The notes beneath the pieces were generated by a model, which had not been told where the DNA came from, ran no database searches, and saw only the letters and a program-made list of their open reading frames with translations. 64,000 nt of DNA. Source: Niabella agricola. GTDB taxonomy: Bacteria; Bacteroidota; Bacteroidia; Chitinophagales; Chitinophagaceae. The DNA lies in the NCBI RefSeq assembly GCF_021538615.1, contig NZ_JAJHIZ010000003.1:2852001-2916000 (forward strand), given 5' to 3'. Shown here in pieces: positions 1-64,000 of the stretch. Both the position numbers and the translations under genes were made by a program. Within the stretch, counting starts at the first letter, position 1; each line of letters starts with the position of its first letter.

Positions 1-1
1 G

Positions 2-703
2 GTCTTTTTAAAGAAACCCAAACCCTTCGCTATTGTACTGAACAATAAATTTGAAGAAGCCTGGGACGATGATGAAGCTACCGGTACGGAAGACGGCGAA
101 GGCGCTGCCACCGATCAGCAGCTATTTGAAATGCTGAAGGAGCTGCGTCAGAAAGAAGCCAAGAAAAAAAGCCTGCCGCCTTTTGTCATTTTCCTTGAAA
201 ATTCGCTGATGGATATGGCCACTCTGTATCCCACCACTGTAGCGGAGCTGGAAAAGTGCCAGGGTGTAAGCAAGGGGAAAGCCATTCGCTATGGAAAGCC
301 TTTTGTGGAGCTGGTAGCACGCTATGTAGAAGACAACAATATCCAGAAGCCGGATGATTTTGTAATGAAAAGCGTGGTGAATAAAAGTGGTAACAAGGTG
401 TACATCATTCAGCAAACCGATAAAAAGATCCCCCTGGAAACCATTGCCAAAAACAAAGGCTGGCAGATGAATGAGCTGTTGGAAGAGATGGAAACCATTG
501 CAGCCAGCGGCACCAAGCTAAACCTGGGTTATGCTATTGACGAAATGCTGGACGAGGATGAACAGGATGAGATCATTGAATACTTTAAAAGCTGCGAAAC
601 GTCCTCCCTTCAGCTGGCACAGGAAGAACTGGCCGAGTTTGATTTTAACTGGGAGCAGCTGAAGATTATGCGGATCAAATTTTTAGCGGAATACGGCATG
701 TAA
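2..703 (+). CDS. recQ: ATP-dependent DNA helicase RecQ, C-terminal part (5' truncated by window)
   Basis: The reading frame is open from base 2, so only the C-terminal ~233 residues are present and the helicase motor lies upstream of the window. The segment starting PFVIFLENSLMDMA and running through TVAELEKCQGVSKGKA is an HRDC domain, the helical nucleic-acid-binding module of RecQ helicases. It is preceded by an acidic linker (WDDDEAT). The remaining ~110 residues, ending in FLAEYGM, match the helical tail common in Bacteroidota RecQ proteins. RecQ unwinds 3'-5' and acts in recombinational repair and fork restart. The family assignment is firm from the HRDC and tail; completeness of the gene cannot be judged here. 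Confidence 0.88.
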   Translation, partial: VFLKKPKPFAIVLNNKFEEAWDDDEATGTEDGEGAATDQQLFEMLKELRQKEAKKKSLPPFVIFLENSLMDMATLYPTTVAELEKCQGVSKGKAIRYGKPFVELVARYVEDNNIQKPDDFVMKSVVNKSGNKVYIIQQTDKKIPLETIAKNKGWQMNELLEEMETIAASGTKLNLGYAIDEMLDEDEQDEIIEYFKSCETSSLQLAQEELAEFDFNWEQLKIMRIKFLAEYGM

Positions 704-721
704 AGAGTCCCTGTTAGGAAC

Positions 722-760
722 AACGCGGCGATAAATTTTTATCCCGGGGGCGTTTTTTTA
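722..760 (+). terminator. Probable recQ terminator
   Basis: Nineteen bases after the recQ stop there is an imperfect stem. Outer arms AACGC (722-726) and GCGTT (750-754) enclose an inner perfect GATAAA/TTTATC hairpin (730-743), and a T-run follows. The stem has a bulge, so confidence is moderate. Confidence 0.5.
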
Positions 761-775
761 TTTTTTCCCGATATT

Positions 776-807
776 TTTGACAGTCTGCAGTTGATACGCT
801 ATATTTG
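776..807 (+). promoter_or_regulatory. Bacteroidota-type promoter of tRNA-Phe
   Basis: TTTG at 776-779, 20 bases, then TATATTTG at 800-807. This matches the sigma-ABfr pattern TTTG/TTG-N19-TAnnTTTG known for Bacteroidota. The predicted start of transcription is near 814, about 17 bases before the tRNA. Confidence 0.65.
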
Positions 808-815
808 CAGCCCGT

Positions 816-835
816 TAAGGCGGAAAGGATGGTGC
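816..835 (+). repeat. 20-base direct repeat, copy 1 (overlaps 5' end of tRNA-Phe)
   Basis: These 20 bases recur exactly at 2786-2805. Copy 1 covers the leader of tRNA-Phe and its first five bases (831-835). Base 835 (tRNA position 5) is the last repeated base and is also the one that mispairs in the acceptor stem. This may be a recombination scar or attachment core. Confidence 0.85.
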
Positions 836-903
836 GGTAGCTCAGTCGGTAGAGCAAAGGACTGAAAATCCTTGTGTCGCCGGTTCGATCCCGGCCCACA
901 CCA
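831..903 (+). tRNA. tRNA-Phe (anticodon GAA)
   Basis: A complete cloverleaf can be folded: acceptor 831-837 with 896-902, D-arm GCTC/GAGC, anticodon stem AAGGA/TCCTT with loop CTGAAAA (anticodon GAA), and T-arm GCCGG-TTCGATC-CCGGC. The discriminator is A903 and CCA is not encoded. The acceptor stem has one mismatch, C835 opposite A898. A promoter lies upstream and a strong terminator follows directly. Confidence 0.95.
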
Positions 904-904
904 C

Positions 905-938
905 AAAGAATCCCGGAGTAATTCCGGGATTCTTTTGC
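905..938 (+). terminator. Terminator of tRNA-Phe
   Basis: A perfect 12-bp stem (906-917 with 923-934), a 5-base loop and a trailing T-run begin two bases after the tRNA discriminator. This is a classic intrinsic terminator. Confidence 0.88.
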
Positions 939-1017
939 TTTTTATGCATTTTGTATATATTTTATACAGCCCAACTTATGATAAGAACCCTGCAACACCA
1001 TTCAAAACATTATCATC

Positions 1018-1222
1018 ATGCAAGCACCGCCTTTGCCAGTGATTGGAGGCCGCTTCAAACCTGGGAACTTCCTGAAAGAAGTCCGCGCTGACCATTGAAA
1101 CGTATCTCAAATCCATGAAATCCAAAAAATACCTGCGATTGCTTTGCTCCGATAATAATACGCGGGAGGCATTCAATGCCAGGGTTTTAAAAAATTTCAA
1201 CTCGTATTTTTATAGTCGCTGA
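1018..1222 (+). pseudogene. Possible remnant of a short gene, two frames
   Basis: In the 470-base stretch between the tRNA and the ATPase, an ATG at 1018 opens a 26-codon frame ending at TGA 1096. It reads straight on in the +1 frame from 1091 (TIETYLKSMKSKKYLRLL) to TGA 1220. Joined at GCTGAC/ATTGAA the product would be ~68 basic residues. The lysine/arginine-rich composition and smooth join suggest a decayed gene, possibly of mobile origin, but I do not recognise a family. The rest of this stretch holds only the 8-bp inverted repeat TTTTGGCT/AGCCAAAA (1322-1329, 1356-1363) just before the ATPase start. Confidence 0.3.
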
Positions 1223-1373
1223 TTTCTTTACAACCCATAAGTAAAGCAGTATCTATTTAGAGGGATTCAATTTGGCTTTAACTCATGAAATATTATACAT
1301 TAGAGCCACTTTATTTTTTCATTTTGGCTTTAATGTGTTTTTTTTATATATTTATAGCCAAAAAGAACCGTTA

Positions 1374-2788
1374 ATGCTTATCGGGCGTAAAAAGGAGCAG
1401 GAGCAGCTAATACAGCTCTACAGGTCTGCACAATCAGAATTTATTGCGCTGTATGGCCGCCGCCGCGTAGGAAAAACCTTTTTAGTACGGGAGGTTTTTA
1501 ACAGCAACTTCGACTTTTACGTTACCGGAATGGCAAATGTAAACACCAAACAACAACTCCTGAATTTTGATCTGGCCCTAAAAAAATATGATCCTGCCGC
1601 AAAGGAGCACGTTCCTGCGGGGAACTGGATGTTGGCTTTTCAGCGGCTCATCGCTCTCCTGGAAGCAAAAAAAGTGCCCGTAAAGTTTTGTTCCTCGACG
1701 AATTACCCTGGCTTGATACCGCCCAGTCCGGTTTTATGCCCGCATTGGAACATTTCTGGAACTCTTGGGCAAGCAGCAGAACAGACATCGTGCTGGTGGT
1801 TTGCGGGTCGGCCGCCTCCTGGATGATCAACAAGCTCATTCACAATAAAGGCGGCCTGCACAACCGGGTTACCCGGCGCATCAAGCTGGAGCCCTTCTCC
1901 CTAGCCGAATGTGAAGCCTTTTTAAGAAGCCGGAATGCCGTCTTTGACCGGTACCAGGTCATACAATTATATATGGCAATGGGAGGTATTCCTTTTTACC
2001 TGAACCAGGTCGATCCCGGCCTCAGTGCCGCACAGAACATTGACCGGATCTGTTTCAGTGAAAACGGGCTCCTGGTTACAGAATTCGACGATCTGTACCG
2101 TTCTTTATTTAACAAGGCAGAAAAACATATCCTGGTCATAGAAGCCCTGAGCAAAAAAGCAAAGGGGCTTACCCGCGATGAAATCATTACCATCACAAAG
2201 TTGCCCAATGCCGGCAGTACTACCCGTATATTAAAAGAGCTGGAAGAAAGCGGCTTTATCCGCAGATACCACTCTTTCGGAAAAAAGGAGCGGAACAGTT
2301 TATATCAGCTATCCGATTTTTATTCCCTTTTTTATCTGCGTTTTATTGTAAACCGGCGGGATGAAAACAACTGGATCAATGGCCTCGATGATCCGAAACA
2401 CCGGGCCTGGAGCGGCTATGCTTTTGAGCAGGTATGCCTGGCACATATAAAAGAGATCAAACAGGCACTCGGCATCAGCGGGGTGCAGACATCGGTTTCT
2501 TCCTGGACCGGTGAAGGCGCTCAAATAGATCTTGTAATCGACCGGAAAGACCAGGTGATCAATCTTTGTGAAATGAAATTTTCCATCAATAACTTTTCGA
2601 TCACCAAAAAATACGCCGAGGAGTTAAGAAATAAATTAACCGCATTCCGCGAAGCAACCTCTACCCGGAAAACGCTCTTTTTAACCCTGATCACTACTTA
2701 TGGATTGACCCGGAACGCATATGCCGGATCCCTGGTTCAAAATGACCTGAACATGGAGGTGCTTTTTCATGTTTTAGCAGACCAATAA
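1374..2788 (+). CDS. AAA-type ATP-binding protein (AAA_14/DUF234-like), frame broken at an A7 tract
   Basis: From ATG 1374 the protein begins MLIGRKKEQE, with the P-loop motif GRRRVGKT near residue 30. The second half, read in the -1 frame, starts in KVLFLDELPW (Walker B) and continues with the sensor-like VVCGSAASW. It then has a winged-helix region (GLTRDEIITIT) and ends in the nuclease-like DUF234 region (EGAQIDLVID, CEMKF). The two parts meet at seven A's (1667-1673): an extra A there restores one ~470-residue protein. This family is common next to mobile or accessory DNA and its role is mostly unknown. The stop codon (2786-2788) lies inside the second copy of the 20-base repeat. Whether the break is real decay, programmed -1 slippage or an assembly error cannot be told here. 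Confidence 0.75.
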
Positions 2789-2805
2789 GGCGGAAAGGAT
2801 GGTGC
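2786..2805 (+). repeat. 20-base direct repeat, copy 2
   Basis: An exact copy of bases 816-835, beginning with the ATPase stop codon and ending in the same GGTGC as the tRNA-Phe 5' end. It is not followed by tRNA sequence, so it is a scar or attachment-like site rather than a second tRNA. It lies between the convergent ATPase gene and the last gene of the polysaccharide locus. Confidence 0.85.
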
Positions 2806-2851
2806 CGCATTGATCTCCGGCGGCAACGACCGGTACTGTTTTCGCCAGGGT

Positions 2852-3781
2852 TCACTGCCGCAGCTGCGTCGGATCTGTTCCGGATGCAATACGATCTGCA
2901 ATTGTCCTTAATGCTTTTGCAAATCCGGCATCTACGGCTTCCGGTTTAAAAACGATCTGTACAGGAGACGCGCTAAAAAGGAATTTATACCATACCAATC
3001 CGGCAAGATAACAACCCGCTTCACTGGCATGATGGGTATCCAGGGTCAGCTGTTGTTGTTTATTATAAAAATATCCTACATGCAGGGAATGTGCCTGGTC
3101 GGGAAGTTCAGGGAAAACCGCCTGCGCGGGCTTAAAGGCGCTATCCTTTTTAAACGCCGTACTGCCTTTCTGTTGCACTGCAAAAAAAGCATCGCCAACG
3201 GGAATAAGGGCCAACTGTAACGCAGCAGCTATTGTATGGTAGGCTGCCCGCGATTGCTGCCACATTGCTTCAGCAGACGGGGCATGGCCGCCACCCGGGA
3301 TCTGTGAAAAGGAAGGCGCATCGATTCGGTAGGGCCATGTCTGATGCAGCACAATTGTGGCGTTGGGTTGCAGGTGGTGAATGTATTCCACCAGTTTGCG
3401 CGCATAGGGTTTGTAGGTATTGGAGTCGCCGGATAAAATGGAGGCCTGCTGCAATGTGACCACATCCCAGGTTCCGGAACCCAACAATTCCTTTAATGAT
3501 TTTCCGTTATACGCCTTTCCTTTCGGATCGCCGGCCTCTGCGGCTTCAACCAGTTGCCAGTGGCGTTGTAGTGAGCAGCCTCCCAGTTCTGCACGGCCGA
3601 TGGAAAGGGTAAAGCCTCCATCGCTGGCCAGTTGCGGCAAGTATCTTGTGGCGTTTTGCGAAAAACTGTTGCCGATCAGAAATAATCGTATTGACTTCCT
3701 TTCCGTTTCCTGGGTATAACCTGTGCTGAAGCCCGCAAGAAGCAAAAGCAGCATAAGGATCCGGCATATTTTGTTTTTCAT
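2852..3781 (-). CDS. DUF4886 domain-containing SGNH-like secreted protein
   Basis: The 309-residue protein starts with a signal peptide (MKNKICRILMLLLLLAGFS). It then has the SGNH block-I-like LFLIGNSFSQNATRYLP, the typical DUF4886 opening. A conserved segment WDVVTLQQAS follows, then HQTWPYR around the middle. DUF4886 proteins are SGNH-fold hydrolases often found in Bacteroidota glycan loci and are suspected carbohydrate esterases; the substrate is not known. It is the last gene of the leftward polysaccharide operon, 10 bases after the GH105 stop codon, so it is probably co-transcribed. Its 3' end abuts the direct repeat at 2786. Confidence 0.82.
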   Translation of the reverse strand: MKNKICRILMLLLLLAGFSTGYTQETERKSIRLFLIGNSFSQNATRYLPQLASDGGFTLSIGRAELGGCSLQRHWQLVEAAEAGDPKGKAYNGKSLKELLGSGTWDVVTLQQASILSGDSNTYKPYARKLVEYIHHLQPNATIVLHQTWPYRIDAPSFSQIPGGGHAPSAEAMWQQSRAAYHTIAAALQLALIPVGDAFFAVQQKGSTAFKKDSAFKPAQAVFPELPDQAHSLHVGYFYNKQQQLTLDTHHASEAGCYLAGLVWYKFLFSASPVQIVFKPEAVDAGFAKALRTIADRIASGTDPTQLRQ

Positions 3782-3791
3782 TTGTAGCTTA

Positions 3792-4916
3792 TTATTTTTT
3801 CAGATAATCATATAGCTGGGTACCCGCCAGCAGGAAGGCCCCTACCCCGTAAACCTCCGTGCTTTCCGCATTCACCTTGTCCGGAGCTGCACCAATACGT
3901 TGTACATAGCCCAGCATTCCATCCGCATGTACAGAAGACACCATCACATCCCATGCACGCTTCGCTGCCGGCCAGTAAGTGGCTTTATCCAGCAAGCCGT
4001 GATTTAATCCCCATAACAATGCATAGCAAAAAAAGCCCGTGCCGCTCATTTCCTTTATTGGAAAGCTTTCCGGATCCAGCAATGATGCATGCCAGCTGCC
4101 ATCCGGCTGCTGAAGTGTCACCACTTTTTGGATCATTTCTTTATAAAGCTTTTCAAACCGAACCCGGTCGTGGTAGTCAGCCGGCATATTTTCCAGCATA
4201 CGGACCAGTCCGCCCAGCACCCATCCATTTCCTCTCGACCAAAAAACTTTTTTCCCGTTCTTTTCCTTTTTATTGAAATAACTTTCATCTCTGAAATAAA
4301 GCTGCTCGGAAGGATCATAAAGAAAGTCGGTTGTTTTCCACCAGAGCTTTGCGGCCATATCCAGGTACCGGCTGTCTTTTGTTGCCGTGGTCAGGTAGGC
4401 CAGCGAAGGCGGTCCCATAAACAACGCATCGCACCAGGCCCACTCCCGCAAATGCACATTATTTTTCCAGTTTAGCGGTTCATCATGTGGTTTTGCCAGG
4501 ATGCTATCTGCCAGCAGCAGGAACGGGGCAGTCATTTTTTTATCCTTGTACCGCATCGACAACTGCGCATAGGTCTGGCCTACACAATAATCATCTGCAA
4601 AAAAGCGTCGACGACCCGTATTCCACCCCAGCTCATTCCCAATAGTTACCAGCGTCTGCAGGTATTTTTTTCCGCCCTTTAGGGTGCCCGCAGCATATAA
4701 CCCCGTATAACAGGCGCCATTGGTCCAATCAGACTTGGGGTATTTAAAACCTTTTGTTTTCCAGTTCTCCAGCTGCCAGTCGGCCACGCGGTGCATGATC
4801 TTTAGCACCTCCTTAGGCTTGGGACCTGCTGCACTGGCCGGACTGTTGGTTATTACAAAAAAAAGTAAGGTCAAAAAAGCAATCAGGTTTTTAAACGTAG
4901 AAGTTGTCATGCGCAT
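3792..4916 (-). CDS. Glycoside hydrolase family 105/88, unsaturated uronyl hydrolase
   Basis: A 374-residue secreted protein; an alternative start at 4910 (MTTSTF) gives an equally good signal peptide ending near SPASA. Family hallmarks are visible in order: WQLENW, DWTNGACYTGLYAA, the catalytic-region aspartate in FFADDYCVGQTY, WCDALFMGPPSLAYL, and WSRGNGWVLGGLVR. These are the (alpha/alpha)6-barrel YteR/YesR features. The family removes 4,5-unsaturated galacturonic or glucuronic acid from the non-reducing end of lyase-made oligosaccharides. Its presence implies that a polysaccharide lyase acts upstream in this locus, though none of a known family is recognisable here. Confidence 0.92.
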   Translation of the reverse strand: MRMTTSTFKNLIAFLTLLFFVITNSPASAAGPKPKEVLKIMHRVADWQLENWKTKGFKYPKSDWTNGACYTGLYAAGTLKGGKKYLQTLVTIGNELGWNTGRRRFFADDYCVGQTYAQLSMRYKDKKMTAPFLLLADSILAKPHDEPLNWKNNVHLREWAWCDALFMGPPSLAYLTTATKDSRYLDMAAKLWWKTTDFLYDPSEQLYFRDESYFNKKEKNGKKVFWSRGNGWVLGGLVRMLENMPADYHDRVRFEKLYKEMIQKVVTLQQPDGSWHASLLDPESFPIKEMSGTGFFCYALLWGLNHGLLDKATYWPAAKRAWDVMVSSVHADGMLGYVQRIGAAPDKVNAESTEVYGVGAFLLAGTQLYDYLKK

Positions 4917-5097
4917 CTTATTATTGAAATCCCGTAATCGTTATCGGGAATATGAAAGTAAGAAAAGCGCCCGAAAAACCAAGACAGAAATATGCAGTGG
5001 CTGCATTGTGTGACATTTTTTCGCTGCAGATCCGCCGTTTATATTTTTACTGATAACGCATGAGCGCCGGAATACAGCATTGGATCTTTTTCACGCA

Positions 5098-6774
5098 TCA
5101 TCGGCGACCGGCTTTTTTTGACGCCCGCCAGGGAATCAGCGCGCCAAGCAGGATCAGCAACGCGATGGTGGCAACCAACAGCCCTCCCTTTGAGGTAATA
5201 AATGCAAGCGCCAACATCAGCACCGCCATAAACGCCAGGGAAAAGGCAATCATCTTTAAGCCGAAAACATTCTGGGCTTTCACCTGCCGGGCTTCCTCTT
5301 CATCCACTGCGGTTGCCGCCTCTTTCTTGTGTTGCTTATACTCCTGGTATTGTAAGTAGTCCTTACTTACCTGTTTTTTCCGGGCGGCTACCCACTCATA
5401 AATGATAAGCGCAATCAGCGGCAGCAACACCCCCAGCAACATTTCATTGGCCCTTGATAATTTATAATGATTGATTACCGGGATCACCATTTTAAACAGC
5501 AGGTTGATGGCCAGGCTCAGGATGGTAATGTAGATGGTCGCCTTTCCGGACAGTTTTTTAGAAAACAATGCCCAGATGGGAGGCAGCAGCAACGGACCGC
5601 CCGTAATGGCGCCCACACTTAAGGTAAATTCTACAATACCTCCAATATAGGGCACACCAATAGCAATCAGGATCATAAAGATTCCAAAAAACCAGGAGGA
5701 GGCACGAGCCACAAACATCAGTTTTTTATCGGACGCCTGTGGGTTAATGGATCCTTTATAAATGTCGTTGGTAAATACCGCAGATACCACGTTCAGCGCT
5801 GTATTAGCAGATGCCGAGGTAGAAAAATACATGCCGGTTAACATCAGCCCCAGCAGTCCCGCAGGCAATACCTGTTTACAAACCATGATATAGGCATTCT
5901 CCGCGTCAAGGCCCGACATGCCGGGATGAATCACCTGATAAGCCATCGGCGGCAGCATCCAGATAATGGGACTTAAGATATAAAGCCCGGCAAACAGGTA
6001 GGCCACTTTTGATGCGCTTTTGGGACCGTCTACACTGGTATACCGCTGTACAAAGGTCCAGTTGCCGCCAATATAAAAGATATGATAAAGAGCAAAGGCA
6101 AAAATGAAGCCCCAGCTGAATTCTCCATTCACCAGATCAAAAAAATGATCGGGGGCTTTATTGATAAACTGCTGCACGCCTCCGGTTTCATGAAACACCA
6201 GGGGCAGGATGATCAAAACAGCAGCGGTCAACACCACAAACTGCAATATATCCGTTACCATTACTGCCCAAAGTCCTCCCACCGCGGTGTAAGAGATCAT
6301 CAAAATGCCCAGGATCACCGTAACCGGGATCAGCGGATATCCAAGAGAGGCAGATACCAGCTTGGCAACAGAATACAATACAGATCCTTTGATAAAGACC
6401 GAAACAATCGTGAAAATATAGATATAGCTTTTTTGCACATTGGTACCCAGCCGCATTTTAATAAACTCGGCTGCTGTAAGGTTACCCGTTGCCTTCCATT
6501 TGGGCGCCAGGTAAAGCCCCGTAACCAGCGCGCCGATGCACATGGTCCACTGTATGGTTACCGCCACCCACCCGTGCTGGTAGGCGATTGCGCCCCAGGC
6601 AACAAAGGTTCCGGCAGAGAAAAAACTCATGAACAATGATAATCCGCCAATGAACCAGGGAACGGCCTCTCCCCCCGCAAAAAAAGATTTGAGGTTTCTG
6701 CCGGTGCGGGAAAAGCTGATCCCCACCAACAAAATAAAAACAGAAAATACGATCACCACTATTGTATCTATCAT
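5098..6774 (-). CDS. Sodium:solute symporter family (SSS) transporter
   Basis: A 558-residue polytopic inner-membrane protein with about 13-14 hydrophobic segments. Family landmarks are GGEAVPWFIGGLSLFMSFFSAGTF near residue 35-58 and LTAAEFIKMRLG in the first third. The amphipathic SSS signature region YTAVGGLWAVMVTDILQF and TGMYFSTSASANTALNVVSA follow. Members couple sodium entry to uptake of sugars, uronates or similar small solutes. Placed between GH105 and an FAD oxidoreductase, it most likely imports the mono- or disaccharide released in the periplasm by the locus enzymes. The substrate is not readable from the sequence. The short C-terminal cytosolic region is lysine- and glutamate-rich (HKKEAATAVDEEEA). 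Confidence 0.92.
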   Translation of the reverse strand: MIDTIVVIVFSVFILLVGISFSRTGRNLKSFFAGGEAVPWFIGGLSLFMSFFSAGTFVAWGAIAYQHGWVAVTIQWTMCIGALVTGLYLAPKWKATGNLTAAEFIKMRLGTNVQKSYIYIFTIVSVFIKGSVLYSVAKLVSASLGYPLIPVTVILGILMISYTAVGGLWAVMVTDILQFVVLTAAVLIILPLVFHETGGVQQFINKAPDHFFDLVNGEFSWGFIFAFALYHIFYIGGNWTFVQRYTSVDGPKSASKVAYLFAGLYILSPIIWMLPPMAYQVIHPGMSGLDAENAYIMVCKQVLPAGLLGLMLTGMYFSTSASANTALNVVSAVFTNDIYKGSINPQASDKKLMFVARASSWFFGIFMILIAIGVPYIGGIVEFTLSVGAITGGPLLLPPIWALFSKKLSGKATIYITILSLAINLLFKMVIPVINHYKLSRANEMLLGVLLPLIALIIYEWVAARKKQVSKDYLQYQEYKQHKKEAATAVDEEEARQVKAQNVFGLKMIAFSLAFMAVLMLALAFITSKGGLLVATIALLILLGALIPWRASKKAGRR

Positions 6775-6860
6775 GCTGTGAGATTATTTTTTAGCAACCA
6801 TGATTATTTTATTTTTATGCGCCCGGCTGCACTACTACTATTAAGCCTTGTTGCAGCCTG

Positions 6861-6876
6861 TCCCGCCACAGCGGGA
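6861..6876. other. GC hairpin between symporter and FAD oxidoreductase genes
   Basis: TCCCGC (6861-6866) and GCGGGA (6871-6876) form a short hairpin in the 159-base gap. No T-run follows on either strand, so it is more likely an mRNA-processing or stability hairpin than a terminator. Confidence 0.35.
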
Positions 6877-6933
6877 TCGCACCCTTCAACTGCAGTACTG
6901 CTATGTATGCCAATGCTGCCGGTAGTCCGTTTC

Positions 6934-9219
6934 TTATTCTGCATAACATCTAACGGAGAACAATGCTGCCGGAACTGCTGCAGAAGGGTGTTTCATCCGG
7001 ATGACCAGTTGTTTGGTAACAACCGGTTGTTCCAGTACAATTACATTCCGCGTTTGAAAGTTACCTTCTTTTTGATACAGCAGGTTTCCCCACTCATCTT
7101 CCACCTGGTAATCCTGCACACAAAACGGCATCGTCGTTTCCGGGTGTGTCATCAGCACCGATTCCATGGCATGATCAAAGTCTGTATCAAATGCCAGGTG
7201 GATCTGCCGGATCTGCTGCGGTGTAGCCCAGGCAAGCTTAACAGATGGTTGTGCATCCCCGGGATCGGCAATCCAGGCATTGGGCTGGTCTGTAGGACGG
7301 TCAATGCCATTGGTAAGATTACCGGTACCTGCTGTAAATACCGGCTCCGAAAAACGGAGTGCCAGGTTCTGCCCTTCCGGCCGGCGCTGCGGGCACCAGA
7401 ACTCAAAAGAATCCACACCAGACCCCTCCGGGGCCCTTTGTTTTCCATTGTTGGATACGGCTTTATTAACCCCGTTGAATACGGAAACAAACCCTGTTAT
7501 CCGCTGGCGGGAGTACGCAATTTGAACCTCCTCATTCTTCAGGAAGCAAAGAAACAGGTACTGCGGATGATTCAGCTGCAGTCCGGTATCCACTTTAATT
7601 TCTGCTTCCCCTTCCTGAAGCAAAATTTTTTTCCGTACCAGGGTCTGATCCGGTGTAAACCCGCCCACCCGGCTGCTGGAGCGAACCTCCACTATAAGCT
7701 CGGTAGCCCCGGACGCTTTTACAGGAAGACGGAATGCCGGAAGCCTTCCTGCGGTTACCGGTATTAACTGTGCCGCAGCAATCGCTAACGGTTTATACAC
7801 CAGTTGCCGCTGATCAAAGCCGGTAACGTTTAAAAAAGAACTTGCCGTAATGGTACTGGCCGGCACCAGGTCTTCCTCGTCCTGCAATTTTTTGCCGGGA
7901 ATATACTGGCCCGTTTTCATCAGTTCTTTTTGGAGTGCCGCCATTTGCGATGCCTCCAGCAAACCCTGTGGATCCTTCCCGTTCCGGATACAGCGGGCGG
8001 CAGCCACGGCCACGGCCTGACCGGTATACGCGCTGGTAGCCATTACCCGGGTGGCGCCAAACGCTACATGACTTACACTGATGATGCGGCCCGCCAGAAA
8101 AAGGTTCTTTATATTCCTGCTGTACAAACAACGGTAGGGAATCTGGAAAAGTCCCTTGCTGTGCCACTGGTTGCAGGGCGAGCGGTCGCTGAACACGCCG
8201 TCTGCCGGGTGCAGGTCAATCGACCATCCACCGTAAGCAACAGCATCCGGATGGATGCGCTGCTCAATAAGGTCTTTTTGCGATAAAATATAATCCCCTT
8301 CAAAACGGCGGCTTTCCCTCTTGCCCGGGATCATGCCTACCCATTCCAACGTATATGTAGCCGCCTCCGGAAAGTTGCCGGAGTTTTTGATATAATCCCA
8401 AACCCCATAGATCACCTTCCACAGTTCCCATTTGATCTGCTCTGTATCATGTACCGTGTCCATTCTTCCGCCATATTCTACCCACCACAGTTTGCATCCA
8501 TGTTCCTTTGCATTAAAATTTTTATACCGTGGAATTTCCTTTTGTACATCCATTGCAAAAGAGGGCGCGTGAAAGGTCACCGGCTTACCGGTATCTTTTG
8601 TATAAAAATAAAGCGAATGCCCCAGCAGTTCGCCATAGCTGATATCCGGAGCCATTGGCTCATGAAACTCCTCCCGGGTTTCGGCGCCCATACGGAAAGC
8701 TGCTCCTGAAAGAAAGCCCACGATCCCATCGCCGGAGGCATCGCAGAACAAGGGCGCTCTTAATTCATATTCGGTGGCGTTCTGACTGCAAAAAGCCTTT
8801 ACCCCTGAGATACGGTCGGCATCCGCCTTAATTACTTCATACACGGCCGTATTCAGCAGCAAGGTGATATTGGCCTCCTGCTTTACTTTATCCAGCAGGA
8901 TCATATCCAGTATTACCGGGTTCCCTTCGGGATTCCGGTAAGTGTTCTCTACCAGTATTTCATCGATCACGCCGCCTTCCCGACTCCACCGGTTGTTGTT
9001 GCCCATATGCGAGGTAGCACCCAGGATCCACAGCCGTACCTCACTGGATGCGTTGCCGCCCAGTACGGGGCGATCCTGCACCAGCAGCACACGGAGTCCT
9101 TGCCGGGCGGCTGTTATAGCGCCACATAGGCCAGACATACCTCCTCCTACAATAACAAGATCCTGTTCAATAACTTCTTTTTTCAGATCCCGCTTCGTTT
9201 CTGCATCTTTAATGATCAT
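6934..9219 (-). CDS. FAD-dependent oxidoreductase (FAD_oxidored family)
   Basis: A 761-residue protein without a signal peptide. The N-terminal dinucleotide-binding motif is VIVGGGMSGLCGAITAARQG (residues ~22-41), followed by VLGGNASSEVRLWILGA. A second FAD contact, FLAGRIISVSHVAFGATRVMAT, lies near residues 390-415. These match the FAD_oxidored family (PF12831), frequent in Bacteroidota glycan loci and presumed to oxidise or reduce a sugar or its derivative. The last ~270 residues form a separate beta-rich module. The gene starts one base after the TAG of the 949-aa gene, so translation is probably coupled. The substrate is unknown; a role in modifying the imported sugar in the cytoplasm is an inference. 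Confidence 0.88.
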   Translation of the reverse strand: MIIKDAETKRDLKKEVIEQDLVIVGGGMSGLCGAITAARQGLRVLLVQDRPVLGGNASSEVRLWILGATSHMGNNNRWSREGGVIDEILVENTYRNPEGNPVILDMILLDKVKQEANITLLLNTAVYEVIKADADRISGVKAFCSQNATEYELRAPLFCDASGDGIVGFLSGAAFRMGAETREEFHEPMAPDISYGELLGHSLYFYTKDTGKPVTFHAPSFAMDVQKEIPRYKNFNAKEHGCKLWWVEYGGRMDTVHDTEQIKWELWKVIYGVWDYIKNSGNFPEAATYTLEWVGMIPGKRESRRFEGDYILSQKDLIEQRIHPDAVAYGGWSIDLHPADGVFSDRSPCNQWHSKGLFQIPYRCLYSRNIKNLFLAGRIISVSHVAFGATRVMATSAYTGQAVAVAAARCIRNGKDPQGLLEASQMAALQKELMKTGQYIPGKKLQDEEDLVPASTITASSFLNVTGFDQRQLVYKPLAIAAAQLIPVTAGRLPAFRLPVKASGATELIVEVRSSSRVGGFTPDQTLVRKKILLQEGEAEIKVDTGLQLNHPQYLFLCFLKNEEVQIAYSRQRITGFVSVFNGVNKAVSNNGKQRAPEGSGVDSFEFWCPQRRPEGQNLALRFSEPVFTAGTGNLTNGIDRPTDQPNAWIADPGDAQPSVKLAWATPQQIRQIHLAFDTDFDHAMESVLMTHPETTMPFCVQDYQVEDEWGNLLYQKEGNFQTRNVIVLEQPVVTKQLVIRMKHPSAAVPAALFSVRCYAE

Positions 9220-9220
9220 G

Positions 9221-12070
9221 CTATTTATTTTTCTGTTTGATTGATGTGGTTACACTACCCAGCTCGTATTCCTTTGTGCGAACAGTCTTTCCATCAGCAC
9301 CCTTGAGGGTTAACGAAAATGCAATGGGCCTCTGAAGATCCGCTGCTACCGTAAACTCGAACGGGTACTCTTTTTTTATAATGCTTATCTTTTTTGATTT
9401 TCCTACACGATATTGAAGCGTGACATTGCTCCATTTATTATCATCGTCTTCGAGATACAAAAACAACCTGCGGCCGTAGCCTCCCAGCTTAAACAACAGG
9501 GCCTTTGCATGCCCTTCGGGTATAGAAAAATAGTCCGGGCTTTTATCCGGTACGGGTTGCAACAGTTGGTCCTGGAACAACGATTTAGCAACCGCACCCT
9601 TCAACACAACAGCGGTTTGACCGTTGGCGGGAACGGTTACCGTGAAACTGCTGTCTTTTAACGGTTCTTCCTGCTTTTCCCGGTCGAGCATGGTCATTAC
9701 CGCCTTTTCTGAAAACCGGACCCATGCCGGGTTAACCGTAACCGTTGTCTGAACGGGATGGGCCGATTGATTGGAAAATGCGATGAATAACGAATCCTTT
9801 TTCCGGGCAGCAATATAATTCAACCCGATATCGCCGATCCTTAACAGTCGTGCCGGCATCCAGAGCTGCACCTGGTCCGAGCCCATAAAATTTCCCTTCT
9901 TGTGCCCGTAAAATTTATTCTGCAGATACGCATATCCCTCGATGTAGTCATTGGGAAAATGAATCCGGCCGTCACTTTTAATAAAGGCATCCGAAACCAG
10001 ATAATCCATAAACAGGGAAGCCATCGGAAGAATATGATTGTAATGAAACGAGTTTACGCTTTGATCCCGGTGTGCATGCAGGGGAAAATCCGGTTTTTCA
10101 TAGGCCGTGGTACGCTCCGTGTTCATATGATACCCCGGGAAACTGGCGGAGCGCCCCACCAGGGATGCTTTTGCAATCCGGATCAGAAAATCATCCTTGG
10201 TATAATACCCGATGCGCAGCATCCAGGGTGCAAAGGTCGACATAAAAATTCCCCGGTGTCCGGTGGCCGTTCCTGAAGATTCGGAAGTGAGTCCTATCTC
10301 CGATACCCGCCAGGCCGGCACTTTTTCTTCAGGATAATACATCTGCTGATGTCCTTTTGATTTCAGGTACCAGTACATGGGCGCTTTTCCTCCTTTGTTT
10401 ACCGTGATTATACTATCCGGTATCGCAGGGGCCATCCAGGTAAATAAGGCATAATGCCGGGCACCATCATGGGCTGCTTTTAAATAGCGCTCTTCCCGGG
10501 TCAATTCGTATAGTTCCAGCAGCGCCGACCAGTTATTCGTGAATGTAGGCCAGAAAAAATGCGTGCTAATCATCGGGTCTCCAAAAGCTTCCATCCGTTG
10601 ATCCACCCGGGCTTTAAGGTATGCATCCGCCATCTTACGGCTCATGGAAAGATAGGTGCTGTCTCCTGTCATTTTAAACAGGAACAATGCGTTGATCCAG
10701 TTGGCTCCTTTCTCCTCCACATCCAGGTTACGTACCCTTGTTCTTAAAAATTCTTTTTTTGCCAGTTTGGTATATAAATCATCGTTTGACGGAAATACAC
10801 TGTGCAGCACACCCAGTTCCGACAGCGGAGCAATCGGCCCCTTGAGTTTTCGAGACGGGGACTGTATCTTTTGGGTGCTGTCCAAACTGAATAAAAACTT
10901 CTCGCGCGACAGCATAAATTCCATCAACGGATAGGCGCGCTTTTCAAACAGTTCTTTGTCATCCCTGATAATGGCCATCTCCAGCGGATTAAGACTGGAT
11001 ACATTTTTTACCGCACCCGGAACATCGGTGGAATAGGCAAATCCCTTCAGGCTATCCACAAACCAGGCATAGTGTGTTTTGGCATAATCAATGAGGTTAT
11101 CAAGGGTTGTGTTCATCGAAACCGTAGCATTGGTGCGGTAATCCCTGAACCCAAAAATATTCCGGGCGATCTGCTCATAGGTATCCGTAATCGTGCGTGG
11201 TGTAACCAACAGATAAAAAGAAAAGCGAAAAGAAGAGTCCGCCTTCATAAAAGAATGCAGTCCGCCGGGGATGGGCGCAAACACCTGGGGCTGCAATTGG
11301 GCTTTCGAATTTAACAAGGCAATTCCAAACTGGCTATTGTCCAGCAAGGGCAGCGGCTGAAAAGGGAGATGCCGTGGATGGGCCAGCACGCCCAGTGAAT
11401 TTACACCGTCGTTTACAAGGGTGGTGGGTTCTGTTGCCATAAAGGCCGGAGTAAGATAAGGCTGGTCCGGGGTACGTTGCTCCGTCCAGATCAAGGGCTG
11501 CCATGATTCACGGGTGTTGCGCTTCTCAAAGGATGGAGCCCCGGTATAGCCCACACTGTAATAGCCTTGTTTTTTGGGCACCAGTAGAAATTCAAGCTGA
11601 GGATAGGGCACCGTATTTTTTACCAGCCAGGCCTGCAATGTAAATCCCTCCTGATCGGGGAAATGGAAATATGCCGTATCCCCTTTTTCCGAGGCCTTGT
11701 CTGCCTTTATCGTCAAAGAATGGCCAACATGATAAATACTAGCCGTTCTCATTTCTTTTTTGCTACGCAGGATCTTATCATCGAATCCATCTCCGGCCAC
11801 AGATTCATTGATGCGCTGCTGCCGGTAATCGGCTTTTGCGGCCTCCGTTTTCCAGGTAGGCACATTGTAGGGCACTTTATCAATGCCTGCCGGTTTCAGC
11901 GCCAGGGTTGGATCTGACTCGCTGAACAAAACCGTAAACTCCGGTGAAAAGCGATAGGTTTTCCCCGCAGAGCGCACCAGCATATCGCTCCCCTCCAGTT
12001 TTACCTGTGCAGCAGCGGGAAACAGGCCCATAATCAATATCAAAAAAAATATATAAATCTGTTTCATCAT
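9221..12070 (-). CDS. Large secreted protein of unknown family (949 aa), paralogue A
   Basis: A signal peptide (ending PAAAQ) is followed by an N-terminal beta-rich half. The central part is alpha-helical with six-hairpin-like repeats (WSALLELYELTREERYLKAA), and the C-terminus is beta-sandwich-like (DSLFIAFSN). Landmarks shared with the 1135-aa and 868-aa proteins in the same operon are FRDYR, LLxLYExT, WxxSxxGLxxE and a leucine-rich PWMLRIGYY segment. The architecture recalls (alpha/alpha) toroid plus beta-sandwich lyases and heparinase-type enzymes, but I cannot place it in a numbered family. Its ATG overlaps the TGA of the GH97 gene (ATGA), so the two are translationally coupled. A polysaccharide lyase or hydrolase role is an inference from context and fold only. 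Confidence 0.7.
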   Translation of the reverse strand: MMKQIYIFFLILIMGLFPAAAQVKLEGSDMLVRSAGKTYRFSPEFTVLFSESDPTLALKPAGIDKVPYNVPTWKTEAAKADYRQQRINESVAGDGFDDKILRSKKEMRTASIYHVGHSLTIKADKASEKGDTAYFHFPDQEGFTLQAWLVKNTVPYPQLEFLLVPKKQGYYSVGYTGAPSFEKRNTRESWQPLIWTEQRTPDQPYLTPAFMATEPTTLVNDGVNSLGVLAHPRHLPFQPLPLLDNSQFGIALLNSKAQLQPQVFAPIPGGLHSFMKADSSFRFSFYLLVTPRTITDTYEQIARNIFGFRDYRTNATVSMNTTLDNLIDYAKTHYAWFVDSLKGFAYSTDVPGAVKNVSSLNPLEMAIIRDDKELFEKRAYPLMEFMLSREKFLFSLDSTQKIQSPSRKLKGPIAPLSELGVLHSVFPSNDDLYTKLAKKEFLRTRVRNLDVEEKGANWINALFLFKMTGDSTYLSMSRKMADAYLKARVDQRMEAFGDPMISTHFFWPTFTNNWSALLELYELTREERYLKAAHDGARHYALFTWMAPAIPDSIITVNKGGKAPMYWYLKSKGHQQMYYPEEKVPAWRVSEIGLTSESSGTATGHRGIFMSTFAPWMLRIGYYTKDDFLIRIAKASLVGRSASFPGYHMNTERTTAYEKPDFPLHAHRDQSVNSFHYNHILPMASLFMDYLVSDAFIKSDGRIHFPNDYIEGYAYLQNKFYGHKKGNFMGSDQVQLWMPARLLRIGDIGLNYIAARKKDSLFIAFSNQSAHPVQTTVTVNPAWVRFSEKAVMTMLDREKQEEPLKDSSFTVTVPANGQTAVVLKGAVAKSLFQDQLLQPVPDKSPDYFSIPEGHAKALLFKLGGYGRRLFLYLEDDDNKWSNVTLQYRVGKSKKISIIKKEYPFEFTVAADLQRPIAFSLTLKGADGKTVRTKEYELGSVTTSIKQKNK

Positions 12071-14115
12071 TTCTTCTTCTTTAAGCGGCTCCTGGTTTCC
12101 TTTCCTGGTACCGCTTCCAGGTAAAGGACCATCCCCCCGGATGGCTGCAGGGTAACGGTTATTTTATGCAATTGCCCGGGCCACAGGGTCGTAGTGGTAA
12201 AACCGTCCCCGGTATCGTTTACAAGGGTAGCCCGGTATCCGGAGAGATCCTTTATAAATGAAAGGTCCAGTGGTAGTGTCATTGCTTTTTCCTGTCCGTT
12301 TACTGCCGCCACGTACCAATCGCGGCCGTTTCTTTTGGCAATGATGGCCGCCTGGCCGATGCGGCTTCCGGGCAAAACAACGCGTTCATCCCAGGTAGCC
12401 GGCAGCTTTCGCAGCAGCGGAAGAACCGGCTTAAAACGCGGATCGTTCAATAGCGTTAACGGGTTTTCTGCAATGCACAGGAACGGCGATTCCATCAGGT
12501 ACAGCAATGCCAGCTGGTGGGCATTGGTCGTAGCACCCTTTTTTGAGAACAGTCCGGGTGTATAATCGCCGGGGCCCGTAATGAGCCGGGTAAACGGCAA
12601 TGCCGCATTATGCCAGGCAGGAATTGGTTCATTCATGATGTTGAGTTCCATGCCCCGGATCCCTTCTCTTGTTAATTCATTCGGGAAGGTCCGGTATTCA
12701 CCGGTGGAGGTCTGGCAGCCGTGGAAGTTCACCATCAGTTTTCTTTGGGCCGCGGCTTTTAAAAATCCAGTTTCAAAATCAACCAGTGCTTTGGCTTCGC
12801 TGTTCATAAAATCAATCTTAATGCCCGCTACACCCAGTTGCTGCAGGGTATCGAGGAACGCATTCCTGTAAACACTGTCTCTTAAAAACTTCGAATCCTT
12901 CCATACCCAAACGCCAACCTTCTTAATATTACCTAAATCGATCAGTTCTTTTAAAACCTGCCATTTATGATTCCATTTTTGCTCCCAGCCGTCATCGATG
13001 AGCGTATATTCAAATCCCAGCATGGCAGCCGCATTGATCAGCTGTTTTTCAAAGCCAGGATCCAGGTACCGTTCATCTTTAGTGATCCAGCTCCATACCG
13101 CCCTGCCGGGTTTTATGTATGCCATGTTTTTAAAATACACCGGATCAGGTGCCGGGTTTAGTGCTGCGATCATGAAATGATTCACCAGCGCATTCAGGTC
13201 TTTTGCGAAACCGATCACACGCCAGGGACTATATGCCTCCGTGCTTTTTTGCACGGTGAATCCTGCTGCATCTTCTGTAAAATCCACGGCAAGACGATTG
13301 CCCGCGGCCTTCAACCGCATTCCGCTAAAACCAGATAGTGCTGCCTCGGTAATGAATATGTACCCACCCTGCTTACATTCCACAATTACCGGCTTGCCCT
13401 GTACCGGCCCTTCCGGCGAAATTTTATCCAGGCTATCCGCCCGGGTTTGCATCCATAAACCGGCATAGGATTTCAGCTTCCAGCTATTGGTGCGCTCAAA
13501 AAACCAGACGCGGCTGTTGGGGTCCAGCGTAAAGCCCGTTTGCTCCGACTGAATATGTCCTCCGTTTTCCGGTAACCGATACCGGAAGGCGCATCCATTA
13601 TCGAATACGGCAAACTCCATAACGGACTCTCCGATCGCTACCTGGTAATTAAAATATGTCATTTGTTTTCCCTGGTAATGATCTTTCAGCAGGGCCAATG
13701 TGTCTGTGAGCAACTTTTTCCGCAGCAATACGGGTGCTGTAGTGCTGTTCAATAATGCAGCACCGTCTATCTGCAAACCGAGCGGAGAGGCCGTCAACGC
13801 CGACGCCCCGTTCAGCGCCACTTTGTAAAAGAAGCTGTTCTTTTCTCTGAATACTGTAACCACAATGTTTTCCGAGGGGCTTTTTAGCAACAACGGTTGC
13901 TCACTGCATTGCCCGGTAAAAGGTGCCATAAGCAACAGGAAACTGTTTAAAGCAGTGATCAAAGCAAGACGCCATTTTCCAGGATTGCGGGGGCCTGTAT
14001 CGCCGGTTGGCTGACAAGCGCTCATGCTTTTGTTATGGCGGCACCCTACGTGCCACTTCAAGCCCCAAAATATTATACCCCCCGGGGTGACGAATATTTT
14101 TCTTCTTTGTTTCAT
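12067..14115 (-). CDS. Glycoside hydrolase family 97 (alpha-galactosidase/alpha-glucosidase)
   Basis: 682 residues in the GH97 order: an N-terminal beta-supersandwich (LKSPSENIVVTVF, FAVFDNGCAFRYRLP), a (beta/alpha)8 barrel, and a C-terminal beta domain ending GGMVLYLEAV. The barrel carries IDDGWE, then KIDFM with Asp435. It continues with TREGIRGMELN containing Glu484 and Glu490, and later TGPGDYTPG. In characterised GH97 enzymes an Asp at the KIDFM position marks the retaining, alpha-galactosidase-like subgroup, whereas SusB-type inverting alpha-glucosidases use glutamates. An alpha-galactosidase-like or related retaining activity is therefore favoured. The true start may be internal (MSACQP, followed by a signal peptide LITALNSFLLLMAPF), since the first ~30 residues look unlike a leader. 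Confidence 0.92.
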   Translation of the reverse strand: MKQRRKIFVTPGGIIFWGLKWHVGCRHNKSMSACQPTGDTGPRNPGKWRLALITALNSFLLLMAPFTGQCSEQPLLLKSPSENIVVTVFREKNSFFYKVALNGASALTASPLGLQIDGAALLNSTTAPVLLRKKLLTDTLALLKDHYQGKQMTYFNYQVAIGESVMEFAVFDNGCAFRYRLPENGGHIQSEQTGFTLDPNSRVWFFERTNSWKLKSYAGLWMQTRADSLDKISPEGPVQGKPVIVECKQGGYIFITEAALSGFSGMRLKAAGNRLAVDFTEDAAGFTVQKSTEAYSPWRVIGFAKDLNALVNHFMIAALNPAPDPVYFKNMAYIKPGRAVWSWITKDERYLDPGFEKQLINAAAMLGFEYTLIDDGWEQKWNHKWQVLKELIDLGNIKKVGVWVWKDSKFLRDSVYRNAFLDTLQQLGVAGIKIDFMNSEAKALVDFETGFLKAAAQRKLMVNFHGCQTSTGEYRTFPNELTREGIRGMELNIMNEPIPAWHNAALPFTRLITGPGDYTPGLFSKKGATTNAHQLALLYLMESPFLCIAENPLTLLNDPRFKPVLPLLRKLPATWDERVVLPGSRIGQAAIIAKRNGRDWYVAAVNGQEKAMTLPLDLSFIKDLSGYRATLVNDTGDGFTTTTLWPGQLHKITVTLQPSGGMVLYLEAVPGKETRSRLKKKK

Positions 14116-14118
14116 TTT

Positions 14119-15210
14119 TTATAACAGCTGAAACGTGATCGTTCGGGAGGCCAGGGTTCTTCTGCCATCCGGCCGGAAATTATAGGCATAATATAATTGG
14201 ATCACCTGTCCTCCTTCAACACTACTGGTTCCAATGATGGCCGGATACCAGGTTTTGGGACCGTCTTCCAGTAATAACTTCGGGGGTTCCCAGGCTTCAC
14301 CATCTGCACTGGCGGAAATGTATAATTTACCATCCCACCCATGCCAGATCATTACAAATTTGTTCAGATAGGTATTCCAGTGAACCGAAGGATTTGAGCC
14401 CGGATGCATACTAAGGGGAGCAATTGCAGTTTGCTTACCGCCCAGACCCGGTTCCGAAAATGCATTATTGTACCATTTCTTCCAGGAACCCACATAGCCA
14501 TTTGGATCCGTTGAAGAAGCCATGCAGATGGCAGTGACGCCGGTGGCCGGTGTGTAATAACAATAATATTTATTGTTTAAATGATTATAAATAACAGCAC
14601 CATCTCCCAATCCCGACCAGCGGGGAGTATCGGGCTTATTTAACTCATGCTTCAGGATCTGGTAAGGTGCACCCCAGGATTTGCCACTATCGCTTGAATA
14701 GGCAACACCAATCGATTTGTAGGCATACCAGCCCTGGATGTTACGGGGATACCAGTGCGTTTCGGCATGGAAAAAGCCTGCAAGCCGGCCATCATTTAGT
14801 TGCCGCACGCCGATAAACCACATGCCACCGTCATTAAACCCGTTAGACGTTCCGTTATTGGGCTGGTTACCACCAAATACCGGTGTTAATGGATCCAAGT
14901 GGTTCAGGTGATCTTGTAAAAACGGGGAATTGGCAATGGTTCTGTAATTGCGGTACCGGGCCCAAAAGGCATAATACTGGTTGCCCAATTTTAAAACGGG
15001 AACTGCACCATCGGTATAATATCCGCTGTCGCCAGGCGGAAAGCCGCTCTGGGAAAGAATTGAGCGTTCTCCCAGCGTAAAACTCCATTCGCCGGTGAGC
15101 GTTGTTTTTTGTAGTTTAAGATTGTTTGCAACAGAACGGTCCTGTTTACTACAGGAACTCCAGGAACAAAGAAGTTGAATGCTGAATACAATAAATAAAA
15201 GCCTAATCAT
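14119..15210 (-). CDS. Secreted five-bladed beta-propeller protein (GH43/DUF4185-like)
   Basis: A 363-residue protein with an N-terminal hydrophobic stretch and cysteine (LLCSWSSCSKQ) suggesting a lipoprotein or cleaved signal. The body has repeated propeller-like strands with Trp and Asp-rich turns: YTDGAVPVLKLGNQYYAFWA, FIGVRQLNDGRLAGFFHAE, VAYSSDSGKSWG (an Asp-box-like SxDxGxxW), GDGAVIYN, MIWHGWDG and SASADGEAW. Such folds occur in GH43, GH33-like and DUF4185 proteins. No catalytic triad can be assigned confidently. It overlaps the SGNH gene by 8 bases and is followed 3 bases later by GH97, so it belongs to the same operon. A glycan-binding or debranching role is inferred. Confidence 0.6.
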   Translation of the reverse strand: MIRLLFIVFSIQLLCSWSSCSKQDRSVANNLKLQKTTLTGEWSFTLGERSILSQSGFPPGDSGYYTDGAVPVLKLGNQYYAFWARYRNYRTIANSPFLQDHLNHLDPLTPVFGGNQPNNGTSNGFNDGGMWFIGVRQLNDGRLAGFFHAETHWYPRNIQGWYAYKSIGVAYSSDSGKSWGAPYQILKHELNKPDTPRWSGLGDGAVIYNHLNNKYYCYYTPATGVTAICMASSTDPNGYVGSWKKWYNNAFSEPGLGGKQTAIAPLSMHPGSNPSVHWNTYLNKFVMIWHGWDGKLYISASADGEAWEPPKLLLEDGPKTWYPAIIGTSSVEGGQVIQLYYAYNFRPDGRRTLASRTITFQLL

Positions 15211-16702
15211 AGGAAGTGTTTTTAGCGGTGAAAAAGGGGTTGCAAGAAATGATTGTTGTGTTATTCTTGATACGTGCAGGCGCCGGTTCCTTTACCAATT
15301 TTCCTCTTATTAAGATCCGCCCCAGATAAATGACCGACCGGTCGTACTTTTCCGGATGTTGTTCTATATCTTCCCGTTTATCTGCAGGAAGAATCTGAAG
15401 CTTATCGGCCTTCTGTGCAGAGACAGTCACAACTACATCATGCACACCCGGCTCCAGCTTTATGACATCAAACTGCCCGCGGTACCGGTTGTTACAATAC
15501 GCGTTAAAGCGGTTCAACACCTTGTTGGATACGGTGTCGTTTGCCTGGTAATACATAAAACTCCCCTCCTTCTCCCTGCTCAATTTTACGGGTTTACCAT
15601 CTACTGTAAACTCCAGTTGGCCTGCTTCGGGACCGCCGATATCAAAGAGGCCAAACAGATCGCCGCAGAAACGAAACCGGAAAGAAGCCCCGGGTTTGTT
15701 GGCAGTAAAAACAGTTGCAAACCAGGGATTGAATTTATTTAATGCCGGATCCGGTGCTGTAGCATGTGGCGCCCAACCATTATTTGCCTGGGCCGCAATC
15801 GAAGGCTCTACCATGGTGGCCGCATCCCAGTTGGCCGTAATCACCGGTGCCGGGAGTTGTTTCTTTTTCGCCTGCGCAGCTGTCTTCATTTTTTGAAAGG
15901 CTCTTGCGATGGCTGCTGCATAAAGGTTTCCTCCCGCTGTTGCCGGATGAATGCCATCTTCCGAGAAAATAATTTTTCCCGGATCGGCGCCGGGGCTCCC
16001 TTTCCAGATCAGCTTTCCCGCGGCTTCGAGGCTGGCAGCTTCCATACCCAAATGAACCGATGACAATCCGTAATGAGCCGCCACCTGTTCCAGCCCTTTA
16101 ATATTTGGAGGAACTTCATTTTTTTGATAGAACGTTGTTTGTCCGTTTTGTATCGTATACAAGAGGCAGATATCCGTAGAAGGATTCGCTTTTATTGTTT
16201 GCCGGATCATGCCCTCCATCCCTGCAGGATATGCGCCGTTCACCGCAAATTCTACAAAAATCAGATCGGGCTTGTGCTGCAATACCTGCTCCCCGATCCG
16301 GAACGCACCCAGCTCCGTTCCGGTACCGGAAACACCGGCGTTGATCCATTTAAACCGGGCGGACGGATACAACTGCTCCAGGTAGCGGGCCGTCTGCAGG
16401 CGATAACAAAAACCGGCCTGGGTAATGCTGCCTCCGATAAACGCTACTACCACTTCTTTTTCCTGCTTTATTTTTTCAAAGAAATCCGGGAGGCCTGCAC
16501 GTACCTGGCATTCCTGTGCATTGTAAAAACTTCCCGGCTCCACCGCAGGAATTCCGGATGCGGCTGCATCAAAATAAAGCGGTGAAGCGCCGGCCTGCGA
16601 TGCGGCAATCTTCTCCTGGTCGGCCGTTGTTTGTGCATGGGCTGCACAAATACTGCATACTCCCAAAAACAACCATATCATATATTGAAAAATCCGGCGC
16701 AT
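15203..16702 (-). CDS. Secreted SGNH/GDSL hydrolase, probable carbohydrate esterase
   Basis: From ATG 16702 (MRRIFQYMIW, preceded by AGAAGA) the product has ~499 residues with a clean signal peptide ending ICAAHA. An upstream ATG at 16762 would overlap the previous gene by 50 bases and gives a poor leader. The SGNH blocks are visible: VAFIGGSITQAGF (block I Ser), GVSGTGTELG, FVEFAVNG (block III Asn), and EDGIHPATAGG (Asp-x-x-His block V). A C-terminal beta-rich domain with FCGDLFGLFDIGGPEAGQ follows. SGNH enzymes in such loci usually remove acetyl or methyl groups from polysaccharides, opening the backbone to lyases and hydrolases. The exact ester is unknown. Confidence 0.82.
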   Translation of the reverse strand: MRRIFQYMIWLFLGVCSICAAHAQTTADQEKIAASQAGASPLYFDAAASGIPAVEPGSFYNAQECQVRAGLPDFFEKIKQEKEVVVAFIGGSITQAGFCYRLQTARYLEQLYPSARFKWINAGVSGTGTELGAFRIGEQVLQHKPDLIFVEFAVNGAYPAGMEGMIRQTIKANPSTDICLLYTIQNGQTTFYQKNEVPPNIKGLEQVAAHYGLSSVHLGMEAASLEAAGKLIWKGSPGADPGKIIFSEDGIHPATAGGNLYAAAIARAFQKMKTAAQAKKKQLPAPVITANWDAATMVEPSIAAQANNGWAPHATAPDPALNKFNPWFATVFTANKPGASFRFRFCGDLFGLFDIGGPEAGQLEFTVDGKPVKLSREKEGSFMYYQANDTVSNKVLNRFNAYCNNRYRGQFDVIKLEPGVHDVVVTVSAQKADKLQILPADKREDIEQHPEKYDRSVIYLGRILIRGKLVKEPAPARIKNNTTIISCNPFFTAKNTSYD

Positions 16703-16712
16703 TTCTTCTGCT

Positions 16713-18152
16713 TTAATTTTCCTGTACCACGATATTTTCCGTAAAAGCATTCTTAACCACATCAGATTGCATCATATTTCGCCCTGCCAGCTTTACATTC
16801 TCAAATCTTACATTCCGGATCATATGGCTTGAATCGTACCCCTCAAACAAGGTACCTGTTCCATTGCTCACACAATTAGTAAACCGGATATTGCAAATGG
16901 TACCGGGCCGGTATACCGGATTGGAATTGGATGTTTGTTTGATATAGGCCAGTACGAACTTTGTATTGCCGGGAGTTTCGTCGTAAATACCATCGAAGGT
17001 AATGTTCCGCACTGCCGCCCAATCGGAATGTGGGATGGCCACTGCATACCCGCCCCAGGTCATTTTTGCAAGATCAATATTCCGGAAGCTTAGATTTTCA
17101 ACCGCGCTTGTTTCAAGGGAAGAGCCGATGCGGATGCCCACGCCTACCTGGCTTTTCCATACCATACAATCCCGGGCATGGCAGTCGGCCAGCGGTATTT
17201 CACCATCCACTGCCGCGTTGATCGCATGCCAGCCAAAACCATCATCTCCCGAGCCAATAAAGCAATGGCTGAAGTTTACCCGGGTACAGCCGGATCCAAG
17301 ATCCAGCCCATCATTGTTCTGACCAAAGCTAAGCAGGTTCAGGTGCGACACGTCCACATCGGAGGCGTTAACCATGTCCACCTGCCATCCCAGCGCGGCA
17401 TGACGAACACCAAACCCTTTCAGCACGATGTTCTTGCTTTTGTACACTTTTATAAAATTACCGGCAACCGGGCTGCTCCGGTCGTCAATGAGCCCCCGGC
17501 CCACCAGAGTGATATTTGAATCATTTTCGATCCGTATCTTCCCTTTCAGCACGGCTCCCTCTTCCAGGTAATAGACCGTGTTGGACTGCAATTGAAATTC
17601 ACCGTTTACCCCATTGTGCACGCCGCTGTCGAAGACTACGGTGGCATTGCTTTTATACGCATTCAGATCGGGCGCACCAAAAAGGAATAACGGCTCTCTG
17701 CCGGGGAGATCCAGTGCATAGTTATAATAGTCTGCTGCTGTAAATGTGAGGATATTGCCATTTTTTACCGGTTGCAGGTTCAGTCTTTTGGGCGACAGGG
17801 TATAACTGGTAAACGCAGACGTACAAACAATTTTAATCTGCGCTCCCGGCACATGGGTGAAACGGGCCGTATGTACCACTCTTTTTCCTCCGTTCTGCTC
17901 CAGATCATAACAGGTTTCCTTCCATACGTTTACCGGAATGTTGTTTATATATACCTGGTATGCGCTGCTGCTGACTGCCGGCGTATCAATTGCCGCCAGG
18001 GCCTGGGCCGTGTAAGCCAACCGGGTTTTCAAGGCATCGTTTGCGTTTCCGGAAGTATTCTTTTTGCAGGCAAAGCCCACCGCAGTTGCCATTACCAGTA
18101 ACCATCGCAGCCCCGGAGCACCTGCCTTCTTATGGGTTTTATTCATTTCCAT
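16713..18152 (-). CDS. Secreted right-handed beta-helix glycosidase (GH28/GH49-like)
   Basis: The start at 18152 (MEMNKTHKK) or 18146 is preferred over ATG 18188, which reaches 50 bases into the previous gene. The N-terminus is lipoprotein-like (ATAVGFACKKN). An N-terminal beta-sandwich (YQVYINNIPVNV) precedes a parallel beta-helix containing the polygalacturonase-like pair NNDGLDLGSG and IGSGDDGFGWHA. The region where GH28 enzymes have Gly-His-Gly and Arg-Ile-Lys reads QVGVGIRIGSS, so the usual His is missing. That points to a GH28-like or GH49-like enzyme with a different catalytic arrangement, not a standard polygalacturonase. It overlaps the 1135-aa gene by 14 bases and is part of the operon. 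Confidence 0.72.
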   Translation of the reverse strand: MEMNKTHKKAGAPGLRWLLVMATAVGFACKKNTSGNANDALKTRLAYTAQALAAIDTPAVSSSAYQVYINNIPVNVWKETCYDLEQNGGKRVVHTARFTHVPGAQIKIVCTSAFTSYTLSPKRLNLQPVKNGNILTFTAADYYNYALDLPGREPLFLFGAPDLNAYKSNATVVFDSGVHNGVNGEFQLQSNTVYYLEEGAVLKGKIRIENDSNITLVGRGLIDDRSSPVAGNFIKVYKSKNIVLKGFGVRHAALGWQVDMVNASDVDVSHLNLLSFGQNNDGLDLGSGCTRVNFSHCFIGSGDDGFGWHAINAAVDGEIPLADCHARDCMVWKSQVGVGIRIGSSLETSAVENLSFRNIDLAKMTWGGYAVAIPHSDWAAVRNITFDGIYDETPGNTKFVLAYIKQTSNSNPVYRPGTICNIRFTNCVSNGTGTLFEGYDSSHMIRNVRFENVKLAGRNMMQSDVVKNAFTENIVVQEN

Positions 18153-21100
18153 TAAGTATAATTTTTTTGGATACTGATTTGCTTCCATCCGTTTTAAAAT
18201 CCATTTCGATCACAGCAGGCTCGCTCATCCCGATTTTGCTGAAACTCCATTCATAGGGATACTGTTTTACTTCCTGCGTTTGACTGTTGCATGTAACCGT
18301 TACAGCATGCCCGCTTAAGGGTGCAGTTTCTGCAAAGCCATAAAAACTATCCCATCCAAAGGGAGAACGGATGCGGAACAGGAACACACGGCCCCAGGGT
18401 TTACCCAGGTCGATAATTTTCATTCCTTCTTTCAGTGGCGGAAATATTTTCTGCGATGCGATTGCATTCAACGGAATGGCTATGGCGCGGAATCCTTTTG
18501 CAGGTACCTGCACTTCAACGCCCGCATTTTTAATGGCCACTGTTTCAGATTGCCCGTCGCCGGCGTAGCACAGGGCCTGGCCCTCCTGTTTGGCACCGGT
18601 CTGCTTCGCCCATCTGATGTTTACCGGTTGGGCCTGAGCTGCTTCCGAAGAAAGCAAGATCCAGAAATTTTTATCGGAAATTGCGGTTACATAATTAATC
18701 TCCGGGTTTTGAATCTGCACCCAATCTTTATGCATACGCAGTATTGCTTTTGTATCTCCGAAAATGGTTCCTTTTCCTCCACCATATACCCGGTTATTAA
18801 ACCACACAAACCCTTCTTGCTTGCTGTAGGGAAATTCCACATTGCCATTAGAGCGCTGTATAGCCTCTGTAATCAGGTAGTCCAGGCTAAACCCGATATG
18901 CGGCGGTATATGATGGTAGTAAATAGAGCTTACATCGGGTCCTTTATAAGGGAAGTTGGCCGACATAGGCACATCGGTAAAACCCGTGCCGTAATATCCG
19001 GGGTAGTTCGCGTATCGGCCAATGACGGCATTCCGGGCATAAATTTCATAAATGGGCTGATGCGCATATTGAAACAGGCGCAGCAGATGCGGCGCCCAGC
19101 TGCTCATAAATACCGGGTGCACAGTTTGTCCTTTTACGCGCGTAAAATACGTACTGGGCTGCTCCAGTCCCAACCCTACCGGAGACACCAGCCATTCCGG
19201 AACCTTCTTTTCCTGCACATCCTCTTTTTTTCTCGGGAAACCCAACCGGTACGGCTGATTTCCTTTCCACCAGATATGGGTAATGCCCTCATAGCGGTTT
19301 CCGGGATGAATGGTTTGCTGCTGGTCTTCCACACAAGGATAACTGCGGATACCTGCAATAGTAAAATATCCGCCATAGGCCGCGGCTTTCAGGTATTTTG
19401 CGTCTTTTGTGGTTTCATACAGGTCCAGCAAATCCCACCAGGGCGCATAAAAGCTGGCGTTGTAAAACGGGATATGACTCAGCGGCTTGCTGGAGTTTGA
19501 ATAAATTTTGTTTTGAATAAACAGGTCGGCATTGTTACGGGCCCGTTGCAACCATTTTGCCTGCCCGGTCATGTGGTAGGCCCATAGCGCCTGATTCCAG
19601 GGAATAAAATCAGTGGAATATCCTTTCGCCGCCCGAAGGCTATCACCCGGCAACGCAAGCTGCTCCAACCACGGGTTCAAACCTCCCAGCATGCGGTTCA
19701 ACCCCACATAGTAAGAAGTGGTGAACTGGGAAGTAAGCGGATTCAGCTCTAATGTTTTCCGGGTATTGTTAAAGGCTGTGGGAACAATATCGGTTGCCCA
19801 TCGGTATCCGCTCCGCGAAAGGGTGAATTCGATCGTAGGTAACGAGCGGCTCAGGTAATACTGTTCATCATTTTGTAATACGGAAAGGGCCACATTCACC
19901 AGCGGCGTGGCATTCACTACTGTCGGCGCTGTTTTTGGGTCCCCTTCAATATCATAAAATCCCTTCAGTTCCTTTGCCCATCCGCCGGCTGTATCATTCT
20001 TTGTTAATGCAATCATATTAAATACCGCATCCGTAAGCGAAGCCTGTTGTTGCCTGCGATAGTCACGCACCTGGAATATATTTTTAGACACATAGGCCAG
20101 GGCCGTATCCCAATTGCCGGAAACCAACCCGATGATAAACCGCCGGTCGATCAGTTGCCCTGCTTCATATTTTGAATCCTTCATCCCCAGAACCGGGGCA
20201 AACATTACCGGCTGTACCTGGTTCTGATGATTCTTAAGGGTAAACCCGGAAGGAGCGTGGTCTACAGAGCCCCAGTCTTTTTTAAGTGTTTCCGGATCTG
20301 CAGCCACGTATGTTGAAACAGGCCCGTAGCTTGTTTTGGCAGCAACGATTGCAATAGGTTGCTGCATCATAGAAGTAACCATCATTTGCGGACATTCGGA
20401 TACACGCTTATATTGAAACATAGGGGCCATCAATACATTTTCCAGCTCCGGGTCTGCCACTGGCTGAAAAGCGGCTACCCCCATGCTATAATATCCCTGC
20501 TGAGCCGTTTTGCAAACCAGCCGCAGTTCAATGTGTTGCTGCCCCGCGGGTAGCGACCAAAATCCGGTGACGGGTGAACCGTTCCGGGTTACATACTGCA
20601 CTTCGATGGTTTGTTTATCAATGGCATTTACGCTTACTGGAATGGCCTCGCTCAGGTTGCCCGATTGAAAAGGATTGAATTCGTCCCCGGGTTTTTGTAC
20701 GATATACTTTTGTCCTTCGAAAATAAAATACGCCCCGGGGTTCCTGTTATCCCAGGTGGGATAGTATTTATTGAACTGGATGGCTGTGGCATCCGTTGTG
20801 ATCAAAAATACTTTATGGTCTTCCATCTGGCCTCCTGCCTGCTTCCACTGGCCCTGCTCCCGGATCTCCGTTTTGCAGGCGATGGATCGTTGATCCGCAC
20901 CGGCCTTTACAAATTGCAGGCGGATATTTTCATTTTCAATTCCAGCTATGACTTTGTCTGTATGGCCAATCCGCAGCAAGGGAGCTGTATTCTTTTTTTC
21001 TTCAGCTATCACGGGTTGCTCTTCCGGGATCTTCTTCCAGGATAGCAGCGTTTTTGTATCGGTTTTATTTGGGTCAATGGTACTGTCCTGTAACAACAGG

Positions 21101-21546
21101 ATGGCATCACAGCGGCCATAATTAAAATTGTGAAGACGCAGCAATACTGCTGCCTGTTTCAGGTCTGCAGTACCCAGCCGTTCCCAAAAATATCCCGGCC
21201 TTCCATGCCCCCCTGCTTTCTTTAGCCGGGCATTGCCAATGGAAAGCTGGAATAAACGTGTACGGGGATAGGTTTCAAAATCCGGCGTGCGGATCCATAT
21301 AGCATAGTTTCCGGGCTGCTCTACTTTCAATACGGTCAATGCATCGGAGCTTGAATCCTGTTCGCCTTCTAAAAACCGTAAGATATTTCCACTGATGCTT
21401 TCCTTACTGGTTTCTGCAAACCACTTGCCTTTGAACTGAAAATCGGATCCCAGCAGCAGGTACCTGCGAGGCTGCGCAAAAGCATTCCCGCAGCAGATCA
21501 GTAACATAAACACAAGCACCAGCCTGACTGTAATGATGGGGCGCAT
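18139..21546 (-). CDS. Large secreted protein of unknown family (1135 aa), paralogue B
   Basis: A signal peptide (ending GNAFAQ) is followed by a ~125-residue N-terminal module. This has a carbohydrate-binding-like beta-sandwich character (GSDFQFKGKWFAET, NYAIWIRTPDF, FWERLGTADLK). A long body homologous to the 949-aa protein comes next. Shared landmarks are FQVRDYRR, LKGFYD, WWDLLDLYETTKDAKYLKAA, VPEWLVSPVGLGLE, FMSSWAPHLLRL, NYPGYY and YHHIPPHIGFSLDYLI. The predicted body is an (alpha/alpha) toroid followed by beta-sandwich, as in several lyase families. It also resembles paralogue C (868 aa) in the W-x-x-S-x-x-GL motif. No numbered CAZy family could be assigned by eye. It lies 12 bases after the 868-aa gene and overlaps the next gene. 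Confidence 0.7.
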   Translation of the reverse strand: MRPIITVRLVLVFMLLICCGNAFAQPRRYLLLGSDFQFKGKWFAETSKESISGNILRFLEGEQDSSSDALTVLKVEQPGNYAIWIRTPDFETYPRTRLFQLSIGNARLKKAGGHGRPGYFWERLGTADLKQAAVLLRLHNFNYGRCDAILLLQDSTIDPNKTDTKTLLSWKKIPEEQPVIAEEKKNTAPLLRIGHTDKVIAGIENENIRLQFVKAGADQRSIACKTEIREQGQWKQAGGQMEDHKVFLITTDATAIQFNKYYPTWDNRNPGAYFIFEGQKYIVQKPGDEFNPFQSGNLSEAIPVSVNAIDKQTIEVQYVTRNGSPVTGFWSLPAGQQHIELRLVCKTAQQGYYSMGVAAFQPVADPELENVLMAPMFQYKRVSECPQMMVTSMMQQPIAIVAAKTSYGPVSTYVAADPETLKKDWGSVDHAPSGFTLKNHQNQVQPVMFAPVLGMKDSKYEAGQLIDRRFIIGLVSGNWDTALAYVSKNIFQVRDYRRQQQASLTDAVFNMIALTKNDTAGGWAKELKGFYDIEGDPKTAPTVVNATPLVNVALSVLQNDEQYYLSRSLPTIEFTLSRSGYRWATDIVPTAFNNTRKTLELNPLTSQFTTSYYVGLNRMLGGLNPWLEQLALPGDSLRAAKGYSTDFIPWNQALWAYHMTGQAKWLQRARNNADLFIQNKIYSNSSKPLSHIPFYNASFYAPWWDLLDLYETTKDAKYLKAAAYGGYFTIAGIRSYPCVEDQQQTIHPGNRYEGITHIWWKGNQPYRLGFPRKKEDVQEKKVPEWLVSPVGLGLEQPSTYFTRVKGQTVHPVFMSSWAPHLLRLFQYAHQPIYEIYARNAVIGRYANYPGYYGTGFTDVPMSANFPYKGPDVSSIYYHHIPPHIGFSLDYLITEAIQRSNGNVEFPYSKQEGFVWFNNRVYGGGKGTIFGDTKAILRMHKDWVQIQNPEINYVTAISDKNFWILLSSEAAQAQPVNIRWAKQTGAKQEGQALCYAGDGQSETVAIKNAGVEVQVPAKGFRAIAIPLNAIASQKIFPPLKEGMKIIDLGKPWGRVFLFRIRSPFGWDSFYGFAETAPLSGHAVTVTCNSQTQEVKQYPYEWSFSKIGMSEPAVIEMDFKTDGSKSVSKKIILNGNE

Positions 21547-21558
21547 TTATTGAACGAT

Positions 21559-24165
21559 TTAATTGTAATCAAATGCATAGACCGTCAGGCCATAGGGGCC
21601 GATCTTTATCTTGTTTGGCGGAACATCTTTCATGCGCTCGCCTGATGCCGTGAAACATTCGGCACTTTCCGGCCGGATCTCGCATCCTGGGATAAAACGG
21701 GAACCGTCGATCTTCAAATCTCCCTGCTGTAGCTCGTCATCATTATTGAGTACAAACAGGTAAAGCTTCTTTGTCTTCTGGTTTAACGCACACAGGTAAT
21801 CCATATTCGGATTGCTTAATGAAACCAGGCCCTCTTTAAACAGTAATTTTCCTTGCTGACCAAATATTTTTCCTTCCCGGAAACCGAATGTTTTATGTGG
21901 CCCCACCTTGGGTGTAAGAAAGCCGGCGGGAAAATCGATCCGGCCCTGCGACCGCAGCGCAAGCTCCGCCATCAGGTAATCGGTGATCCATCCTATCTGC
22001 CACCAGGCATGGTGCGGATAGGGCCCTGCGCCCTTGTTCATTGCGCTCCAGTAATAGGAGGCCACACCGGTAGCAGGATCTACAAATGCGTCTTTGCTCA
22101 ATGCCGCCGTTCTGGCCATTTTCAGGTACAGGGAATCCTTTGTTAGTTGAAACAGGCGCACGAACATACCGGCATGACTGGCCAGCAGGATAGGACCGCT
22201 GGGATTTGCCGAACCCAATGTACCACCATGTTCAAAGCTTAATCCCACCTGGCTGATCTGCCAGTCTTCCAGTTGGCGTCCGTTGCTTTTCTTAGCTTGA
22301 TGCCCCGGTATCGGATGCGAGTAAATGGATGTCGTATAGAATTGTGCTGTTGTTACAGCCGCCTGTTTAAATCGCGAGTCTTTAGTAATATCGTACAGAT
22401 CCAGCAATGCCTGGGCGCTTTGACCGGTAGCAAAATCCGGAGCAAACCGCGCATCGCCGCAAACGCCCAAAAAGTAGCCCCGCTCTACCGCATTTTTAAT
22501 ATACCAGTTCGCTGATTTTAGCGCTGCATCGAGGTACTTTTTGTCCCCGAGTGTTTTGTATGCAACCACCAACCCGTAAAAAGTAGGACGGTAATCCTTC
22601 AGATCCGTAAACATCGGCTTCATCGTATGATTATTATACGCTACTTCCCAATAGCCTTCCGGTTTCATCGTGGTCAACAGCCAGTCTGCCGCAAGGCGTA
22701 TCGACTTTTTTAGAGCTGCGTTTCCGGGTTCAAACAACAGGATATTACCCATATCCAGCAACATATAATAAGTGGTGGCAACCGGTTCGGTGTACGGGCC
22801 CCACTCTTCTGTAAACCGCTTGGATTGATACAGGTAATATTGACCCGCCGCCGCACCGCTGAAAAAGCCACCGCCGGTATTTTGCTGCGTCAGTTTAAAA
22901 TTCAATGCTGCTTTTAACCGCTCGTGAATCAGCACAGAATCCTGCGTGATGGTTGCCAGCATCCACATCGCACCATAATCCGCATTTTTAACAGCGTCCC
23001 TGTTCGACTCGTATACGCCTCCCAGATAGTCCTGTGCACCAATGATGCGACCGTTATATTCAAACGTACGCCAACGGGAAGTACTGTCATTTTTTACATA
23101 GCTGAAAAGTTGCCCGATCCGTTCAGATAAGGATAAGCGGGTCTGTTTTATATGCAGCAATTCATCAAAGCGGTAGATATCATTCACCACATGTTTGTAA
23201 ACCGGATACCAGTTTGCAGCATTCACCGTATACCGGAAATCAAAAGAAACTGTTTCTCCTTCTTTTAAATAGGAGTTTTTTTGTCCCAGTACCGGGTAAT
23301 AGAGCGTGGGCATCAGCTGTTCATGGCGATTGATCAGGGATAACCCAAGCCGCCAGTCGGACTGAGTCGATTTATCGAACGCCCAGGGATCGCGGCCGGT
23401 TCCGGGCTCTGCCGTAACCGCCAGCGTAATCCCCTCTTTATTGGTGAGCATACTTGTAAGTGCTGCCGCAGTACGTTCCCGTACCACCATTGGTTTGTCC
23501 GGAATTCCATGGCCATAGCCATACGCATCAATAAAATTGTGGTTGATGCTGTTTCCCTGAAAAAGCCCGGGAATACAGGCCCATTGAAACCGGTCTTTGT
23601 CATTTACAGTAAGCGCCGGACTTGCAATGGAATAATAACCGGGCGCCTTCGCCGTCAGCCGGATGGAAACACGGAGGTCATTTTTGTAAACAGGATCCAG
23701 TTGCCAAACGGCTTCAACGGTAGCAACGTCCGTGTTTTGTTGAAAAATGATTTTGTCGCCGTTTGCTTTATACTGCTGTGGATAAAAAGAAATAGCACGT
23801 CCCTCCCGGTTCATCGAAACAGCGGAAGTATTCGCCTTCCAGGTAGGAATGATATACCGGTATTCAGGTTCGGGAAACTGGATTGTTTTCCCTTCTTTAT
23901 CTGTAAAGACCGCTGCATCCATCTTCGGTTGCTCCGCGCTGTAAAGCAGGGTGTATTGCCCCAGGGGTGTCGCCAAAGATCGCCACCTGCTCTGATCTTT
24001 TACCAGCAGCTGCTTTATTTTATATCCGTTACTGGTCGGGTTCCAATCTACACGCAGCGCATTGTTCCTTAACCCGGCCTTTACAACAGGTTGCCCCAAA
24101 CTCTTTCCGGTTCCTGCTCCCAGTAGTAATATTCCATTTAAACAATAAATAACCACACGATTCAT
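21559..24165 (-). CDS. Large secreted protein of unknown family (868 aa), paralogue C
   Basis: A signal peptide (MNRVVIYCLNGILLLGAG) is followed by an N-terminal beta-rich region and a helical toroid-like centre. The centre contains ALLDLYDITKDSRFKQAA, DWQISQVGLSFEHGG and MFVRLFQLTKDSLYL, all aligned with motifs in the 1135- and 949-aa proteins. The C-terminus has a beta-sandwich (KLYLFVLNN). It is the most divergent of the three paralogues but the motif order is the same. It is the first putative enzyme after the SusC/SusD/DUF5017 surface proteins, a position often held by the main backbone-cleaving enzyme of a locus. A polysaccharide-degrading role is inferred. Confidence 0.7.
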   Translation of the reverse strand: MNRVVIYCLNGILLLGAGTGKSLGQPVVKAGLRNNALRVDWNPTSNGYKIKQLLVKDQSRWRSLATPLGQYTLLYSAEQPKMDAAVFTDKEGKTIQFPEPEYRYIIPTWKANTSAVSMNREGRAISFYPQQYKANGDKIIFQQNTDVATVEAVWQLDPVYKNDLRVSIRLTAKAPGYYSIASPALTVNDKDRFQWACIPGLFQGNSINHNFIDAYGYGHGIPDKPMVVRERTAAALTSMLTNKEGITLAVTAEPGTGRDPWAFDKSTQSDWRLGLSLINRHEQLMPTLYYPVLGQKNSYLKEGETVSFDFRYTVNAANWYPVYKHVVNDIYRFDELLHIKQTRLSLSERIGQLFSYVKNDSTSRWRTFEYNGRIIGAQDYLGGVYESNRDAVKNADYGAMWMLATITQDSVLIHERLKAALNFKLTQQNTGGGFFSGAAAGQYYLYQSKRFTEEWGPYTEPVATTYYMLLDMGNILLFEPGNAALKKSIRLAADWLLTTMKPEGYWEVAYNNHTMKPMFTDLKDYRPTFYGLVVAYKTLGDKKYLDAALKSANWYIKNAVERGYFLGVCGDARFAPDFATGQSAQALLDLYDITKDSRFKQAAVTTAQFYTTSIYSHPIPGHQAKKSNGRQLEDWQISQVGLSFEHGGTLGSANPSGPILLASHAGMFVRLFQLTKDSLYLKMARTAALSKDAFVDPATGVASYYWSAMNKGAGPYPHHAWWQIGWITDYLMAELALRSQGRIDFPAGFLTPKVGPHKTFGFREGKIFGQQGKLLFKEGLVSLSNPNMDYLCALNQKTKKLYLFVLNNDDELQQGDLKIDGSRFIPGCEIRPESAECFTASGERMKDVPPNKIKIGPYGLTVYAFDYN

Positions 24166-24182
24166 ATAGATCTCTTTTTTTA

Positions 24183-25085
24183 TTATGGAGCCGTAATTGT
24201 TAACTCCATTTCCTTTACAACAGATGCCGCTTCTTTTACATTCACATTTGTGGCTACAAATACCACTTTGTATACGCCGGGTTTGTTATATACCCTTGTA
24301 TATTCATATAATTTTTGGGAAATGTTTTTAATGGGTTCTCCCTTATCCGGCATTGTTTTGTTAGGATTGAACTGTTTGGTGATCACCCAGTCGTCATCCA
24401 GATCGGTGCTGTTCCGTACCGTTAATAATTGCGCAGAAGTAATGCTCCAGTTGGTTGCAGGGCCACTGAAATTAAAGGAGGTCCAGCCAGCAGTTGCCAT
24501 ATTGGCCAGTATCGTTTCATCGCCCTGCTGATTAATGCTCTTCAGGTCAAAGGAACGGATCACCCAACGGTTTTGCTGTGCCTCCGGTTTTATCACATTG
24601 GTTTTATACCGGAACGCGATGGCTATATTTTTATTGCGGGCGGCAAAACTGCTCAGATCAATATTGCCCGAAGGCGTTTGATCCTGGCCGGTTGATAGCA
24701 CCGCTTTATCCGTAATGTCTTCCCAGGTAGCGGCTTTTACATTGGTGGAATCGTATTTCCCGCTAAAATCGGTAGACACCAGCAGCTTGATCACCGACTG
24801 ATCGATGGGCATCTGCCCGAACTGTGCATAGCTTTTAAAATTAAGAGATATGGAATTTCCTTCCACAACCGTACGTTGCCGGAAGTCGTAGACATGACCG
24901 GCCTCGCCCGACCAGAACACCAGATTGTTGGGCTTTCCATTTATTACAAAGCGAATGGGCTCTCCCACCTTATAACTGGTTTTTTCGAGCTCTATAGAAA
25001 AGTTATCAAAGGCATCCAGCGCATATCTTTTTTTGCAGGAAACCAGTGAAAGAAAAAACAGCACAGCAATTATTAGCTTATTCAT
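24183..25085 (-). CDS. DUF5017 domain surface lipoprotein
   Basis: The start is taken at ATG 25085 (MNKLIIAVLFF), because the frame extension to 25094 needs TTG. A lipoprotein signal ends LSLVSC, with CKK after cleavage. The body has beta-sandwich features: YKVGEPIRFVINGKPNNLVFWSG (PKD/Ig-like), IDLSSFAARNKNIAIAFRYK, WVIRSFDLKS, and a C-terminal VYNKPGVYKVVFVATNV. These are the DUF5017 pattern. Such proteins sit directly after SusC/SusD in Bacteroidota loci and are thought to act as surface glycan-binding proteins (SusE/F-like role). It is 6 bases from the susD stop codon, so it is co-transcribed. Confidence 0.85.
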   Translation of the reverse strand: MNKLIIAVLFFLSLVSCKKRYALDAFDNFSIELEKTSYKVGEPIRFVINGKPNNLVFWSGEAGHVYDFRQRTVVEGNSISLNFKSYAQFGQMPIDQSVIKLLVSTDFSGKYDSTNVKAATWEDITDKAVLSTGQDQTPSGNIDLSSFAARNKNIAIAFRYKTNVIKPEAQQNRWVIRSFDLKSINQQGDETILANMATAGWTSFNFSGPATNWSITSAQLLTVRNSTDLDDDWVITKQFNPNKTMPDKGEPIKNISQKLYEYTRVYNKPGVYKVVFVATNVNVKEAASVVKEMELTITAP

Positions 25086-25100
25086 CGCATACAATTTTTA

Positions 25101-26672
25101 TTACCAACCGGAATTTTGTTTGATATTAGGATTCACCGCCAGTTCACTGTTGGGAATCGGGAATAATACTGCCCGCGCAGTTACCCGCTGGGCCTGCGCT
25201 ACAGCAGGATCCCGTAGCGCCGTAGGCATATTTGCCTGGTATTCCCGCGCCTGTGCCTGCATAACCGTTGGATAAATCCCCCAGCGTATCAGATCATGCT
25301 TGCGAATCCCTTCAAAGGCCAGTTCCCGCAGCCGCTCATTTACGATCAGCTCCTGGAAGTCTTGCTGTGAAAGGCCCGCGGGCGCATCGGCCTGGGTATC
25401 CGGGGCAAGCACATCTTTCCCATATCCTCTCCGCCTCACCATGTTAATGGCCATATACGCTTTTTCGGAAGGCCCGTTGTTTAAGTAGTTGTCGGCTTCC
25501 GCAAACATCAGCAGGACATCCGCATAGCGTAACAAGGGCCAGTTGGTTCCGGTATTGTTCTGGTTCCGGGGCAAAACGGTTTCATATTCCCTTCTCCATT
25601 TTCCATTACTGCGCTCGTAAATTTCGTTGGCCCCCCAGGCGGTGCGTACCACCGTGCTTCCAGTGGTTACAAACCGGAACGGCGCCACGGCCCAGTCTCT
25701 TCGCAGATCACCATTGGCATAGGCATTGTACAGTTTAGCCGTGGCATGTACATAATCATATCCATACCCGGTATCGATATTGCCGCAGGTAATACCGTTA
25801 TAACTTCCAATGGTACCGCCTTCCTGTATTTCACCCTGGCTGGTTCCTTTAAATTCTACTTCCCAAAGATTTTCCCGTGTGTCAAAAATTTCTTTAACAT
25901 GATTGATATAGATCTGCCTGAAATCGGGGTTTAACCCATGCAGGCCCGACTGCATTACACTATCGGCATAGGCCCGGGCCTCCGTATATTTTGAAACATC
26001 CTTCAACGGAGTTCCGGCCATCGTTAAACAAACCCGGGCCAGTATACCCTGTACCGTGGTCTTTGTAATACGGGTGTTATATCCGTAATCCGAAACCGAC
26101 CGTACAAGACCCTCTGCTTCTTTCATGTCTTTTAATATCTGATCATAAATCTCTTTTACCGGACTACCGGGCAGCGGCGCTTCTTCCGGGCTTTTGCTGG
26201 ATTGCAGTTTTAGAGGCACGGAGCCAAATTCATCTGTCAGTAAAAAATAATAATAGGCTCTCAGGAAAAGCGCCTGCCCTTTTATCTCTTTACGTTTTGC
26301 TTCACTTACCTGCTGTGCCTTGTCTATATTTTCCAACAACATATTTGCCCGTTCAATACCGGTATACAAAGCTTCCCAATGCCGGTTGATTTCCAGGGTG
26401 GATGCATCGATGATGTTGGCATTGATTCCGGAGGTTTGGTTTTTCATGAAGAACTCGTCACTCACCACCAGGTAGCTGGCCATCCCCTGCGCATACACCC
26501 GGTTATCGCCCATACGGTCATAAACCCCGGCCAGGGCCGATTCCAGCTCACTTTCTGTATTGTAATAGTTAACCGGCGATACAAAATCCTGCGGGGTTGT
26601 GTCCAGAATCTTGTTGCACGAAAAACCCAGCAATGCCAGTGCTGTATAGATATAATAGAAACGCTTTTTCAT
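25101..26672 (-). CDS. SusD/RagB family nutrient-binding outer membrane lipoprotein
   Basis: 523 residues with lipoprotein signal LLGFSCNK. Typical SusD landmarks follow: LDTTPQDFVSPVNYYNTESELE near the N-terminus, and helical TPR-like repeats with ERANMLLENIDKA and LFLRAYYYFLLTDEFGSVPL. The C-terminal part has LLRYADVLLMFAEADNYL, RRRGYG and ERLRELAFEGIRKHDLIRWG. SusD proteins cap the SusC channel and capture glycan oligomers at the cell surface. It follows susC by about 33 bases and forms the transport pair of this locus. Confidence 0.96.
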   Translation of the reverse strand: MKKRFYYIYTALALLGFSCNKILDTTPQDFVSPVNYYNTESELESALAGVYDRMGDNRVYAQGMASYLVVSDEFFMKNQTSGINANIIDASTLEINRHWEALYTGIERANMLLENIDKAQQVSEAKRKEIKGQALFLRAYYYFLLTDEFGSVPLKLQSSKSPEEAPLPGSPVKEIYDQILKDMKEAEGLVRSVSDYGYNTRITKTTVQGILARVCLTMAGTPLKDVSKYTEARAYADSVMQSGLHGLNPDFRQIYINHVKEIFDTRENLWEVEFKGTSQGEIQEGGTIGSYNGITCGNIDTGYGYDYVHATAKLYNAYANGDLRRDWAVAPFRFVTTGSTVVRTAWGANEIYERSNGKWRREYETVLPRNQNNTGTNWPLLRYADVLLMFAEADNYLNNGPSEKAYMAINMVRRRGYGKDVLAPDTQADAPAGLSQQDFQELIVNERLRELAFEGIRKHDLIRWGIYPTVMQAQAREYQANMPTALRDPAVAQAQRVTARAVLFPIPNSELAVNPNIKQNSGW

Positions 26673-26705
26673 ATGAATATTTTTATGGGTTCTTTATCGC
26701 TGTCG

Positions 26706-29700
26706 TTAAAAAGTAATGTTCATACCAAGTGTTACCGTACGCGCTCTTGGATAAGGGCTCCAATCGAAACCTGGCGTCAGCGCCGTGTTCCGTACAGAAA
26801 CCTCCGGATCTAATCCGGAATATTTGGTCCAGGTGGCCAGGTTCTGCGCAGAAAGATGCACCCGAGCCGCCTGGATCTTCCAGCGCTTCATCAATGCGGA
26901 TGAAAGATTATATCCCAACGATACCGTTTTTAACCGCAGGAACGATCCGTCTTCAATATTCCTGCTGGAGTAAACATTCGGCCCATAACCACCGGCCACC
27001 GGCAGCAGGCTGCTTTGATTATCAACAGACCACCGGTTCTCATAGCTTTTATACATATTCAGGTTCATCCTTGCTTCAGCTCCTTCGAAAACGATCCGGT
27101 TGGCGTTCAACACATCATTTCCATATGACCATTGTAAAAACACATTCAGATCAAATTGTCCGTAGCGGAAATTATTGGAAAAGCCACCAATATGTTTGGG
27201 ATTGGGATTGCCGATAATGGTTTGATCATTGGCATCTACGGCCCCATCTCCATTAATATCTTTGTATTTTATATATCCTGGTTTTATAAGTGACCGGTCG
27301 CCTCCGTTATTGGGCACATCCGGTTTCAACTCATAGGTTCCATTGGGTAATACATTGAAATCACTTATGGGATATAGGCCATCAAAAACATATCCGTAAA
27401 ATAAAGCCACGGGCTGTCCGGGTAACGCGATATAGGGTAGCGAATTATTAAAGCTGGCATTCCAGTTGGTGATACGGGTAATCAAACTGGGTTGATCCCC
27501 GTTCAGTTCCTTTATCTCGTTATTATTAAACGCAATGTTGAAATTAGATGACCAGGTAAAATTCTTGGTGCTTACATTTACGGTATTGAGGGTAAATTCA
27601 AGTCCTCTATTTGCTACAACACCAATATTTTTAAAGGCGGTCAGGTAACCCGTTGACGTAGGCAGCGACGCCTCCAGCAAGAGATCCGTGGTTCTTTTAT
27701 AATAGTAATCAGTAGTCAAACTGATGCGTTCTTTAAACAGGCTAACGTCCAGGCCCAGATCCAGGTTGGCGGTGCGTTCCCATTTTAGATTATTATTGCC
27801 AACCAGTATAGGAACCGTTCCCTTTATATAGGTACCATTAAAATAGTATCCGCTCTTGGTATTACCTGTATTGGAGGACACTTCCTGGTCCAGCACGCTG
27901 AGATAAGGAAAATCGGAAACCCTGTTGTTACCGGTAATACCATAGGATATCCTAAGTTTTGCAGCGGAGATTGCCTTGGCGGTTTTAAGAAAGGGTTCGT
28001 TTCCCAAATTCCAGGCAAAAGCGCCGGAGGGAAAATAGCCCCACCGGTTTTGAGGTGCGAATTTGGAAGATCCGTCACTCCGGAACGAAGCGGTAAACAG
28101 GTAACGCGAATTGTAGGTATAGTTCACACGCCCAAGCATGGATACAAGGGTAGAATAAGAACCCGAAGTTGTTTTTGAAAGTATGGTTCCCTGGTCAAGC
28201 CCCTTGATCCCCAGTACCTCGTTTGGCAATAAGATCGATACAAAGCCATTCCCCTGGGTGCTGTTGCGTTGCATGGTAAATCCTCCAACAGCATCTACCC
28301 GGTGTTTGCTGTTAAACGTCCGGTTGAAGGTAAGCAGGTTTTCATTCAGCAGGCTGCGGACATTCTGGTTATCAATCGAACCATTAATACCATAAGTAGC
28401 GCCATAAACCGTGCGCGGGTTTCCGGCTGCAGTTTTTGAATTATTAAACCGCTCAAACCGGAGATCTATATCGGTTAGTCCGCCATTTACCCGGAATTTA
28501 AAATATTTGAGAAACGAATATTCCAGGAATGCATTGGTGAAAAAAGATTTATTGAAAGCGTACATATACATGTTATTGGAGTTCACCACCGGGTTCACCC
28601 TTAAGTCGGTATTGGACGCCACTTCATCATCAAACGGTATATCTATAAAATCATCGCTTTCTCCCTTTCCGGTAACCGGCCGGTAACCCCAGGTGCTGTA
28701 AAGCAGGTAGGATGAAGCATTGCCGGCAGAAGAGCTGTTCAGATTGTCGCTGGTCAAATTGGCGATCTGCCCGTTTTTTATCGCCTGCGTATAATTGGTA
28801 TTGATGCCCGTTCTGAAATTTTTGCCAATACGTTGTTCAATCTGGAAACGGCCCTGATAACGTTTATATCCTCCATTGATCACTATGCCCTTTTGATCCA
28901 GGTAAGATCCGCTTACTGAATATTTGGTAGCGGCCGTTCCCCCTCTTACGGAAATACTGTGATTTTGCATAAAGGCATTTTGCAGCACATAGTCCTGCCA
29001 GTCTACTCCTTCCATATCCTTATACGATTCCAGTGTTTTACCATCCTGCAGGTACAGGCGCTCTGCCATTGTACGGTTCAGCTCCAGCTGGTATTTGACA
29101 AACTCATACGGGCTCATCACCGGAAGCTTCTTCATGGGATACTGAAGTCCCAGCCAGTTATTGTACGCTACCACCGGAGGCCCGGTTTTTCCCTGCTTTG
29201 TTTTGATGATGATGACACCATTGGCGCCCCTTGCTCCGTAAATAGCAGTGGAGGAAGCATCTTTCAGCACTTCAATGGATTCGATGTCATCCGGGTTAAT
29301 CGTATTGTTGTCCGGACTCTCCAGCGGAAAACCATCTACCACATATAATGGCGAGTTGGATTGTGTAATGGAATTACCTCCACGGATTACGATATTGCTG
29401 GTGCTTCCCGGCTGACCATCATTGGAGCTTACCTGCATACCGGCTACCCTTCCGGCCAGTGCATCTTCAAAAGAAACGACCGGCGCCTTTTCCATGTCTT
29501 TCATATTAACAGAACCTACAGACCCGGTGAGATCTTTCCGCTTTACTTCCCCATATGCAATTACCACCACATCATCCAGTACCTGGTTGCTGGGTGCCAA
29601 CTGTATTTTATAATGATTTTCGCCCGAAACAGGAACCGTTTGCGTGGTGTACCCTACCATGGAAATAACCATTACATCATTTTCCCGGATATTGGAGAGA

Positions 29701-29885
29701 TTAAAATTCCCCTTGGTATCGGTGATACCGGATACGGATTTGCCCTGTATAATAACAGTGGCCTTTTGCAGGGGCGTTCCATTTTCATCCGTAACAGTAC
29801 CGGTAACACTCTTTACGGTCTGCGCCAAACAGCTGATCGGAAAACTAAAGGCGAACAGCAACGGCAAGATTTTACTTCGTTTCAT
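26706..29885 (-). CDS. SusC/RagA family TonB-dependent outer membrane transporter
   Basis: The start at ATG 29885 (MKRSKILPL) is preferred; 29891 would be TTG. After the signal peptide (ISCLAQ) comes the carboxypeptidase-like regulatory domain VTGTVTDENGTPLQKATV. The SusC box VVIAYGEVKRKDLTGSV and the plug domain with DALAGRVAGMQVSSNDGQPG and YGARGANGVIIIKTKQG follow. The rest is a ~850-residue beta-barrel ending RTVTLGMNITF with a terminal aromatic. Glycan oligomers captured by SusD pass through this channel using TonB energy. It is the first gene of the operon, behind a clear Bacteroidota promoter at 29936-29966 on the same strand. Confidence 0.97.
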   Translation of the reverse strand: MKRSKILPLLFAFSFPISCLAQTVKSVTGTVTDENGTPLQKATVIIQGKSVSGITDTKGNFNLSNIRENDVMVISMVGYTTQTVPVSGENHYKIQLAPSNQVLDDVVVIAYGEVKRKDLTGSVGSVNMKDMEKAPVVSFEDALAGRVAGMQVSSNDGQPGSTSNIVIRGGNSITQSNSPLYVVDGFPLESPDNNTINPDDIESIEVLKDASSTAIYGARGANGVIIIKTKQGKTGPPVVAYNNWLGLQYPMKKLPVMSPYEFVKYQLELNRTMAERLYLQDGKTLESYKDMEGVDWQDYVLQNAFMQNHSISVRGGTAATKYSVSGSYLDQKGIVINGGYKRYQGRFQIEQRIGKNFRTGINTNYTQAIKNGQIANLTSDNLNSSSAGNASSYLLYSTWGYRPVTGKGESDDFIDIPFDDEVASNTDLRVNPVVNSNNMYMYAFNKSFFTNAFLEYSFLKYFKFRVNGGLTDIDLRFERFNNSKTAAGNPRTVYGATYGINGSIDNQNVRSLLNENLLTFNRTFNSKHRVDAVGGFTMQRNSTQGNGFVSILLPNEVLGIKGLDQGTILSKTTSGSYSTLVSMLGRVNYTYNSRYLFTASFRSDGSSKFAPQNRWGYFPSGAFAWNLGNEPFLKTAKAISAAKLRISYGITGNNRVSDFPYLSVLDQEVSSNTGNTKSGYYFNGTYIKGTVPILVGNNNLKWERTANLDLGLDVSLFKERISLTTDYYYKRTTDLLLEASLPTSTGYLTAFKNIGVVANRGLEFTLNTVNVSTKNFTWSSNFNIAFNNNEIKELNGDQPSLITRITNWNASFNNSLPYIALPGQPVALFYGYVFDGLYPISDFNVLPNGTYELKPDVPNNGGDRSLIKPGYIKYKDINGDGAVDANDQTIIGNPNPKHIGGFSNNFRYGQFDLNVFLQWSYGNDVLNANRIVFEGAEARMNLNMYKSYENRWSVDNQSSLLPVAGGYGPNVYSSRNIEDGSFLRLKTVSLGYNLSSALMKRWKIQAARVHLSAQNLATWTKYSGLDPEVSVRNTALTPGFDWSPYPRARTVTLGMNITF

Positions 29886-29935
29886 ACGCAATATTCGTTA
29901 TTTTATAGTCTGGTCTGGACTGGTATATATAAAAA

Positions 29936-29966
29936 CAAACATAGGCTTAATTTTCTTTTTTCCAAA
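29936..29966 (-). promoter_or_regulatory. Promoter of the susC operon
   Basis: On the minus strand TTTG (29966-29963), exactly 19 bases, then TATGTTTG (29943-29936), an exact fit to the Bacteroidota consensus TTTG-N19-TAnnTTTG. The expected transcript start is near 29929, giving a leader of about 45 bases. Confidence 0.75.
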
Positions 29967-30020
29967 TTTTTACATCATATTTTTTATAATCATTTTAAAA
30001 TAAATTAATTACACATATAT

Positions 30021-30032
30021 TATACTTGTATA
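30021..30032. promoter_or_regulatory. Candidate operator dyad between susC and its regulator
   Basis: TATAC-TT-GTATA is a 12-base inverted repeat located between the two divergent promoters. GntR- and LacI-type regulators bind such short dyads, so it could be the binding site of the adjacent regulator. The AT-rich setting makes chance occurrence possible. Confidence 0.35.
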
Positions 30033-30053
30033 CTAAAGCATCTCCGCTTCTGG

Positions 30054-30084
30054 TTTGGTTTGTTTTGGTTATTACTTACTTTTG
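30054..30084 (+). promoter_or_regulatory. Promoter of the GntR/LacI-hybrid regulator gene
   Basis: TTTG (30054-30057), 19 bases, TACTTTTG (30077-30084). This is the same spacing as the divergent susC promoter. The ATG at 30100 is only 15 bases further, so the leader is very short. Confidence 0.65.
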
Positions 30085-30099
30085 CCGGAAAGATTTTTT

Positions 30100-31131
30100 A
30101 TGAGCTCAGCAGTGGATGCAGATACAAAACAGGTGAAAAATGAACTACACGCCAAACTGAAGTATGAGCAATTATCAGAGTATATTATTTCGCTTATCGA
30201 AAGCGACCAATTACATATCGGAGATCAGATTCCTTCATTAAAGCAATTGCAGTTACAACTCCGGATGAGTAAGGAAACGTTGCTAAAGGGATTGAATCAC
30301 CTGGTTGAAAAAGGCATCATAGAATCGATATACCGTAAAGGTTATTTTGTAAGGAAAAAAGCCATTGATCATAATTTCCGGATCTTCCTGCTGCTGGACA
30401 AAATGAACATTATGCGGGAACAACTCTACAGGAGTTTGTTCGATCACTTAAAGGAACGCGCAGATATTGACATTTATTTTCACCACCATAATTACCAGGT
30501 ATTTGAAAAACTGATTCGGGAAAACCTGGGAAAATATACACATTATGTCATCGCTACTTTTCTTAAAGAAGATGTGACACCCCTGTTAAACCAGATCCCG
30601 GATAAGAAGAGAATTATCATCGACCTTCATGAAAAAGGTTTAACAGGGAACTATAACAGTATTTATCAGGATTTTGGATACGATATCTATCACAGCCTCC
30701 TTGCGCTGAATCATGAATTGTCCAAATACAAACGGCTTATTCTTGTAGCCCATCCGGAAGCGGTTCATGCCCGCCTGGTGATTGACGGCTTTCTACGTTA
30801 TTGCACCGAAACCCAATTTCCCTACCTGATCCAATCGGAGATTGATGAAAAAAATTTCCGGAAAGGCAATGCATATGTAACATTCAGCCGATACAATACC
30901 GATGACGTGGCATTGATAAAGCTGGCCCGTAAAAAAAAGCTGACCCTTGGGAAAGAGGTGGGACTGATTTCCTATAATGATACCGATGTAAAAGAAATTC
31001 TTGAAGGGGGTATCACGGTGATCTCAACAGACTTTGAGGCCATGGGTAGGTCCGTTGCCGAAGTGGTGCTGGGTGATCAAATCGTAGTAAAACGTAATCC
31101 CACAAAACTCATTAAAAGAAAATCATTATAA
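30100..31131 (+). CDS. GntR-family transcriptional regulator with LacI-type sensor domain
   Basis: The start at ATG 30100 (MSSAVDADTK) follows the promoter by 15 bases; the longer frame from 30055 has a hydrophobic, unlikely leader. Residues ~20-95 form a GntR winged helix (KYEQLSEYIISLIESDQL, IPSLKQLQLQLRMSKETLLKGLNHL, GIIESIYRKGYFV). The remaining ~245 residues resemble the periplasmic-binding-protein-like sensor of LacI regulators (RIFLLLDKMN, VIATFLKEDV, EVGLISYNDTDVKEIL, GITVISTDFEAMGRSVAEVVLG). Such hybrids bind a sugar and switch the adjacent operon. It is divergent from susC and almost certainly controls the locus, in place of an HTCS or sigma/anti-sigma pair. Confidence 0.9.
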   Translation: MSSAVDADTKQVKNELHAKLKYEQLSEYIISLIESDQLHIGDQIPSLKQLQLQLRMSKETLLKGLNHLVEKGIIESIYRKGYFVRKKAIDHNFRIFLLLDKMNIMREQLYRSLFDHLKERADIDIYFHHHNYQVFEKLIRENLGKYTHYVIATFLKEDVTPLLNQIPDKKRIIIDLHEKGLTGNYNSIYQDFGYDIYHSLLALNHELSKYKRLILVAHPEAVHARLVIDGFLRYCTETQFPYLIQSEIDEKNFRKGNAYVTFSRYNTDDVALIKLARKKKLTLGKEVGLISYNDTDVKEILEGGITVISTDFEAMGRSVAEVVLGDQIVVKRNPTKLIKRKSL

Positions 31132-31371
31132 ATCTGGAAGGCATAGGCGCCCGATCATAGGCGTTTGCTTAATCGTTTAAAGTAAATTATGCGTCCGACT
31201 TGAAAGGTTAATCGCCAATAGGCTCTTTGTATAAAGCTGCTCTGTTATCCGCATACTTTAAAATGGCAGCCGCTCAGTTAATGAAGGCCTTGTCTGAAGG
31301 CAGAGCTATGGTCGTTCTATATTAAAGAAAAGGTGTAGATCCGAAAATGAACGAAATAATTCGTACTCCTG

Positions 31372-32109
31372 CTAATCGGCTACGGGCACATCAATATGCC
31401 GTTCATGATCCCCTTTTTTATCCAGCACAAAATTCAGCGCTAAATAAATAAAATGCAGGTTTCTGTTTCCCGACGGAGCTAATTCCCGTTGCCACATATA
31501 CCCTGTAGAGGTACCTACAGTTTTTGTAAACTGGTAGCCAAATCCTGCAAACAGGCGACTCCTTTTTAAGAGATCTGCTTTGGGACCAAAAAACAACTCT
31601 TCAAATCCGTTTATAAAAAAAGTTTTGGGCTCCACTTTTTTGCTGTTGATGGGTAACGTAGCGCTGAGCCGGTAACGAAACCGCTGATCGGTTTTGTTTA
31701 CATCCGTTTGAGGATAGTGGAAAAAACGCTGCTCGGCGCGGCCCCGGTGATCCATTTTCAATTTACCGATCTTGTTGGTGAACGTATACTGCAGCCAAAG
31801 GCGTAGCTCCCGTTGATAACGTTCATGTTCCCGGTATGTAATATATCGGCCAAACCCGATAAAGGGTTGATTGTTCTTATCAATATTATACCCGATCCCG
31901 CCCTTGGTTTCAGTATAATCCAGCGGTGTAAAATGTTCGATGGAACGCGCCTGCAATTCTGTATAAGCCATCCACCTGGAATTGAATTTATAAGTAAGCG
32001 ACGTCATCAAAAAGCCGGAAAGATGCTCCTTACTTTGGGTTTGAGAAATACACCGTTGGGTGATAGTTAAAAAAAGGATTGCAATGAATACTGTGCAACT
32101 ACGAAACAT
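31372..32109 (-). CDS. DUF2490 domain-containing probable outer membrane protein
   Basis: 245 residues with a signal peptide (IAILFLTITQRCISQ). Repeated amphipathic beta strands follow (LTYKFNSRWMAYTELQARS, WLQYTFTNKIGKLKMDHRGRAEQRF, LFAGFGYQFTKTVGTSTGYMWQRE, FIYLALNFVLD), typical of DUF2490 barrels. The function of the family is unknown. It stands alone between the regulator and mnmG. The 240-base gap before it (31132-31371) shows no gene or clear signal. Confidence 0.8.
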   Translation of the reverse strand: MFRSCTVFIAILFLTITQRCISQTQSKEHLSGFLMTSLTYKFNSRWMAYTELQARSIEHFTPLDYTETKGGIGYNIDKNNQPFIGFGRYITYREHERYQRELRLWLQYTFTNKIGKLKMDHRGRAEQRFFHYPQTDVNKTDQRFRYRLSATLPINSKKVEPKTFFINGFEELFFGPKADLLKRSRLFAGFGYQFTKTVGTSTGYMWQRELAPSGNRNLHFIYLALNFVLDKKGDHERHIDVPVAD

Positions 32110-32186
32110 AACTGATTTTTACCGCGGATGAAAAACGGATTTAACAGACAGGCTTGTTACTGAACCGAATGATTATTTTTTTTGCC

Positions 32187-34055
32187 TTACCGACCCATAT
32201 ATACCATCAGGATTTGGATATCGCTGGGTTTAATACCGGAAATCCGGCTGGCCTGCCCCAGGGTTTGCGGCCGGATACGATTTAATTTTTCTTTGGCTTC
32301 ATTTCCAAGAGAACTTAATCGCGTATAATCGAAACCGGAGGGAATCGACAGATTTTCCATTTCACTCATCCGGTTTACCAGTTCCCGCTCCTTTTCAATA
32401 TACGTTTCATATTTGGTAAGGATGGAAGCCTGCTCCAATTCCTCCCTGGTATAATTTTTTACCTGTTCCTTCAAAAAAGGTATGGCGTCCACCAGGTTGT
32501 CCAACTCAATATCCGGTCGCAATAAGAGCTTTTCTGCCTTTTGTTTTTCCTGAATCGGGGAAGAATTATGATCGGCTAAAAACCCATTGATTTCCTCAGG
32601 CCGGAGCATAGTTTCTTTTAATATAGCTCTAATATTGACTATATTTTTATTTTTTTGCCGTATTTTATCCATTCTTTCCTCTGAAGCCAAGCCCAATTGA
32701 TAACTGATAGGGGTAAGCCGTGCATCTGCATTATCCTGGCGAAGCAGGGTACGGTATTCTGCTCGCGAAGTAAACATGCGGTATGGTTCTTCAGTCCCTT
32801 TGTTAATCAGGTCATCAATCAACACGCCGATATAGGCGTCGCTTCTTTTCAATGTAAACGGATCTTTTCCGTGTGCCTTCAAATGAGCATTGATACCTGC
32901 CATGATTCCCTGGCAGGCGGCTTCCTCATACCCCGTGGTTCCATTAATCTGACCAGCGAAGTATAAATTATATATTATTTTAGTTTCTAATGTGTTTTGA
33001 AGCTGGGTGGGGGGAAAATAATCGTATTCGATAGCGTAGCCCGGCCGGAATAAACGGACGCTTTCAAATCCGGGAACCATCTTGAGCGCTGCATATTGCA
33101 CTTCTTCCGGCAGCGAAGTAGAAAACCCGTTCACATAAATTTCTACGGTGTTCCAACCTTCAGGTTCTATAAAGAGTTGGTGTCGCTCCTTGTCTGCAAA
33201 GCGATTAATCTTGTCTTCAATACTCGGACAATAACGCGGTCCCACTCCATCAATGCGTCCGGCGTACATCGGGCTCCGATCAAAGCCTGTCTTTAACATA
33301 TCATGTACTTTCTGATCGGTATAAGTGATCCAGCAGCAGCGCTGTTTAGAGGCATCAATTTTCGGCGTATCTGTAAATGAAAAACCAACGATATCGGCAT
33401 CTCCTTCCTGTACTTCCATTTTTTTATAGTCCAGGCTCCTTCCGTCTACCCTGGGAGGTGTTCCGGTTTTTAAACGGTCACTTTCAAATCCCAGATCAAC
33501 CAACTGCTCGGTAATACCACTGGCGGCCTTTTCTGCCACACGTCCTCCCCCAAATTGTTTTTCACCGATATGAATGATCCCATTCAGGAAGGTTCCATTT
33601 GTTAATACAACCGCCTTACTCCGAATTTCATGTCCTAAACCGGTGATTACCCCCCTTACAATCCCATCCTTTACAAGTAAACCCTTTACCATATCCTGAT
33701 AGAAATCAAGGTTAGGTGTCTGTTCCAGCATTTCTCTCCACTTGGCAGCAAATAACATCCGATCGCTTTGCGCCCTGGGACTCCACATGGCGGGACCTTT
33801 TGACCGGTTCAGCATCCGGAACTGAATCATGGAAAGATCCGTAACAACCCCGGAGTACCCTCCAAGGGCATCAATTTCTCTAACAATCTGTCCCTTCGCA
33901 ATACCCCCCATTGCCGGATTACAGCTCATTTGAGCAATAGTCTGCATATTCATGGTTACCAACAGGGTTTTGGAACCCATATTAGCGGCAGCGGCAGCGG
34001 CTTCACAACCTGCGTGCCCAGCACCAACAACAATTACATCATATTCTGGAAACAT
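32187..34055 (-). CDS. mnmG: tRNA uridine-5-carboxymethylaminomethyl modification enzyme MnmG (GidA)
   Basis: 622 residues, full length for the family. N-terminal FAD motif: VIVVGAGHAGCEAAAAAANMG. Signature segments are MSCNPAMGGIAKGQIVREIDALGG, GTFLNGIIHIGEKQFGGGR, LKTGTPPRVDGRSLDY, and the C-terminal GQINGTTGYEEAACQGIMAG and TSRAEYRTLLRQDNAD. With MnmE it installs the cmnm5 group at wobble U34 of certain tRNAs using FAD and methylene-tetrahydrofolate. In many bacteria this gene lies close to the replication origin. Here its upstream region carries five parS-like sites, which supports that placement. Confidence 0.98.
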   Translation of the reverse strand: MFPEYDVIVVGAGHAGCEAAAAAANMGSKTLLVTMNMQTIAQMSCNPAMGGIAKGQIVREIDALGGYSGVVTDLSMIQFRMLNRSKGPAMWSPRAQSDRMLFAAKWREMLEQTPNLDFYQDMVKGLLVKDGIVRGVITGLGHEIRSKAVVLTNGTFLNGIIHIGEKQFGGGRVAEKAASGITEQLVDLGFESDRLKTGTPPRVDGRSLDYKKMEVQEGDADIVGFSFTDTPKIDASKQRCCWITYTDQKVHDMLKTGFDRSPMYAGRIDGVGPRYCPSIEDKINRFADKERHQLFIEPEGWNTVEIYVNGFSTSLPEEVQYAALKMVPGFESVRLFRPGYAIEYDYFPPTQLQNTLETKIIYNLYFAGQINGTTGYEEAACQGIMAGINAHLKAHGKDPFTLKRSDAYIGVLIDDLINKGTEEPYRMFTSRAEYRTLLRQDNADARLTPISYQLGLASEERMDKIRQKNKNIVNIRAILKETMLRPEEINGFLADHNSSPIQEKQKAEKLLLRPDIELDNLVDAIPFLKEQVKNYTREELEQASILTKYETYIEKERELVNRMSEMENLSIPSGFDYTRLSSLGNEAKEKLNRIRPQTLGQASRISGIKPSDIQILMVYMGR

Positions 34056-34178
34056 GCGTGCAAAATTACGCCATTCCTTTTATAAGTAACTCCCAGATAC
34101 ATTATCGGGTAAACTCAGCCACTAAATCAGACAGGCATTATTTTACTCCTATATTTATAGGTATTGCGTTATACTATC

Positions 34179-34543
34179 GTTCCACGTGAAACAAATCCTT
34201 AAATCAATCCAGCCTATAGCCTATAATTAAACGCGAGTTTTTTTATTTCATAACCTGTTCCACGTGAAACAGCCGGAATAATACATGATCCCTATTAATT
34301 AGAAACGCCACTGCTAAAGCAATATCTCAACATTACAAGGCGGACCCATTATTATTCCAATTTGTTGGTCGCACATAACGTTTCACGTGAAACAATGGAT
34401 ACCCTATTACTATTCCTTCCCAATATTAAATATAAATAGGCCTTATACTAATTTATAAAATACTACGATCGTTCCACGTGAAACAAATTTATTAGGTCTA
34501 TATTCAATACACCAGGTAAACCACTTTCTGTTTCACGTGAAAC
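34179..34543. promoter_or_regulatory. Cluster of five parS (ParB-binding) sites
   Basis: The 489-base gap between mnmG and ybeY contains five 14-base matches to the parS core GTTNCACGTGAAAC: 34179-34192, 34257-34270, 34380-34393, 34471-34484 and 34530-34543. The third and fifth are perfect palindromes; the other three have C in the free position. Spacing start-to-start is 78, 123, 91 and 59 bases. The background is AT-rich, so chance is negligible. ParB nucleates on such sites to load SMC and segregate the origin region. No gene is seen in this gap; ybeY starts 439 bases to the right on the minus strand and ends 2 bases after the last site. Confidence 0.93.
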
Positions 34544-34544
34544 G

Positions 34545-34982
34545 TTATTTAAACCCATAGCGCTGAAGACATTCATCTTCTTTTGTCCGCATCAGCTTCT
34601 GTTCAGCCTCTGTTTTATCATTGTAACCACATAAATGTAAGGCCCCATGAAAAATTACCCGGTGCAGCTCCTTGGAAATGGACAGGTTTAATCCCCGGGC
34701 ATTGGAACGAACCGTATCAACACTGATAAAAATATCCGCCACCATCGGCTCAGAAGGCTTTTCGCGCAAATCGAAGGTGATAATATCCGTGTAGTAATCA
34801 TGTTTCAGGTATTGCCGGTTGATTTCCAGGATCTCTTCATCACCACAAAACACGTAATGCAACATATCCAGCTCCCGGTTGTTTTCTCTAAATAGAATAG
34901 CAAGAGAATGCTTCAGCCGGTTCCGGTCTTTAAGCGATATATTTTTACGAAAGGAAAAGGTTATTTGAGGTAAATGCTTCAC
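34545..34982 (-). CDS. ybeY: rRNA maturation endoribonuclease YbeY
   Basis: 145 residues starting with GTG at 34982. The UPF0054 hallmarks are present: LDMLHYVFCGDEEILEINRQYL, HDYYTDIITFDL, GDIFIS-like VADIFISVDTV, and the metal site HGALHLCGYNDK. The usual signature is HxxxHxxGxxH; here the third ligand is Asp (GYND), a substitution I believe is usual in Bacteroidota. YbeY is a zinc-dependent single-strand RNase in 16S rRNA 3'-end maturation and ribosome quality control. Its stop codon sits two bases after the parS cluster. Confidence 0.94.
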   Translation of the reverse strand: MKHLPQITFSFRKNISLKDRNRLKHSLAILFRENNRELDMLHYVFCGDEEILEINRQYLKHDYYTDIITFDLREKPSEPMVADIFISVDTVRSNARGLNLSISKELHRVIFHGALHLCGYNDKTEAEQKLMRTKEDECLQRYGFK

Positions 34983-35041
34983 ACTGATATTTTTTCAAAA
35001 TTCGTAAATAAAACACAACCCACAATAGCTAGATTTGCAGT

Positions 35042-35287
35042 ATGGAACAACAAAAGGAACTTCTTCTTTCAGATCTAAAGCCGGGACAGCGTGCCCGCAT
35101 ACAAAAATTCACTACGGAAGAGATCTTCCTTAAATTGATGGAAATGGGTTGCTTGCCCGGTGAAGAGATCGAAATTATTAAGATCGCCCCATTAAATGAT
35201 CCGATATCCATTTCAGTAGCAGGATATACGCTCAGCCTTAGGTTGGATGAGGCTCGGTTTATCGTCGTGTCTACCATAAACTATTGA
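35042..35287 (+). CDS. FeoA domain-containing small protein
   Basis: 81 residues with an SH3-like FeoA fold: LLLSDLKPGQRARIQKF, LKLMEMGCLPGEEIEIIK, APLNDPISISVAGYTLSLR. FeoA-type proteins accompany ferrous iron permease FeoB or regulate metal functions, but no feoB is adjacent here. The next gene, nadD, starts 8 bases after its stop codon, so the two are probably co-transcribed. The exact partner is not evident. Confidence 0.85.
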   Translation: MEQQKELLLSDLKPGQRARIQKFTTEEIFLKLMEMGCLPGEEIEIIKIAPLNDPISISVAGYTLSLRLDEARFIVVSTINY

Positions 35288-35294
35288 TCCTCCT

Positions 35295-35867
35295 ATGAAA
35301 ATTGGTTTATTCTTTGGTTCCTTTAATCCAATCCATCATGCGCACCTGATTATTGCCAACCACATCCTGAATGAGGGATTGGTTGAAAAAGTATGGCTCG
35401 TTGTTTCTCCGCATAACCCTCTAAAAGAAACCGCTGCACTTCTAAATGAAAACCAGCGCCTACACCTTACCCGCCTGGCAATTGAAACAGATACGCGGAT
35501 GCAGGCCATCGATATCGAATTTACCTTACCCAGACCTTCTTATACCGCTGTAACATTGGCGCACCTAACAGAGAAATATCCCAAACATGAGTTTGCAGTA
35601 ATCCTCGGCGGAGATAGTTTTCAGAATATAAAAAGGTGGAAGAATTATAATTATATATTAGAAAATTTTAATATATTAATATATAAAAGACCCGGTTTTG
35701 AAATTGATACCCGGTTAAGTGATCGTATAAAAATACTGGATGCGCCGCTGCTTGAAATATCGGCTACAGCCATCCGTCAGCTTATCAGGGCCAGGAAATC
35801 TATCCGGTACCTGCTGCCAGAGGCAGTAATAGAAGAGATTGAAAAATCGGGTTACTTTAGAAAATAA
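35295..35867 (+). CDS. nadD: Nicotinate (nicotinamide) mononucleotide adenylyltransferase NadD
   Basis: 190 residues. The nucleotidyltransferase motif [16 protein letters not shown] ([GS]xFxPxHxxH) is at the N-terminus, followed by [23 protein letters not shown] and the C-terminal [12 protein letters not shown] (ISSTxIR-type) motif. It transfers AMP from ATP to nicotinate mononucleotide, the penultimate step of NAD synthesis; nadA lies 4 kb away. Its 3' end overlaps the convergent chromate transporter gene by 16 bases. Confidence 0.96.
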
Positions 35868-37090
35868 CCCAGTAGTAAGCAAAGGAATACTAAAACCGGG
35901 GCAGGGAGTTTTGTAAAAATCAGCACGGCTGATGTTCCCAAAACCACGGCCAGGTTGGTGATCTCAATAGAACCAATATCAAATATTGCCAGATCCTTTA
36001 CAATATATACGGTTGAACCCAGCATGATCCCCGTTACCGAAGCGTTAATACCTTCCAGCGACCGGTAGATTACCGAGTACTTCTTCAACATATTCCAGAT
36101 CGGGAAGAAAAAAAGTACGAGTAACGCGCTTGGTAAAAAAATACCCGCCATTCCGATAATGGCCCCTACTACCTGCATGGAAGCGCCCATATCTTTTAAC
36201 GCCAATCCTCCCGTATAGGAAGCAATAGAAAAAACGGGTCCGGGCATTGCCCGAACCATACCGATTCCCGTCAGCATCTCTGCTTTGTCGATCTTTATCG
36301 CGTTCGGATTTTTCTCCTTAACCTCGTCTGGTCTTACACTGTACTGCTCATACATAATGGGCATTAACACGTTTCCGCCACCAAAAACCAAACTTCCCAT
36401 CCGGTAATTATTCTCAAAAAGATTTACAGGCTTACGGTACTCCCACTCATTCTTACGCGCCAGCTCACTAAAAATACCAGCAAGAATAAAAATAATCGCA
36501 AACAGCCAAATATTCCACCACTGGATTTTACCCGGTTTTACGTCTACCTGCGGAATCCGTTTCTTACTTAGGTTGGTTACAACTCCTCCCGTTACAATTA
36601 GTAACGGAACAATAAAAGGACGTCCAAAGAAAAAGAATGTAATCAGACCCGATACCAACGCAATTATCAACGTAATGGTATTATTCACCGAAAAAGGAAA
36701 AACCGAAACGCAGGCATATATTAAAAAACCGGCCGCCATGGGCACAATAAACCTGAAAATATTCAAACTATCTTCTCCATTCAGATAATTTACTAAAAAT
36801 GAAAGTGCACCCATGATGGAGCAAGCAGGTAAGATCCAAACAAGCAGGGTGAGAATAGCCAGAGGAATCCCGCCCCGCTTAAAGCCGATAAGGGTAAGTG
36901 TTTGCGTGGATGAAGCGCCGGGCAACAACTGGCAAAATGCGTTGTATTCCATCAACTCCTTCTCAGTTATATAAGGGGTTTGCTTTACAAAGGTTTTCAT
37001 CATCATAGCCAGATGGGCCTGAGGACCTCCGAAAGCGGTTAAGCCATGCAGCAATACCAACTTCAAAAAATGTAAATGCCTCAGCAACAT
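35852..37090 (-). CDS. chrA: Chromate efflux transporter (ChrA/CHR family)
   Basis: Start taken at ATG 37090 ([12 protein letters not shown]); the longer frame to 37105 would need TTG. About 412 residues with two CHR halves and roughly 10-12 membrane segments. The N-terminal signature is [18 protein letters not shown], with [24 protein letters not shown]. The second half carries [36 protein letters not shown] and [16 protein letters not shown]. The family exports chromate, but many members lack tested activity. It stands alone, convergent with nadD, with a 233-base upstream gap holding nothing obvious. Confidence 0.9.
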
Positions 37091-37323
37091 CTGCAGATGA
37101 TTCAATGATTCAGTTCTGAAACTTTCCTGATAAAAGTAGACAAAAAGATGCTACTATAAAACTTTCCGCAAAAGTTACTACTTTAATCAATGCTTTCCAA
37201 AATGAATGAACTCCCGATACATCGATCCACAGATACATTCTGATACAAAAAAAGAACGAATGAATCGTTCCTTTTTACTGCTGCCTTTAAAAGACAAATA
37301 ACCTGACCCGCAAGCGCAGGCCA

Positions 37324-38079
37324 TCAAATATTTAGTCCACCACAAACGCTGATTGTTTGACCGGTGATATAGGATCCCATATCCGAAGCAAGGAACAAGG
37401 CGGTATTGGCAATATCCTCTGCTTTTGCAAATTTTCCCAATGGTATATCTGAAAGATACTTAGCCGATGCATCTCCATCATGCAGATAGCTGGTCATATC
37501 GGTTTCTACAAAGCCTGGCGCTATAGCGTTACAGCGGATATTGCGACTTCCAAGCTCCTTTGCCACACTCTTTGTAAACCCGATGATCCCCGCCTTACTG
37601 GCTGCATAGCTGGCCTGACCGGCATTTCCCATTATCCCGATCACCGAGCTCATATTAATGATGCTGCCACTTTTGGCCTTCATCATCGGTTTAATGATTT
37701 GCTTGGTCATGTAAAAAACACTGTTCAGATTCACCTGCAGTACTGTTTCCCATTGTTCCTGTGTCATTCTCAGCAACAAATTATCTTTGGAAATTCCTGC
37801 ATTATTCACGCAAATATCAACCGTACCAAACTCCTTCAATACGTCCGCTACAAAAGTCTCACAAGCTGCCATGTCTCCGGCGTTACTCTGCCATGCTTTG
37901 ATCCTTACGCCTTTTTCACTCCATTTGTTTACTAAAGCATTTGCCTTTTCCGCACTGCTATCGCTTACATAAGAGAAGGCTACAGAAGCACCTTGTTCTG
38001 CAAACTTATCCACAATCGCTTCTCCAATTCCACGCGCCGCACCGGTAACTATGGCAATTTTATTCTCAAGTAATTTCAT
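37324..38079 (-). CDS. fabG: 3-oxoacyl-[acyl-carrier-protein] reductase FabG-type SDR
   Basis: 251 residues of classical short-chain dehydrogenase: NADPH-binding TGAARGIGEA near residue 13, NNAGIS, catalytic Ser in SSVIGIMGNAGQ and YAASKAG (YxxxK), and VETDMTSYL. It reduces 3-ketoacyl-ACP in type II fatty acid synthesis. The close fit to FabG (C-terminal YITGQTISVCGGLNI) favours that over other SDR roles. No other fatty acid synthesis gene is adjacent. Confidence 0.92.
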   Translation of the reverse strand: MKLLENKIAIVTGAARGIGEAIVDKFAEQGASVAFSYVSDSSAEKANALVNKWSEKGVRIKAWQSNAGDMAACETFVADVLKEFGTVDICVNNAGISKDNLLLRMTQEQWETVLQVNLNSVFYMTKQIIKPMMKAKSGSIINMSSVIGIMGNAGQASYAASKAGIIGFTKSVAKELGSRNIRCNAIAPGFVETDMTSYLHDGDASAKYLSDIPLGKFAKAEDIANTALFLASDMGSYITGQTISVCGGLNI

Positions 38080-38161
38080 AAAAACAAATGGTTTAATAAC
38101 AGCTGCAAATAAAGTTAATTATTTTGTTACAATAAAGTTTATTAAAGAATCAACGCAGGAA

Positions 38162-39352
38162 TCATCGTTTCCCAAAAAAATAAATAACTCCGTTCTTATC
38201 GTCGCTGATAAAAAATGAATGCTGATTCCACTGAATGATATCGCAGGGCCTTCCATAGCGCACATTTTCTGTTTTACCCTGAAGAAAACCACTGATCACT
38301 TCGCGGTATCCGCCATCTGCTGTCAACTGCACAATGGCATTTCCCCGCTGCCTCCATACGCTCGTGCTTCCGTGCAACGCCACCAAAAACGTATTGTTCA
38401 ATAACGGATCCTCAAAATCTGCCACATACTCAAACCCCAACGGAGCCGAATGTGCTTTAAATGCGTAGGGCGCAACAGGGGGCTTTCGCACAAATGAGGA
38501 CCGTTTACTTTTTAAGAACTGTGTATCTGCAATAATGGTTTTCCGGTACTGATAATAATATGGCCATCCGTAAAAACCATTATCCGTAACAGTGTGGAAT
38601 AATTCTTCTGGCTTATCTGGCCCGCGGTTGTCCCTGCCCATATGGGTAACCCAAAGTGCATCCTTTACCCATTTTATTCCCACTGCATTCCGGATGCCCC
38701 GTGCAAAGATCCGTTGATGACCACCATCCGGGTCCATTTCAACAACTGTAGCGCGTATATCCTCCGTTTCAATACAAGCGTCACAGCTGCTACCCACACT
38801 TACATAAATTTTATTCCTATAAAAGGCCATACTCCGGGTCAAATGCCATCCACCGTATTTATAGCTCAATCCATAATCCGGAAAAGTGGCAATCACCACA
38901 GGTTTCCCGGTTGGTACAGAATCACCGGGTAAATACTTGTAATAACTCAGTTTACCAGTTTCCGCAATATAGATGTAGGTCTGTTCGCCCGAAGCATAAA
39001 ACGCTACCTGGTTGGGGTTATGCAGACCGCTTAGAAAAGTAGTGACTTTTCCGAATGTTTTTTCCTTTGCATCCCACTGCTCCAAAATCAGTATCCGCCC
39101 TTTCCTGTTATCACTCCGGTCATGCATATCGGTAACAAACAAGCGCCCATCGGGGCTTTTTGAAAAAAAACGTGGCCGCTCCAATCCCTGAACAGCCACA
39201 TCTATACGATATCCCACGGGAACTTTTAACTGAAACGACCTTCCTTTTTTCAGATAAATGCTTTGGGTTGTTCGCTGTATATCCTGTTGCGAAAACAACA
39301 TAAACGGAAAAAACGCCACTACGGCCATCAAAAAGGTCAATCGTTTTATCAT
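38162..39352 (-). CDS. PQQ-dependent sugar dehydrogenase-like beta-propeller protein
   Basis: 396 residues with signal peptide (FPFMLFSQ) and a six-bladed propeller of the soluble glucose/sorbosone dehydrogenase type: RFFSKSPDGRLFVTDM, GLHNPNQVAFY, GGWHLTRSMAFYRNKIYVSVGSSCDAC, FARGIRNAVGIKWV, VTHMGRDNRGPDKPEE and DNGFYGWPYYY. Homologues act in the periplasm and may use PQQ, but many Bacteroidota members are untested. It is 19 bases from nadA and on the same strand, although no functional tie to NAD synthesis is obvious. Confidence 0.82.
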   Translation of the reverse strand: MIKRLTFLMAVVAFFPFMLFSQQDIQRTTQSIYLKKGRSFQLKVPVGYRIDVAVQGLERPRFFSKSPDGRLFVTDMHDRSDNRKGRILILEQWDAKEKTFGKVTTFLSGLHNPNQVAFYASGEQTYIYIAETGKLSYYKYLPGDSVPTGKPVVIATFPDYGLSYKYGGWHLTRSMAFYRNKIYVSVGSSCDACIETEDIRATVVEMDPDGGHQRIFARGIRNAVGIKWVKDALWVTHMGRDNRGPDKPEELFHTVTDNGFYGWPYYYQYRKTIIADTQFLKSKRSSFVRKPPVAPYAFKAHSAPLGFEYVADFEDPLLNNTFLVALHGSTSVWRQRGNAIVQLTADGGYREVISGFLQGKTENVRYGRPCDIIQWNQHSFFISDDKNGVIYFFGKR

Positions 39353-39371
39353 ACGCTATTATGGAAGACAA

Positions 39372-40382
39372 TTACAAACCAGCTGCAGCACTGATCTCCA
39401 ACATCCGGTCTATAGGCTTTTTGGCCGCCAATCTTAAGGATTCGTCCATAATGATGTCCGGCAACTCATACTTCATGCAGAGGTAAAGCTTCTCGAGTGT
39501 ATTTCTTTTCATATGCGGACAATCGTTGCAGGCACAGCTATTATCCGGAGGGGCTGGAATAAACGTTTTCTCCGGGCTAGCCTTTTCCATCTGATGAAGG
39601 ATGCCGGTTTCTGTAGCCACAATGTACTCGGTAGCGTCGTCTTCCCGGGTATATTTCAGCAATCCCGTAGTAGACCCGATATAATCTGCCATCCGCAATA
39701 AAGGCTCTTCACATTCAGGGTGTGCGATCAGCTTGGCGTTTGGATGCTGATGCCTCAACCTTGTGATCTTCTCAAGGCTGAAAATTTCATGTACCATACA
39801 AGCACCATTCCATAGCAACATATTCCTTCCGGTAACCTTATTGATATAGGCCCCCAGGTTTTTATCCGGTGCAAAAATAATATTCTGGTCTTTGGGAAAA
39901 CTTTCAACGATCACCCGCGCATTGCTACTCGTAACAATCACATCACTCAGCGCTTTAATGCCCGCACTGCAGTTGATATAACTCACCACCACATGATCCG
40001 GATGCTGTTCTTTAAATTTCTGAAACAACGGCGGCGGACAACTGTCGCTTAATGAGCAACCCGCTTTAAAATCGGGGATCACCACTTTCTTCGTCGGGTT
40101 CAGGATCTTCGCTGTTTCCGCCATGAAATGCACGCCCGCAAAAACGATCATATCCGCATTCGTCTTTTGTGCTTCCTGTGCCAATCCCAGGCTGTCGCCG
40201 ATGTAGTCTGCAATATCCTGGATATCCGGTTCCTGGTAGTAATGCGCCAGGATCACGGCATTTTTCTCTTTTTTCAATTTTTCAATTTCAACAAACAGAT
40301 CCAACTTCGGATCCACGGCAATGTCCAGAAAGCCATTCCGGTCCAAATCATTTTTTGCTGTTTCCAAAATACCTGAATTCAT
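39372..40382 (-). CDS. nadA: Quinolinate synthase NadA
   Basis: Start taken at ATG 40382 ([10 protein letters not shown]); the longer frame to 40418 requires TTG. About 336 residues. Landmarks are [30 protein letters not shown], the three Fe-S cysteine regions ([35 protein letters not shown]), and HPEC. It condenses iminoaspartate with dihydroxyacetone phosphate to quinolinate using a [4Fe-4S] cluster. It is the gene nearest the left side of the putative replication origin and points away from it. Confidence 0.96.
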
Positions 40383-40445
40383 GATTGAAAAATTTTGTAC
40401 CTGCAATGATACGACCAAGCCAAATAAAAAATCAAAGTTTTTTCA

Positions 40446-40860
40446 AACCGCCCTTTTTCCTTTTAATAATATTTATATTAATTATTTATTTAAAAATCTC
40501 TATTATTATTACGGCTGTGAATTAGTGGATAACTGCTTTATGCACTAATTTTATTTTTTTCCGGGTTACGGTTACCCACAGCTATTCCACAGTTATTCAC
40601 ATAATGAAGTTACGAATCATATTGGTTACGGTTGCTTATGCACAAAAATGTGAATTACGGAATGTTTACAACGGATGAAAGACATAGTAAATTTACACTA
40701 TGTTAATATTGTTGGTATAAACTGAAGACAGTCCACCAAAAATTCTAAACAGACACCGGCAAGGCAAACTTTTATCCGGTAATACATTTCACATACACGT
40801 TTCACAGTGGGTTATACACATTATTAATACGTAATTCACAGGGTGTTGGGGACAAAAAGG
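40446..40860. other. Putative chromosomal replication origin (oriC)
   Basis: The 564-base gap between nadA and the S46 peptidase gene holds no gene. It carries three exact TTATNCACA DnaA boxes (40593-40601, 40636-40644, 40812-40820). Five sites match 8 of 9 bases: 40516-40524, 40524-40532 and 40649-40657 on the minus strand, 40572-40580 and 40832-40840 on the plus strand. A strongly AT-rich stretch (40458-40510), suited for unwinding, flanks the first boxes. GGTTACGGTT is repeated at 40564-40573 and 40624-40633, and TTACGG occurs four times. Gene direction changes here: almost everything to the left reads leftwards and the first two genes to the right read rightwards. With the parS cluster 6 kb away, this points to oriC. 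Confidence 0.7.
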
Positions 40861-40914
40861 CCTCTAAAAAGACGAAAAAGCAATGGAAAGTATTAAAAAC
40901 GAATGTAAGTAAGT

Positions 40915-40928
40915 AAGTAAATTTACTT
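40915..40928. repeat. 14-base perfect palindrome before the S46 peptidase gene
   Basis: AAGTAAATTTACTT lies directly after three GTAA repeats (40905-40916) and 18 bases before the ATG at 40947. It could be an operator or just low-complexity sequence at the edge of the putative origin. Confidence 0.4.
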
Positions 40929-40946
40929 TATCTTGCCTGCTTTATA

Positions 40947-43142
40947 ATGCTGAAAATGATGACTTTTTTTAAAAAATTTTTCGGCCTGACGGCCGGATTG
41001 CTTTGCATGGGACTGGCAAAAGCCGATGAAGGAATGTGGCTCCCGCAATTACTGGAAAGCCTGAATGAAAAACGGATGCAGCAGCTGGGGATGAAAATCA
41101 GTGCAAAAGATATTTATGATATTAATAAAGGAAGCCTCAAAGATGCAATTGTAAGCTTTGGCGGATTTTGCACAGGCGAGGTTGTTTCTGAAAAAGGACT
41201 GGTGCTCACCAATCATCACTGCGGGTTTGAATCGGTACAAAAACATTCAACACTGGATAAAAATTACATCAGGGACGGCTTCTGGGCGCGGAATGGCGCC
41301 GAAGAATTACCCAACGCCGGTTTGTATGTAACATTTATTGTGCGCATTGATGATGTGTCGGACCAGGTATTAAAAGGAGTATCCAGACAAATGAAAGAAC
41401 CGGAGCGGCAAAGCATTGTTGACCGGAACATCAGCGCATTGAAAAAAGCAACAAAACTGGGCAATTCCGAAAATGTGCTGATCAGTCCTTTTTTTGAAGG
41501 GAATAAATATTATCTGTTTGTAACCGAAACCTATACAGATGTGCGGCTGGTGGGCGCTCCTCCTTCCAGCATCGGAAATTTCGGGCAGGATTCAGACAAC
41601 TGGATGTGGCCGCGGCACACTGGCGATTTTAGCGTTTTCAGGATTTATGCAGGAAAAAATAATCAGCCGGCTGAATATTCACCGGATAATGTGCCTTACG
41701 TGCCTAAAAAGGCTTTGACCATTTCTCTTAAAGGAATGCAACAGGATGACTTTACCATGGTTTTCGGATTTCCGGGCCGTACTACAGAGTATCTTCCCAG
41801 TGAGGCGGTGCGGCAGATCATGGAAGTAAATGACCCTGCCAAAATTTTGGTAAGAGACAGAACATTGAGTGTTATGAACCGGTATATGCGTGCAAATGAA
41901 GAACTGAAAATAAAGTATGCTTCAAAATATGCGGGAATTGCTAATGCCTGGAAGAAATGGCAGGGAGAAATACTGGGACTGAAGCGTACCGATGGATTAC
42001 AAAAAAAATTGCAGTATGAAGCTGCTTTTCAAAAACGACTGGATGCCAGCGACCTGCTGAAAGCCAGGTATGGCCTTACTCTTCGGGATTTGAACAACGC
42101 CTATAAAGCTATAGAACCTTACGCCCTTACACGCGACTATTATCTTGAAATTACCAGTAAGATTGAGTTGTTCAGTATCATTAAAAAATTGAGGACCTTG
42201 AAAGCGGCAACCGGGAAACCGGGTTATGAAAAAGAGCTGGCCAAACAATTGGAAAGCCTTACGGAGCTTTACAAGAACCTGAGCATTGATGTAGATAAAG
42301 ATATTTTTTCAGCATTACTTCCCTTGTATATGGAACAGCAGGCATCTTATATAGCACCTGTTTCCCGGCAGCAATTTGAACAGTATGGAAACGATTATCA
42401 ACGATGGGCCGGCGCTTTGTATGCCGGGAATTTTTTTCTTGATGCGTCAAAAGTATTAAAAGGTGCGACGTCGGATCCCTCAGAAATTTTCCGGTACTTC
42501 GAAACAGATCCGGCCGCAAAACTGATTATTGGCATGACCGATCTGTACGACATGGAAATAGCTCCCAGACTGAACGAACTTCAGGCACGGATCAACGGGC
42601 TGCAGCGGGATTATATGAAGGCCCAGACGGAAGTATTTACCGACAGAAGTTTTTATCCGGATGCCAACAGCACCCTGCGCGTGGGTTTTGGAAAAGTAGA
42701 TGACTACAAGCCGGCAGATGGGATCGCTTACAATTACTACACCTATCTGGATGGCGTTATGGAAAAATATAAACCCGGCGACTATGAATTTGATGTACCG
42801 GAAAAATTACGCCAGCTGTATCAAAAGAAAGAGTATGGCCGTTATGGGGTAAAAAACCCCGCTGGCGGTTACCGGATGCCGGTATGCTTTATTGCTTCCA
42901 ATCATACAACAGGCGGCAACAGCGGCAGCCCCGTACTGGATGCAAATGGTCAGTTGGTGGGCATCAATTTTGACCGGGTATGGGAAGGCACCATGAGCGA
43001 TATCAGTTATGATGCTTCCATTTGCCGGAACATTATGGTAGATATCCGGTATGTGTTATTCCTTATTGAAAAATATGCGGGAGCGGGTCATTTGATCCGG
43101 GAAATGAAGTTGGCTCATGCAATACCTGGTTCCCGTAAGTAA
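40947..43142 (+). CDS. S46 family dipeptidyl peptidase (DPP11-like)
   Basis: 731 residues with signal peptide (FFGLTAGLLCMGLAKA). Serine-peptidase landmarks of family S46 are LVLTNHHCGFESV (catalytic His), WMWPRHTGDFSVFRIYA (Asp region) and TTGGNSGSPVLDANG with catalytic Ser659. Eighteen residues later comes Arg677 in GINFDRVWEG. In characterised Porphyromonas enzymes the residue at this spacing (Arg673 for Ser655) distinguishes DPP11, which cleaves after Asp/Glu, from DPP7, which has Gly. DPP11-type specificity is therefore predicted. It acts in the periplasm, releasing dipeptides from the N-terminus of oligopeptides. It is the first gene to the right of the putative origin. Confidence 0.93.
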   Translation: MLKMMTFFKKFFGLTAGLLCMGLAKADEGMWLPQLLESLNEKRMQQLGMKISAKDIYDINKGSLKDAIVSFGGFCTGEVVSEKGLVLTNHHCGFESVQKHSTLDKNYIRDGFWARNGAEELPNAGLYVTFIVRIDDVSDQVLKGVSRQMKEPERQSIVDRNISALKKATKLGNSENVLISPFFEGNKYYLFVTETYTDVRLVGAPPSSIGNFGQDSDNWMWPRHTGDFSVFRIYAGKNNQPAEYSPDNVPYVPKKALTISLKGMQQDDFTMVFGFPGRTTEYLPSEAVRQIMEVNDPAKILVRDRTLSVMNRYMRANEELKIKYASKYAGIANAWKKWQGEILGLKRTDGLQKKLQYEAAFQKRLDASDLLKARYGLTLRDLNNAYKAIEPYALTRDYYLEITSKIELFSIIKKLRTLKAATGKPGYEKELAKQLESLTELYKNLSIDVDKDIFSALLPLYMEQQASYIAPVSRQQFEQYGNDYQRWAGALYAGNFFLDASKVLKGATSDPSEIFRYFETDPAAKLIIGMTDLYDMEIAPRLNELQARINGLQRDYMKAQTEVFTDRSFYPDANSTLRVGFGKVDDYKPADGIAYNYYTYLDGVMEKYKPGDYEFDVPEKLRQLYQKKEYGRYGVKNPAGGYRMPVCFIASNHTTGGNSGSPVLDANGQLVGINFDRVWEGTMSDISYDASICRNIMVDIRYVLFLIEKYAGAGHLIREMKLAHAIPGSRK

Positions 43143-43197
43143 ACGGGTAAAATTTAGTATATTTAAGATCTATTTGATTCACTTAAATCGATTTCTT

Positions 43198-43530
43198 ATG
43201 GTAAACAACAAACACATTGCCACCTTTATACTGGGAGCCCTGGCAGGCCTGGCCGCCGGTAAATACACCAGTATGAGTGATGAAGAGAAAGAGAAAATGA
43301 TGAACAATCTTAAAGAGAAAGCCAATAAATTAAAAGATGATGCCACTGCCTCCGCAGAGCAGGCACGGGATTATTTTTCAGAGCTGGCTACCAAGGGCAT
43401 GGACTCTTTGAAAGAGCATTTCCCCGGGGCGGAAAAATGGATGCAGGATCTTTTTGGAAACAAAAAGACAGAGGCCACCGCAACAGATGCCGGAGCTGCT
43501 GCTGATAAATCAGCGGAAGCAGGTTCCTGA
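43198..43530 (+). CDS. YtxH-like small membrane-associated protein
   Basis: Start at ATG 43198 (MVNNKHIATF), after the end of the S46 gene; an upstream frame extension overlaps it. 110 residues: one N-terminal glycine-rich hydrophobic helix (ATFILGALAGLAAGKY), then a highly charged helical, coiled-coil-like region (DEEKEKMMNNLKEKANKLKDD) with an Ala-rich tail. This is the YtxH-type pattern, often linked to envelope stress, with no known biochemical activity. It follows the S46 gene by 55 bases. Confidence 0.75.
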   Translation: MVNNKHIATFILGALAGLAAGKYTSMSDEEKEKMMNNLKEKANKLKDDATASAEQARDYFSELATKGMDSLKEHFPGAEKWMQDLFGNKKTEATATDAGAAADKSAEAGS

Positions 43531-43552
43531 AAAAGGCCAACGAATCAAAGCC

Positions 43553-44260
43553 TTACAGGACGTTATTTGGATTGGGCACCAGCTTTAAGATTTTATGCAG
43601 GTTTTGCTGATAATTTTTGCGGTCCAGTTTATAAAAATAAGCGCCCTTTTTTGACCCGGTTTTATCCTTATCCCGCTGTTTCAACAATAACCCGGTAGAA
43701 AGCATCTTCCGGCTGAAATTACCTTTGTCAAAACTGGTTTCGAATACGTCTTCAAAAAGACTTTGTAAAAGCGGAAGTGTAAATTTATCGGGAAGCAGTT
43801 CAAAAAGGATAGCATGGGAAGTAGCTTTATACTGCAATCTTTTTTTTGCCATTTTTACCATCTCTTCATGATCAAAGATCAGGTTGGGGAAGTCCTTTAT
43901 TGAAAACCACTCGGCCTGGTAAGCATCGCTCAAAATTTCCCTGTATTTTTTTAAATCGATCAGTGAAAAATAAGCAATGGAAATGGTGCGTTCCTGCGTA
44001 TCCCTGCCGGGATTTGTAAAGGTATAAAACTGTTCCTGGTAGATATCTGTAAGACCGGTCAGCGAAGCCAGGATCCGGCTTGCCGCCTGGTCGGCACTTT
44101 CATTTTTTGCAACAAAGCCTCCCATCAGGCTCCACCGGCCTTTTAGCGGAGTAAGCGCGCGTTTTATCAGCAGGATCTTCAGATTTTGTCCGTCGTACCC
44201 GAAAACGATGCAATCCACCGCTACGGTATAACGTGATTGATTACTATATTTTGCCGCCAT
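43553..44260 (-). CDS. NUDIX-domain transcriptional regulator (NrtR/AraR-like), catalytically degenerate
   Basis: 235 residues. The N-terminal Nudix fold begins YTVAVDCIVFGYDGQNLKILLIKRA, with GRWSLMGGFV. The Nudix box that follows (AKNESADQAASRILASLTGL) lacks the REUxEE residues needed for hydrolysis. The C-terminal ~80 residues form a winged helix (ATSHAILFELLPDKFTLPLLQSLFEDVF, GNFSRKMLSTGLLL). In Bacteroidota such proteins are sugar- or NAD-responsive repressors (NrtR, AraR). The loss of the catalytic residues supports sensing rather than enzymatic work. The target genes are not evident; it is flanked by unrelated genes. Confidence 0.85.
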   Translation of the reverse strand: MAAKYSNQSRYTVAVDCIVFGYDGQNLKILLIKRALTPLKGRWSLMGGFVAKNESADQAASRILASLTGLTDIYQEQFYTFTNPGRDTQERTISIAYFSLIDLKKYREILSDAYQAEWFSIKDFPNLIFDHEEMVKMAKKRLQYKATSHAILFELLPDKFTLPLLQSLFEDVFETSFDKGNFSRKMLSTGLLLKQRDKDKTGSKKGAYFYKLDRKNYQQNLHKILKLVPNPNNVL

Positions 44261-44394
44261 AAAAAATGCCTGGTTTTTCTAAAGTAGAATTTTCAAAATG
44301 ACAATTATTGTGTGGTTTGTACCAACAAAAGTAATGGTTCTGCCGATGAATAAAACAGGGTACCGGGATATTTTATTTTTAGAAAAATCGATGC

Positions 44395-44434
44395 TGAAAA
44401 AAGAAATGCGATACCAAAAGGTATCGCATTTCTT
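44395..44434 (-). terminator. Terminator of rho
   Basis: A perfect 15-bp stem with AAAA loop (44401-44434), followed on the minus strand by a run of T's, lies 27 bases after the rho stop codon. This is a strong intrinsic terminator for the minus-strand gene. Confidence 0.85.
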
Positions 44435-44460
44435 AAAAGGCCAAATCTGCGCCTGTATTT

Positions 44461-46182
44461 TTAGGAATTCATACTTGCCAAAAACTCTTCGTTGCTTTTT
44501 GTGCCCTTCATGCGGCGAAGTAGTTCCGTCATTGCTTCTTCTGTCTTCATATCTGCCAGGTACACCCGTAGTAAATTCATTCGTTGCAATACATCTTTAT
44601 CAAGCAGAAGGTCATCCCTTCTTGTAGAAGATGCGGTAAGATCAATAGCCGGGTAAATTCTTTTATTGGACAGTCTTCTATCCAACTGCAATTCCATGTT
44701 ACCGGTTCCTTTAAATTCTTCAAAGATCACTTCATCCATCTTACTACCAGTATCAATTAAAGCCGTCGCAAGGATGGTCAGCGATCCCCCGTTTTCAATT
44801 TTACGGGCGGCACCAAAGAATTGTTTGGGCTTTTGCATAGCGTTTGCTTCAACACCACCGCTCAACACCTTACCCGATGCGGGCGACACGGTATTGTGTG
44901 CGCGGGCCAGGCGGGTAATGGAATCCAGAAGGATCACTACATCATGACCACATTCTACCAGACGCTTTGCTTTTTGCAGTGCCACAGTAGAAACCTTTAC
45001 GTGCTTCTCTGCTGGTTCGTCAAAAGTAGAAGCAATAACTTCTGCTCTTACACTCCGCTCCATATCGGTTACCTCTTCCGGGCGCTCATCTACCAGTACG
45101 ACCATCAGGTAGCATTCAGGGTGATTTTCTGCGATCGCATTAGCCACGGCTTTCAACAGCATGGTTTTACCGGTTTTTGGCTGCGCTACGATCAGTCCAC
45201 GCTGACCTTTACCAATAGGTGTAAAGAGATCAATGATTCTTGTTGACAGGTCGGATGGACGTGTAAACAGGTTTAATTTTTCGTAAGGGAACAACGGCGT
45301 CAGGTAATCAAACGGAACACGGTCTCTTACTTCATCCGGTTTTTTACCGTTGATGGTATCCACTTTTAACAGCGCAAAATACTTTTCTCCTTCTTTTGGA
45401 GGACGTACCGCACCATGGATGGTATCGCCGGTTTTTAAACCAAATAATTTTATCTGCGAAGGAGATACATAAACATCATCGGGACTGGAAAGATAGTTGT
45501 AGTCAGAAGACCGGAGGAATCCATAACCATCCGGCATCATCTCCAGAACGCCTTCGCTCAGGATCATTCCGTCGAACTCTACGTTAAATGAAGGGTTCGT
45601 GTCCTTTTTGGAAGCATATACTTTATTTTCGACAGGATATTCTGTTTCTTCCAAAATGGTTGGAATAGGAGCGTCATATTTTTCGGTGGCCTTCAAAGCC
45701 TGTAAAATAAAGGCTTCGGTGGCCGCATCGGTTTTAAATACGGTTTCTTCCGCCTCCCCGTTACTGTTTTCAGCAGTAGCAGGTTCTTGTTTTGCAACAG
45801 GCTCTTCTTCCTCTTTTTTTGTAGGAGCTTTTTTCTTTTTGCCGGCCGGGGTGGCAGCTGCAGGCGCCGGCTTGGCGGCTGTTTTTTTAGCTGCTGCTTT
45901 TTTAGCAGGTGCCTTTACGGTTTTTTCAGCAGGTTCTTCTTCTTTTCCCTCTTCTTCCACAAAAGCTTCTTCTGTACCAATAGAGGTAGTGGCTTTTACA
46001 ATGCGTTTTCTTTTGGGGCGTTCTTCAGAGGAGGCTTTAGAACCGGTTACAGCCTGGCTATCCAAAATTTTGTAAACCAGGTCCTGCTTGTTCAATTTTT
46101 TGGCATTAGGAATCTTTAACTGTTCGGCAATGTCTAACAGTTCAGGAACGAGCATATCGTTCAATTGTAAAATATCATACAT
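44461..46182 (-). CDS. rho: Transcription termination factor Rho with disordered insertion
   Basis: 573 residues, longer than the ~420 of E. coli. N-terminal helical RNA-binding subdomain ([18 protein letters not shown]). Residues ~50-150 form a Lys/Ala/Glu/Pro-rich insertion. The cold-shock-like domain [22 protein letters not shown] follows. The ATPase part has [17 protein letters not shown] (Walker A), [17 protein letters not shown] and [13 protein letters not shown], then [23 protein letters not shown]. Rho is the hexameric RNA helicase that ends transcription at unstructured RNA. Bacteroides Rho also carries a disordered insertion reported to alter its behaviour by phase separation, and this one is comparable in place and composition. 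Confidence 0.97.
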
Positions 46183-46349
46183 AAATGTGCGGGATTAATC
46201 AAAAGATTAAATCTTAAGTGTGATAATAATTTGGTAAAGAATTCAAGTTTTTTGGATTGACAAATGATAATTGATATTATCATTCAGCAGAGATGATCAT
46301 ATGTTGATAGGGTCATTTCTTGAGCAAAATTACTACCTTTTGGGAAAAA

Positions 46350-47444
46350 TCAAAATTTTTTAACAATAATCTCCCCTTTTTGGGTAATTCTTAACGGGCT
46401 TTTGGGAAAGTCTTTCAGGCTGAGCTGCTGCATCCTGACAGCTACTGTTTTAGCCGTATCCAGACGGGGGGTTTGGTCATTCCCGGGCAGCTGTATGGTA
46501 GAAATGATCCGGCCACCGGCGAAATCCCCATTTTTGTTTACCTGTATCTTCAGAATGGGTGCAATACCCAGAGAACCTTTCAGGCTTATGGGGCCATAAG
46601 TCGCATAATTTCCCAGGCTGTAGGCGATTAGCTTATTGCGGTACAGCTCTAACCCCCTTGCCACATGAGGACCGCTTCCCAAAACCAGGTCGGCGCCGGC
46701 ATCCACGCAGGCCCGGGCAAATGCGTGCATATCTCCCCGGTCCTCTCCATGAAACAATTCTTTCTGTTTCAGCACCCGGTCCATTCCATCCCCCTCTGCT
46801 CCACCATGAAAATAAACAATCAGCAGATCGGTGCTATCTTTTATACGGCGTATTAATGCGGTAGTCTGTTCCGGATGGCTTATATGAAGATGCCTCCAGC
46901 CAAAACCGGCTGCAATCACTCCGTAACGGATCCCATTTTTGTGAATGATCTTATGTACCTGGTGATGTTTGATTCCGGCAAAGCCGATGCCACTTTTTTC
47001 GAGGAGGTTCATGGTTTGTATCAACCCGGCGTTGCCAAAATCACCGGAATGATTGTTGGCAAGACTTAAAAAGTCGAAACCGGCTTCTCTAAAGTATTGT
47101 TCAGATCCCGGCGGCATACGGAAGGCATAGCAGTTTTTAGGATTGACGCATTTTTTTTCGGGGAGGGATGCGCCGGTAATTACTCCCTCAAGATTTCCGA
47201 TCAGGAAATCGCCCGATCTCAGGGAGTCAGCCAGGGGAATAAGGATGTTTCTTTTTGGCATCCTGCGGCGATCGGGGAAGTCGGACCCCAGCATCATATC
47301 GCCCACAGCGGTGATGGTTACCCCTTCTTTTTCTTTAACAGGCGGTTCCTTTTGTTCAGTAACAGGTGCGGCAGGCTTAGGCCGGATGTCATGGCATCCT
47401 GTTATCAAAAGGCTAGCGGTAATAACAAAAAGCAGTCGGATCAT
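46350..47444 (-). CDS. CapA family lipoprotein (PGA_cap metallophosphatase-like)
   Basis: Start at ATG 47444 (MIRLLFVITASLLITGC), which gives a lipoprotein signal with lipobox ITGC; the frame extends 44 codons upstream without support. 364 residues. Motifs are TAVGDMMLGSDF, DFLIGNLEGVITG, LANNHSGDFGNAG, YFHGGAEGD and the C-terminal LGSGPHVARGLELYRNKLIAYSLGNYA. These are the PGA_cap/CapA pattern of the calcineurin-like phosphoesterase superfamily. CapA proteins take part in poly-gamma-glutamate capsule handling in Bacillus; in Bacteroidota the function is unclear. The 313-base gap to asnS contains only that gene's promoter element. Confidence 0.87.
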   Translation of the reverse strand: MIRLLFVITASLLITGCHDIRPKPAAPVTEQKEPPVKEKEGVTITAVGDMMLGSDFPDRRRMPKRNILIPLADSLRSGDFLIGNLEGVITGASLPEKKCVNPKNCYAFRMPPGSEQYFREAGFDFLSLANNHSGDFGNAGLIQTMNLLEKSGIGFAGIKHHQVHKIIHKNGIRYGVIAAGFGWRHLHISHPEQTTALIRRIKDSTDLLIVYFHGGAEGDGMDRVLKQKELFHGEDRGDMHAFARACVDAGADLVLGSGPHVARGLELYRNKLIAYSLGNYATYGPISLKGSLGIAPILKIQVNKNGDFAGGRIISTIQLPGNDQTPRLDTAKTVAVRMQQLSLKDFPKSPLRITQKGEIIVKKF

Positions 47445-47730
47445 TGATGCAAAGATAGACAGAATCACTGGTGTAACATATGTTCCTAAAGCGCCAAAAG
47501 GTTTTATCCGGTAAAGATCGCGTGTCGGAATATAAATCCATTTCAGAACACAATGGTTCGTCAATGCCCGAATCATTTACATTCCGGCGCAGATCAATGG
47601 TAATGCCAGCTGCAAAAATTGTAAACAGCGTGTTGTGCGGTTCGCGCATCGTTTACCTGTTGAAGCAGCCCGGTGATGAACGATATAGCGGTGCTTAATA
47701 TACAACGGTGGCAAAAACACTTCTTGTGAC

Positions 47731-47738
47731 TATCTTTG
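47731..47738 (+). promoter_or_regulatory. -7 element of the asnS promoter
   Basis: TATCTTTG matches TAnnTTTG and ends 20 bases before the asnS ATG. No good -33 TTTG sits at the usual distance, so only the -7 element is claimed. Confidence 0.45.
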
Positions 47739-47757
47739 CCGCTCAAGAAATACTAAT

Positions 47758-49197
47758 ATGTTTAACAAAAGGATTAAAATTAAAGAACTCCTGCAGCAGG
47801 AGCCCGCAGAACAGCAAGTAACCGTAATGGGATGGGTACGTACATTCAGAAATAACCAGTTTATCGCTTTGAATGACGGATCTACCAATACGAATTTGCA
47901 GGTGGTGGCTACTTTGGGGATGTTTGATGAATCCTTGTTAAAACGGGTTACCACCTCGGCATCCCTGAAGATAACCGGAACCGTTGTGCCTTCTGTAGGA
48001 AAGGGCCAGAAGCTGGAGGTAAAGGCCGATACGATTGAGATACTCGGCGACTCGGATGCAGAAGCCTATCCCCTGCAACCTAAAAAACACTCCCTGGAGT
48101 TTTTAAGAGAAAAGGCGCATTTGCGTTTCCGGACCAATACTTTTGGTGCTGTTTTCCGTGTAAGACATTCGTTGGCATTTGCCGTACACCGTTTTTTCAA
48201 CGATAAAGGATTTGTATACCTGCACACCCCCATCATTACCGCCAGTGACGCGGAAGGTGCCGGGGAAATGTTCCGGGTAACCACCCTTCCCTTTGAAGAT
48301 ACGCCAAGAAACGAAGATGGATCTGTTAATTTTAAGGAAGATTTTTTTGGAAAATCGACCAATTTAACGGTAAGTGGGCAGTTGGAAGGCGAATTAGGCG
48401 CTACCGCCTTTGGCGAGATCTATACCTTTGGCCCCACCTTCCGGGCTGAGAACAGCAATACCGCGCGGCACCTGGCCGAATTCTGGATGATTGAACCGGA
48501 GATGGCCTTCTACGATCTTGAAGACAATGCCAACCTTGCCGAGGAATTTATTAAGTATATTATCCGGTATGTATTGGAAAACAACCGGGAGGATCTGGAT
48601 TTCCTGGCGCAGCGCCTGGCAGAGGAAGAAAAGCAGCTGCCGCAGGATAAACGCAGCGAAATGGGATTGATCGAAAAGCTGGAATTTGTATTAAACAACG
48701 ATTTCCAGCGCCTGTCCTATACCGAAGCCATTGACATTTTAAAGGACAGCAACCATAACAAGAAAAAGAAATTCCAGTACCCGATTACCGGGTGGGGAAT
48801 GGATCTGCAAAGTGAACATGAGCGGTACCTGGTAGAAAAACATTTTAAAAAGCCGGTGATCCTGATGAACTACCCTGCATCCATTAAAGCATTTTATATG
48901 CGCATCAACGAGGATGGGAAGACTGTAGCAGCAATGGACATCCTGGCGCCGGGCATTGGCGAAATTGTAGGCGGATCACAGCGGGAAGAACGGCTGGATG
49001 TATTACTGGAAAAAATGGAAAAAATGGGAATACCGGAAGAGGAACTTTGGTGGTACCTGGATACCCGCCGTTTTGGAACGGTGCCGCATTCCGGTTTCGG
49101 TCTTGGCTTTGAGCGGATGATGCAGTTTGTAACCGGTATGAGCAATATCCGGGATGTGATCGCTTTTCCGCGTACTCCCAAGAGCGCAGAATTCTAG
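47758..49197 (+). CDS. asnS: Asparaginyl-tRNA synthetase
   Basis: 479 residues. N-terminal OB-fold anticodon-binding domain ([23 protein letters not shown]). Class II catalytic core: [77 protein letters not shown] (motif 2), and the C-terminal [27 protein letters not shown] (motif 3). It charges tRNA-Asn with asparagine; a tRNA-Asn gene lies 3 kb downstream. A long inverted repeat follows the stop codon. Confidence 0.97.
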
Positions 49198-49215
49198 TTT
49201 TCTCATATAGTCAAT

Positions 49216-49395
49216 AAAAAAGGAACTGTCTCAAAAGTCCGAAACCGTCATTTCGATCCCGCCCTTGCGAGACGAAGCGGTCCCGATTGCTATCGGGAGG
49301 AGAAATCTCATTGCCTGGAAATGATGTATGGGAGATTTCCCGGCTTCACTACATTACGCTCGAAATGACGGACTTTTGAGACAGCCCTTTTTTCA
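49216..49395. repeat. ~180-base inverted repeat, repeat-family unit acting as two-way terminator
   Basis: The arms, roughly 49216-49256 and 49359-49395, are near-perfect inverted copies of CTGTCTCAAAAGTCC and CGTCATTTCG, bounded by A- and T-runs. Inside lie a second hairpin, TCCCGAT-TGCT-ATCGGGA, and the segment GAGAAATCTC. It lies between the convergent asnS and GHL10 genes, filling the gap completely. Elements with the TCATTTCGA...GAGAAATCTC theme are scattered through Bacteroidota genomes; that is from memory, not a search. It probably terminates transcription in both directions. Confidence 0.75.
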
Positions 49396-49396
49396 T

Positions 49397-50620
49397 TTAA
49401 TGATTTGGCCGTTCCGGTAACCAGGACATCGGTGGAATTTTTGCCGGAAGCCGGTAATAATTGTTTTTCAGCGAATCGTTCCATCCGGCAGGATTTCTAT
49501 CAAAACTCTTGCTGTTAAAATAAACGCTACCCTGTATACCCGGGTTCTTGCGTAATAATTTGATTTGGTCCGGTATCTGGGAAGGTTTTCTCCAGTTGGT
49601 ATTGCCAGCTTCGTAATACCGGTATACACCATGACCGATGTAAACGTGGCGCCCGTAGCTATGTTTGGCCCACCAATCTACCATTGTTTCAAAAGGGATC
49701 AGGTGATCGCCGATTTCCCGGTATAGCTGTGGCGTAACATAGTCGATCCATCCCATTCTCAGCCACAGTAGAATATCGGCGTACAGATCGTCATAGTTCG
49801 TAAGCCCCGCTTTTGTATTGCTGCCGGCCGGGTCCTGTGAGGCATTTCTCCACACGCCAAATGGACTGATCCCGAATTTGCACCAGGGTTTTACCGCTTT
49901 AATAGCGATGTTCAGGTTTCGGATCATCGAATCTACATTGGCGCGTCTCCAATCTGCCTTGCTGAGTTTGGTTCCGGATTGTTTATAGGCATAATCGTCC
50001 GGAAAGGGCTTGGTGCCGATGGGATATGGATAAAAATAATCATCCATATGAATGCCGTCGATATCATAACGGCGCACAATATCTTTTACTACATCGATCA
50101 CAAACTGTTGTACCTGTTTGTTGGAAGGATTAAAATACCGGGTGGTGCCATAGGTAACAAACCAATCCGGACGCTTCCGGATCATATTATCTGAAGCGAT
50201 AGAAGACTTACCAATAGAAAACTCTGCTCTGTACGGATTTAACCAGGCATGAAACTCCATGCCCCGTTTATGAGTTTCCTGTATCATAAAGGCCAGTGGA
50301 TCGTAAAATGGCACAGGGGCCCTGCCCTGTACGCCAGTCAGCCATTGGCTCCAGGGCTCATATGGTGAAGGGTAAAAAGCATCACCACTAGGCCGCACCT
50401 GGGCAAGAATGGCATTCATGCCATTCCGTTTATGGAGATCCAGCTGACGGATAAACTCTGCTTTTTGCTGCTCCACGCTGGCATTTTGCGGAGGCCAGTC
50501 AATACCTAATACAGTAGCAATCCACACACCGCGAAATTCATATTGAGATTGCTGGGCAAGGCTTGGGAGGCTGATAAGTGTTACAAAAAGACCAAAAAGG
50601 AAAAAGCGGATCAACGTCAT
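49397..50620 (-). CDS. Glycosyl hydrolase-like 10 (GHL10/DUF187) family secreted protein
   Basis: 407 residues, signal peptide ending LPSLAQ. The TIM-barrel begins YEFRGVWIATVLGIDWPP and continues with GMNAILAQVRPSGDAFYPSPYEPWSQWLTG, HAWLNPYRAEF, DIDGIHMDDYFYPYP and WCKFGISPFGVWRN. These are the GHL10 signatures. The family is thought to cleave peptidoglycan glycans or related polymers, by analogy to YddW/DigH in E. coli. The terminator-like inverted repeat immediately follows its stop codon. Confidence 0.9.
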   Translation of the reverse strand: MTLIRFFLFGLFVTLISLPSLAQQSQYEFRGVWIATVLGIDWPPQNASVEQQKAEFIRQLDLHKRNGMNAILAQVRPSGDAFYPSPYEPWSQWLTGVQGRAPVPFYDPLAFMIQETHKRGMEFHAWLNPYRAEFSIGKSSIASDNMIRKRPDWFVTYGTTRYFNPSNKQVQQFVIDVVKDIVRRYDIDGIHMDDYFYPYPIGTKPFPDDYAYKQSGTKLSKADWRRANVDSMIRNLNIAIKAVKPWCKFGISPFGVWRNASQDPAGSNTKAGLTNYDDLYADILLWLRMGWIDYVTPQLYREIGDHLIPFETMVDWWAKHSYGRHVYIGHGVYRYYEAGNTNWRKPSQIPDQIKLLRKNPGIQGSVYFNSKSFDRNPAGWNDSLKNNYYRLPAKIPPMSWLPERPNH

Positions 50621-50661
50621 AGCTTACAAATGTAGCCCAACAAAACTTAATAAAAAACCAA

Positions 50662-51111
50662 TCAAACATGCAGCTTATCCAGCATCGCACTAATCTGTTC
50701 GGCTTCTTCTGTGCTTACATTATGAAAGAAGGTAGCAATCCGGTCTTCGGTTTCATCCAGCAGGGCCAGCTTGTCAAGTCCTTCCGGGGTAATTACCACA
50801 TCTACCAGCCGGTTGTCAATGTGGTTCGTGCATTTAGTAACCAGGCCTTTCAACACCAACCGGTCTACAATGCGACTGGTATCGCTCATCTTATCGATCA
50901 TTCTTTCCCGTATCTGCAATGTAGAAAGGGGTTTAGGAAAGCTTCCCCTTAAGATCCGCAATATATTATATTGTTGTACCGTAAGTCCCTCTTTTTTAAA
51001 ACCGGCTTTTAAAAAATACTGAAGGCTGCTGGATGTATAGATCAGGTTCAGGGCTAACTTATGATAGCTGTTTTTAAATTGACGTTGGCTTATTTTTTCC
51101 TCGATGGACAT
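50662..51111 (-). CDS. MarR family transcriptional regulator
   Basis: Start at ATG 51111 (MSIEEKISQRQF); the frame continues upstream without a good start. 149 residues of MarR winged helix: LNLIYTSSSLQYFLKAGFKKEGLTVQQYNILRILRG, LSTLQIRERMIDKMSDTSRIVDRLVLKGLVTK and the wing NRLVDVVITPEGLDKL. It is divergent from an aldo/keto reductase gene, with the dyad ACAAA-CA-TTTGT (51218-51229) between them. This suggests autoregulation and control of that oxidoreductase. The ligand is unknown. Confidence 0.9.
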   Translation of the reverse strand: MSIEEKISQRQFKNSYHKLALNLIYTSSSLQYFLKAGFKKEGLTVQQYNILRILRGSFPKPLSTLQIRERMIDKMSDTSRIVDRLVLKGLVTKCTNHIDNRLVDVVITPEGLDKLALLDETEDRIATFFHNVSTEEAEQISAMLDKLHV

Positions 51112-51217
51112 AGCTTCCGATTTTGTAAAGCTGTTTTTCACAGCACAAGCGCCGGCTGGCACTGCTGCACAGCATTTCCGGTCCTTATCATGGAAAATTA
51201 TAAAAAAAAACACACAA

Positions 51218-51229
51218 ACAAACATTTGT
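51218..51229. promoter_or_regulatory. Candidate MarR operator
   Basis: The dyad ACAAA-CA-TTTGT lies in the 194-base gap between marR and the divergent aldo/keto reductase gene. MarR proteins bind short inverted repeats of this kind between themselves and a divergent target. Confidence 0.4.
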
Positions 51230-51305
51230 GATGTGTTTTAAGGAAACTTTACTGATTATGAAAACAATCTTTAAAAGATGCCTGTTGTTTTAGAAATTTG
51301 TCATT

Positions 51306-52196
51306 ATGGAATATAGAAGTTTAGGAACAACCGGGTGGTCTGTATCCGCACTCGCTTTTGGTTGCATGTCGTTAACCGGATCAAAGGAAGAAAGTATGCA
51401 GTTAGTTGCAGAAGCGGTAGCCGGTGGTGTCAATTTTTTTGATACGGCCGATCTTTACGATAAAGGCGAAAACGAAACGCTGGTCGGCCAGGCCTTAAAA
51501 CCCTTCCGGAAGAATATTTTCCTGGCTACGAAGGTGGGAAATCAATGGCGGGCCGACGGTTCCGGCTGGGACTGGAACCCTCGTCGTGACTATATCCTAA
51601 GCTGCGCGGAAGCAAGTTTGAAGCGGCTGCAGACGGACTATATAGATCTGTACCAGCTTCATGGAGGAACCATTGAGGATAACATCAACGAGACCATTGA
51701 TGCCTTTGAAACACTGAAACAACAGGGAAAGATCCGGCATTATGGGATCAGCAGCATCCGTCCAAACGTGATGAAAGAATATGTAGACCGTTCTTCCATT
51801 GAATCGGTAATGGTGCAGTACAGCCTGCTGGACCGCAGACCGGAGGAAGCGGTGCTATCTTTATTAAAGGAACACAATAAGGGGGTGCTGGTAAGAGGTG
51901 CGCTGGCACAGGGTATGCTGGTTGATAAACCGGCAAGGGAATACCTGGAGTACAGCAAGCACCAGGTAATGCAGTTACAGCAGGCCATCAAAGCATTAGC
52001 CGGCCGCTATTCGCCGCAGGCCTTGGCGGTACAATATGTATTGCAAAATCCTGCGGTTACCAGTGTTGTTGCCGGAATTCGTACCAGGGGGCAGCTGAAG
52101 GAGTTGCTGGCTGCCCTAAAGCCGGTAGAACCTGCTGAGCTGCAACGATTATCAGGGGTTTTGCCACCAGTATTTTACACGCAGCACCGCCAATAA
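51306..52196 (+). CDS. Aldo/keto reductase
   Basis: 296 residues of (beta/alpha)8-barrel NADPH enzyme. Signature segments are MEYRSLGTTGWSVSALAFGCMSL, FFDTADLYDKGENETLVGQAL (catalytic Asp and Tyr), IFLATKVGNQW (Lys), DYIDLYQLHGG (His), IRHYGISS and AVQYVLQNPAVTSVVAGIR. It reduces an aldehyde or ketone. The substrate is unknown; the neighbouring divergent MarR gene suggests induction by a toxic or reactive compound. Confidence 0.92.
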   Translation: MEYRSLGTTGWSVSALAFGCMSLTGSKEESMQLVAEAVAGGVNFFDTADLYDKGENETLVGQALKPFRKNIFLATKVGNQWRADGSGWDWNPRRDYILSCAEASLKRLQTDYIDLYQLHGGTIEDNINETIDAFETLKQQGKIRHYGISSIRPNVMKEYVDRSSIESVMVQYSLLDRRPEEAVLSLLKEHNKGVLVRGALAQGMLVDKPAREYLEYSKHQVMQLQQAIKALAGRYSPQALAVQYVLQNPAVTSVVAGIRTRGQLKELLAALKPVEPAELQRLSGVLPPVFYTQHRQ

Positions 52197-52236
52197 AAAA
52201 AAGTTGAAATAATTCCTTTTCAAATAAAAATATCCT

Positions 52237-52244
52237 TATTTTTG
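52237..52244 (+). promoter_or_regulatory. -7 element upstream of tRNA-Asn
   Basis: TATTTTTG fits TAnnTTTG 49 bases before the tRNA. A matching -33 element is not clear. Confidence 0.4.
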
Positions 52245-52292
52245 CAACCCTTAATCGCCCGGATGTATATCTAAGTGATCAAGTGAATAAAT

Positions 52293-52366
52293 TCCTCCTT
52301 AGCTCAGTTGGTTAGAGCATCTGACTGTTAATCAGAGGGTCGCTGGTTCAAGTCCAGCAGGGGGAG
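52293..52366 (+). tRNA. tRNA-Asn (anticodon GTT)
   Basis: Full cloverleaf: acceptor TCCTCCT paired with AGGGGGA (one T-G wobble), D-arm GCTC/GAGC, anticodon stem CTGAC/GTCAG-type with loop containing GTT, and T-arm GCTGG-TTCAAGT-CCAGC. Discriminator G52366. Mobile-element genes begin right after it, so its 3' end is the likely left attachment site. Confidence 0.95.
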
Positions 52367-53036
52367 CTGAAAATCAACTATTTACAAGGGTCGCACTACG
52401 CGGCCCTTTAAATTTGCCAGTAATTTGCCAGTGGCATATTTAGCAGTGAAGCAAAGAGCTGTTAACAGTATAAATTTACTGCTTTTTCAAACAATACAGA
52501 TCGTTCTAATGAAATAGCTACACACTATTAGAAACTTTCCATATCCCATATCTAATGCCCAAATTATTCTTACGATGACTTTTTGGTCAATTAGCAAAAC
52601 CTTCAACGTGGAACCAAAAAACCGGGAGCTGATTAGTACCAACCGATATTAATATTGTCTCTCCGAAATAAGGCGGTGACGCTGCCAAAATGGGCCACCT
52701 TTGATTGATCTAAACGGCATTTTCCTTCAAAATGAAACTGTCAAAAACAATCTAATTGAAGAATCACCAAATGGCGGCCATTTATAAGAATATTAAGCTT
52801 TTCTGCCGAAATTGGAAATAGTTATATAATCACAAATAAATCGAAATTGCTTTGGTCAGCGAAACCTGTGGGTTACTTGCAGTAATCGTGGTAGTTTTTG
52901 CCCGTAAACTCAGGTTTGTTTCAATATTGTAAGTTCGCCTTCATACTTTGAAATGAAATTTATAACGATCCTCCCTGAACTAAAACTGACTCTATAAATA
53001 GCTCCCTGGTAAAAGTTCTCCCTTTCAAAATTTCCA
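52367..53036. other. Gene-poor junction between tRNA-Asn and the element (probable attL side)
   Basis: Apart from the tRNA terminator, 670 bases carry no convincing gene. There is a tandem pair of TTTGCCAGT motifs (near 52413-52433). On the minus strand, directly from the toxin stop codon (TGATG), a 25-codon frame MEILKGRTFT starts, which I do not recognise. The base composition is more AT-rich than the housekeeping region. I cannot place the exact recombination point; the only firm fact is that accessory genes start here. Confidence 0.4.
52386..52411 (+). terminator. Terminator after tRNA-Asn
   Basis: AAGGGTCGC (52386-52394) and GCGGCCCTT (52400-52408) pair with one G-U, and a short T-containing tail follows. 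It ends the tRNA transcript and shields the element behind it. Confidence 0.6.
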
Positions 53037-53582
53037 TCAATCTGGTTTGGCCTTTTCATAGGCCCAGGATGTTATTGTTACCGGTTTGTTGGGCATTACG
53101 GTATCATACCCGGCTTCCAGTAAAATGCCATCTTTAATACCCTGACGGGTTGCCGTCAACTGGTGATAAAACAATCGGATACCACCACTATTATAGTTTT
53201 TTGTATTGTCGTATTCGGTGTCGCGCGTTACCTTAATTATTCCAGGTATGTTTATTTCCGCTGCCAGTTGGTCGTAATACTCCTTTTTCTTTTGAGAATT
53301 AGCTGGTTTATCGTTTTTTGGATTTTCGTTGATGCCTAATACTGCTGGCGGATCAATATGGATATCTATATCTTCAGAAAAGCGGTCAATGATTCCATAC
53401 GCTTTGGATAAAGAGGTTCCTCCTTTCAACTGGAAGTTATATCCCTGTTTTTTTAGCCCGTACAGGCTGTGCATTATCCAGTAATCTTTTTCAATAAGTG
53501 TGTCCAGTATTCCAGTCTCATCTTGTAATATCCGGAGCAGGTCACCAAAATCATTATGTTCGTGCAGGTATATTTCTTCCAT
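53037..53582 (-). CDS. AbiEii/AbiGii-type nucleotidyltransferase toxin, C-terminally truncated
   Basis: 181 residues, whereas complete members are usually ~280-300. The nucleotidyltransferase core is present: KDYWIMHSLYGLKKQGYNFQLKGGTSLSKAYGIIDRFSEDIDIHI, with the GGTS and D-x-D residues. The protein stops at SWAYEKAKPD, where full-length relatives continue for ~100 residues. These toxins block growth by modifying tRNA or similar targets and are held in check by an AbiEi-type antitoxin. The preceding gene, ending 3 bases before this ATG, is that antitoxin. The toxin is probably inactive unless it reads on by recoding. Confidence 0.8.
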   Translation of the reverse strand: MEEIYLHEHNDFGDLLRILQDETGILDTLIEKDYWIMHSLYGLKKQGYNFQLKGGTSLSKAYGIIDRFSEDIDIHIDPPAVLGINENPKNDKPANSQKKKEYYDQLAAEINIPGIIKVTRDTEYDNTKNYNSGGIRLFYHQLTATRQGIKDGILLEAGYDTVMPNKPVTITSWAYEKAKPD

Positions 53583-53585
53583 AGC

Positions 53586-54158
53586 TTATGCCAACAAAGG
53601 ATTAAAAAATTTGACGGTAGCAACCTTTCCAAACCGGTTCACCAATGCTTTGAGCCGGCGCGCATCCATGCCTTTTGTTTTTTCTTTTACTTTCTCCAGC
53701 ACAACATCACGATCCTCTGCCAGTTCGTTTATGTTATTTACAAGGTCCACCAACAGAAACTCATCTGTTACTTTCAGCGGTACATAAGGCTTGCGAACAA
53801 AGTTAAAAACTCGGTTTCCCAATTTAAACTCGCCGTGGCGTTTTAAATTATATACCTTCTTAGTGTTGTAGAGTTGAGTGGTTCCTACGCCCAGAGTATT
53901 GTAGTCGTTATAGGAGGTAAGAAGAAAGTTTGTATCTTTTAAAAAGGACGTTATCAGCTCTTTGTCATTGGCCGGTGCTTTGCCAAACACGGTCTGTTTA
54001 GGCACATAATAAAGTCCTCCGGAAAGTTTTTCCAGGGTTCCGTCTGTTACCAGTTGTTGCAAATGCCGGTCTACAGATTTAGACCATTTCTCTAAATCTC
54101 GCCGCCGGTATACCTCACCCGGCCTTAAATTTCTTTTTAAAGCCTGTAACTTACTCAT
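53586..54158 (-). CDS. AbiEi-like antitoxin / transcriptional regulator (type IV toxin-antitoxin)
   Basis: Start at ATG 54158 (MSKLQALKRN). 190 residues: N-terminal winged helix (VYRRRDLEKWSKSVDRHLQQLVTDGTLEKLSGGLYYVPKQ) and a C-terminal helical domain (LLVDLVNNINELAEDRDVVLEKVKEKTKG). This is the DUF6088/AbiEi pattern. Such antitoxins repress their own operon and counter the AbiEii toxin without direct binding. The promoter -7 element TACCTTTG (54170-54163, minus strand) is only 5 bases from the ATG, so the transcript would be nearly leaderless. The 268 bases upstream hold no gene. Confidence 0.82.
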   Translation of the reverse strand: MSKLQALKRNLRPGEVYRRRDLEKWSKSVDRHLQQLVTDGTLEKLSGGLYYVPKQTVFGKAPANDKELITSFLKDTNFLLTSYNDYNTLGVGTTQLYNTKKVYNLKRHGEFKLGNRVFNFVRKPYVPLKVTDEFLLVDLVNNINELAEDRDVVLEKVKEKTKGMDARRLKALVNRFGKVATVKFFNPLLA

Positions 54159-54426
54159 AATGCAAAGGTACAAATAAAGGAAAATGTATGAAAAATAATT
54201 AAAAATTCATGCAAATATTGTGATATAAAATTTATTATCAGTGTGTTATATTATAGTCAATAAATGTCAATAAGCTGACAAGTTACTCAAAAGCCTAATT
54301 TGGAAGGGATCGAACCTCTTAAAAGGGATATTTCTTGCTGAGTAAAAAGGCCTGCCTTTGAAAAAGCTGGCCGTTGCTAACCTATGAAAAACACCAATTT
54401 TAAAGTACAAAATATTATCTGATTCA

Positions 54427-55107
54427 TCAATGCCCCGCCGCTTTCCGTAATTTGCCGGCTTCAGATTTTAGCTTTTCTGCCTCTTTCACTCTATTATATG
54501 CTTCCTGCAGCAGGCCCATATTTTTTCTATTTTCTTCCTCTTTTGTAATCACTGAATCCCTCAATCCTGAATTATTGGTATATGCCTGGTCCACTTTGTC
54601 CAGGTAGCGCTGTAGTGGAGTGAAGGCAGTATCTAACCGCATAAGCCGGTACTTGGTGTCATTTCCCTGGAATTGCTCCAGCTTTTGATAAGTGTTGTAC
54701 CACCCACAGCAAAGCAGGCAGACTGCAATAAAAAGAACCCCGGTGGCAACAATGATCTTATGTACATGATGGTGATGCTCCAATTTTTGGATCACCGGTT
54801 CGGATAACTGTTCACGTACAGCGGATAATTCTCGGCGCAGTGCTTCTATTTCCTTAGCAGGAAAATTCTGGTTGCTGATAATATACCCCAATTTTTCTGC
54901 TTCCCTTTTTACTACAGCTACTGTATTATTTTCGGTAAGTTTCTGCTGCTGCTGGTTATCAATAACCTGCTGAATTTTCCCATGCTGCTCTTTAACTTCA
55001 CCCGTCAGGGCCGTAATATTTTTGTTGCTTTCCTGGTACCTTTCAGAAAATTCATTCAACACAAACAGTACTGATTCTTTTTCCTCGGTGTTTATTTTTT
55101 CTTCCAT
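54427..55107 (-). CDS. Coiled-coil membrane protein of the mobilization module
   Basis: 226 residues: a charged, coiled-coil-prone N-terminus (RYQESNKNITALTGEVKEQHGKIQQVIDNQQQQK), a His-rich stretch HHHHVHK, one central membrane helix (IIVATGVLFIAVCLLCCGW), and a second coiled coil (RVKEAEKLKSEAGKLRKAAG). I do not recognise a domain. It lies 33 bases after the relaxase on the same strand. Proteins of this shape often follow relaxase genes in Bacteroidota mobilizable elements, possibly linking the relaxosome to the membrane. That role is inferred. Confidence 0.6.
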   Translation of the reverse strand: MEEKINTEEKESVLFVLNEFSERYQESNKNITALTGEVKEQHGKIQQVIDNQQQQKLTENNTVAVVKREAEKLGYIISNQNFPAKEIEALRRELSAVREQLSEPVIQKLEHHHHVHKIIVATGVLFIAVCLLCCGWYNTYQKLEQFQGNDTKYRLMRLDTAFTPLQRYLDKVDQAYTNNSGLRDSVITKEEENRKNMGLLQEAYNRVKEAEKLKSEAGKLRKAAGH

Positions 55108-55140
55108 GATGATATAGGTTTCTGTTTTTAGAAAAGTTTA

Positions 55141-56163
55141 CTAAATGCCAAAGCCGCGTTTTTTCTTCTTCTTTTTATTGTAGCGGTAGTATTGTTTCAT
55201 GGCCTCGGCTGCAGACAGTTCGTCCGGTGCGGGGTAATAGGTTTTAAAAAGTTCGGCCACCAGGTCGGCTGCTGCGCTCGCAATCTGGAAGTCGACCTTG
55301 CTCACATCGCTTAATCCTGAATCAAGTATTCCTGGGATAAAAGGTGTGTGCGGGGAGAACGGTTTGTCGACTTTTTGGCCATCGGGCCCTATTTGCAGCA
55401 CCTGTTTTGCCTGTAGGATCTTTTCAATGGTGGCTAAGGAATAGCCCAGCTCTGAACCTTTTACCCGCACTTTTTTGTCATCAATAAATGTAATTCCCCG
55501 CCCTTTGATAACAGTATAGCCCAATTGCTCCATTTTTCCGGAGAAGTCAGCCAGGTTTGTCGCCTGCCTGAGACAATGCTTCAGGTCTTTCTTCATCTTT
55601 TCTTTCCGGGCATCATGCCTGGGCAATAGCTGCTGATCCTTGGGTAAAAATTGTTTGGGGCTGAGCACGGGGGTAAGCCCGTATTGCTTTTCCAATCTCC
55701 GGCAGAGCTTGTCCATTTTGTAAAAATTATTACTGGTGCTGGCGGCTTTCCCGTCAAAGCCCACCCGGTTCGCTACCAGGTGAATGTGCTGCTCTTTGGT
55801 GTCGTGGTGCTGAACGACAAGGTATTGGTTACCAGCAACACCTAATTCTTTGGCCATTTCTTCTGCAACGGATAACCACTGGTGGCGGGCAAGTGTTTCT
55901 CCAGGAGCCAACCGGATAGAGGCATGCAACACGGGTTTTTCTACCCGTTTGCTCAGTTTTTTTACGTCTCCGAACTGTTCGGTCAGCTCCTTTTTATTCC
56001 CGTAACACTGGTTATAGGCCAGTACCTCCGCCCGGTTTTTATGGCGTAAACCATCGCCAGCCGTCAATTCTTTTTTCTTTTCATCGGTCAGTCGCTGCTT
56101 ATCTTCCAAACAGTAACCAATACAATGGGCAAACGATTTTCCTATGGTTATTGTAGCGATCAT
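55141..56163 (-). CDS. Relaxase / mobilization nuclease (MOB family)
   Basis: 340 residues with conserved relaxase motifs. The N-terminal catalytic Tyr region is ITIGKSFAHCIGYCLEDK. The three-His metal site is HHDTKEQHIHLVANRV, near residue 119-134, followed by NNFYKMDKLCRRLEKQYGL. The C-terminus is Lys-rich (NKKKKKKRGF). It nicks the element at oriT and stays covalently attached during conjugative transfer with help from another element's secretion system. Its ATG overlaps the mobC TGA (ATGA), so the two are coupled. Confidence 0.93.
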   Translation of the reverse strand: MIATITIGKSFAHCIGYCLEDKQRLTDEKKKELTAGDGLRHKNRAEVLAYNQCYGNKKELTEQFGDVKKLSKRVEKPVLHASIRLAPGETLARHQWLSVAEEMAKELGVAGNQYLVVQHHDTKEQHIHLVANRVGFDGKAASTSNNFYKMDKLCRRLEKQYGLTPVLSPKQFLPKDQQLLPRHDARKEKMKKDLKHCLRQATNLADFSGKMEQLGYTVIKGRGITFIDDKKVRVKGSELGYSLATIEKILQAKQVLQIGPDGQKVDKPFSPHTPFIPGILDSGLSDVSKVDFQIASAAADLVAELFKTYYPAPDELSAAEAMKQYYRYNKKKKKKRGFGI

Positions 56164-56543
56164 TGTAAATAATTTTTAATGGAGGATGCAATTCCCTTCA
56201 GCTCTTTGGATAAAATATCCAGCGCTGCACGATCCACCGGCGTTAAAATATCCGTTACACTGTTATGCCGTTTTGTAAGCTGGTTCAGGTTTGCTGCCAT
56301 GTGATTGAGGGTGCCGGTAAGCAATAAAACTTCTTTGGGCAGCGCTTTTTCTGTTACGACAATTTGTCCATGCAGCCCCATTGAGCGCAAAAATTCTGAT
56401 AAAGTCATCCCTGCTTTTTTAGCGTTACCGGCGATTCGTACCTGCTCATACCGGCTGCATTTAAGCGCCAGCACTACATTACGTTTAATGGCCTTAAACG
56501 GCCTGCCGCCTTTATTTTTAGTAGGTTTATCTTCCTGCTTCAT
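56160..56543 (-). CDS. MobC-type relaxosome accessory protein
   Basis: 127 residues of ribbon-helix-helix/MobC family: GGRPFKAIKRNVVLALKCSRYEQVRIAGNAKKAGMTLSEFLR is the DNA-binding part. LLLTGTLNHMAANLNQLTKRHN follows, with IASSIKNYLQ at the end. It binds next to oriT and helps the relaxase open the DNA. The candidate oriT region lies just upstream (56544-56919). Confidence 0.9.
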   Translation of the reverse strand: MKQEDKPTKNKGGRPFKAIKRNVVLALKCSRYEQVRIAGNAKKAGMTLSEFLRSMGLHGQIVVTEKALPKEVLLLTGTLNHMAANLNQLTKRHNSVTDILTPVDRAALDILSKELKGIASSIKNYLQ

Positions 56544-56919
56544 AGGATTGTCTTATTTTTCGAATGCCACCCCAAGCGGCATGAGAAGCCCCCGAATCAC
56601 GCCCCAGCGGGATGAGGGGCCAGCCGTTTTGGTATTACCAAACCATTGCTGGCTACCTCAACGTCGAAAAGGCTTTCCCGTATTTGATCGTTCAAAATGT
56701 TCGTCATTTTATTTGCTGTAGGAGGCTTTAAATGCTATTTAACTGTTACGACTTTGGAGTTAAACAGCAAGGGGCCAATGTGCAACATTTGGTACACCTT
56801 GCCATTCCCTTCGATGGGGATTAAGGAAAGCTATGTTACCGGCTTAATCGCCGTTTTATAATTCCCGGGGCATTTCTTTTATGCAATAATTCGCGGCGGA
56901 AAAATTGGCAGTTGTTGTA
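56544..56919. other. Gene-free region upstream of mobC, candidate oriT
   Basis: 376 bases without a gene, between mobC and the frame-broken hypothetical gene. It contains several inverted repeats: TTTGGTA-T-TACCAAA (56628-56642), an imperfect CCAATGT/ACATTTGG dyad (56775-56792), and ATGCC/GGCAT (56563-56582 area). oriT sites of mobilizable elements usually lie directly upstream of mobC/relaxase genes and carry such repeats next to the nick site. The nick site itself cannot be named. Confidence 0.45.
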
Positions 56920-57308
56920 TTACCGCAGCTCATCCTTGTTGAAAACTTTCGGATTGTCAACACCATATTTGCGGAGATTATTTTTTAGGTTCATCCATAG
57001 CTGGATATTGTAATCGGCAATTTCATGGAGGTCTGTATCTGTTAAACCAAATGGATTTTGTACCGAACCGGTGCCGTTTTTTCGTTGCTGACCTGAGGAA
57101 GAAGTGCGGTTGTATCTGCACTGCCCGCAACATTTTGCGGCTCTATGTAGGAAAAAATTGTTGGGGCTGATCCTTCCCCGATCTGTAACGCTGGCCCAAT
57201 AGCCATGCTGTCGCCATAAAACCGGATCTGCTTTCCTGAACTTAAATGCAATGTTCTTTTCTTAAAATCTGCCATTGTTTTTGTTTTTTTCGTTAAAAAA
57301 TATTTCAT
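56920..57308 (-). CDS. Hypothetical mobile-element protein, frame broken at an A6 tract
   Basis: The first part from ATG 57308 (overlapping the primase TAA as TAATG) reads MADFKKRTLHLSSG... IFSYIEPQ. In its own frame it ends at TAA after APVRYKIHLV. One base back, the frame reads on smoothly as NPFGLTDTDLHEIADYNIQLWMNLKNNLRKYGVDNPKVF and ends at TAA 56920. The switch lies at six A's (minus strand; T's at 57077-57082): one more A would give a single ~129-residue protein. The conserved position after the primase gene suggests a transfer- or replication-related role in the element, but no family is recognised. Confidence 0.65.
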
Positions 57309-58273
57309 TACCTGCCAAGGCCTAAGCTCCGCTTTTGGACACGATGAATCGTTTCATCAATTTCATTTTTTGCCTGTCCCTGCTTCTGTAAGGAGCGGTT
57401 TTGCCGGGTCAGCCATTCGTTCAGGTCCGCATAGCCCTCATAAAGCAGGCTGTGATCTTTGTATTTTGAATTTTCCTTTACAAGCTGAGCCGTACATTTT
57501 AGCCCGGCGTTATCACGATCCAGGTATAGATAAACGGAAGCATGCTGCTCTATCAGCATGCGGGATTTTTCCAAAAAAGCCAGGGAGTTGAGCACTAAAA
57601 TGTTTGTATTATTGACGGCAGTCTTTTGAATGGCAGCATAGGTTAGAAAATCGAAGAAGCCTTCAAAAACGCTGATTTCATTGGCGCTGTTGTTTAAAAA
57701 GGATATGTTTTTGGGTGCTGCGCTGCCTTTAAAATGCGTATTGCGCAACTCGTAACCCCCAGCATCATTAGCAAAACCAATGGCGTAATATTTTCTGTTA
57801 TTGAGCTCATATTGTACTTTCCGGCAATATCCCCGGGCTATTCCAAGCGGTATTTTCCGTTGCCCCAGATAAGCAATGAGCGCGGATGACACAATTGGGC
57901 CGGTAGATAACACCTGGATTTTCTTCTCTTTATCAGGGAGCGGAACATTACCCGAATGCGATAAGTTTTGCAACGGATTGCGATGAAAAGAAAGAAAATC
58001 CTGCAACCTGGTCAATGCCTCCGGAATACTACAGCTGTGATACAACATGCAGAGGTCAACAATACTGCCCCCTTTGCCAATCCCATGATCATACCACAGG
58101 CCCTTTCTCCGGTCAACTTTAAACGAAGGAGTGTTTTCACTTCTGCCGGGCAGTGGGGATAAATACCAGTATTCCGGGTTGCGGCGTATCCGGGAGTCAG
58201 GATAGTGACCCAGAGACTCCAGGTAATCGACTAGGTCGATTTGTTTTGCGTCGGTTGTAGTAAAGCGTTTCAT
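57308..58273 (-). CDS. Toprim-domain DNA primase of the mobile element
   Basis: 321 residues: an N-terminal CHC2-like zinc-finger region (YWYLSPLPGRSENTPSFKVDRRKGLWYDHGIGKGGSIVDLCMLYH) and a C-terminal toprim domain with ISVFEGFFDFLTY and VYLYLDRDNAG. Such primases accompany relaxase genes in Bacteroidota mobilizable elements and make primers for the complementary strand after transfer, or for element replication. It overlaps the HTH gene by ATGA and the next gene by TAATG, so three genes form a tight operon. Confidence 0.9.
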   Translation of the reverse strand: MKRFTTTDAKQIDLVDYLESLGHYPDSRIRRNPEYWYLSPLPGRSENTPSFKVDRRKGLWYDHGIGKGGSIVDLCMLYHSCSIPEALTRLQDFLSFHRNPLQNLSHSGNVPLPDKEKKIQVLSTGPIVSSALIAYLGQRKIPLGIARGYCRKVQYELNNRKYYAIGFANDAGGYELRNTHFKGSAAPKNISFLNNSANEISVFEGFFDFLTYAAIQKTAVNNTNILVLNSLAFLEKSRMLIEQHASVYLYLDRDNAGLKCTAQLVKENSKYKDHSLLYEGYADLNEWLTRQNRSLQKQGQAKNEIDETIHRVQKRSLGLGR

Positions 58274-58569
58274 TTTTCATTCGGTTGATAGTGAATGTTC
58301 TTTTTTTGTTTCACGTATTCCAATACTTCAGACCGGATAAAGTAAACCCGGCCGCCCTGTTTATGAAAAGGCAGGCCGCGCTTCATCCAATCATGCAGGG
58401 TTACAAGGGAGATCCGGAACATGCCTGCGATCTCTTTCCGGTTAAGCAAGGGCTCGCCTTCCTCATTGTTTTGATTTGTGGGCGCGGGAATATTTTCCAG
58501 GCATTCTTTAATGGCGTCCCTGATTCACCGGCGAAAATCTCCTTCATTAGGTAAAAAAAATGTATCCAT
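58270..58569 (-). pseudogene. HTH (MerR/excisionase-like) DNA-binding protein with in-frame TGA
   Basis: From ATG 58569 the frame reads MDTFFLPNEGDFRR, then TGA (58525-58527). It continues in the same frame IRDAIKECLENIPAP and into a typical winged-helix excisionase domain, PLLNRKEIAGMFRISLVTLHDWMKRGLPFHKQ, GGRVYFIRSEVLEYVK, ending at 58270. The length is exactly 100 codons with the stop codon at position 15, so a TGG (Trp) to TGA change is the simplest reading. A second possibility is ATG 58547 (MKEIFAGE) with one missing base joining the same body. Such proteins control excision or replication of Bacteroidota elements. It overlaps the primase ATG. Confidence 0.7.
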
Positions 58570-58621
58570 AAAAATTCGTTTTATGGAGGCAAGATGAGTT
58601 AAGGAAAAGGCAAAGTCAATG

Positions 58622-58635
58622 CACGATGCATCGTG
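58622..58635. promoter_or_regulatory. 14-base perfect palindrome upstream of the HTH gene
   Basis: CACGATGCATCGTG is perfectly self-complementary and lies 53 bases upstream of the HTH start, in the 200-base gap before the HlyD gene. It could be the binding site of that HTH protein or of another regulator of the transfer genes. Nothing else is seen in this gap. Confidence 0.5.
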
Positions 58636-58769
58636 TATTCTCAATGATTGATAATAAGCCGATTAAGGGCGGTTAATTATGGCAGGGTGAATAAATTAGA
58701 CCACTCGCTGGATTGTATACTTGTCTGTGTAAGCTTTTGGACGGGGAATAAATTATGATTCTTATCGTT

Positions 58770-60113
58770 CTATTTACTAATAGATGTAGCCTTTACTATC
58801 GAATAATACAACCGCTCCAATAGCCGCATATCTTTTGTAATTACTAGAGCTCGGGCGCTCAACCCATTCCTGTATTGAATGGTTTTTTGTTGGTTCGTAA
58901 TCAACCCCCCATCCAGACGCACACTTCCTAAAAATGCGCTGTCCACGGAAATTGAGGATACATAGTTTAAGGTACCGGAAACAAATCCTGTTTCTTGATA
59001 TGGATAGGCGTCAAATCTTAGCTGTACTTTCATACCGGTATCGACCTTGCCAAAATTGTTTTGAGATAGGCGAATTTCTGCATAGTATTTGGTGTCTGAG
59101 GGATTCACGTAACCCAATATTTTTCCTGCTTCAATAAATTGATTCTGCTGTAATGGAACGGCAAAAACAACTATACCATCTGTAGGAGCCCGAATAGTAA
59201 AATGGCGTAGCCAATCATCAACTTTACTTTTTAGCGTTTGTAAAGCTTGCTCAAATGTCTGCTGTTGGTGAAAGATATCAATATTGAGTTGATCAATTTC
59301 CTTCTGCTTGTCACTTATAAGATTTTGCTGGGCTAATATACTCATATCTACCTGTGGGTCTGCTTTCTTTTTATTTAAAAGGGCACTTTGTGCTTGACGA
59401 TATTCCTCGGCAGATATTACCTTCTCTCTAAAAAGCTTTTCATTCATTTCAAAAGTATTTTTAGCAAGCTCATTATCTTTTGTTATAAAATTTTTCTGCT
59501 CAGCCACTTTGTTCTTCATGGTCTGAAGAGATACAATATCATTACGTAACATGGCTTTCCTATTCGAATAAAAGCCATTAACGAGATAGTCACTATATTG
59601 TAGAAGGGTTGTAGTAAAAGTTTGGTAGTCAGTTTGTAGTTCTCCAAGCACGTTGAAACGCTTTCCAAAAAGTTTGGCTATCCGACCGGGGCTACCATTA
59701 CCTACCAATTTGATACTGCTGTCAAGTCTTGTGGCTAGATCAATTACTTCATTTGGATCGGCGTTTGATTCGAGCCAACCTAGAAATTCTCCTTGTTTAA
59801 CTTTTTGGTTATTCTTAACGAAAAGCACGGTTAGCTTGCCCGTTTGATATGGAACAATCTCTTTAGGAGCATTTTGACCCGTAAGAAAGGCATCGGCTTC
59901 GATAATGTCAGGATATTTAATAAACCAAGTACTTGTCGTCAATAATAATAGCACTGTAGAAAATAACAGCAAAGCCCATTTTTCATAAAAGTCGGGTTTG
60001 CGACTTATGATCTCTTGGGCGATATCTGACCGCTCTTGAAAGGTTTTGTTTAATGAAAATTCCTTTAATCCCTCTTGGGACAGTTCTTCAGCCACTTTAA
60101 TGCCTTTACCCAT
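58770..60113 (-). CDS. HlyD family secretion protein (membrane fusion component)
   Basis: 447 residues: a short cytosolic N-terminus, one membrane helix (WALLLFSTVLLLLTTSTWF near residues 45-63), then a periplasmic hairpin. Lipoyl-like halves (GKLTVLFVKNNQKVKQGEFLGWLES and FTIRAPTDGIVVFAVPLQQNQFIEAGKILGYV) flank a ~150-residue alpha-helical coiled coil. It links the inner-membrane ABC exporter to an outer-membrane channel, which is not present in the window. It follows the exporter gene by 13 bases on the same strand, so they form one export system. Confidence 0.92.
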   Translation of the reverse strand: MGKGIKVAEELSQEGLKEFSLNKTFQERSDIAQEIISRKPDFYEKWALLLFSTVLLLLTTSTWFIKYPDIIEADAFLTGQNAPKEIVPYQTGKLTVLFVKNNQKVKQGEFLGWLESNADPNEVIDLATRLDSSIKLVGNGSPGRIAKLFGKRFNVLGELQTDYQTFTTTLLQYSDYLVNGFYSNRKAMLRNDIVSLQTMKNKVAEQKNFITKDNELAKNTFEMNEKLFREKVISAEEYRQAQSALLNKKKADPQVDMSILAQQNLISDKQKEIDQLNIDIFHQQQTFEQALQTLKSKVDDWLRHFTIRAPTDGIVVFAVPLQQNQFIEAGKILGYVNPSDTKYYAEIRLSQNNFGKVDTGMKVQLRFDAYPYQETGFVSGTLNYVSSISVDSAFLGSVRLDGGLITNQQKTIQYRNGLSARALVITKDMRLLERLYYSIVKATSISK

Positions 60114-60126
60114 ACGTGCAGAGTTT

Positions 60127-62337
60127 TTAATTACCCAGTTCTAGTTGGTTTTTTACAAGTTCATAATATTTTCCTTTTAAATTGGAGAGTTCCTCATGGG
60201 TTCCTTCTTCAACGATTTTGCCCTGGTCCAGTACGACAATCTTATCTGCATTTTTTACAGTACTCAAACGATGCGCAACAATCACTACGGTTCTGCCCAT
60301 AAAAAACCGTGCTAAGTTTTCTATGATTTCCTTTTCATTGTTAGCGTCCAAAGAATTAGTTGCCTCATCAAAGAACAAATAAGAAGGGTTTTTATACACT
60401 GCTCGCGCTATCAGTATCCGTTGGCGTTGGCCTTGGCTGACGCCGGTACCTTCGGCGCCCAGTTTTGTATAATACCCATTGGGGAGCGCCTCAACAAAGG
60501 ATTGAATATTAGCAATGCGGCAACTTTGGATCAAACGGTTCAAATCAATCTCTTCTTCTCCTACTGCTATATTCCGGGCAATTGTATCATTAAAGATATA
60601 ACCATCTTGCAATACAGCACCACACTCGTTCCTCCAGAAGTGGTGGCTGAGAAAAGTAAACTTTAATCCTTCTTTATTATTTAGGATCTGCGTACCAATT
60701 CTTATTTCTCCATCGTACTGCTCGTATATTTTCAGTAGCAATTTTACCAAGGTAGTTTTTCCACTGCCGCTGACGCCTACAATAGCGGTCACTTTGTTTT
60801 CCGGAATTATCAAGTTAATATTCTCAAGAACCGGATCATTACCAGCACCGGGATAAGTAAAAGTAAGATCGCTAATAGCGATGGATTTACAATCTGGCAG
60901 CTGTGTGATATATCTTTTTTCTATGTCTTCTTCATCATCCAATTGATGGATTTCGTTCAGCCGTTCCATACTTATTCTGGCATCCTGTAGACTTTGCACA
61001 AAGCCCACCCATTGTTGTATTGGACCACTGAGCTGACCTATGACGTACTGTACCGCCAGCATGGCCCCCAATGTTAGTTTTCCGTCAATTACTAGTTTAG
61101 CCACAATAAAACTAATAGCGATGCCTTGCAGGCTGTTAATAAAAGTGGCACCCGCAGATTGTACTTGGCTATAGTTAAGATTTTTAAATCCCAGCTTGAA
61201 TACGTTTGCTTGTATATTCTCCCATTCCCAGCGTTTTTGCTTTTCGGCGTTGTTCAATCGGATTTCCTGCATACCCTGGATCAATTGTAACGTAGCATTA
61301 TTTTCTTTAGCTGATAAGTGAAAGGTTTCATAATTTAACTTTCGCCTTATTCGTAAAAACAGCTGAACCCAAACAAAATATATGATACTGCCTATGCAAA
61401 AAATAAAGAATAATTCAACGCTATAGATCATTAGCACAATTGCATATACGATAAAATTAAAAAATGAGAAGATCGTATTTAAAGCAGTTCCCGTAAGAAA
61501 GCCCTGAATCGCGCGATGATCACCAATGCGCTGCAAAGTGTCCCCAATATGATGAAGATCAAAATAGGAAACAGGGAGCCGCGTAAGTTTGATCCAGAAG
61601 TCAGACAAAATCTGAATATTTAATACATTAGACACCCTTAGCAATATCCGGCTTCGAATAAAATTTACAACAGTTTGACTGAAGGTAAGCATTACCTGAG
61701 CAACCAGGACAATTACTATGAATTGAAGGTTTTGTGTATTAATTCCAGTATCGACAACGCTTTGAGTGAGAAATGGAAATACTAGGGATAACAGGGATGT
61801 GATCAGTAAAGCAATAAATACTTGCACGATTTGCCACCGGGCTGACTGTAGATATTTTGATACCAACGACCAGTTAAGTTTTTTTTCTTTCTCCCCTTCG
61901 TTTTCATAAAATGCAGGTGTGGGCTCCAATAATAGGGCAATTCCAATAGCATTGTCCTGTTCATCGCTAGAGGAGGCCCAATGGTTTAAAAAATCTGTTG
62001 TGGTATATGAAAGCAACCCCTTGCTTGGATCAGCGATTTTGACTTTTTTTCTTCTGATTTCGGTCAACACAACAAAATGATGTTGATCCCAATGTAGGAT
62101 AGCTGGCAATGCTGCCTCTGTCAATTGTTTCAAGGATAGTTTAGCCCCCCTTGTTCTAAAACCAATTTTTTCAGCTGTATCGCTAATCCCTAATAAGGAA
62201 ACACCCGCTTTGCTAAAGCCAGCCATCTGACGCAATGTATCAGCGTTATAATGTTTTCCATAAAACTTAGCAACTATCCGCAGACAGGTTGGTCCGCAAT
62301 CCATGGCATTAAGCTGTTTATAGAAGGCAACCTTCAC
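60127..62337 (-). CDS. Peptidase-containing ABC transporter (C39 peptidase, bacteriocin/RiPP exporter)
   Basis: 736 residues from GTG 62337. Residues 1-140 are a C39 papain-like peptidase: NAMDCGPTCLR with Cys14, HWDQHHFVVL with His87 and IADPSKG with Asp103 form the triad. A six-helix membrane domain follows, then the ABC domain with VGVSGSGKTTLVKLLLKIYEQYDG (Walker A), SQGQRQRILIARAVY (signature) and YLFFDEATNSLD (Walker B). Such exporters cleave a leader ending in Gly-Gly and export the mature peptide. The exported substrate is not in the window; the neighbouring genes continue beyond 64,000. Confidence 0.95.
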   Translation of the reverse strand: MKVAFYKQLNAMDCGPTCLRIVAKFYGKHYNADTLRQMAGFSKAGVSLLGISDTAEKIGFRTRGAKLSLKQLTEAALPAILHWDQHHFVVLTEIRRKKVKIADPSKGLLSYTTTDFLNHWASSSDEQDNAIGIALLLEPTPAFYENEGEKEKKLNWSLVSKYLQSARWQIVQVFIALLITSLLSLVFPFLTQSVVDTGINTQNLQFIVIVLVAQVMLTFSQTVVNFIRSRILLRVSNVLNIQILSDFWIKLTRLPVSYFDLHHIGDTLQRIGDHRAIQGFLTGTALNTIFSFFNFIVYAIVLMIYSVELFFIFCIGSIIYFVWVQLFLRIRRKLNYETFHLSAKENNATLQLIQGMQEIRLNNAEKQKRWEWENIQANVFKLGFKNLNYSQVQSAGATFINSLQGIAISFIVAKLVIDGKLTLGAMLAVQYVIGQLSGPIQQWVGFVQSLQDARISMERLNEIHQLDDEEDIEKRYITQLPDCKSIAISDLTFTYPGAGNDPVLENINLIIPENKVTAIVGVSGSGKTTLVKLLLKIYEQYDGEIRIGTQILNNKEGLKFTFLSHHFWRNECGAVLQDGYIFNDTIARNIAVGEEEIDLNRLIQSCRIANIQSFVEALPNGYYTKLGAEGTGVSQGQRQRILIARAVYKNPSYLFFDEATNSLDANNEKEIIENLARFFMGRTVVIVAHRLSTVKNADKIVVLDQGKIVEEGTHEELSNLKGKYYELVKNQLELGN

Positions 62338-62352
62338 TTTTGAGATAGTTTT

Positions 62353-62685
62353 TTATTGGTTTTCACACAATTTGAACACAGTGATTTCAGAAAAACAAAG
62401 TTCTCCGCCGCTCTCAATTTTGGCGATATCTTCTCGAGACAGAATATGACCATTTCGTATAAAAAGAGCATCGACCATTTTTCCGTCTTCAGCGTAATAG
62501 TACGTATTACGCATCCGATCGAATTTTATAGGGAATCCCAGTTCTTTCATTTCTTGTATTACTCCGGCCATGGCGCTTTTGCATAAATTATTTTTACTAG
62601 CGAAGCTCTCCAAATCTCCAGTTGCTTTCTTTTTAATCATGTGATCTATAAATCTGATGCGATTTATATGTTTTAGAATAGCCAT
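62353..62685 (-). CDS. Small putative winged-helix protein of the export operon
   Basis: 110 residues. The N-terminal part (RIRFIDHMIKKKATGDLESFASKNNLCKSAMAGVIQEMKELGFPIKFDRMRNTYYY) resembles an HTH/winged helix of the WYL-regulator type. It is followed by a short C-terminal tail with ELCFSEITVFKL. It may be a transcriptional regulator of the peptide operon. It lies 7 bases after the VKOR gene and 15 bases before the exporter on the same strand. The fold call is by eye. Confidence 0.55.
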   Translation of the reverse strand: MAILKHINRIRFIDHMIKKKATGDLESFASKNNLCKSAMAGVIQEMKELGFPIKFDRMRNTYYYAEDGKMVDALFIRNGHILSREDIAKIESGGELCFSEITVFKLCENQ

Positions 62686-62692
62686 AGGTTTT

Positions 62693-64000
62693 TTATTTAG
62701 ACAAGAAATATTTTAACTCGTTAATTGTGTACGCTTCAGGTAATTGGTACCACTTCGCATTGACATCATCCCTTGTTGACGGACGCAGTATGAAAATTGT
62801 TGGTGTATATTGAATTCCCGTGTTGTTGCACCATTCGTTCATGGCTTCTATTTGCTCAGTCTGTCGAGCTGGCGCACCATTTCCTTCATTTAAGGCCGGA
62901 ATTGGGTATTTTGCAGCAAACTTTTGATAGTCTTTTTCCTTGGCTAAATACCAGTCATCTAATGCCTGCTTTGTTAGAGCCTCGTCCCCTTTTTCTGCGA
63001 TGGCTAGTAAATGTTTGGTGGGGGGAGCTTTAATATCAGTTTCGTTGTTAGTGGCTGTAAAAATAATCTGGACGTGTATGTCTTCATTTTCACGCAGAAG
63101 TTCATCCAGAGTTAAATGTGCGGCAGCACAGGGACTACAATAGGGGTTGCATACTTTTATAATCCTAAATTGTGCGTCCCGCTTGCCAATAATTATGCCT
63201 AAGCCTTCTGTTGATGTTGCCAGCTGTTTTTGTTTTTCCAACACAGCTTCAAATACTTCTGGATTCAGTTTAAGGCGGTGCAATTCATTTTTATATTTTC
63301 TACCTTCTTTGGCTTTTTCTAGAGCAGAAACAGCTATTGTTACCGCAAATAAAGGTATAATAAAACCTGCAATTAACGGTAATATCCATTGTACACTTAG
63401 AGCCACCGCAGGGGATATCAAATACCATCCTCCTGTCAAAGCTGTAATAAATTGTAATGCAAGTATGGTTTGCACACTTAGGCATAAAGGGCACCATTGT
63501 TTCGCTACACGCCACTGATAATACACAGAGAAAAATATATAAGGAAGCGTTACCATATTTATCCAGCTTACCATAAATAGTGCTGTAGGATGCGTAACCC
63601 CAATTACAAGTAATAAGAAGAGCTGGCCTATGAAGTATGAAAATCCAATAACACTCCAACTCACTCCCAAAATTTTGGAGGCCTTCGATTGTAAAATAGC
63701 ATTACAGTTTATCTTTTTGCCTCCACTGCAAATCTGCTGGAGCCCAGAATTATGCCTGTCTAAGTCGTAATAAAGCAGCAGCACTCCAATGGTTGATCCT
63801 GTTAAGGTAAGGAGTGTAAAAACCGTGGGCAATAGGGCACTTAAACCCGCTTGCATGATAGCGGTAATGCAAGCTACCAACGAAATAGTTGGAATGCAAA
63901 GAACTGCAAGTTGTTTCATTAATTTATTTTGCCGTTCTTTGTTTAACTTTTTTTCATAGTCCTTTTCTTTTATAGGCTCTTCGATATTGGTTTCAACCAT
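62693..64000 (-). CDS. Vitamin K epoxide reductase-thioredoxin fusion protein (possibly 5' truncated)
   Basis: At least 435 residues; the ATG coincides with base 64000, so the true start may lie beyond the window. VKOR domain: four to five membrane helices with CNAILQSKASKILGVSWSVIGF and the redox pair WCPLCLS (CxxC). The C-terminal thioredoxin-like domain has CNPYCSPCAAAHLTLDELL with a CxxC (CSPC), then YTPTIFILR (cis-Pro loop). VKOR-Trx proteins form disulfide bonds in exported proteins. Next to a C39 exporter, it probably oxidises cysteines of the exported peptide or keeps the secretion environment oxidised. Some Bacteroidota homologues carry an extra N-terminal C39-like domain. Confidence 0.88.
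   Translation of the reverse strand: MVETNIEEPIKEKDYEKKLNKERQNKLMKQLAVLCIPTISLVACITAIMQAGLSALLPTVFTLLTLTGSTIGVLLLYYDLDRHNSGLQQICSGGKKINCNAILQSKASKILGVSWSVIGFSYFIGQLFLLLVIGVTHPTALFMVSWINMVTLPYIFFSVYYQWRVAKQWCPLCLSVQTILALQFITALTGGWYLISPAVALSVQWILPLIAGFIIPLFAVTIAVSALEKAKEGRKYKNELHRLKLNPEVFEAVLEKQKQLATSTEGLGIIIGKRDAQFRIIKVCNPYCSPCAAAHLTLDELLRENEDIHVQIIFTATNNETDIKAPPTKHLLAIAEKGDEALTKQALDDWYLAKEKDYQKFAAKYPIPALNEGNGAPARQTEQIEAMNEWCNNTGIQYTPTIFILRPSTRDDVNAKWYQLPEAYTINELKYFLSK

Follow-up and report, generated by a model that had tools for sequence, protein, structure and literature searches.

The gene-free gap at positions 40419-40946 of the window analysed here, a stretch of 64,000 nucleotides (C3:2852001-2916000) from the 4.95-Mb contig of the 6.26-Mb, three-contig genome of Niabella agricola, is almost certainly the chromosomal replication origin (oriC) of this Niabella-type genome. 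The original prediction of a probable chromosomal origin at this place is supported by a cluster of DnaA boxes, by a switch in GC skew and by the conservation of a core sequence, together with its box cluster, at the same place in other genomes. The layout of this origin recurs in many relatives of the family and includes one unexplained element.

Gene neighbourhood of the candidate origin

The gap measures 528 bp, is 69% AT and lies between nadA (quinolinate synthase; 39372-40418, minus strand; PF02445, E 3.2e-123), which flanks the side of the predicted unwinding, and a gene for an S46 peptidase (40947-43142, plus strand; PF10459, E 1.6e-226), which flanks the side of the box array. Gene direction thus changes at the gap, as had been predicted. 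At a distance of 6-8 kb lies mnmG (gidA; 32187-34055, minus strand; PF01134, E 6.8e-161), a gene commonly situated near origins.

About 3 kb from the gap and from nadA there is a gene combining a NUDIX domain with an NrtR-type winged-helix regulator (43553-44260); NrtR proteins control NAD synthesis, and this one may control nadA. Two 19-bp copies of AGTAAATTTAC (40686-40704 and 40916-40934), spaced by 230 bp, possibly represent a promoter or a regulator site; the second copy immediately precedes the S46 gene. A promoter scan returned five sites against 3.4 expected, and an Rfam search of 40000-41500 gave no match; therefore, we claim no RNA element here. To the right of the gap, a low-GC stretch (0.37-0.47; 52000-64000 of the window and L029) codes for a MobA-type relaxase (55141-56163), a toprim/zinc-ribbon primase-like protein (57308-58273) and a C39-peptidase ABC exporter with an HlyD protein (58770-62337). 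The stretch resembles a mobilizable element in the vicinity of the origin.

A dense cluster of DnaA boxes

Three exact copies of TTATNCACA are present in the gap (40593, 40636 and 40812), and the earlier count of three exact DnaA boxes is correct if this sequence was meant; no exact TTATCCACA occurs in 40419-40946. When matched to TTATCCACA, the gap contains five sites with at most one mismatch and 11 with at most two, so that the five near boxes first reported were an undercount. When the gap was shuffled 2000 times with its dinucleotides preserved, 3, 5 or 11 sites in the respective categories were never reached, the shuffle means being 0.05, 0.2 and 2.5 and the maxima 2, 3 and 10. An intergenic cluster of DnaA boxes exceeding chance, one of the marks of an oriC, is hence present, with 11 sites of at most two mismatches in 528 bp.

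The cluster was also compared with the rest of the genome, by means of 681 kb of sampled sequence (11% of the genome) and of the core model described below. In this sample, the best other 528-bp stretches had two sites with at most one mismatch and eight with at most two, the latter number being attained by three stretches, of which one lies 3 kb downstream from dnaA. A stronger cluster elsewhere, which would have spoken against the prediction, was accordingly not encountered in the 681 kb. Over the whole genome TTATNCACA is found at 240 places. Inside the window, no 500-bp stretch away from the gap has more than two boxes with at most one mismatch.

The boxes form an ordered array, in which distances marked with a plus sign are counted from 40506, the start of the pattern used in the cross-species scan. 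Proximal to the trinucleotide tract, TAATTCACA (40516-40524, minus strand, two mismatches) abuts TTATCCACT (40524-40532, minus strand, one mismatch), with one base shared. They are followed by the weak box TTATGCACT (40538-40546, plus strand), by TTACCCACA (40572-40580, plus strand) at the recurrent position +66, by the weak box TATTCCACA (40583-40591, plus strand), and by TTATTCACA (40593-40601, plus strand), TTATGCACA (40636-40644, plus strand) and a second TAATTCACA (40649-40657, minus strand) at the recurrent positions +87, +130 and +143, respectively. Farther out lie TTATACACA (40812-40820, plus strand) at +306, the recurrent position being about +305, a third TAATTCACA (40832-40840, plus strand) at +326, and the weak site TTGTCCCCA (40847-40855, minus strand), which is inside the conserved stretch TTGGGGACAAA.

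The repeated motif GGTTACGGTT, which had also been pointed out, does occur twice (40564 and 40624) but has not been kept even among the closest relatives; it was therefore dropped as a candidate iteron and is no defining part of the origin.

The core: AT-rich stretch, trinucleotide tract, spacer and paired boxes

On the nadA side, the core begins with a putative unwinding region (DUE; 40451-40499) that is AT-rich in all 20 aligned genomes, own included. AT content reaches 92% at 40456-40505, in agreement with the AT-rich stretch of the original prediction and with the AT-rich element expected to adjoin the boxes of an oriC; the 30 most AT-rich 60-bp segments fall in three places, one of which is 40451-40514. 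Next comes a DnaA-trio-like trinucleotide tract (40500-40511, minus strand), reading (YTA)4 on the plus strand and TAATAATAATAG on the minus strand, which is separated from the paired boxes by a GC-rich spacer of 4 bp (40512-40515). The tract shows a period-3 constraint in the relatives, being near-invariant except at the Y positions. Likewise, (YTA)4 stands on the plus strand in the 54 nadA-linked loci of the cross-species scan, where variation is nearly confined to the Y positions; of the six positions in the two tract units that lie outside the search pattern, five are conserved in 52-53 of these 54 loci and the outermost base varies.

According to the available excerpt of PMC8287927, the permissive rule for a basal unwinding system (BUS) calls for a box with at most two mismatches and a second with at most four, within 16 bp of the trios. 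Here, TTATCCACT (one mismatch) lies 12 bp and TAATTCACA (two mismatches) 4 bp from the tract, and the window has four NAN units where the rule asks for at least three. The stringent trio is given in the corresponding excerpts as 3'-[G/A]A[T/A]-5' after a GC cluster (PMC7561715) and, in its complementary-strand form, as 5'-YTD-3' (PMC8235120); we dropped the tract as a candidate textbook GAT-trio on account of its misfit to this form in strand and polarity. On the strand corresponding to that used in B. subtilis, read 3' to 5' from the boxes towards the DUE, the units are 3'-CAT TAT TAT TAT-5' and do not agree with the stringent consensus as excerpted, which is matched perfectly by RAT units on the opposite strand. 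Across the 68 loci of the scan, at least three NAN units are found in 64 and two in the other four, with two units fixed by the search pattern. In E. coli, DnaA takes a correspondingly oriented T-rich strand that carries TTATT words; therefore, by analogy, a plain E. coli-like reading of the tract strand is possible.

GC skew and the distant dnaA gene

The cumulative GC skew has its minimum at 40805, inside the gap, both in the window and in the window extended by the next 20 kb, with a curve that is nearly flat from 40 to 64 kb and a second-lowest point at 63787. Along the 4.95-Mb contig, for which samples taken beyond the window locate the switch only roughly, skew was negative in 17 of 17 stretches to the left of the gap and positive in 12 of 12 to the right. 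The sign change proposed as a check of the prediction is thus found at the gap, and it runs from negative to positive, as at an oriC. Inside the window the skew to the right of the gap is weak and mixed (mean +0.003), perhaps owing to the low-GC, mobile-looking region. On contig C2 it turns from positive (three stretches, up to 0.67 Mb) to negative (two stretches, from 0.95 Mb), as expected of a terminus, and the single stretch on contig C1 is negative. Two 16S genes are present. One, at C3:1.53 Mb on the minus strand of the main contig, is directed away from the gap, as expected for an origin; the other, on the small unplaced contig C1, is uninformative on the gap.

The gene for the protein with all three DnaA domains is located at C3:4516605, 1.62 Mb from the gap. 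As stated beforehand, dnaA is not adjacent, and this neighbourhood, usual for an oriC without defining it, is not seen here. The surroundings of dnaA have positive skew without a change of sign, one TTATNCACA box in 18 kb, nine sites with at most one mismatch scattered over those 18 kb and one stretch with eight sites of at most two mismatches. The assumption that oriC and dnaA are separated in many Bacteroidota accords with the available excerpt of PMC4755523, where an oriC far from dnaA is stated to be common in Bacteroidetes.

A parS array and dispersed genes for its presumed binders

Five exact parS sites (34179-34193, 34257-34271, 34380-34394, 34471-34485 and 34530-34544) lie 5.9 kb from the gap, where an array 6 kb away had been predicted; the consensus used was GTTYCACGTGRAAC, as also read from the window. 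These five are the only exact sites in the genome (5/5), and their clustering near a candidate oriC is that of a ParB-parS segregation site. The genes for ParA and ParB are side by side at C3:1.97 Mb, 0.92 Mb from the gap. With oriC and parS together and with dnaA and parA/parB remote, the cis sites are clustered while the genes of their presumed binders are dispersed. Among eight relatives tested, seven have exact parS about 5-9 kb from the core and one (G020) has no exact site. A second protein with a ParB_N domain is encoded by a 610-aa frame at C3:1.68 Mb (G000:C3:1675742-1676029, L183).

Conservation in relatives

A 601-bp region was matched in 21 of 39 genomes, own included: in 17 of 17 from the genus (16 and own), in three of seven from the rest of the family and in one of 15 from the rest of the order, the last match being a 36-base stretch that was left out of the alignment count. 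The core, comprising the AT-rich stretch, the tract, the GC spacer and the paired boxes, aligns without gaps in 20 genomes (own and 19 relatives). It is unique in its own genome, scoring 58.4 bits against 13.0 for the next best with a model whose 20 training sequences include the own core. In a class-wide search with this model, at least seven of 149 genomes (own included) gave a match, with 40 candidates scored per genome. The conservation of both position and sequence, seen in the 21 of 39 genomes and in the nadA neighbour at 54 of 68 loci, is again what an oriC is expected to display.

We found dnaA in all eight relatives tested. In six of them it shares a contig with the core and is far from it, the distance being 1.3-1.8 Mb in five single-contig assemblies of good quality; the sixth, G003, has a dnaA that is split into separate frames. 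The match in this genome (G003:C1:4118010-4118460) is in three pieces, two of them with a stop, and the completeness of the genome is 72%, which suggests frame errors in the assembly. In the five single-contig relatives, skew is positive in 23 of 25 stretches to the right of the core and negative in 20 of 25 to the left, with a clear pattern in G011, G007 and G008, a fair one in G004 (three of five left stretches negative) and a weak one in G020 (two of five).

The core across species genomes

The pattern YTATTANNNNTGTGRATTNGTGGATAA was scanned over the species genomes of GTDB, with neighbouring genes identified by protein probes from the window, and 68 loci were recovered; Niabella pedocola and N. 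drilacis are among the species that carry the core (L120 and L128). In 54 loci nadA adjoins the core, in every case on its AT-rich side and transcribed away from it. The S46 peptidase gene is found on the opposite side in 29 (27 of the 54 nadA loci and two more). There are 14 loci without a nadA match. Two of these (L134 and L150), with only 111 and 204 bp of sequence on the nadA side, have the S46 gene; five have mnmG at 1.9-3.9 kb (one record from Calditrichaeota, the other four from Bacteroidota), with no more than 8-10 bp of sequence on the nadA side in L122 and L181; in three no probe matched; and four lie 161-302 bp from dnaA.

The four dnaA-linked loci are labelled Parcubacteria, Kaiserbacteria, Yonathbacteria and Acholeplasmatales, and nadA was not found within the 0.6-5.3 kb on that side. 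They belong to six loci labelled outside Bacteroidota, the other two being one with mnmG 3.9 kb away, whose sequence does not extend into the nadA side, and one with nadA (L164). As a gene-free pattern derived from Niabella and its relatives lands beside dnaA in unrelated phyla, these loci support the reading of the gap as an origin and serve as its best independent control.

Over the 68 loci of the scan, boxes with at most one mismatch number 6.57 per kb in the 493 bp next to the core against 0.47 per kb elsewhere, the core being excluded; its inclusion gives 8.57 per kb, a figure inflated by boxes fixed by the search pattern. At least two such boxes outside the core are present in 57 of 68 loci, and one locus has none.

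Two individual records stand out. L164 is labelled Beijerinckiaceae and carries a nadA-linked origin of the Bacteroidota type, with a nadA that is 74% identical; its contig or bin is probably mislabelled. L159, from the Sphingobacteriales bin PMG_148, has nine exact TTATNCACA boxes no more than 520 bp from the start of the core, the maximum among the other 67 loci being three.

Box spacing classes and a second conserved element

The positions of the boxes recur in two spacing classes, although the recurrent boxes are not present in every locus. In a class of 20 loci the commonest positions are 66, 87, 130, 143 and 305-306 (each in 6 to 15 loci), and in a class of 14 loci they are 55, 76, 119-120, 132 and 294 (each in 4 to 8 loci), the array being offset between the two by 11 bp, moved as one block. 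Helical phasing of distal boxes has been shown experimentally in B. subtilis, according to the excerpt available (PMC6669920); by analogy, the 11-bp shift is only suggestive of such phasing.

A conserved non-canonical element, TTTCACATACACGTTTCAC (40787-40805, plus strand), consists of a direct repeat of TTYCAY half-sites 13 bp apart. In the form TTTCAY-N6-GTTYCAC, this second element is located at a few fixed distances and is unlike a good DnaA box. The 9-mer ACGTTYCAC is found in 37 of the 68 loci; counted from the start of the pattern, it lies at 277-282 bp in 14 of them, at 288-292 bp in 20 and at 365 bp in three. The related form [AGT]TTTCAY-N5/7-GTTYCAC, with its first half starting at 342-355, is present in 13 more, many of which belong to Niastella, Longitalea and Pseudoflavitalea, and the remaining 18 loci have neither. 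In the own genome the 19-bp element has one exact copy and one more at two mismatches; allowing up to three mismatches gives 17 matches against 21 for the reversed control, and therefore no genome-wide set of element sites is seen.

GTTYCAC equals half of a parS site, for which reason ParB is named as a candidate binder of the second element; weak DnaA sites are the plainer reading. We see about an even chance that the element is a pair of low-affinity DnaA sites, so that only an ordinary box array would be present. TTYCAC(A) is similar to a DnaA box over the latter's 3' half, the element is 6 bp from a good box, and its 19-bp form is without another exact copy in the genome, as would suit a part of the orisome. 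However, the first letters of the 9-mer, ACG, are unlike TTA and yet are kept, with the whole 9-mer, in 18 of the 20 aligned genomes, an alignment that was not chosen by the motif, and several genera share the direct repeat of the half-site at 13 bp. It seems rather unlikely to us that the origins of the family constitute a distinct architectural class, with a recurring box array fixed relative to a second element not bound by DnaA, the halves of which resemble half a parS site, and with the trio strand opposite to that of Bacillus; the binder of the element would then perhaps be ParB or else some initiation regulator. If this were true, initiation would be licensed by a family-specific second factor, and the polarity of the filament on trios would not be universal.

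Proposed function and alternative explanations

From the arrangement of these sites we infer a course of initiation. DnaA, made 1.62 Mb away, would bind the ordered box array at 40516-40840, and the abutting boxes at 40516-40532 would anchor a DnaA filament running across the GC spacer into the trinucleotide tract and opening the AT-rich stretch at 40451-40499. Helicases would be loaded at this stretch and two forks would depart, one via nadA and the parS/mnmG region and the other via the S46 gene, while ParB, encoded 0.92 Mb away, would act on the parS array to segregate the newly copied origins.

The site of the skew switch, at the gap and not at dnaA, argues against the idea that the gap serves for regulation by DnaA, such as that of nadA, or for the titration of DnaA (datA- or DARS-like), with replication starting elsewhere. 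DnaA boxes can indeed control promoters, nadA starts within about 120 bp of the trinucleotide tract, and the NrtR-type regulator gene at 43553-44260 is close by. However, the core has an AT-rich stretch and a trinucleotide tract besides its boxes, the same core stands beside dnaA in the four loci with labels of other phyla, with no nadA in 0.6-5.3 kb, and the genome has exact parS sites nowhere else; we hence hold such a region to be highly improbable. We attach equally little weight to an origin at another nearby site, such as the parS/mnmG region, with the gap as an auxiliary box cluster. The coarse bracketing of the skew switch outside the window, the near-flatness of the curve from 40 to 64 kb and the frequent occurrence of mnmG as an origin neighbour would be compatible with it. 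However, the cumulative minimum at 40805 falls inside the gap, no 500-bp stretch of the window off the gap exceeds two boxes with at most one mismatch, and the conservation of the core singles out the gap.

The placement of oriC in the gap has practical consequences. The origin is well supported in Chitinophagaceae, where dnaA as the usual marker misleads by 1.3-1.8 Mb (five single-contig relatives), and a genome numbered from dnaA therefore has the wrong zero point; in G007, one of these relatives, base 855 is where the match to the dnaA domain begins. The core pattern, on the other hand, finds candidate origins directly in draft genomes. Moreover, the recurring spacing, the second element and the question of the strand provide testable hypotheses on DnaA filaments beyond the Bacillus and E. 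coli models.

Comparison with known origins

The oriC predicted by Ori-Finder in Prevotella intermedia OMA14 likewise has a skew switch and DnaA boxes far from dnaA, the available excerpt (PMC4755523) describing no core tract, neighbour gene or box geometry. The origin described here is ordinary in kind, and an oriC far from dnaA in Bacteroidetes is already in print in that excerpt. Neither nadA nor the origin of Chitinophagaceae is named in the excerpts of PMC10225481, PMC6323995 and PMC2768785, and among the papers listed in literature searches no title or abstract opening describes a nadA-linked origin; a prediction in DoriC or in a supplementary table may well exist.

With the B. subtilis BUS, as presented in the excerpts of PMC8287927 and PMC6669920, the gap shares tandem DnaA boxes, a short GC spacer, repeated trinucleotides and an AT-rich stretch, with further boxes on the far side; the first of these excerpts gives BUS as widespread. 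Between the better of the paired boxes in Niabella and the tract there are 12 bp, or 11 bp in the NAN register, a spacing that falls within the 10-13 bp peak in print, as far as the excerpted text goes. Unlike the B. subtilis system, the Niabella gap is not beside dnaA, and its corresponding strand reads 3'-YAT-5' (CAT, TAT) in place of the excerpted 3'-GAT-5', with perfect 3'-[G/A]AT-5' on the opposite strand.

In the oriC of E. coli the DUE is beside box R1. Like the Niabella gap, this oriC has TTATT words on a T-rich strand that adjoins a box pointing inward, mnmG (gidA) in its vicinity and a dnaA gene that is not its immediate neighbour. By contrast, no 13-mers or GATC array were seen in the Niabella gap, which has two abutting boxes, a different box layout and a parS array. 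What appears to be new, as judged from sequence and to a modest degree, are the box positions recurring across genera, the second element at a few fixed distances and the GAT-type trios on the strand opposite to that of Bacillus.
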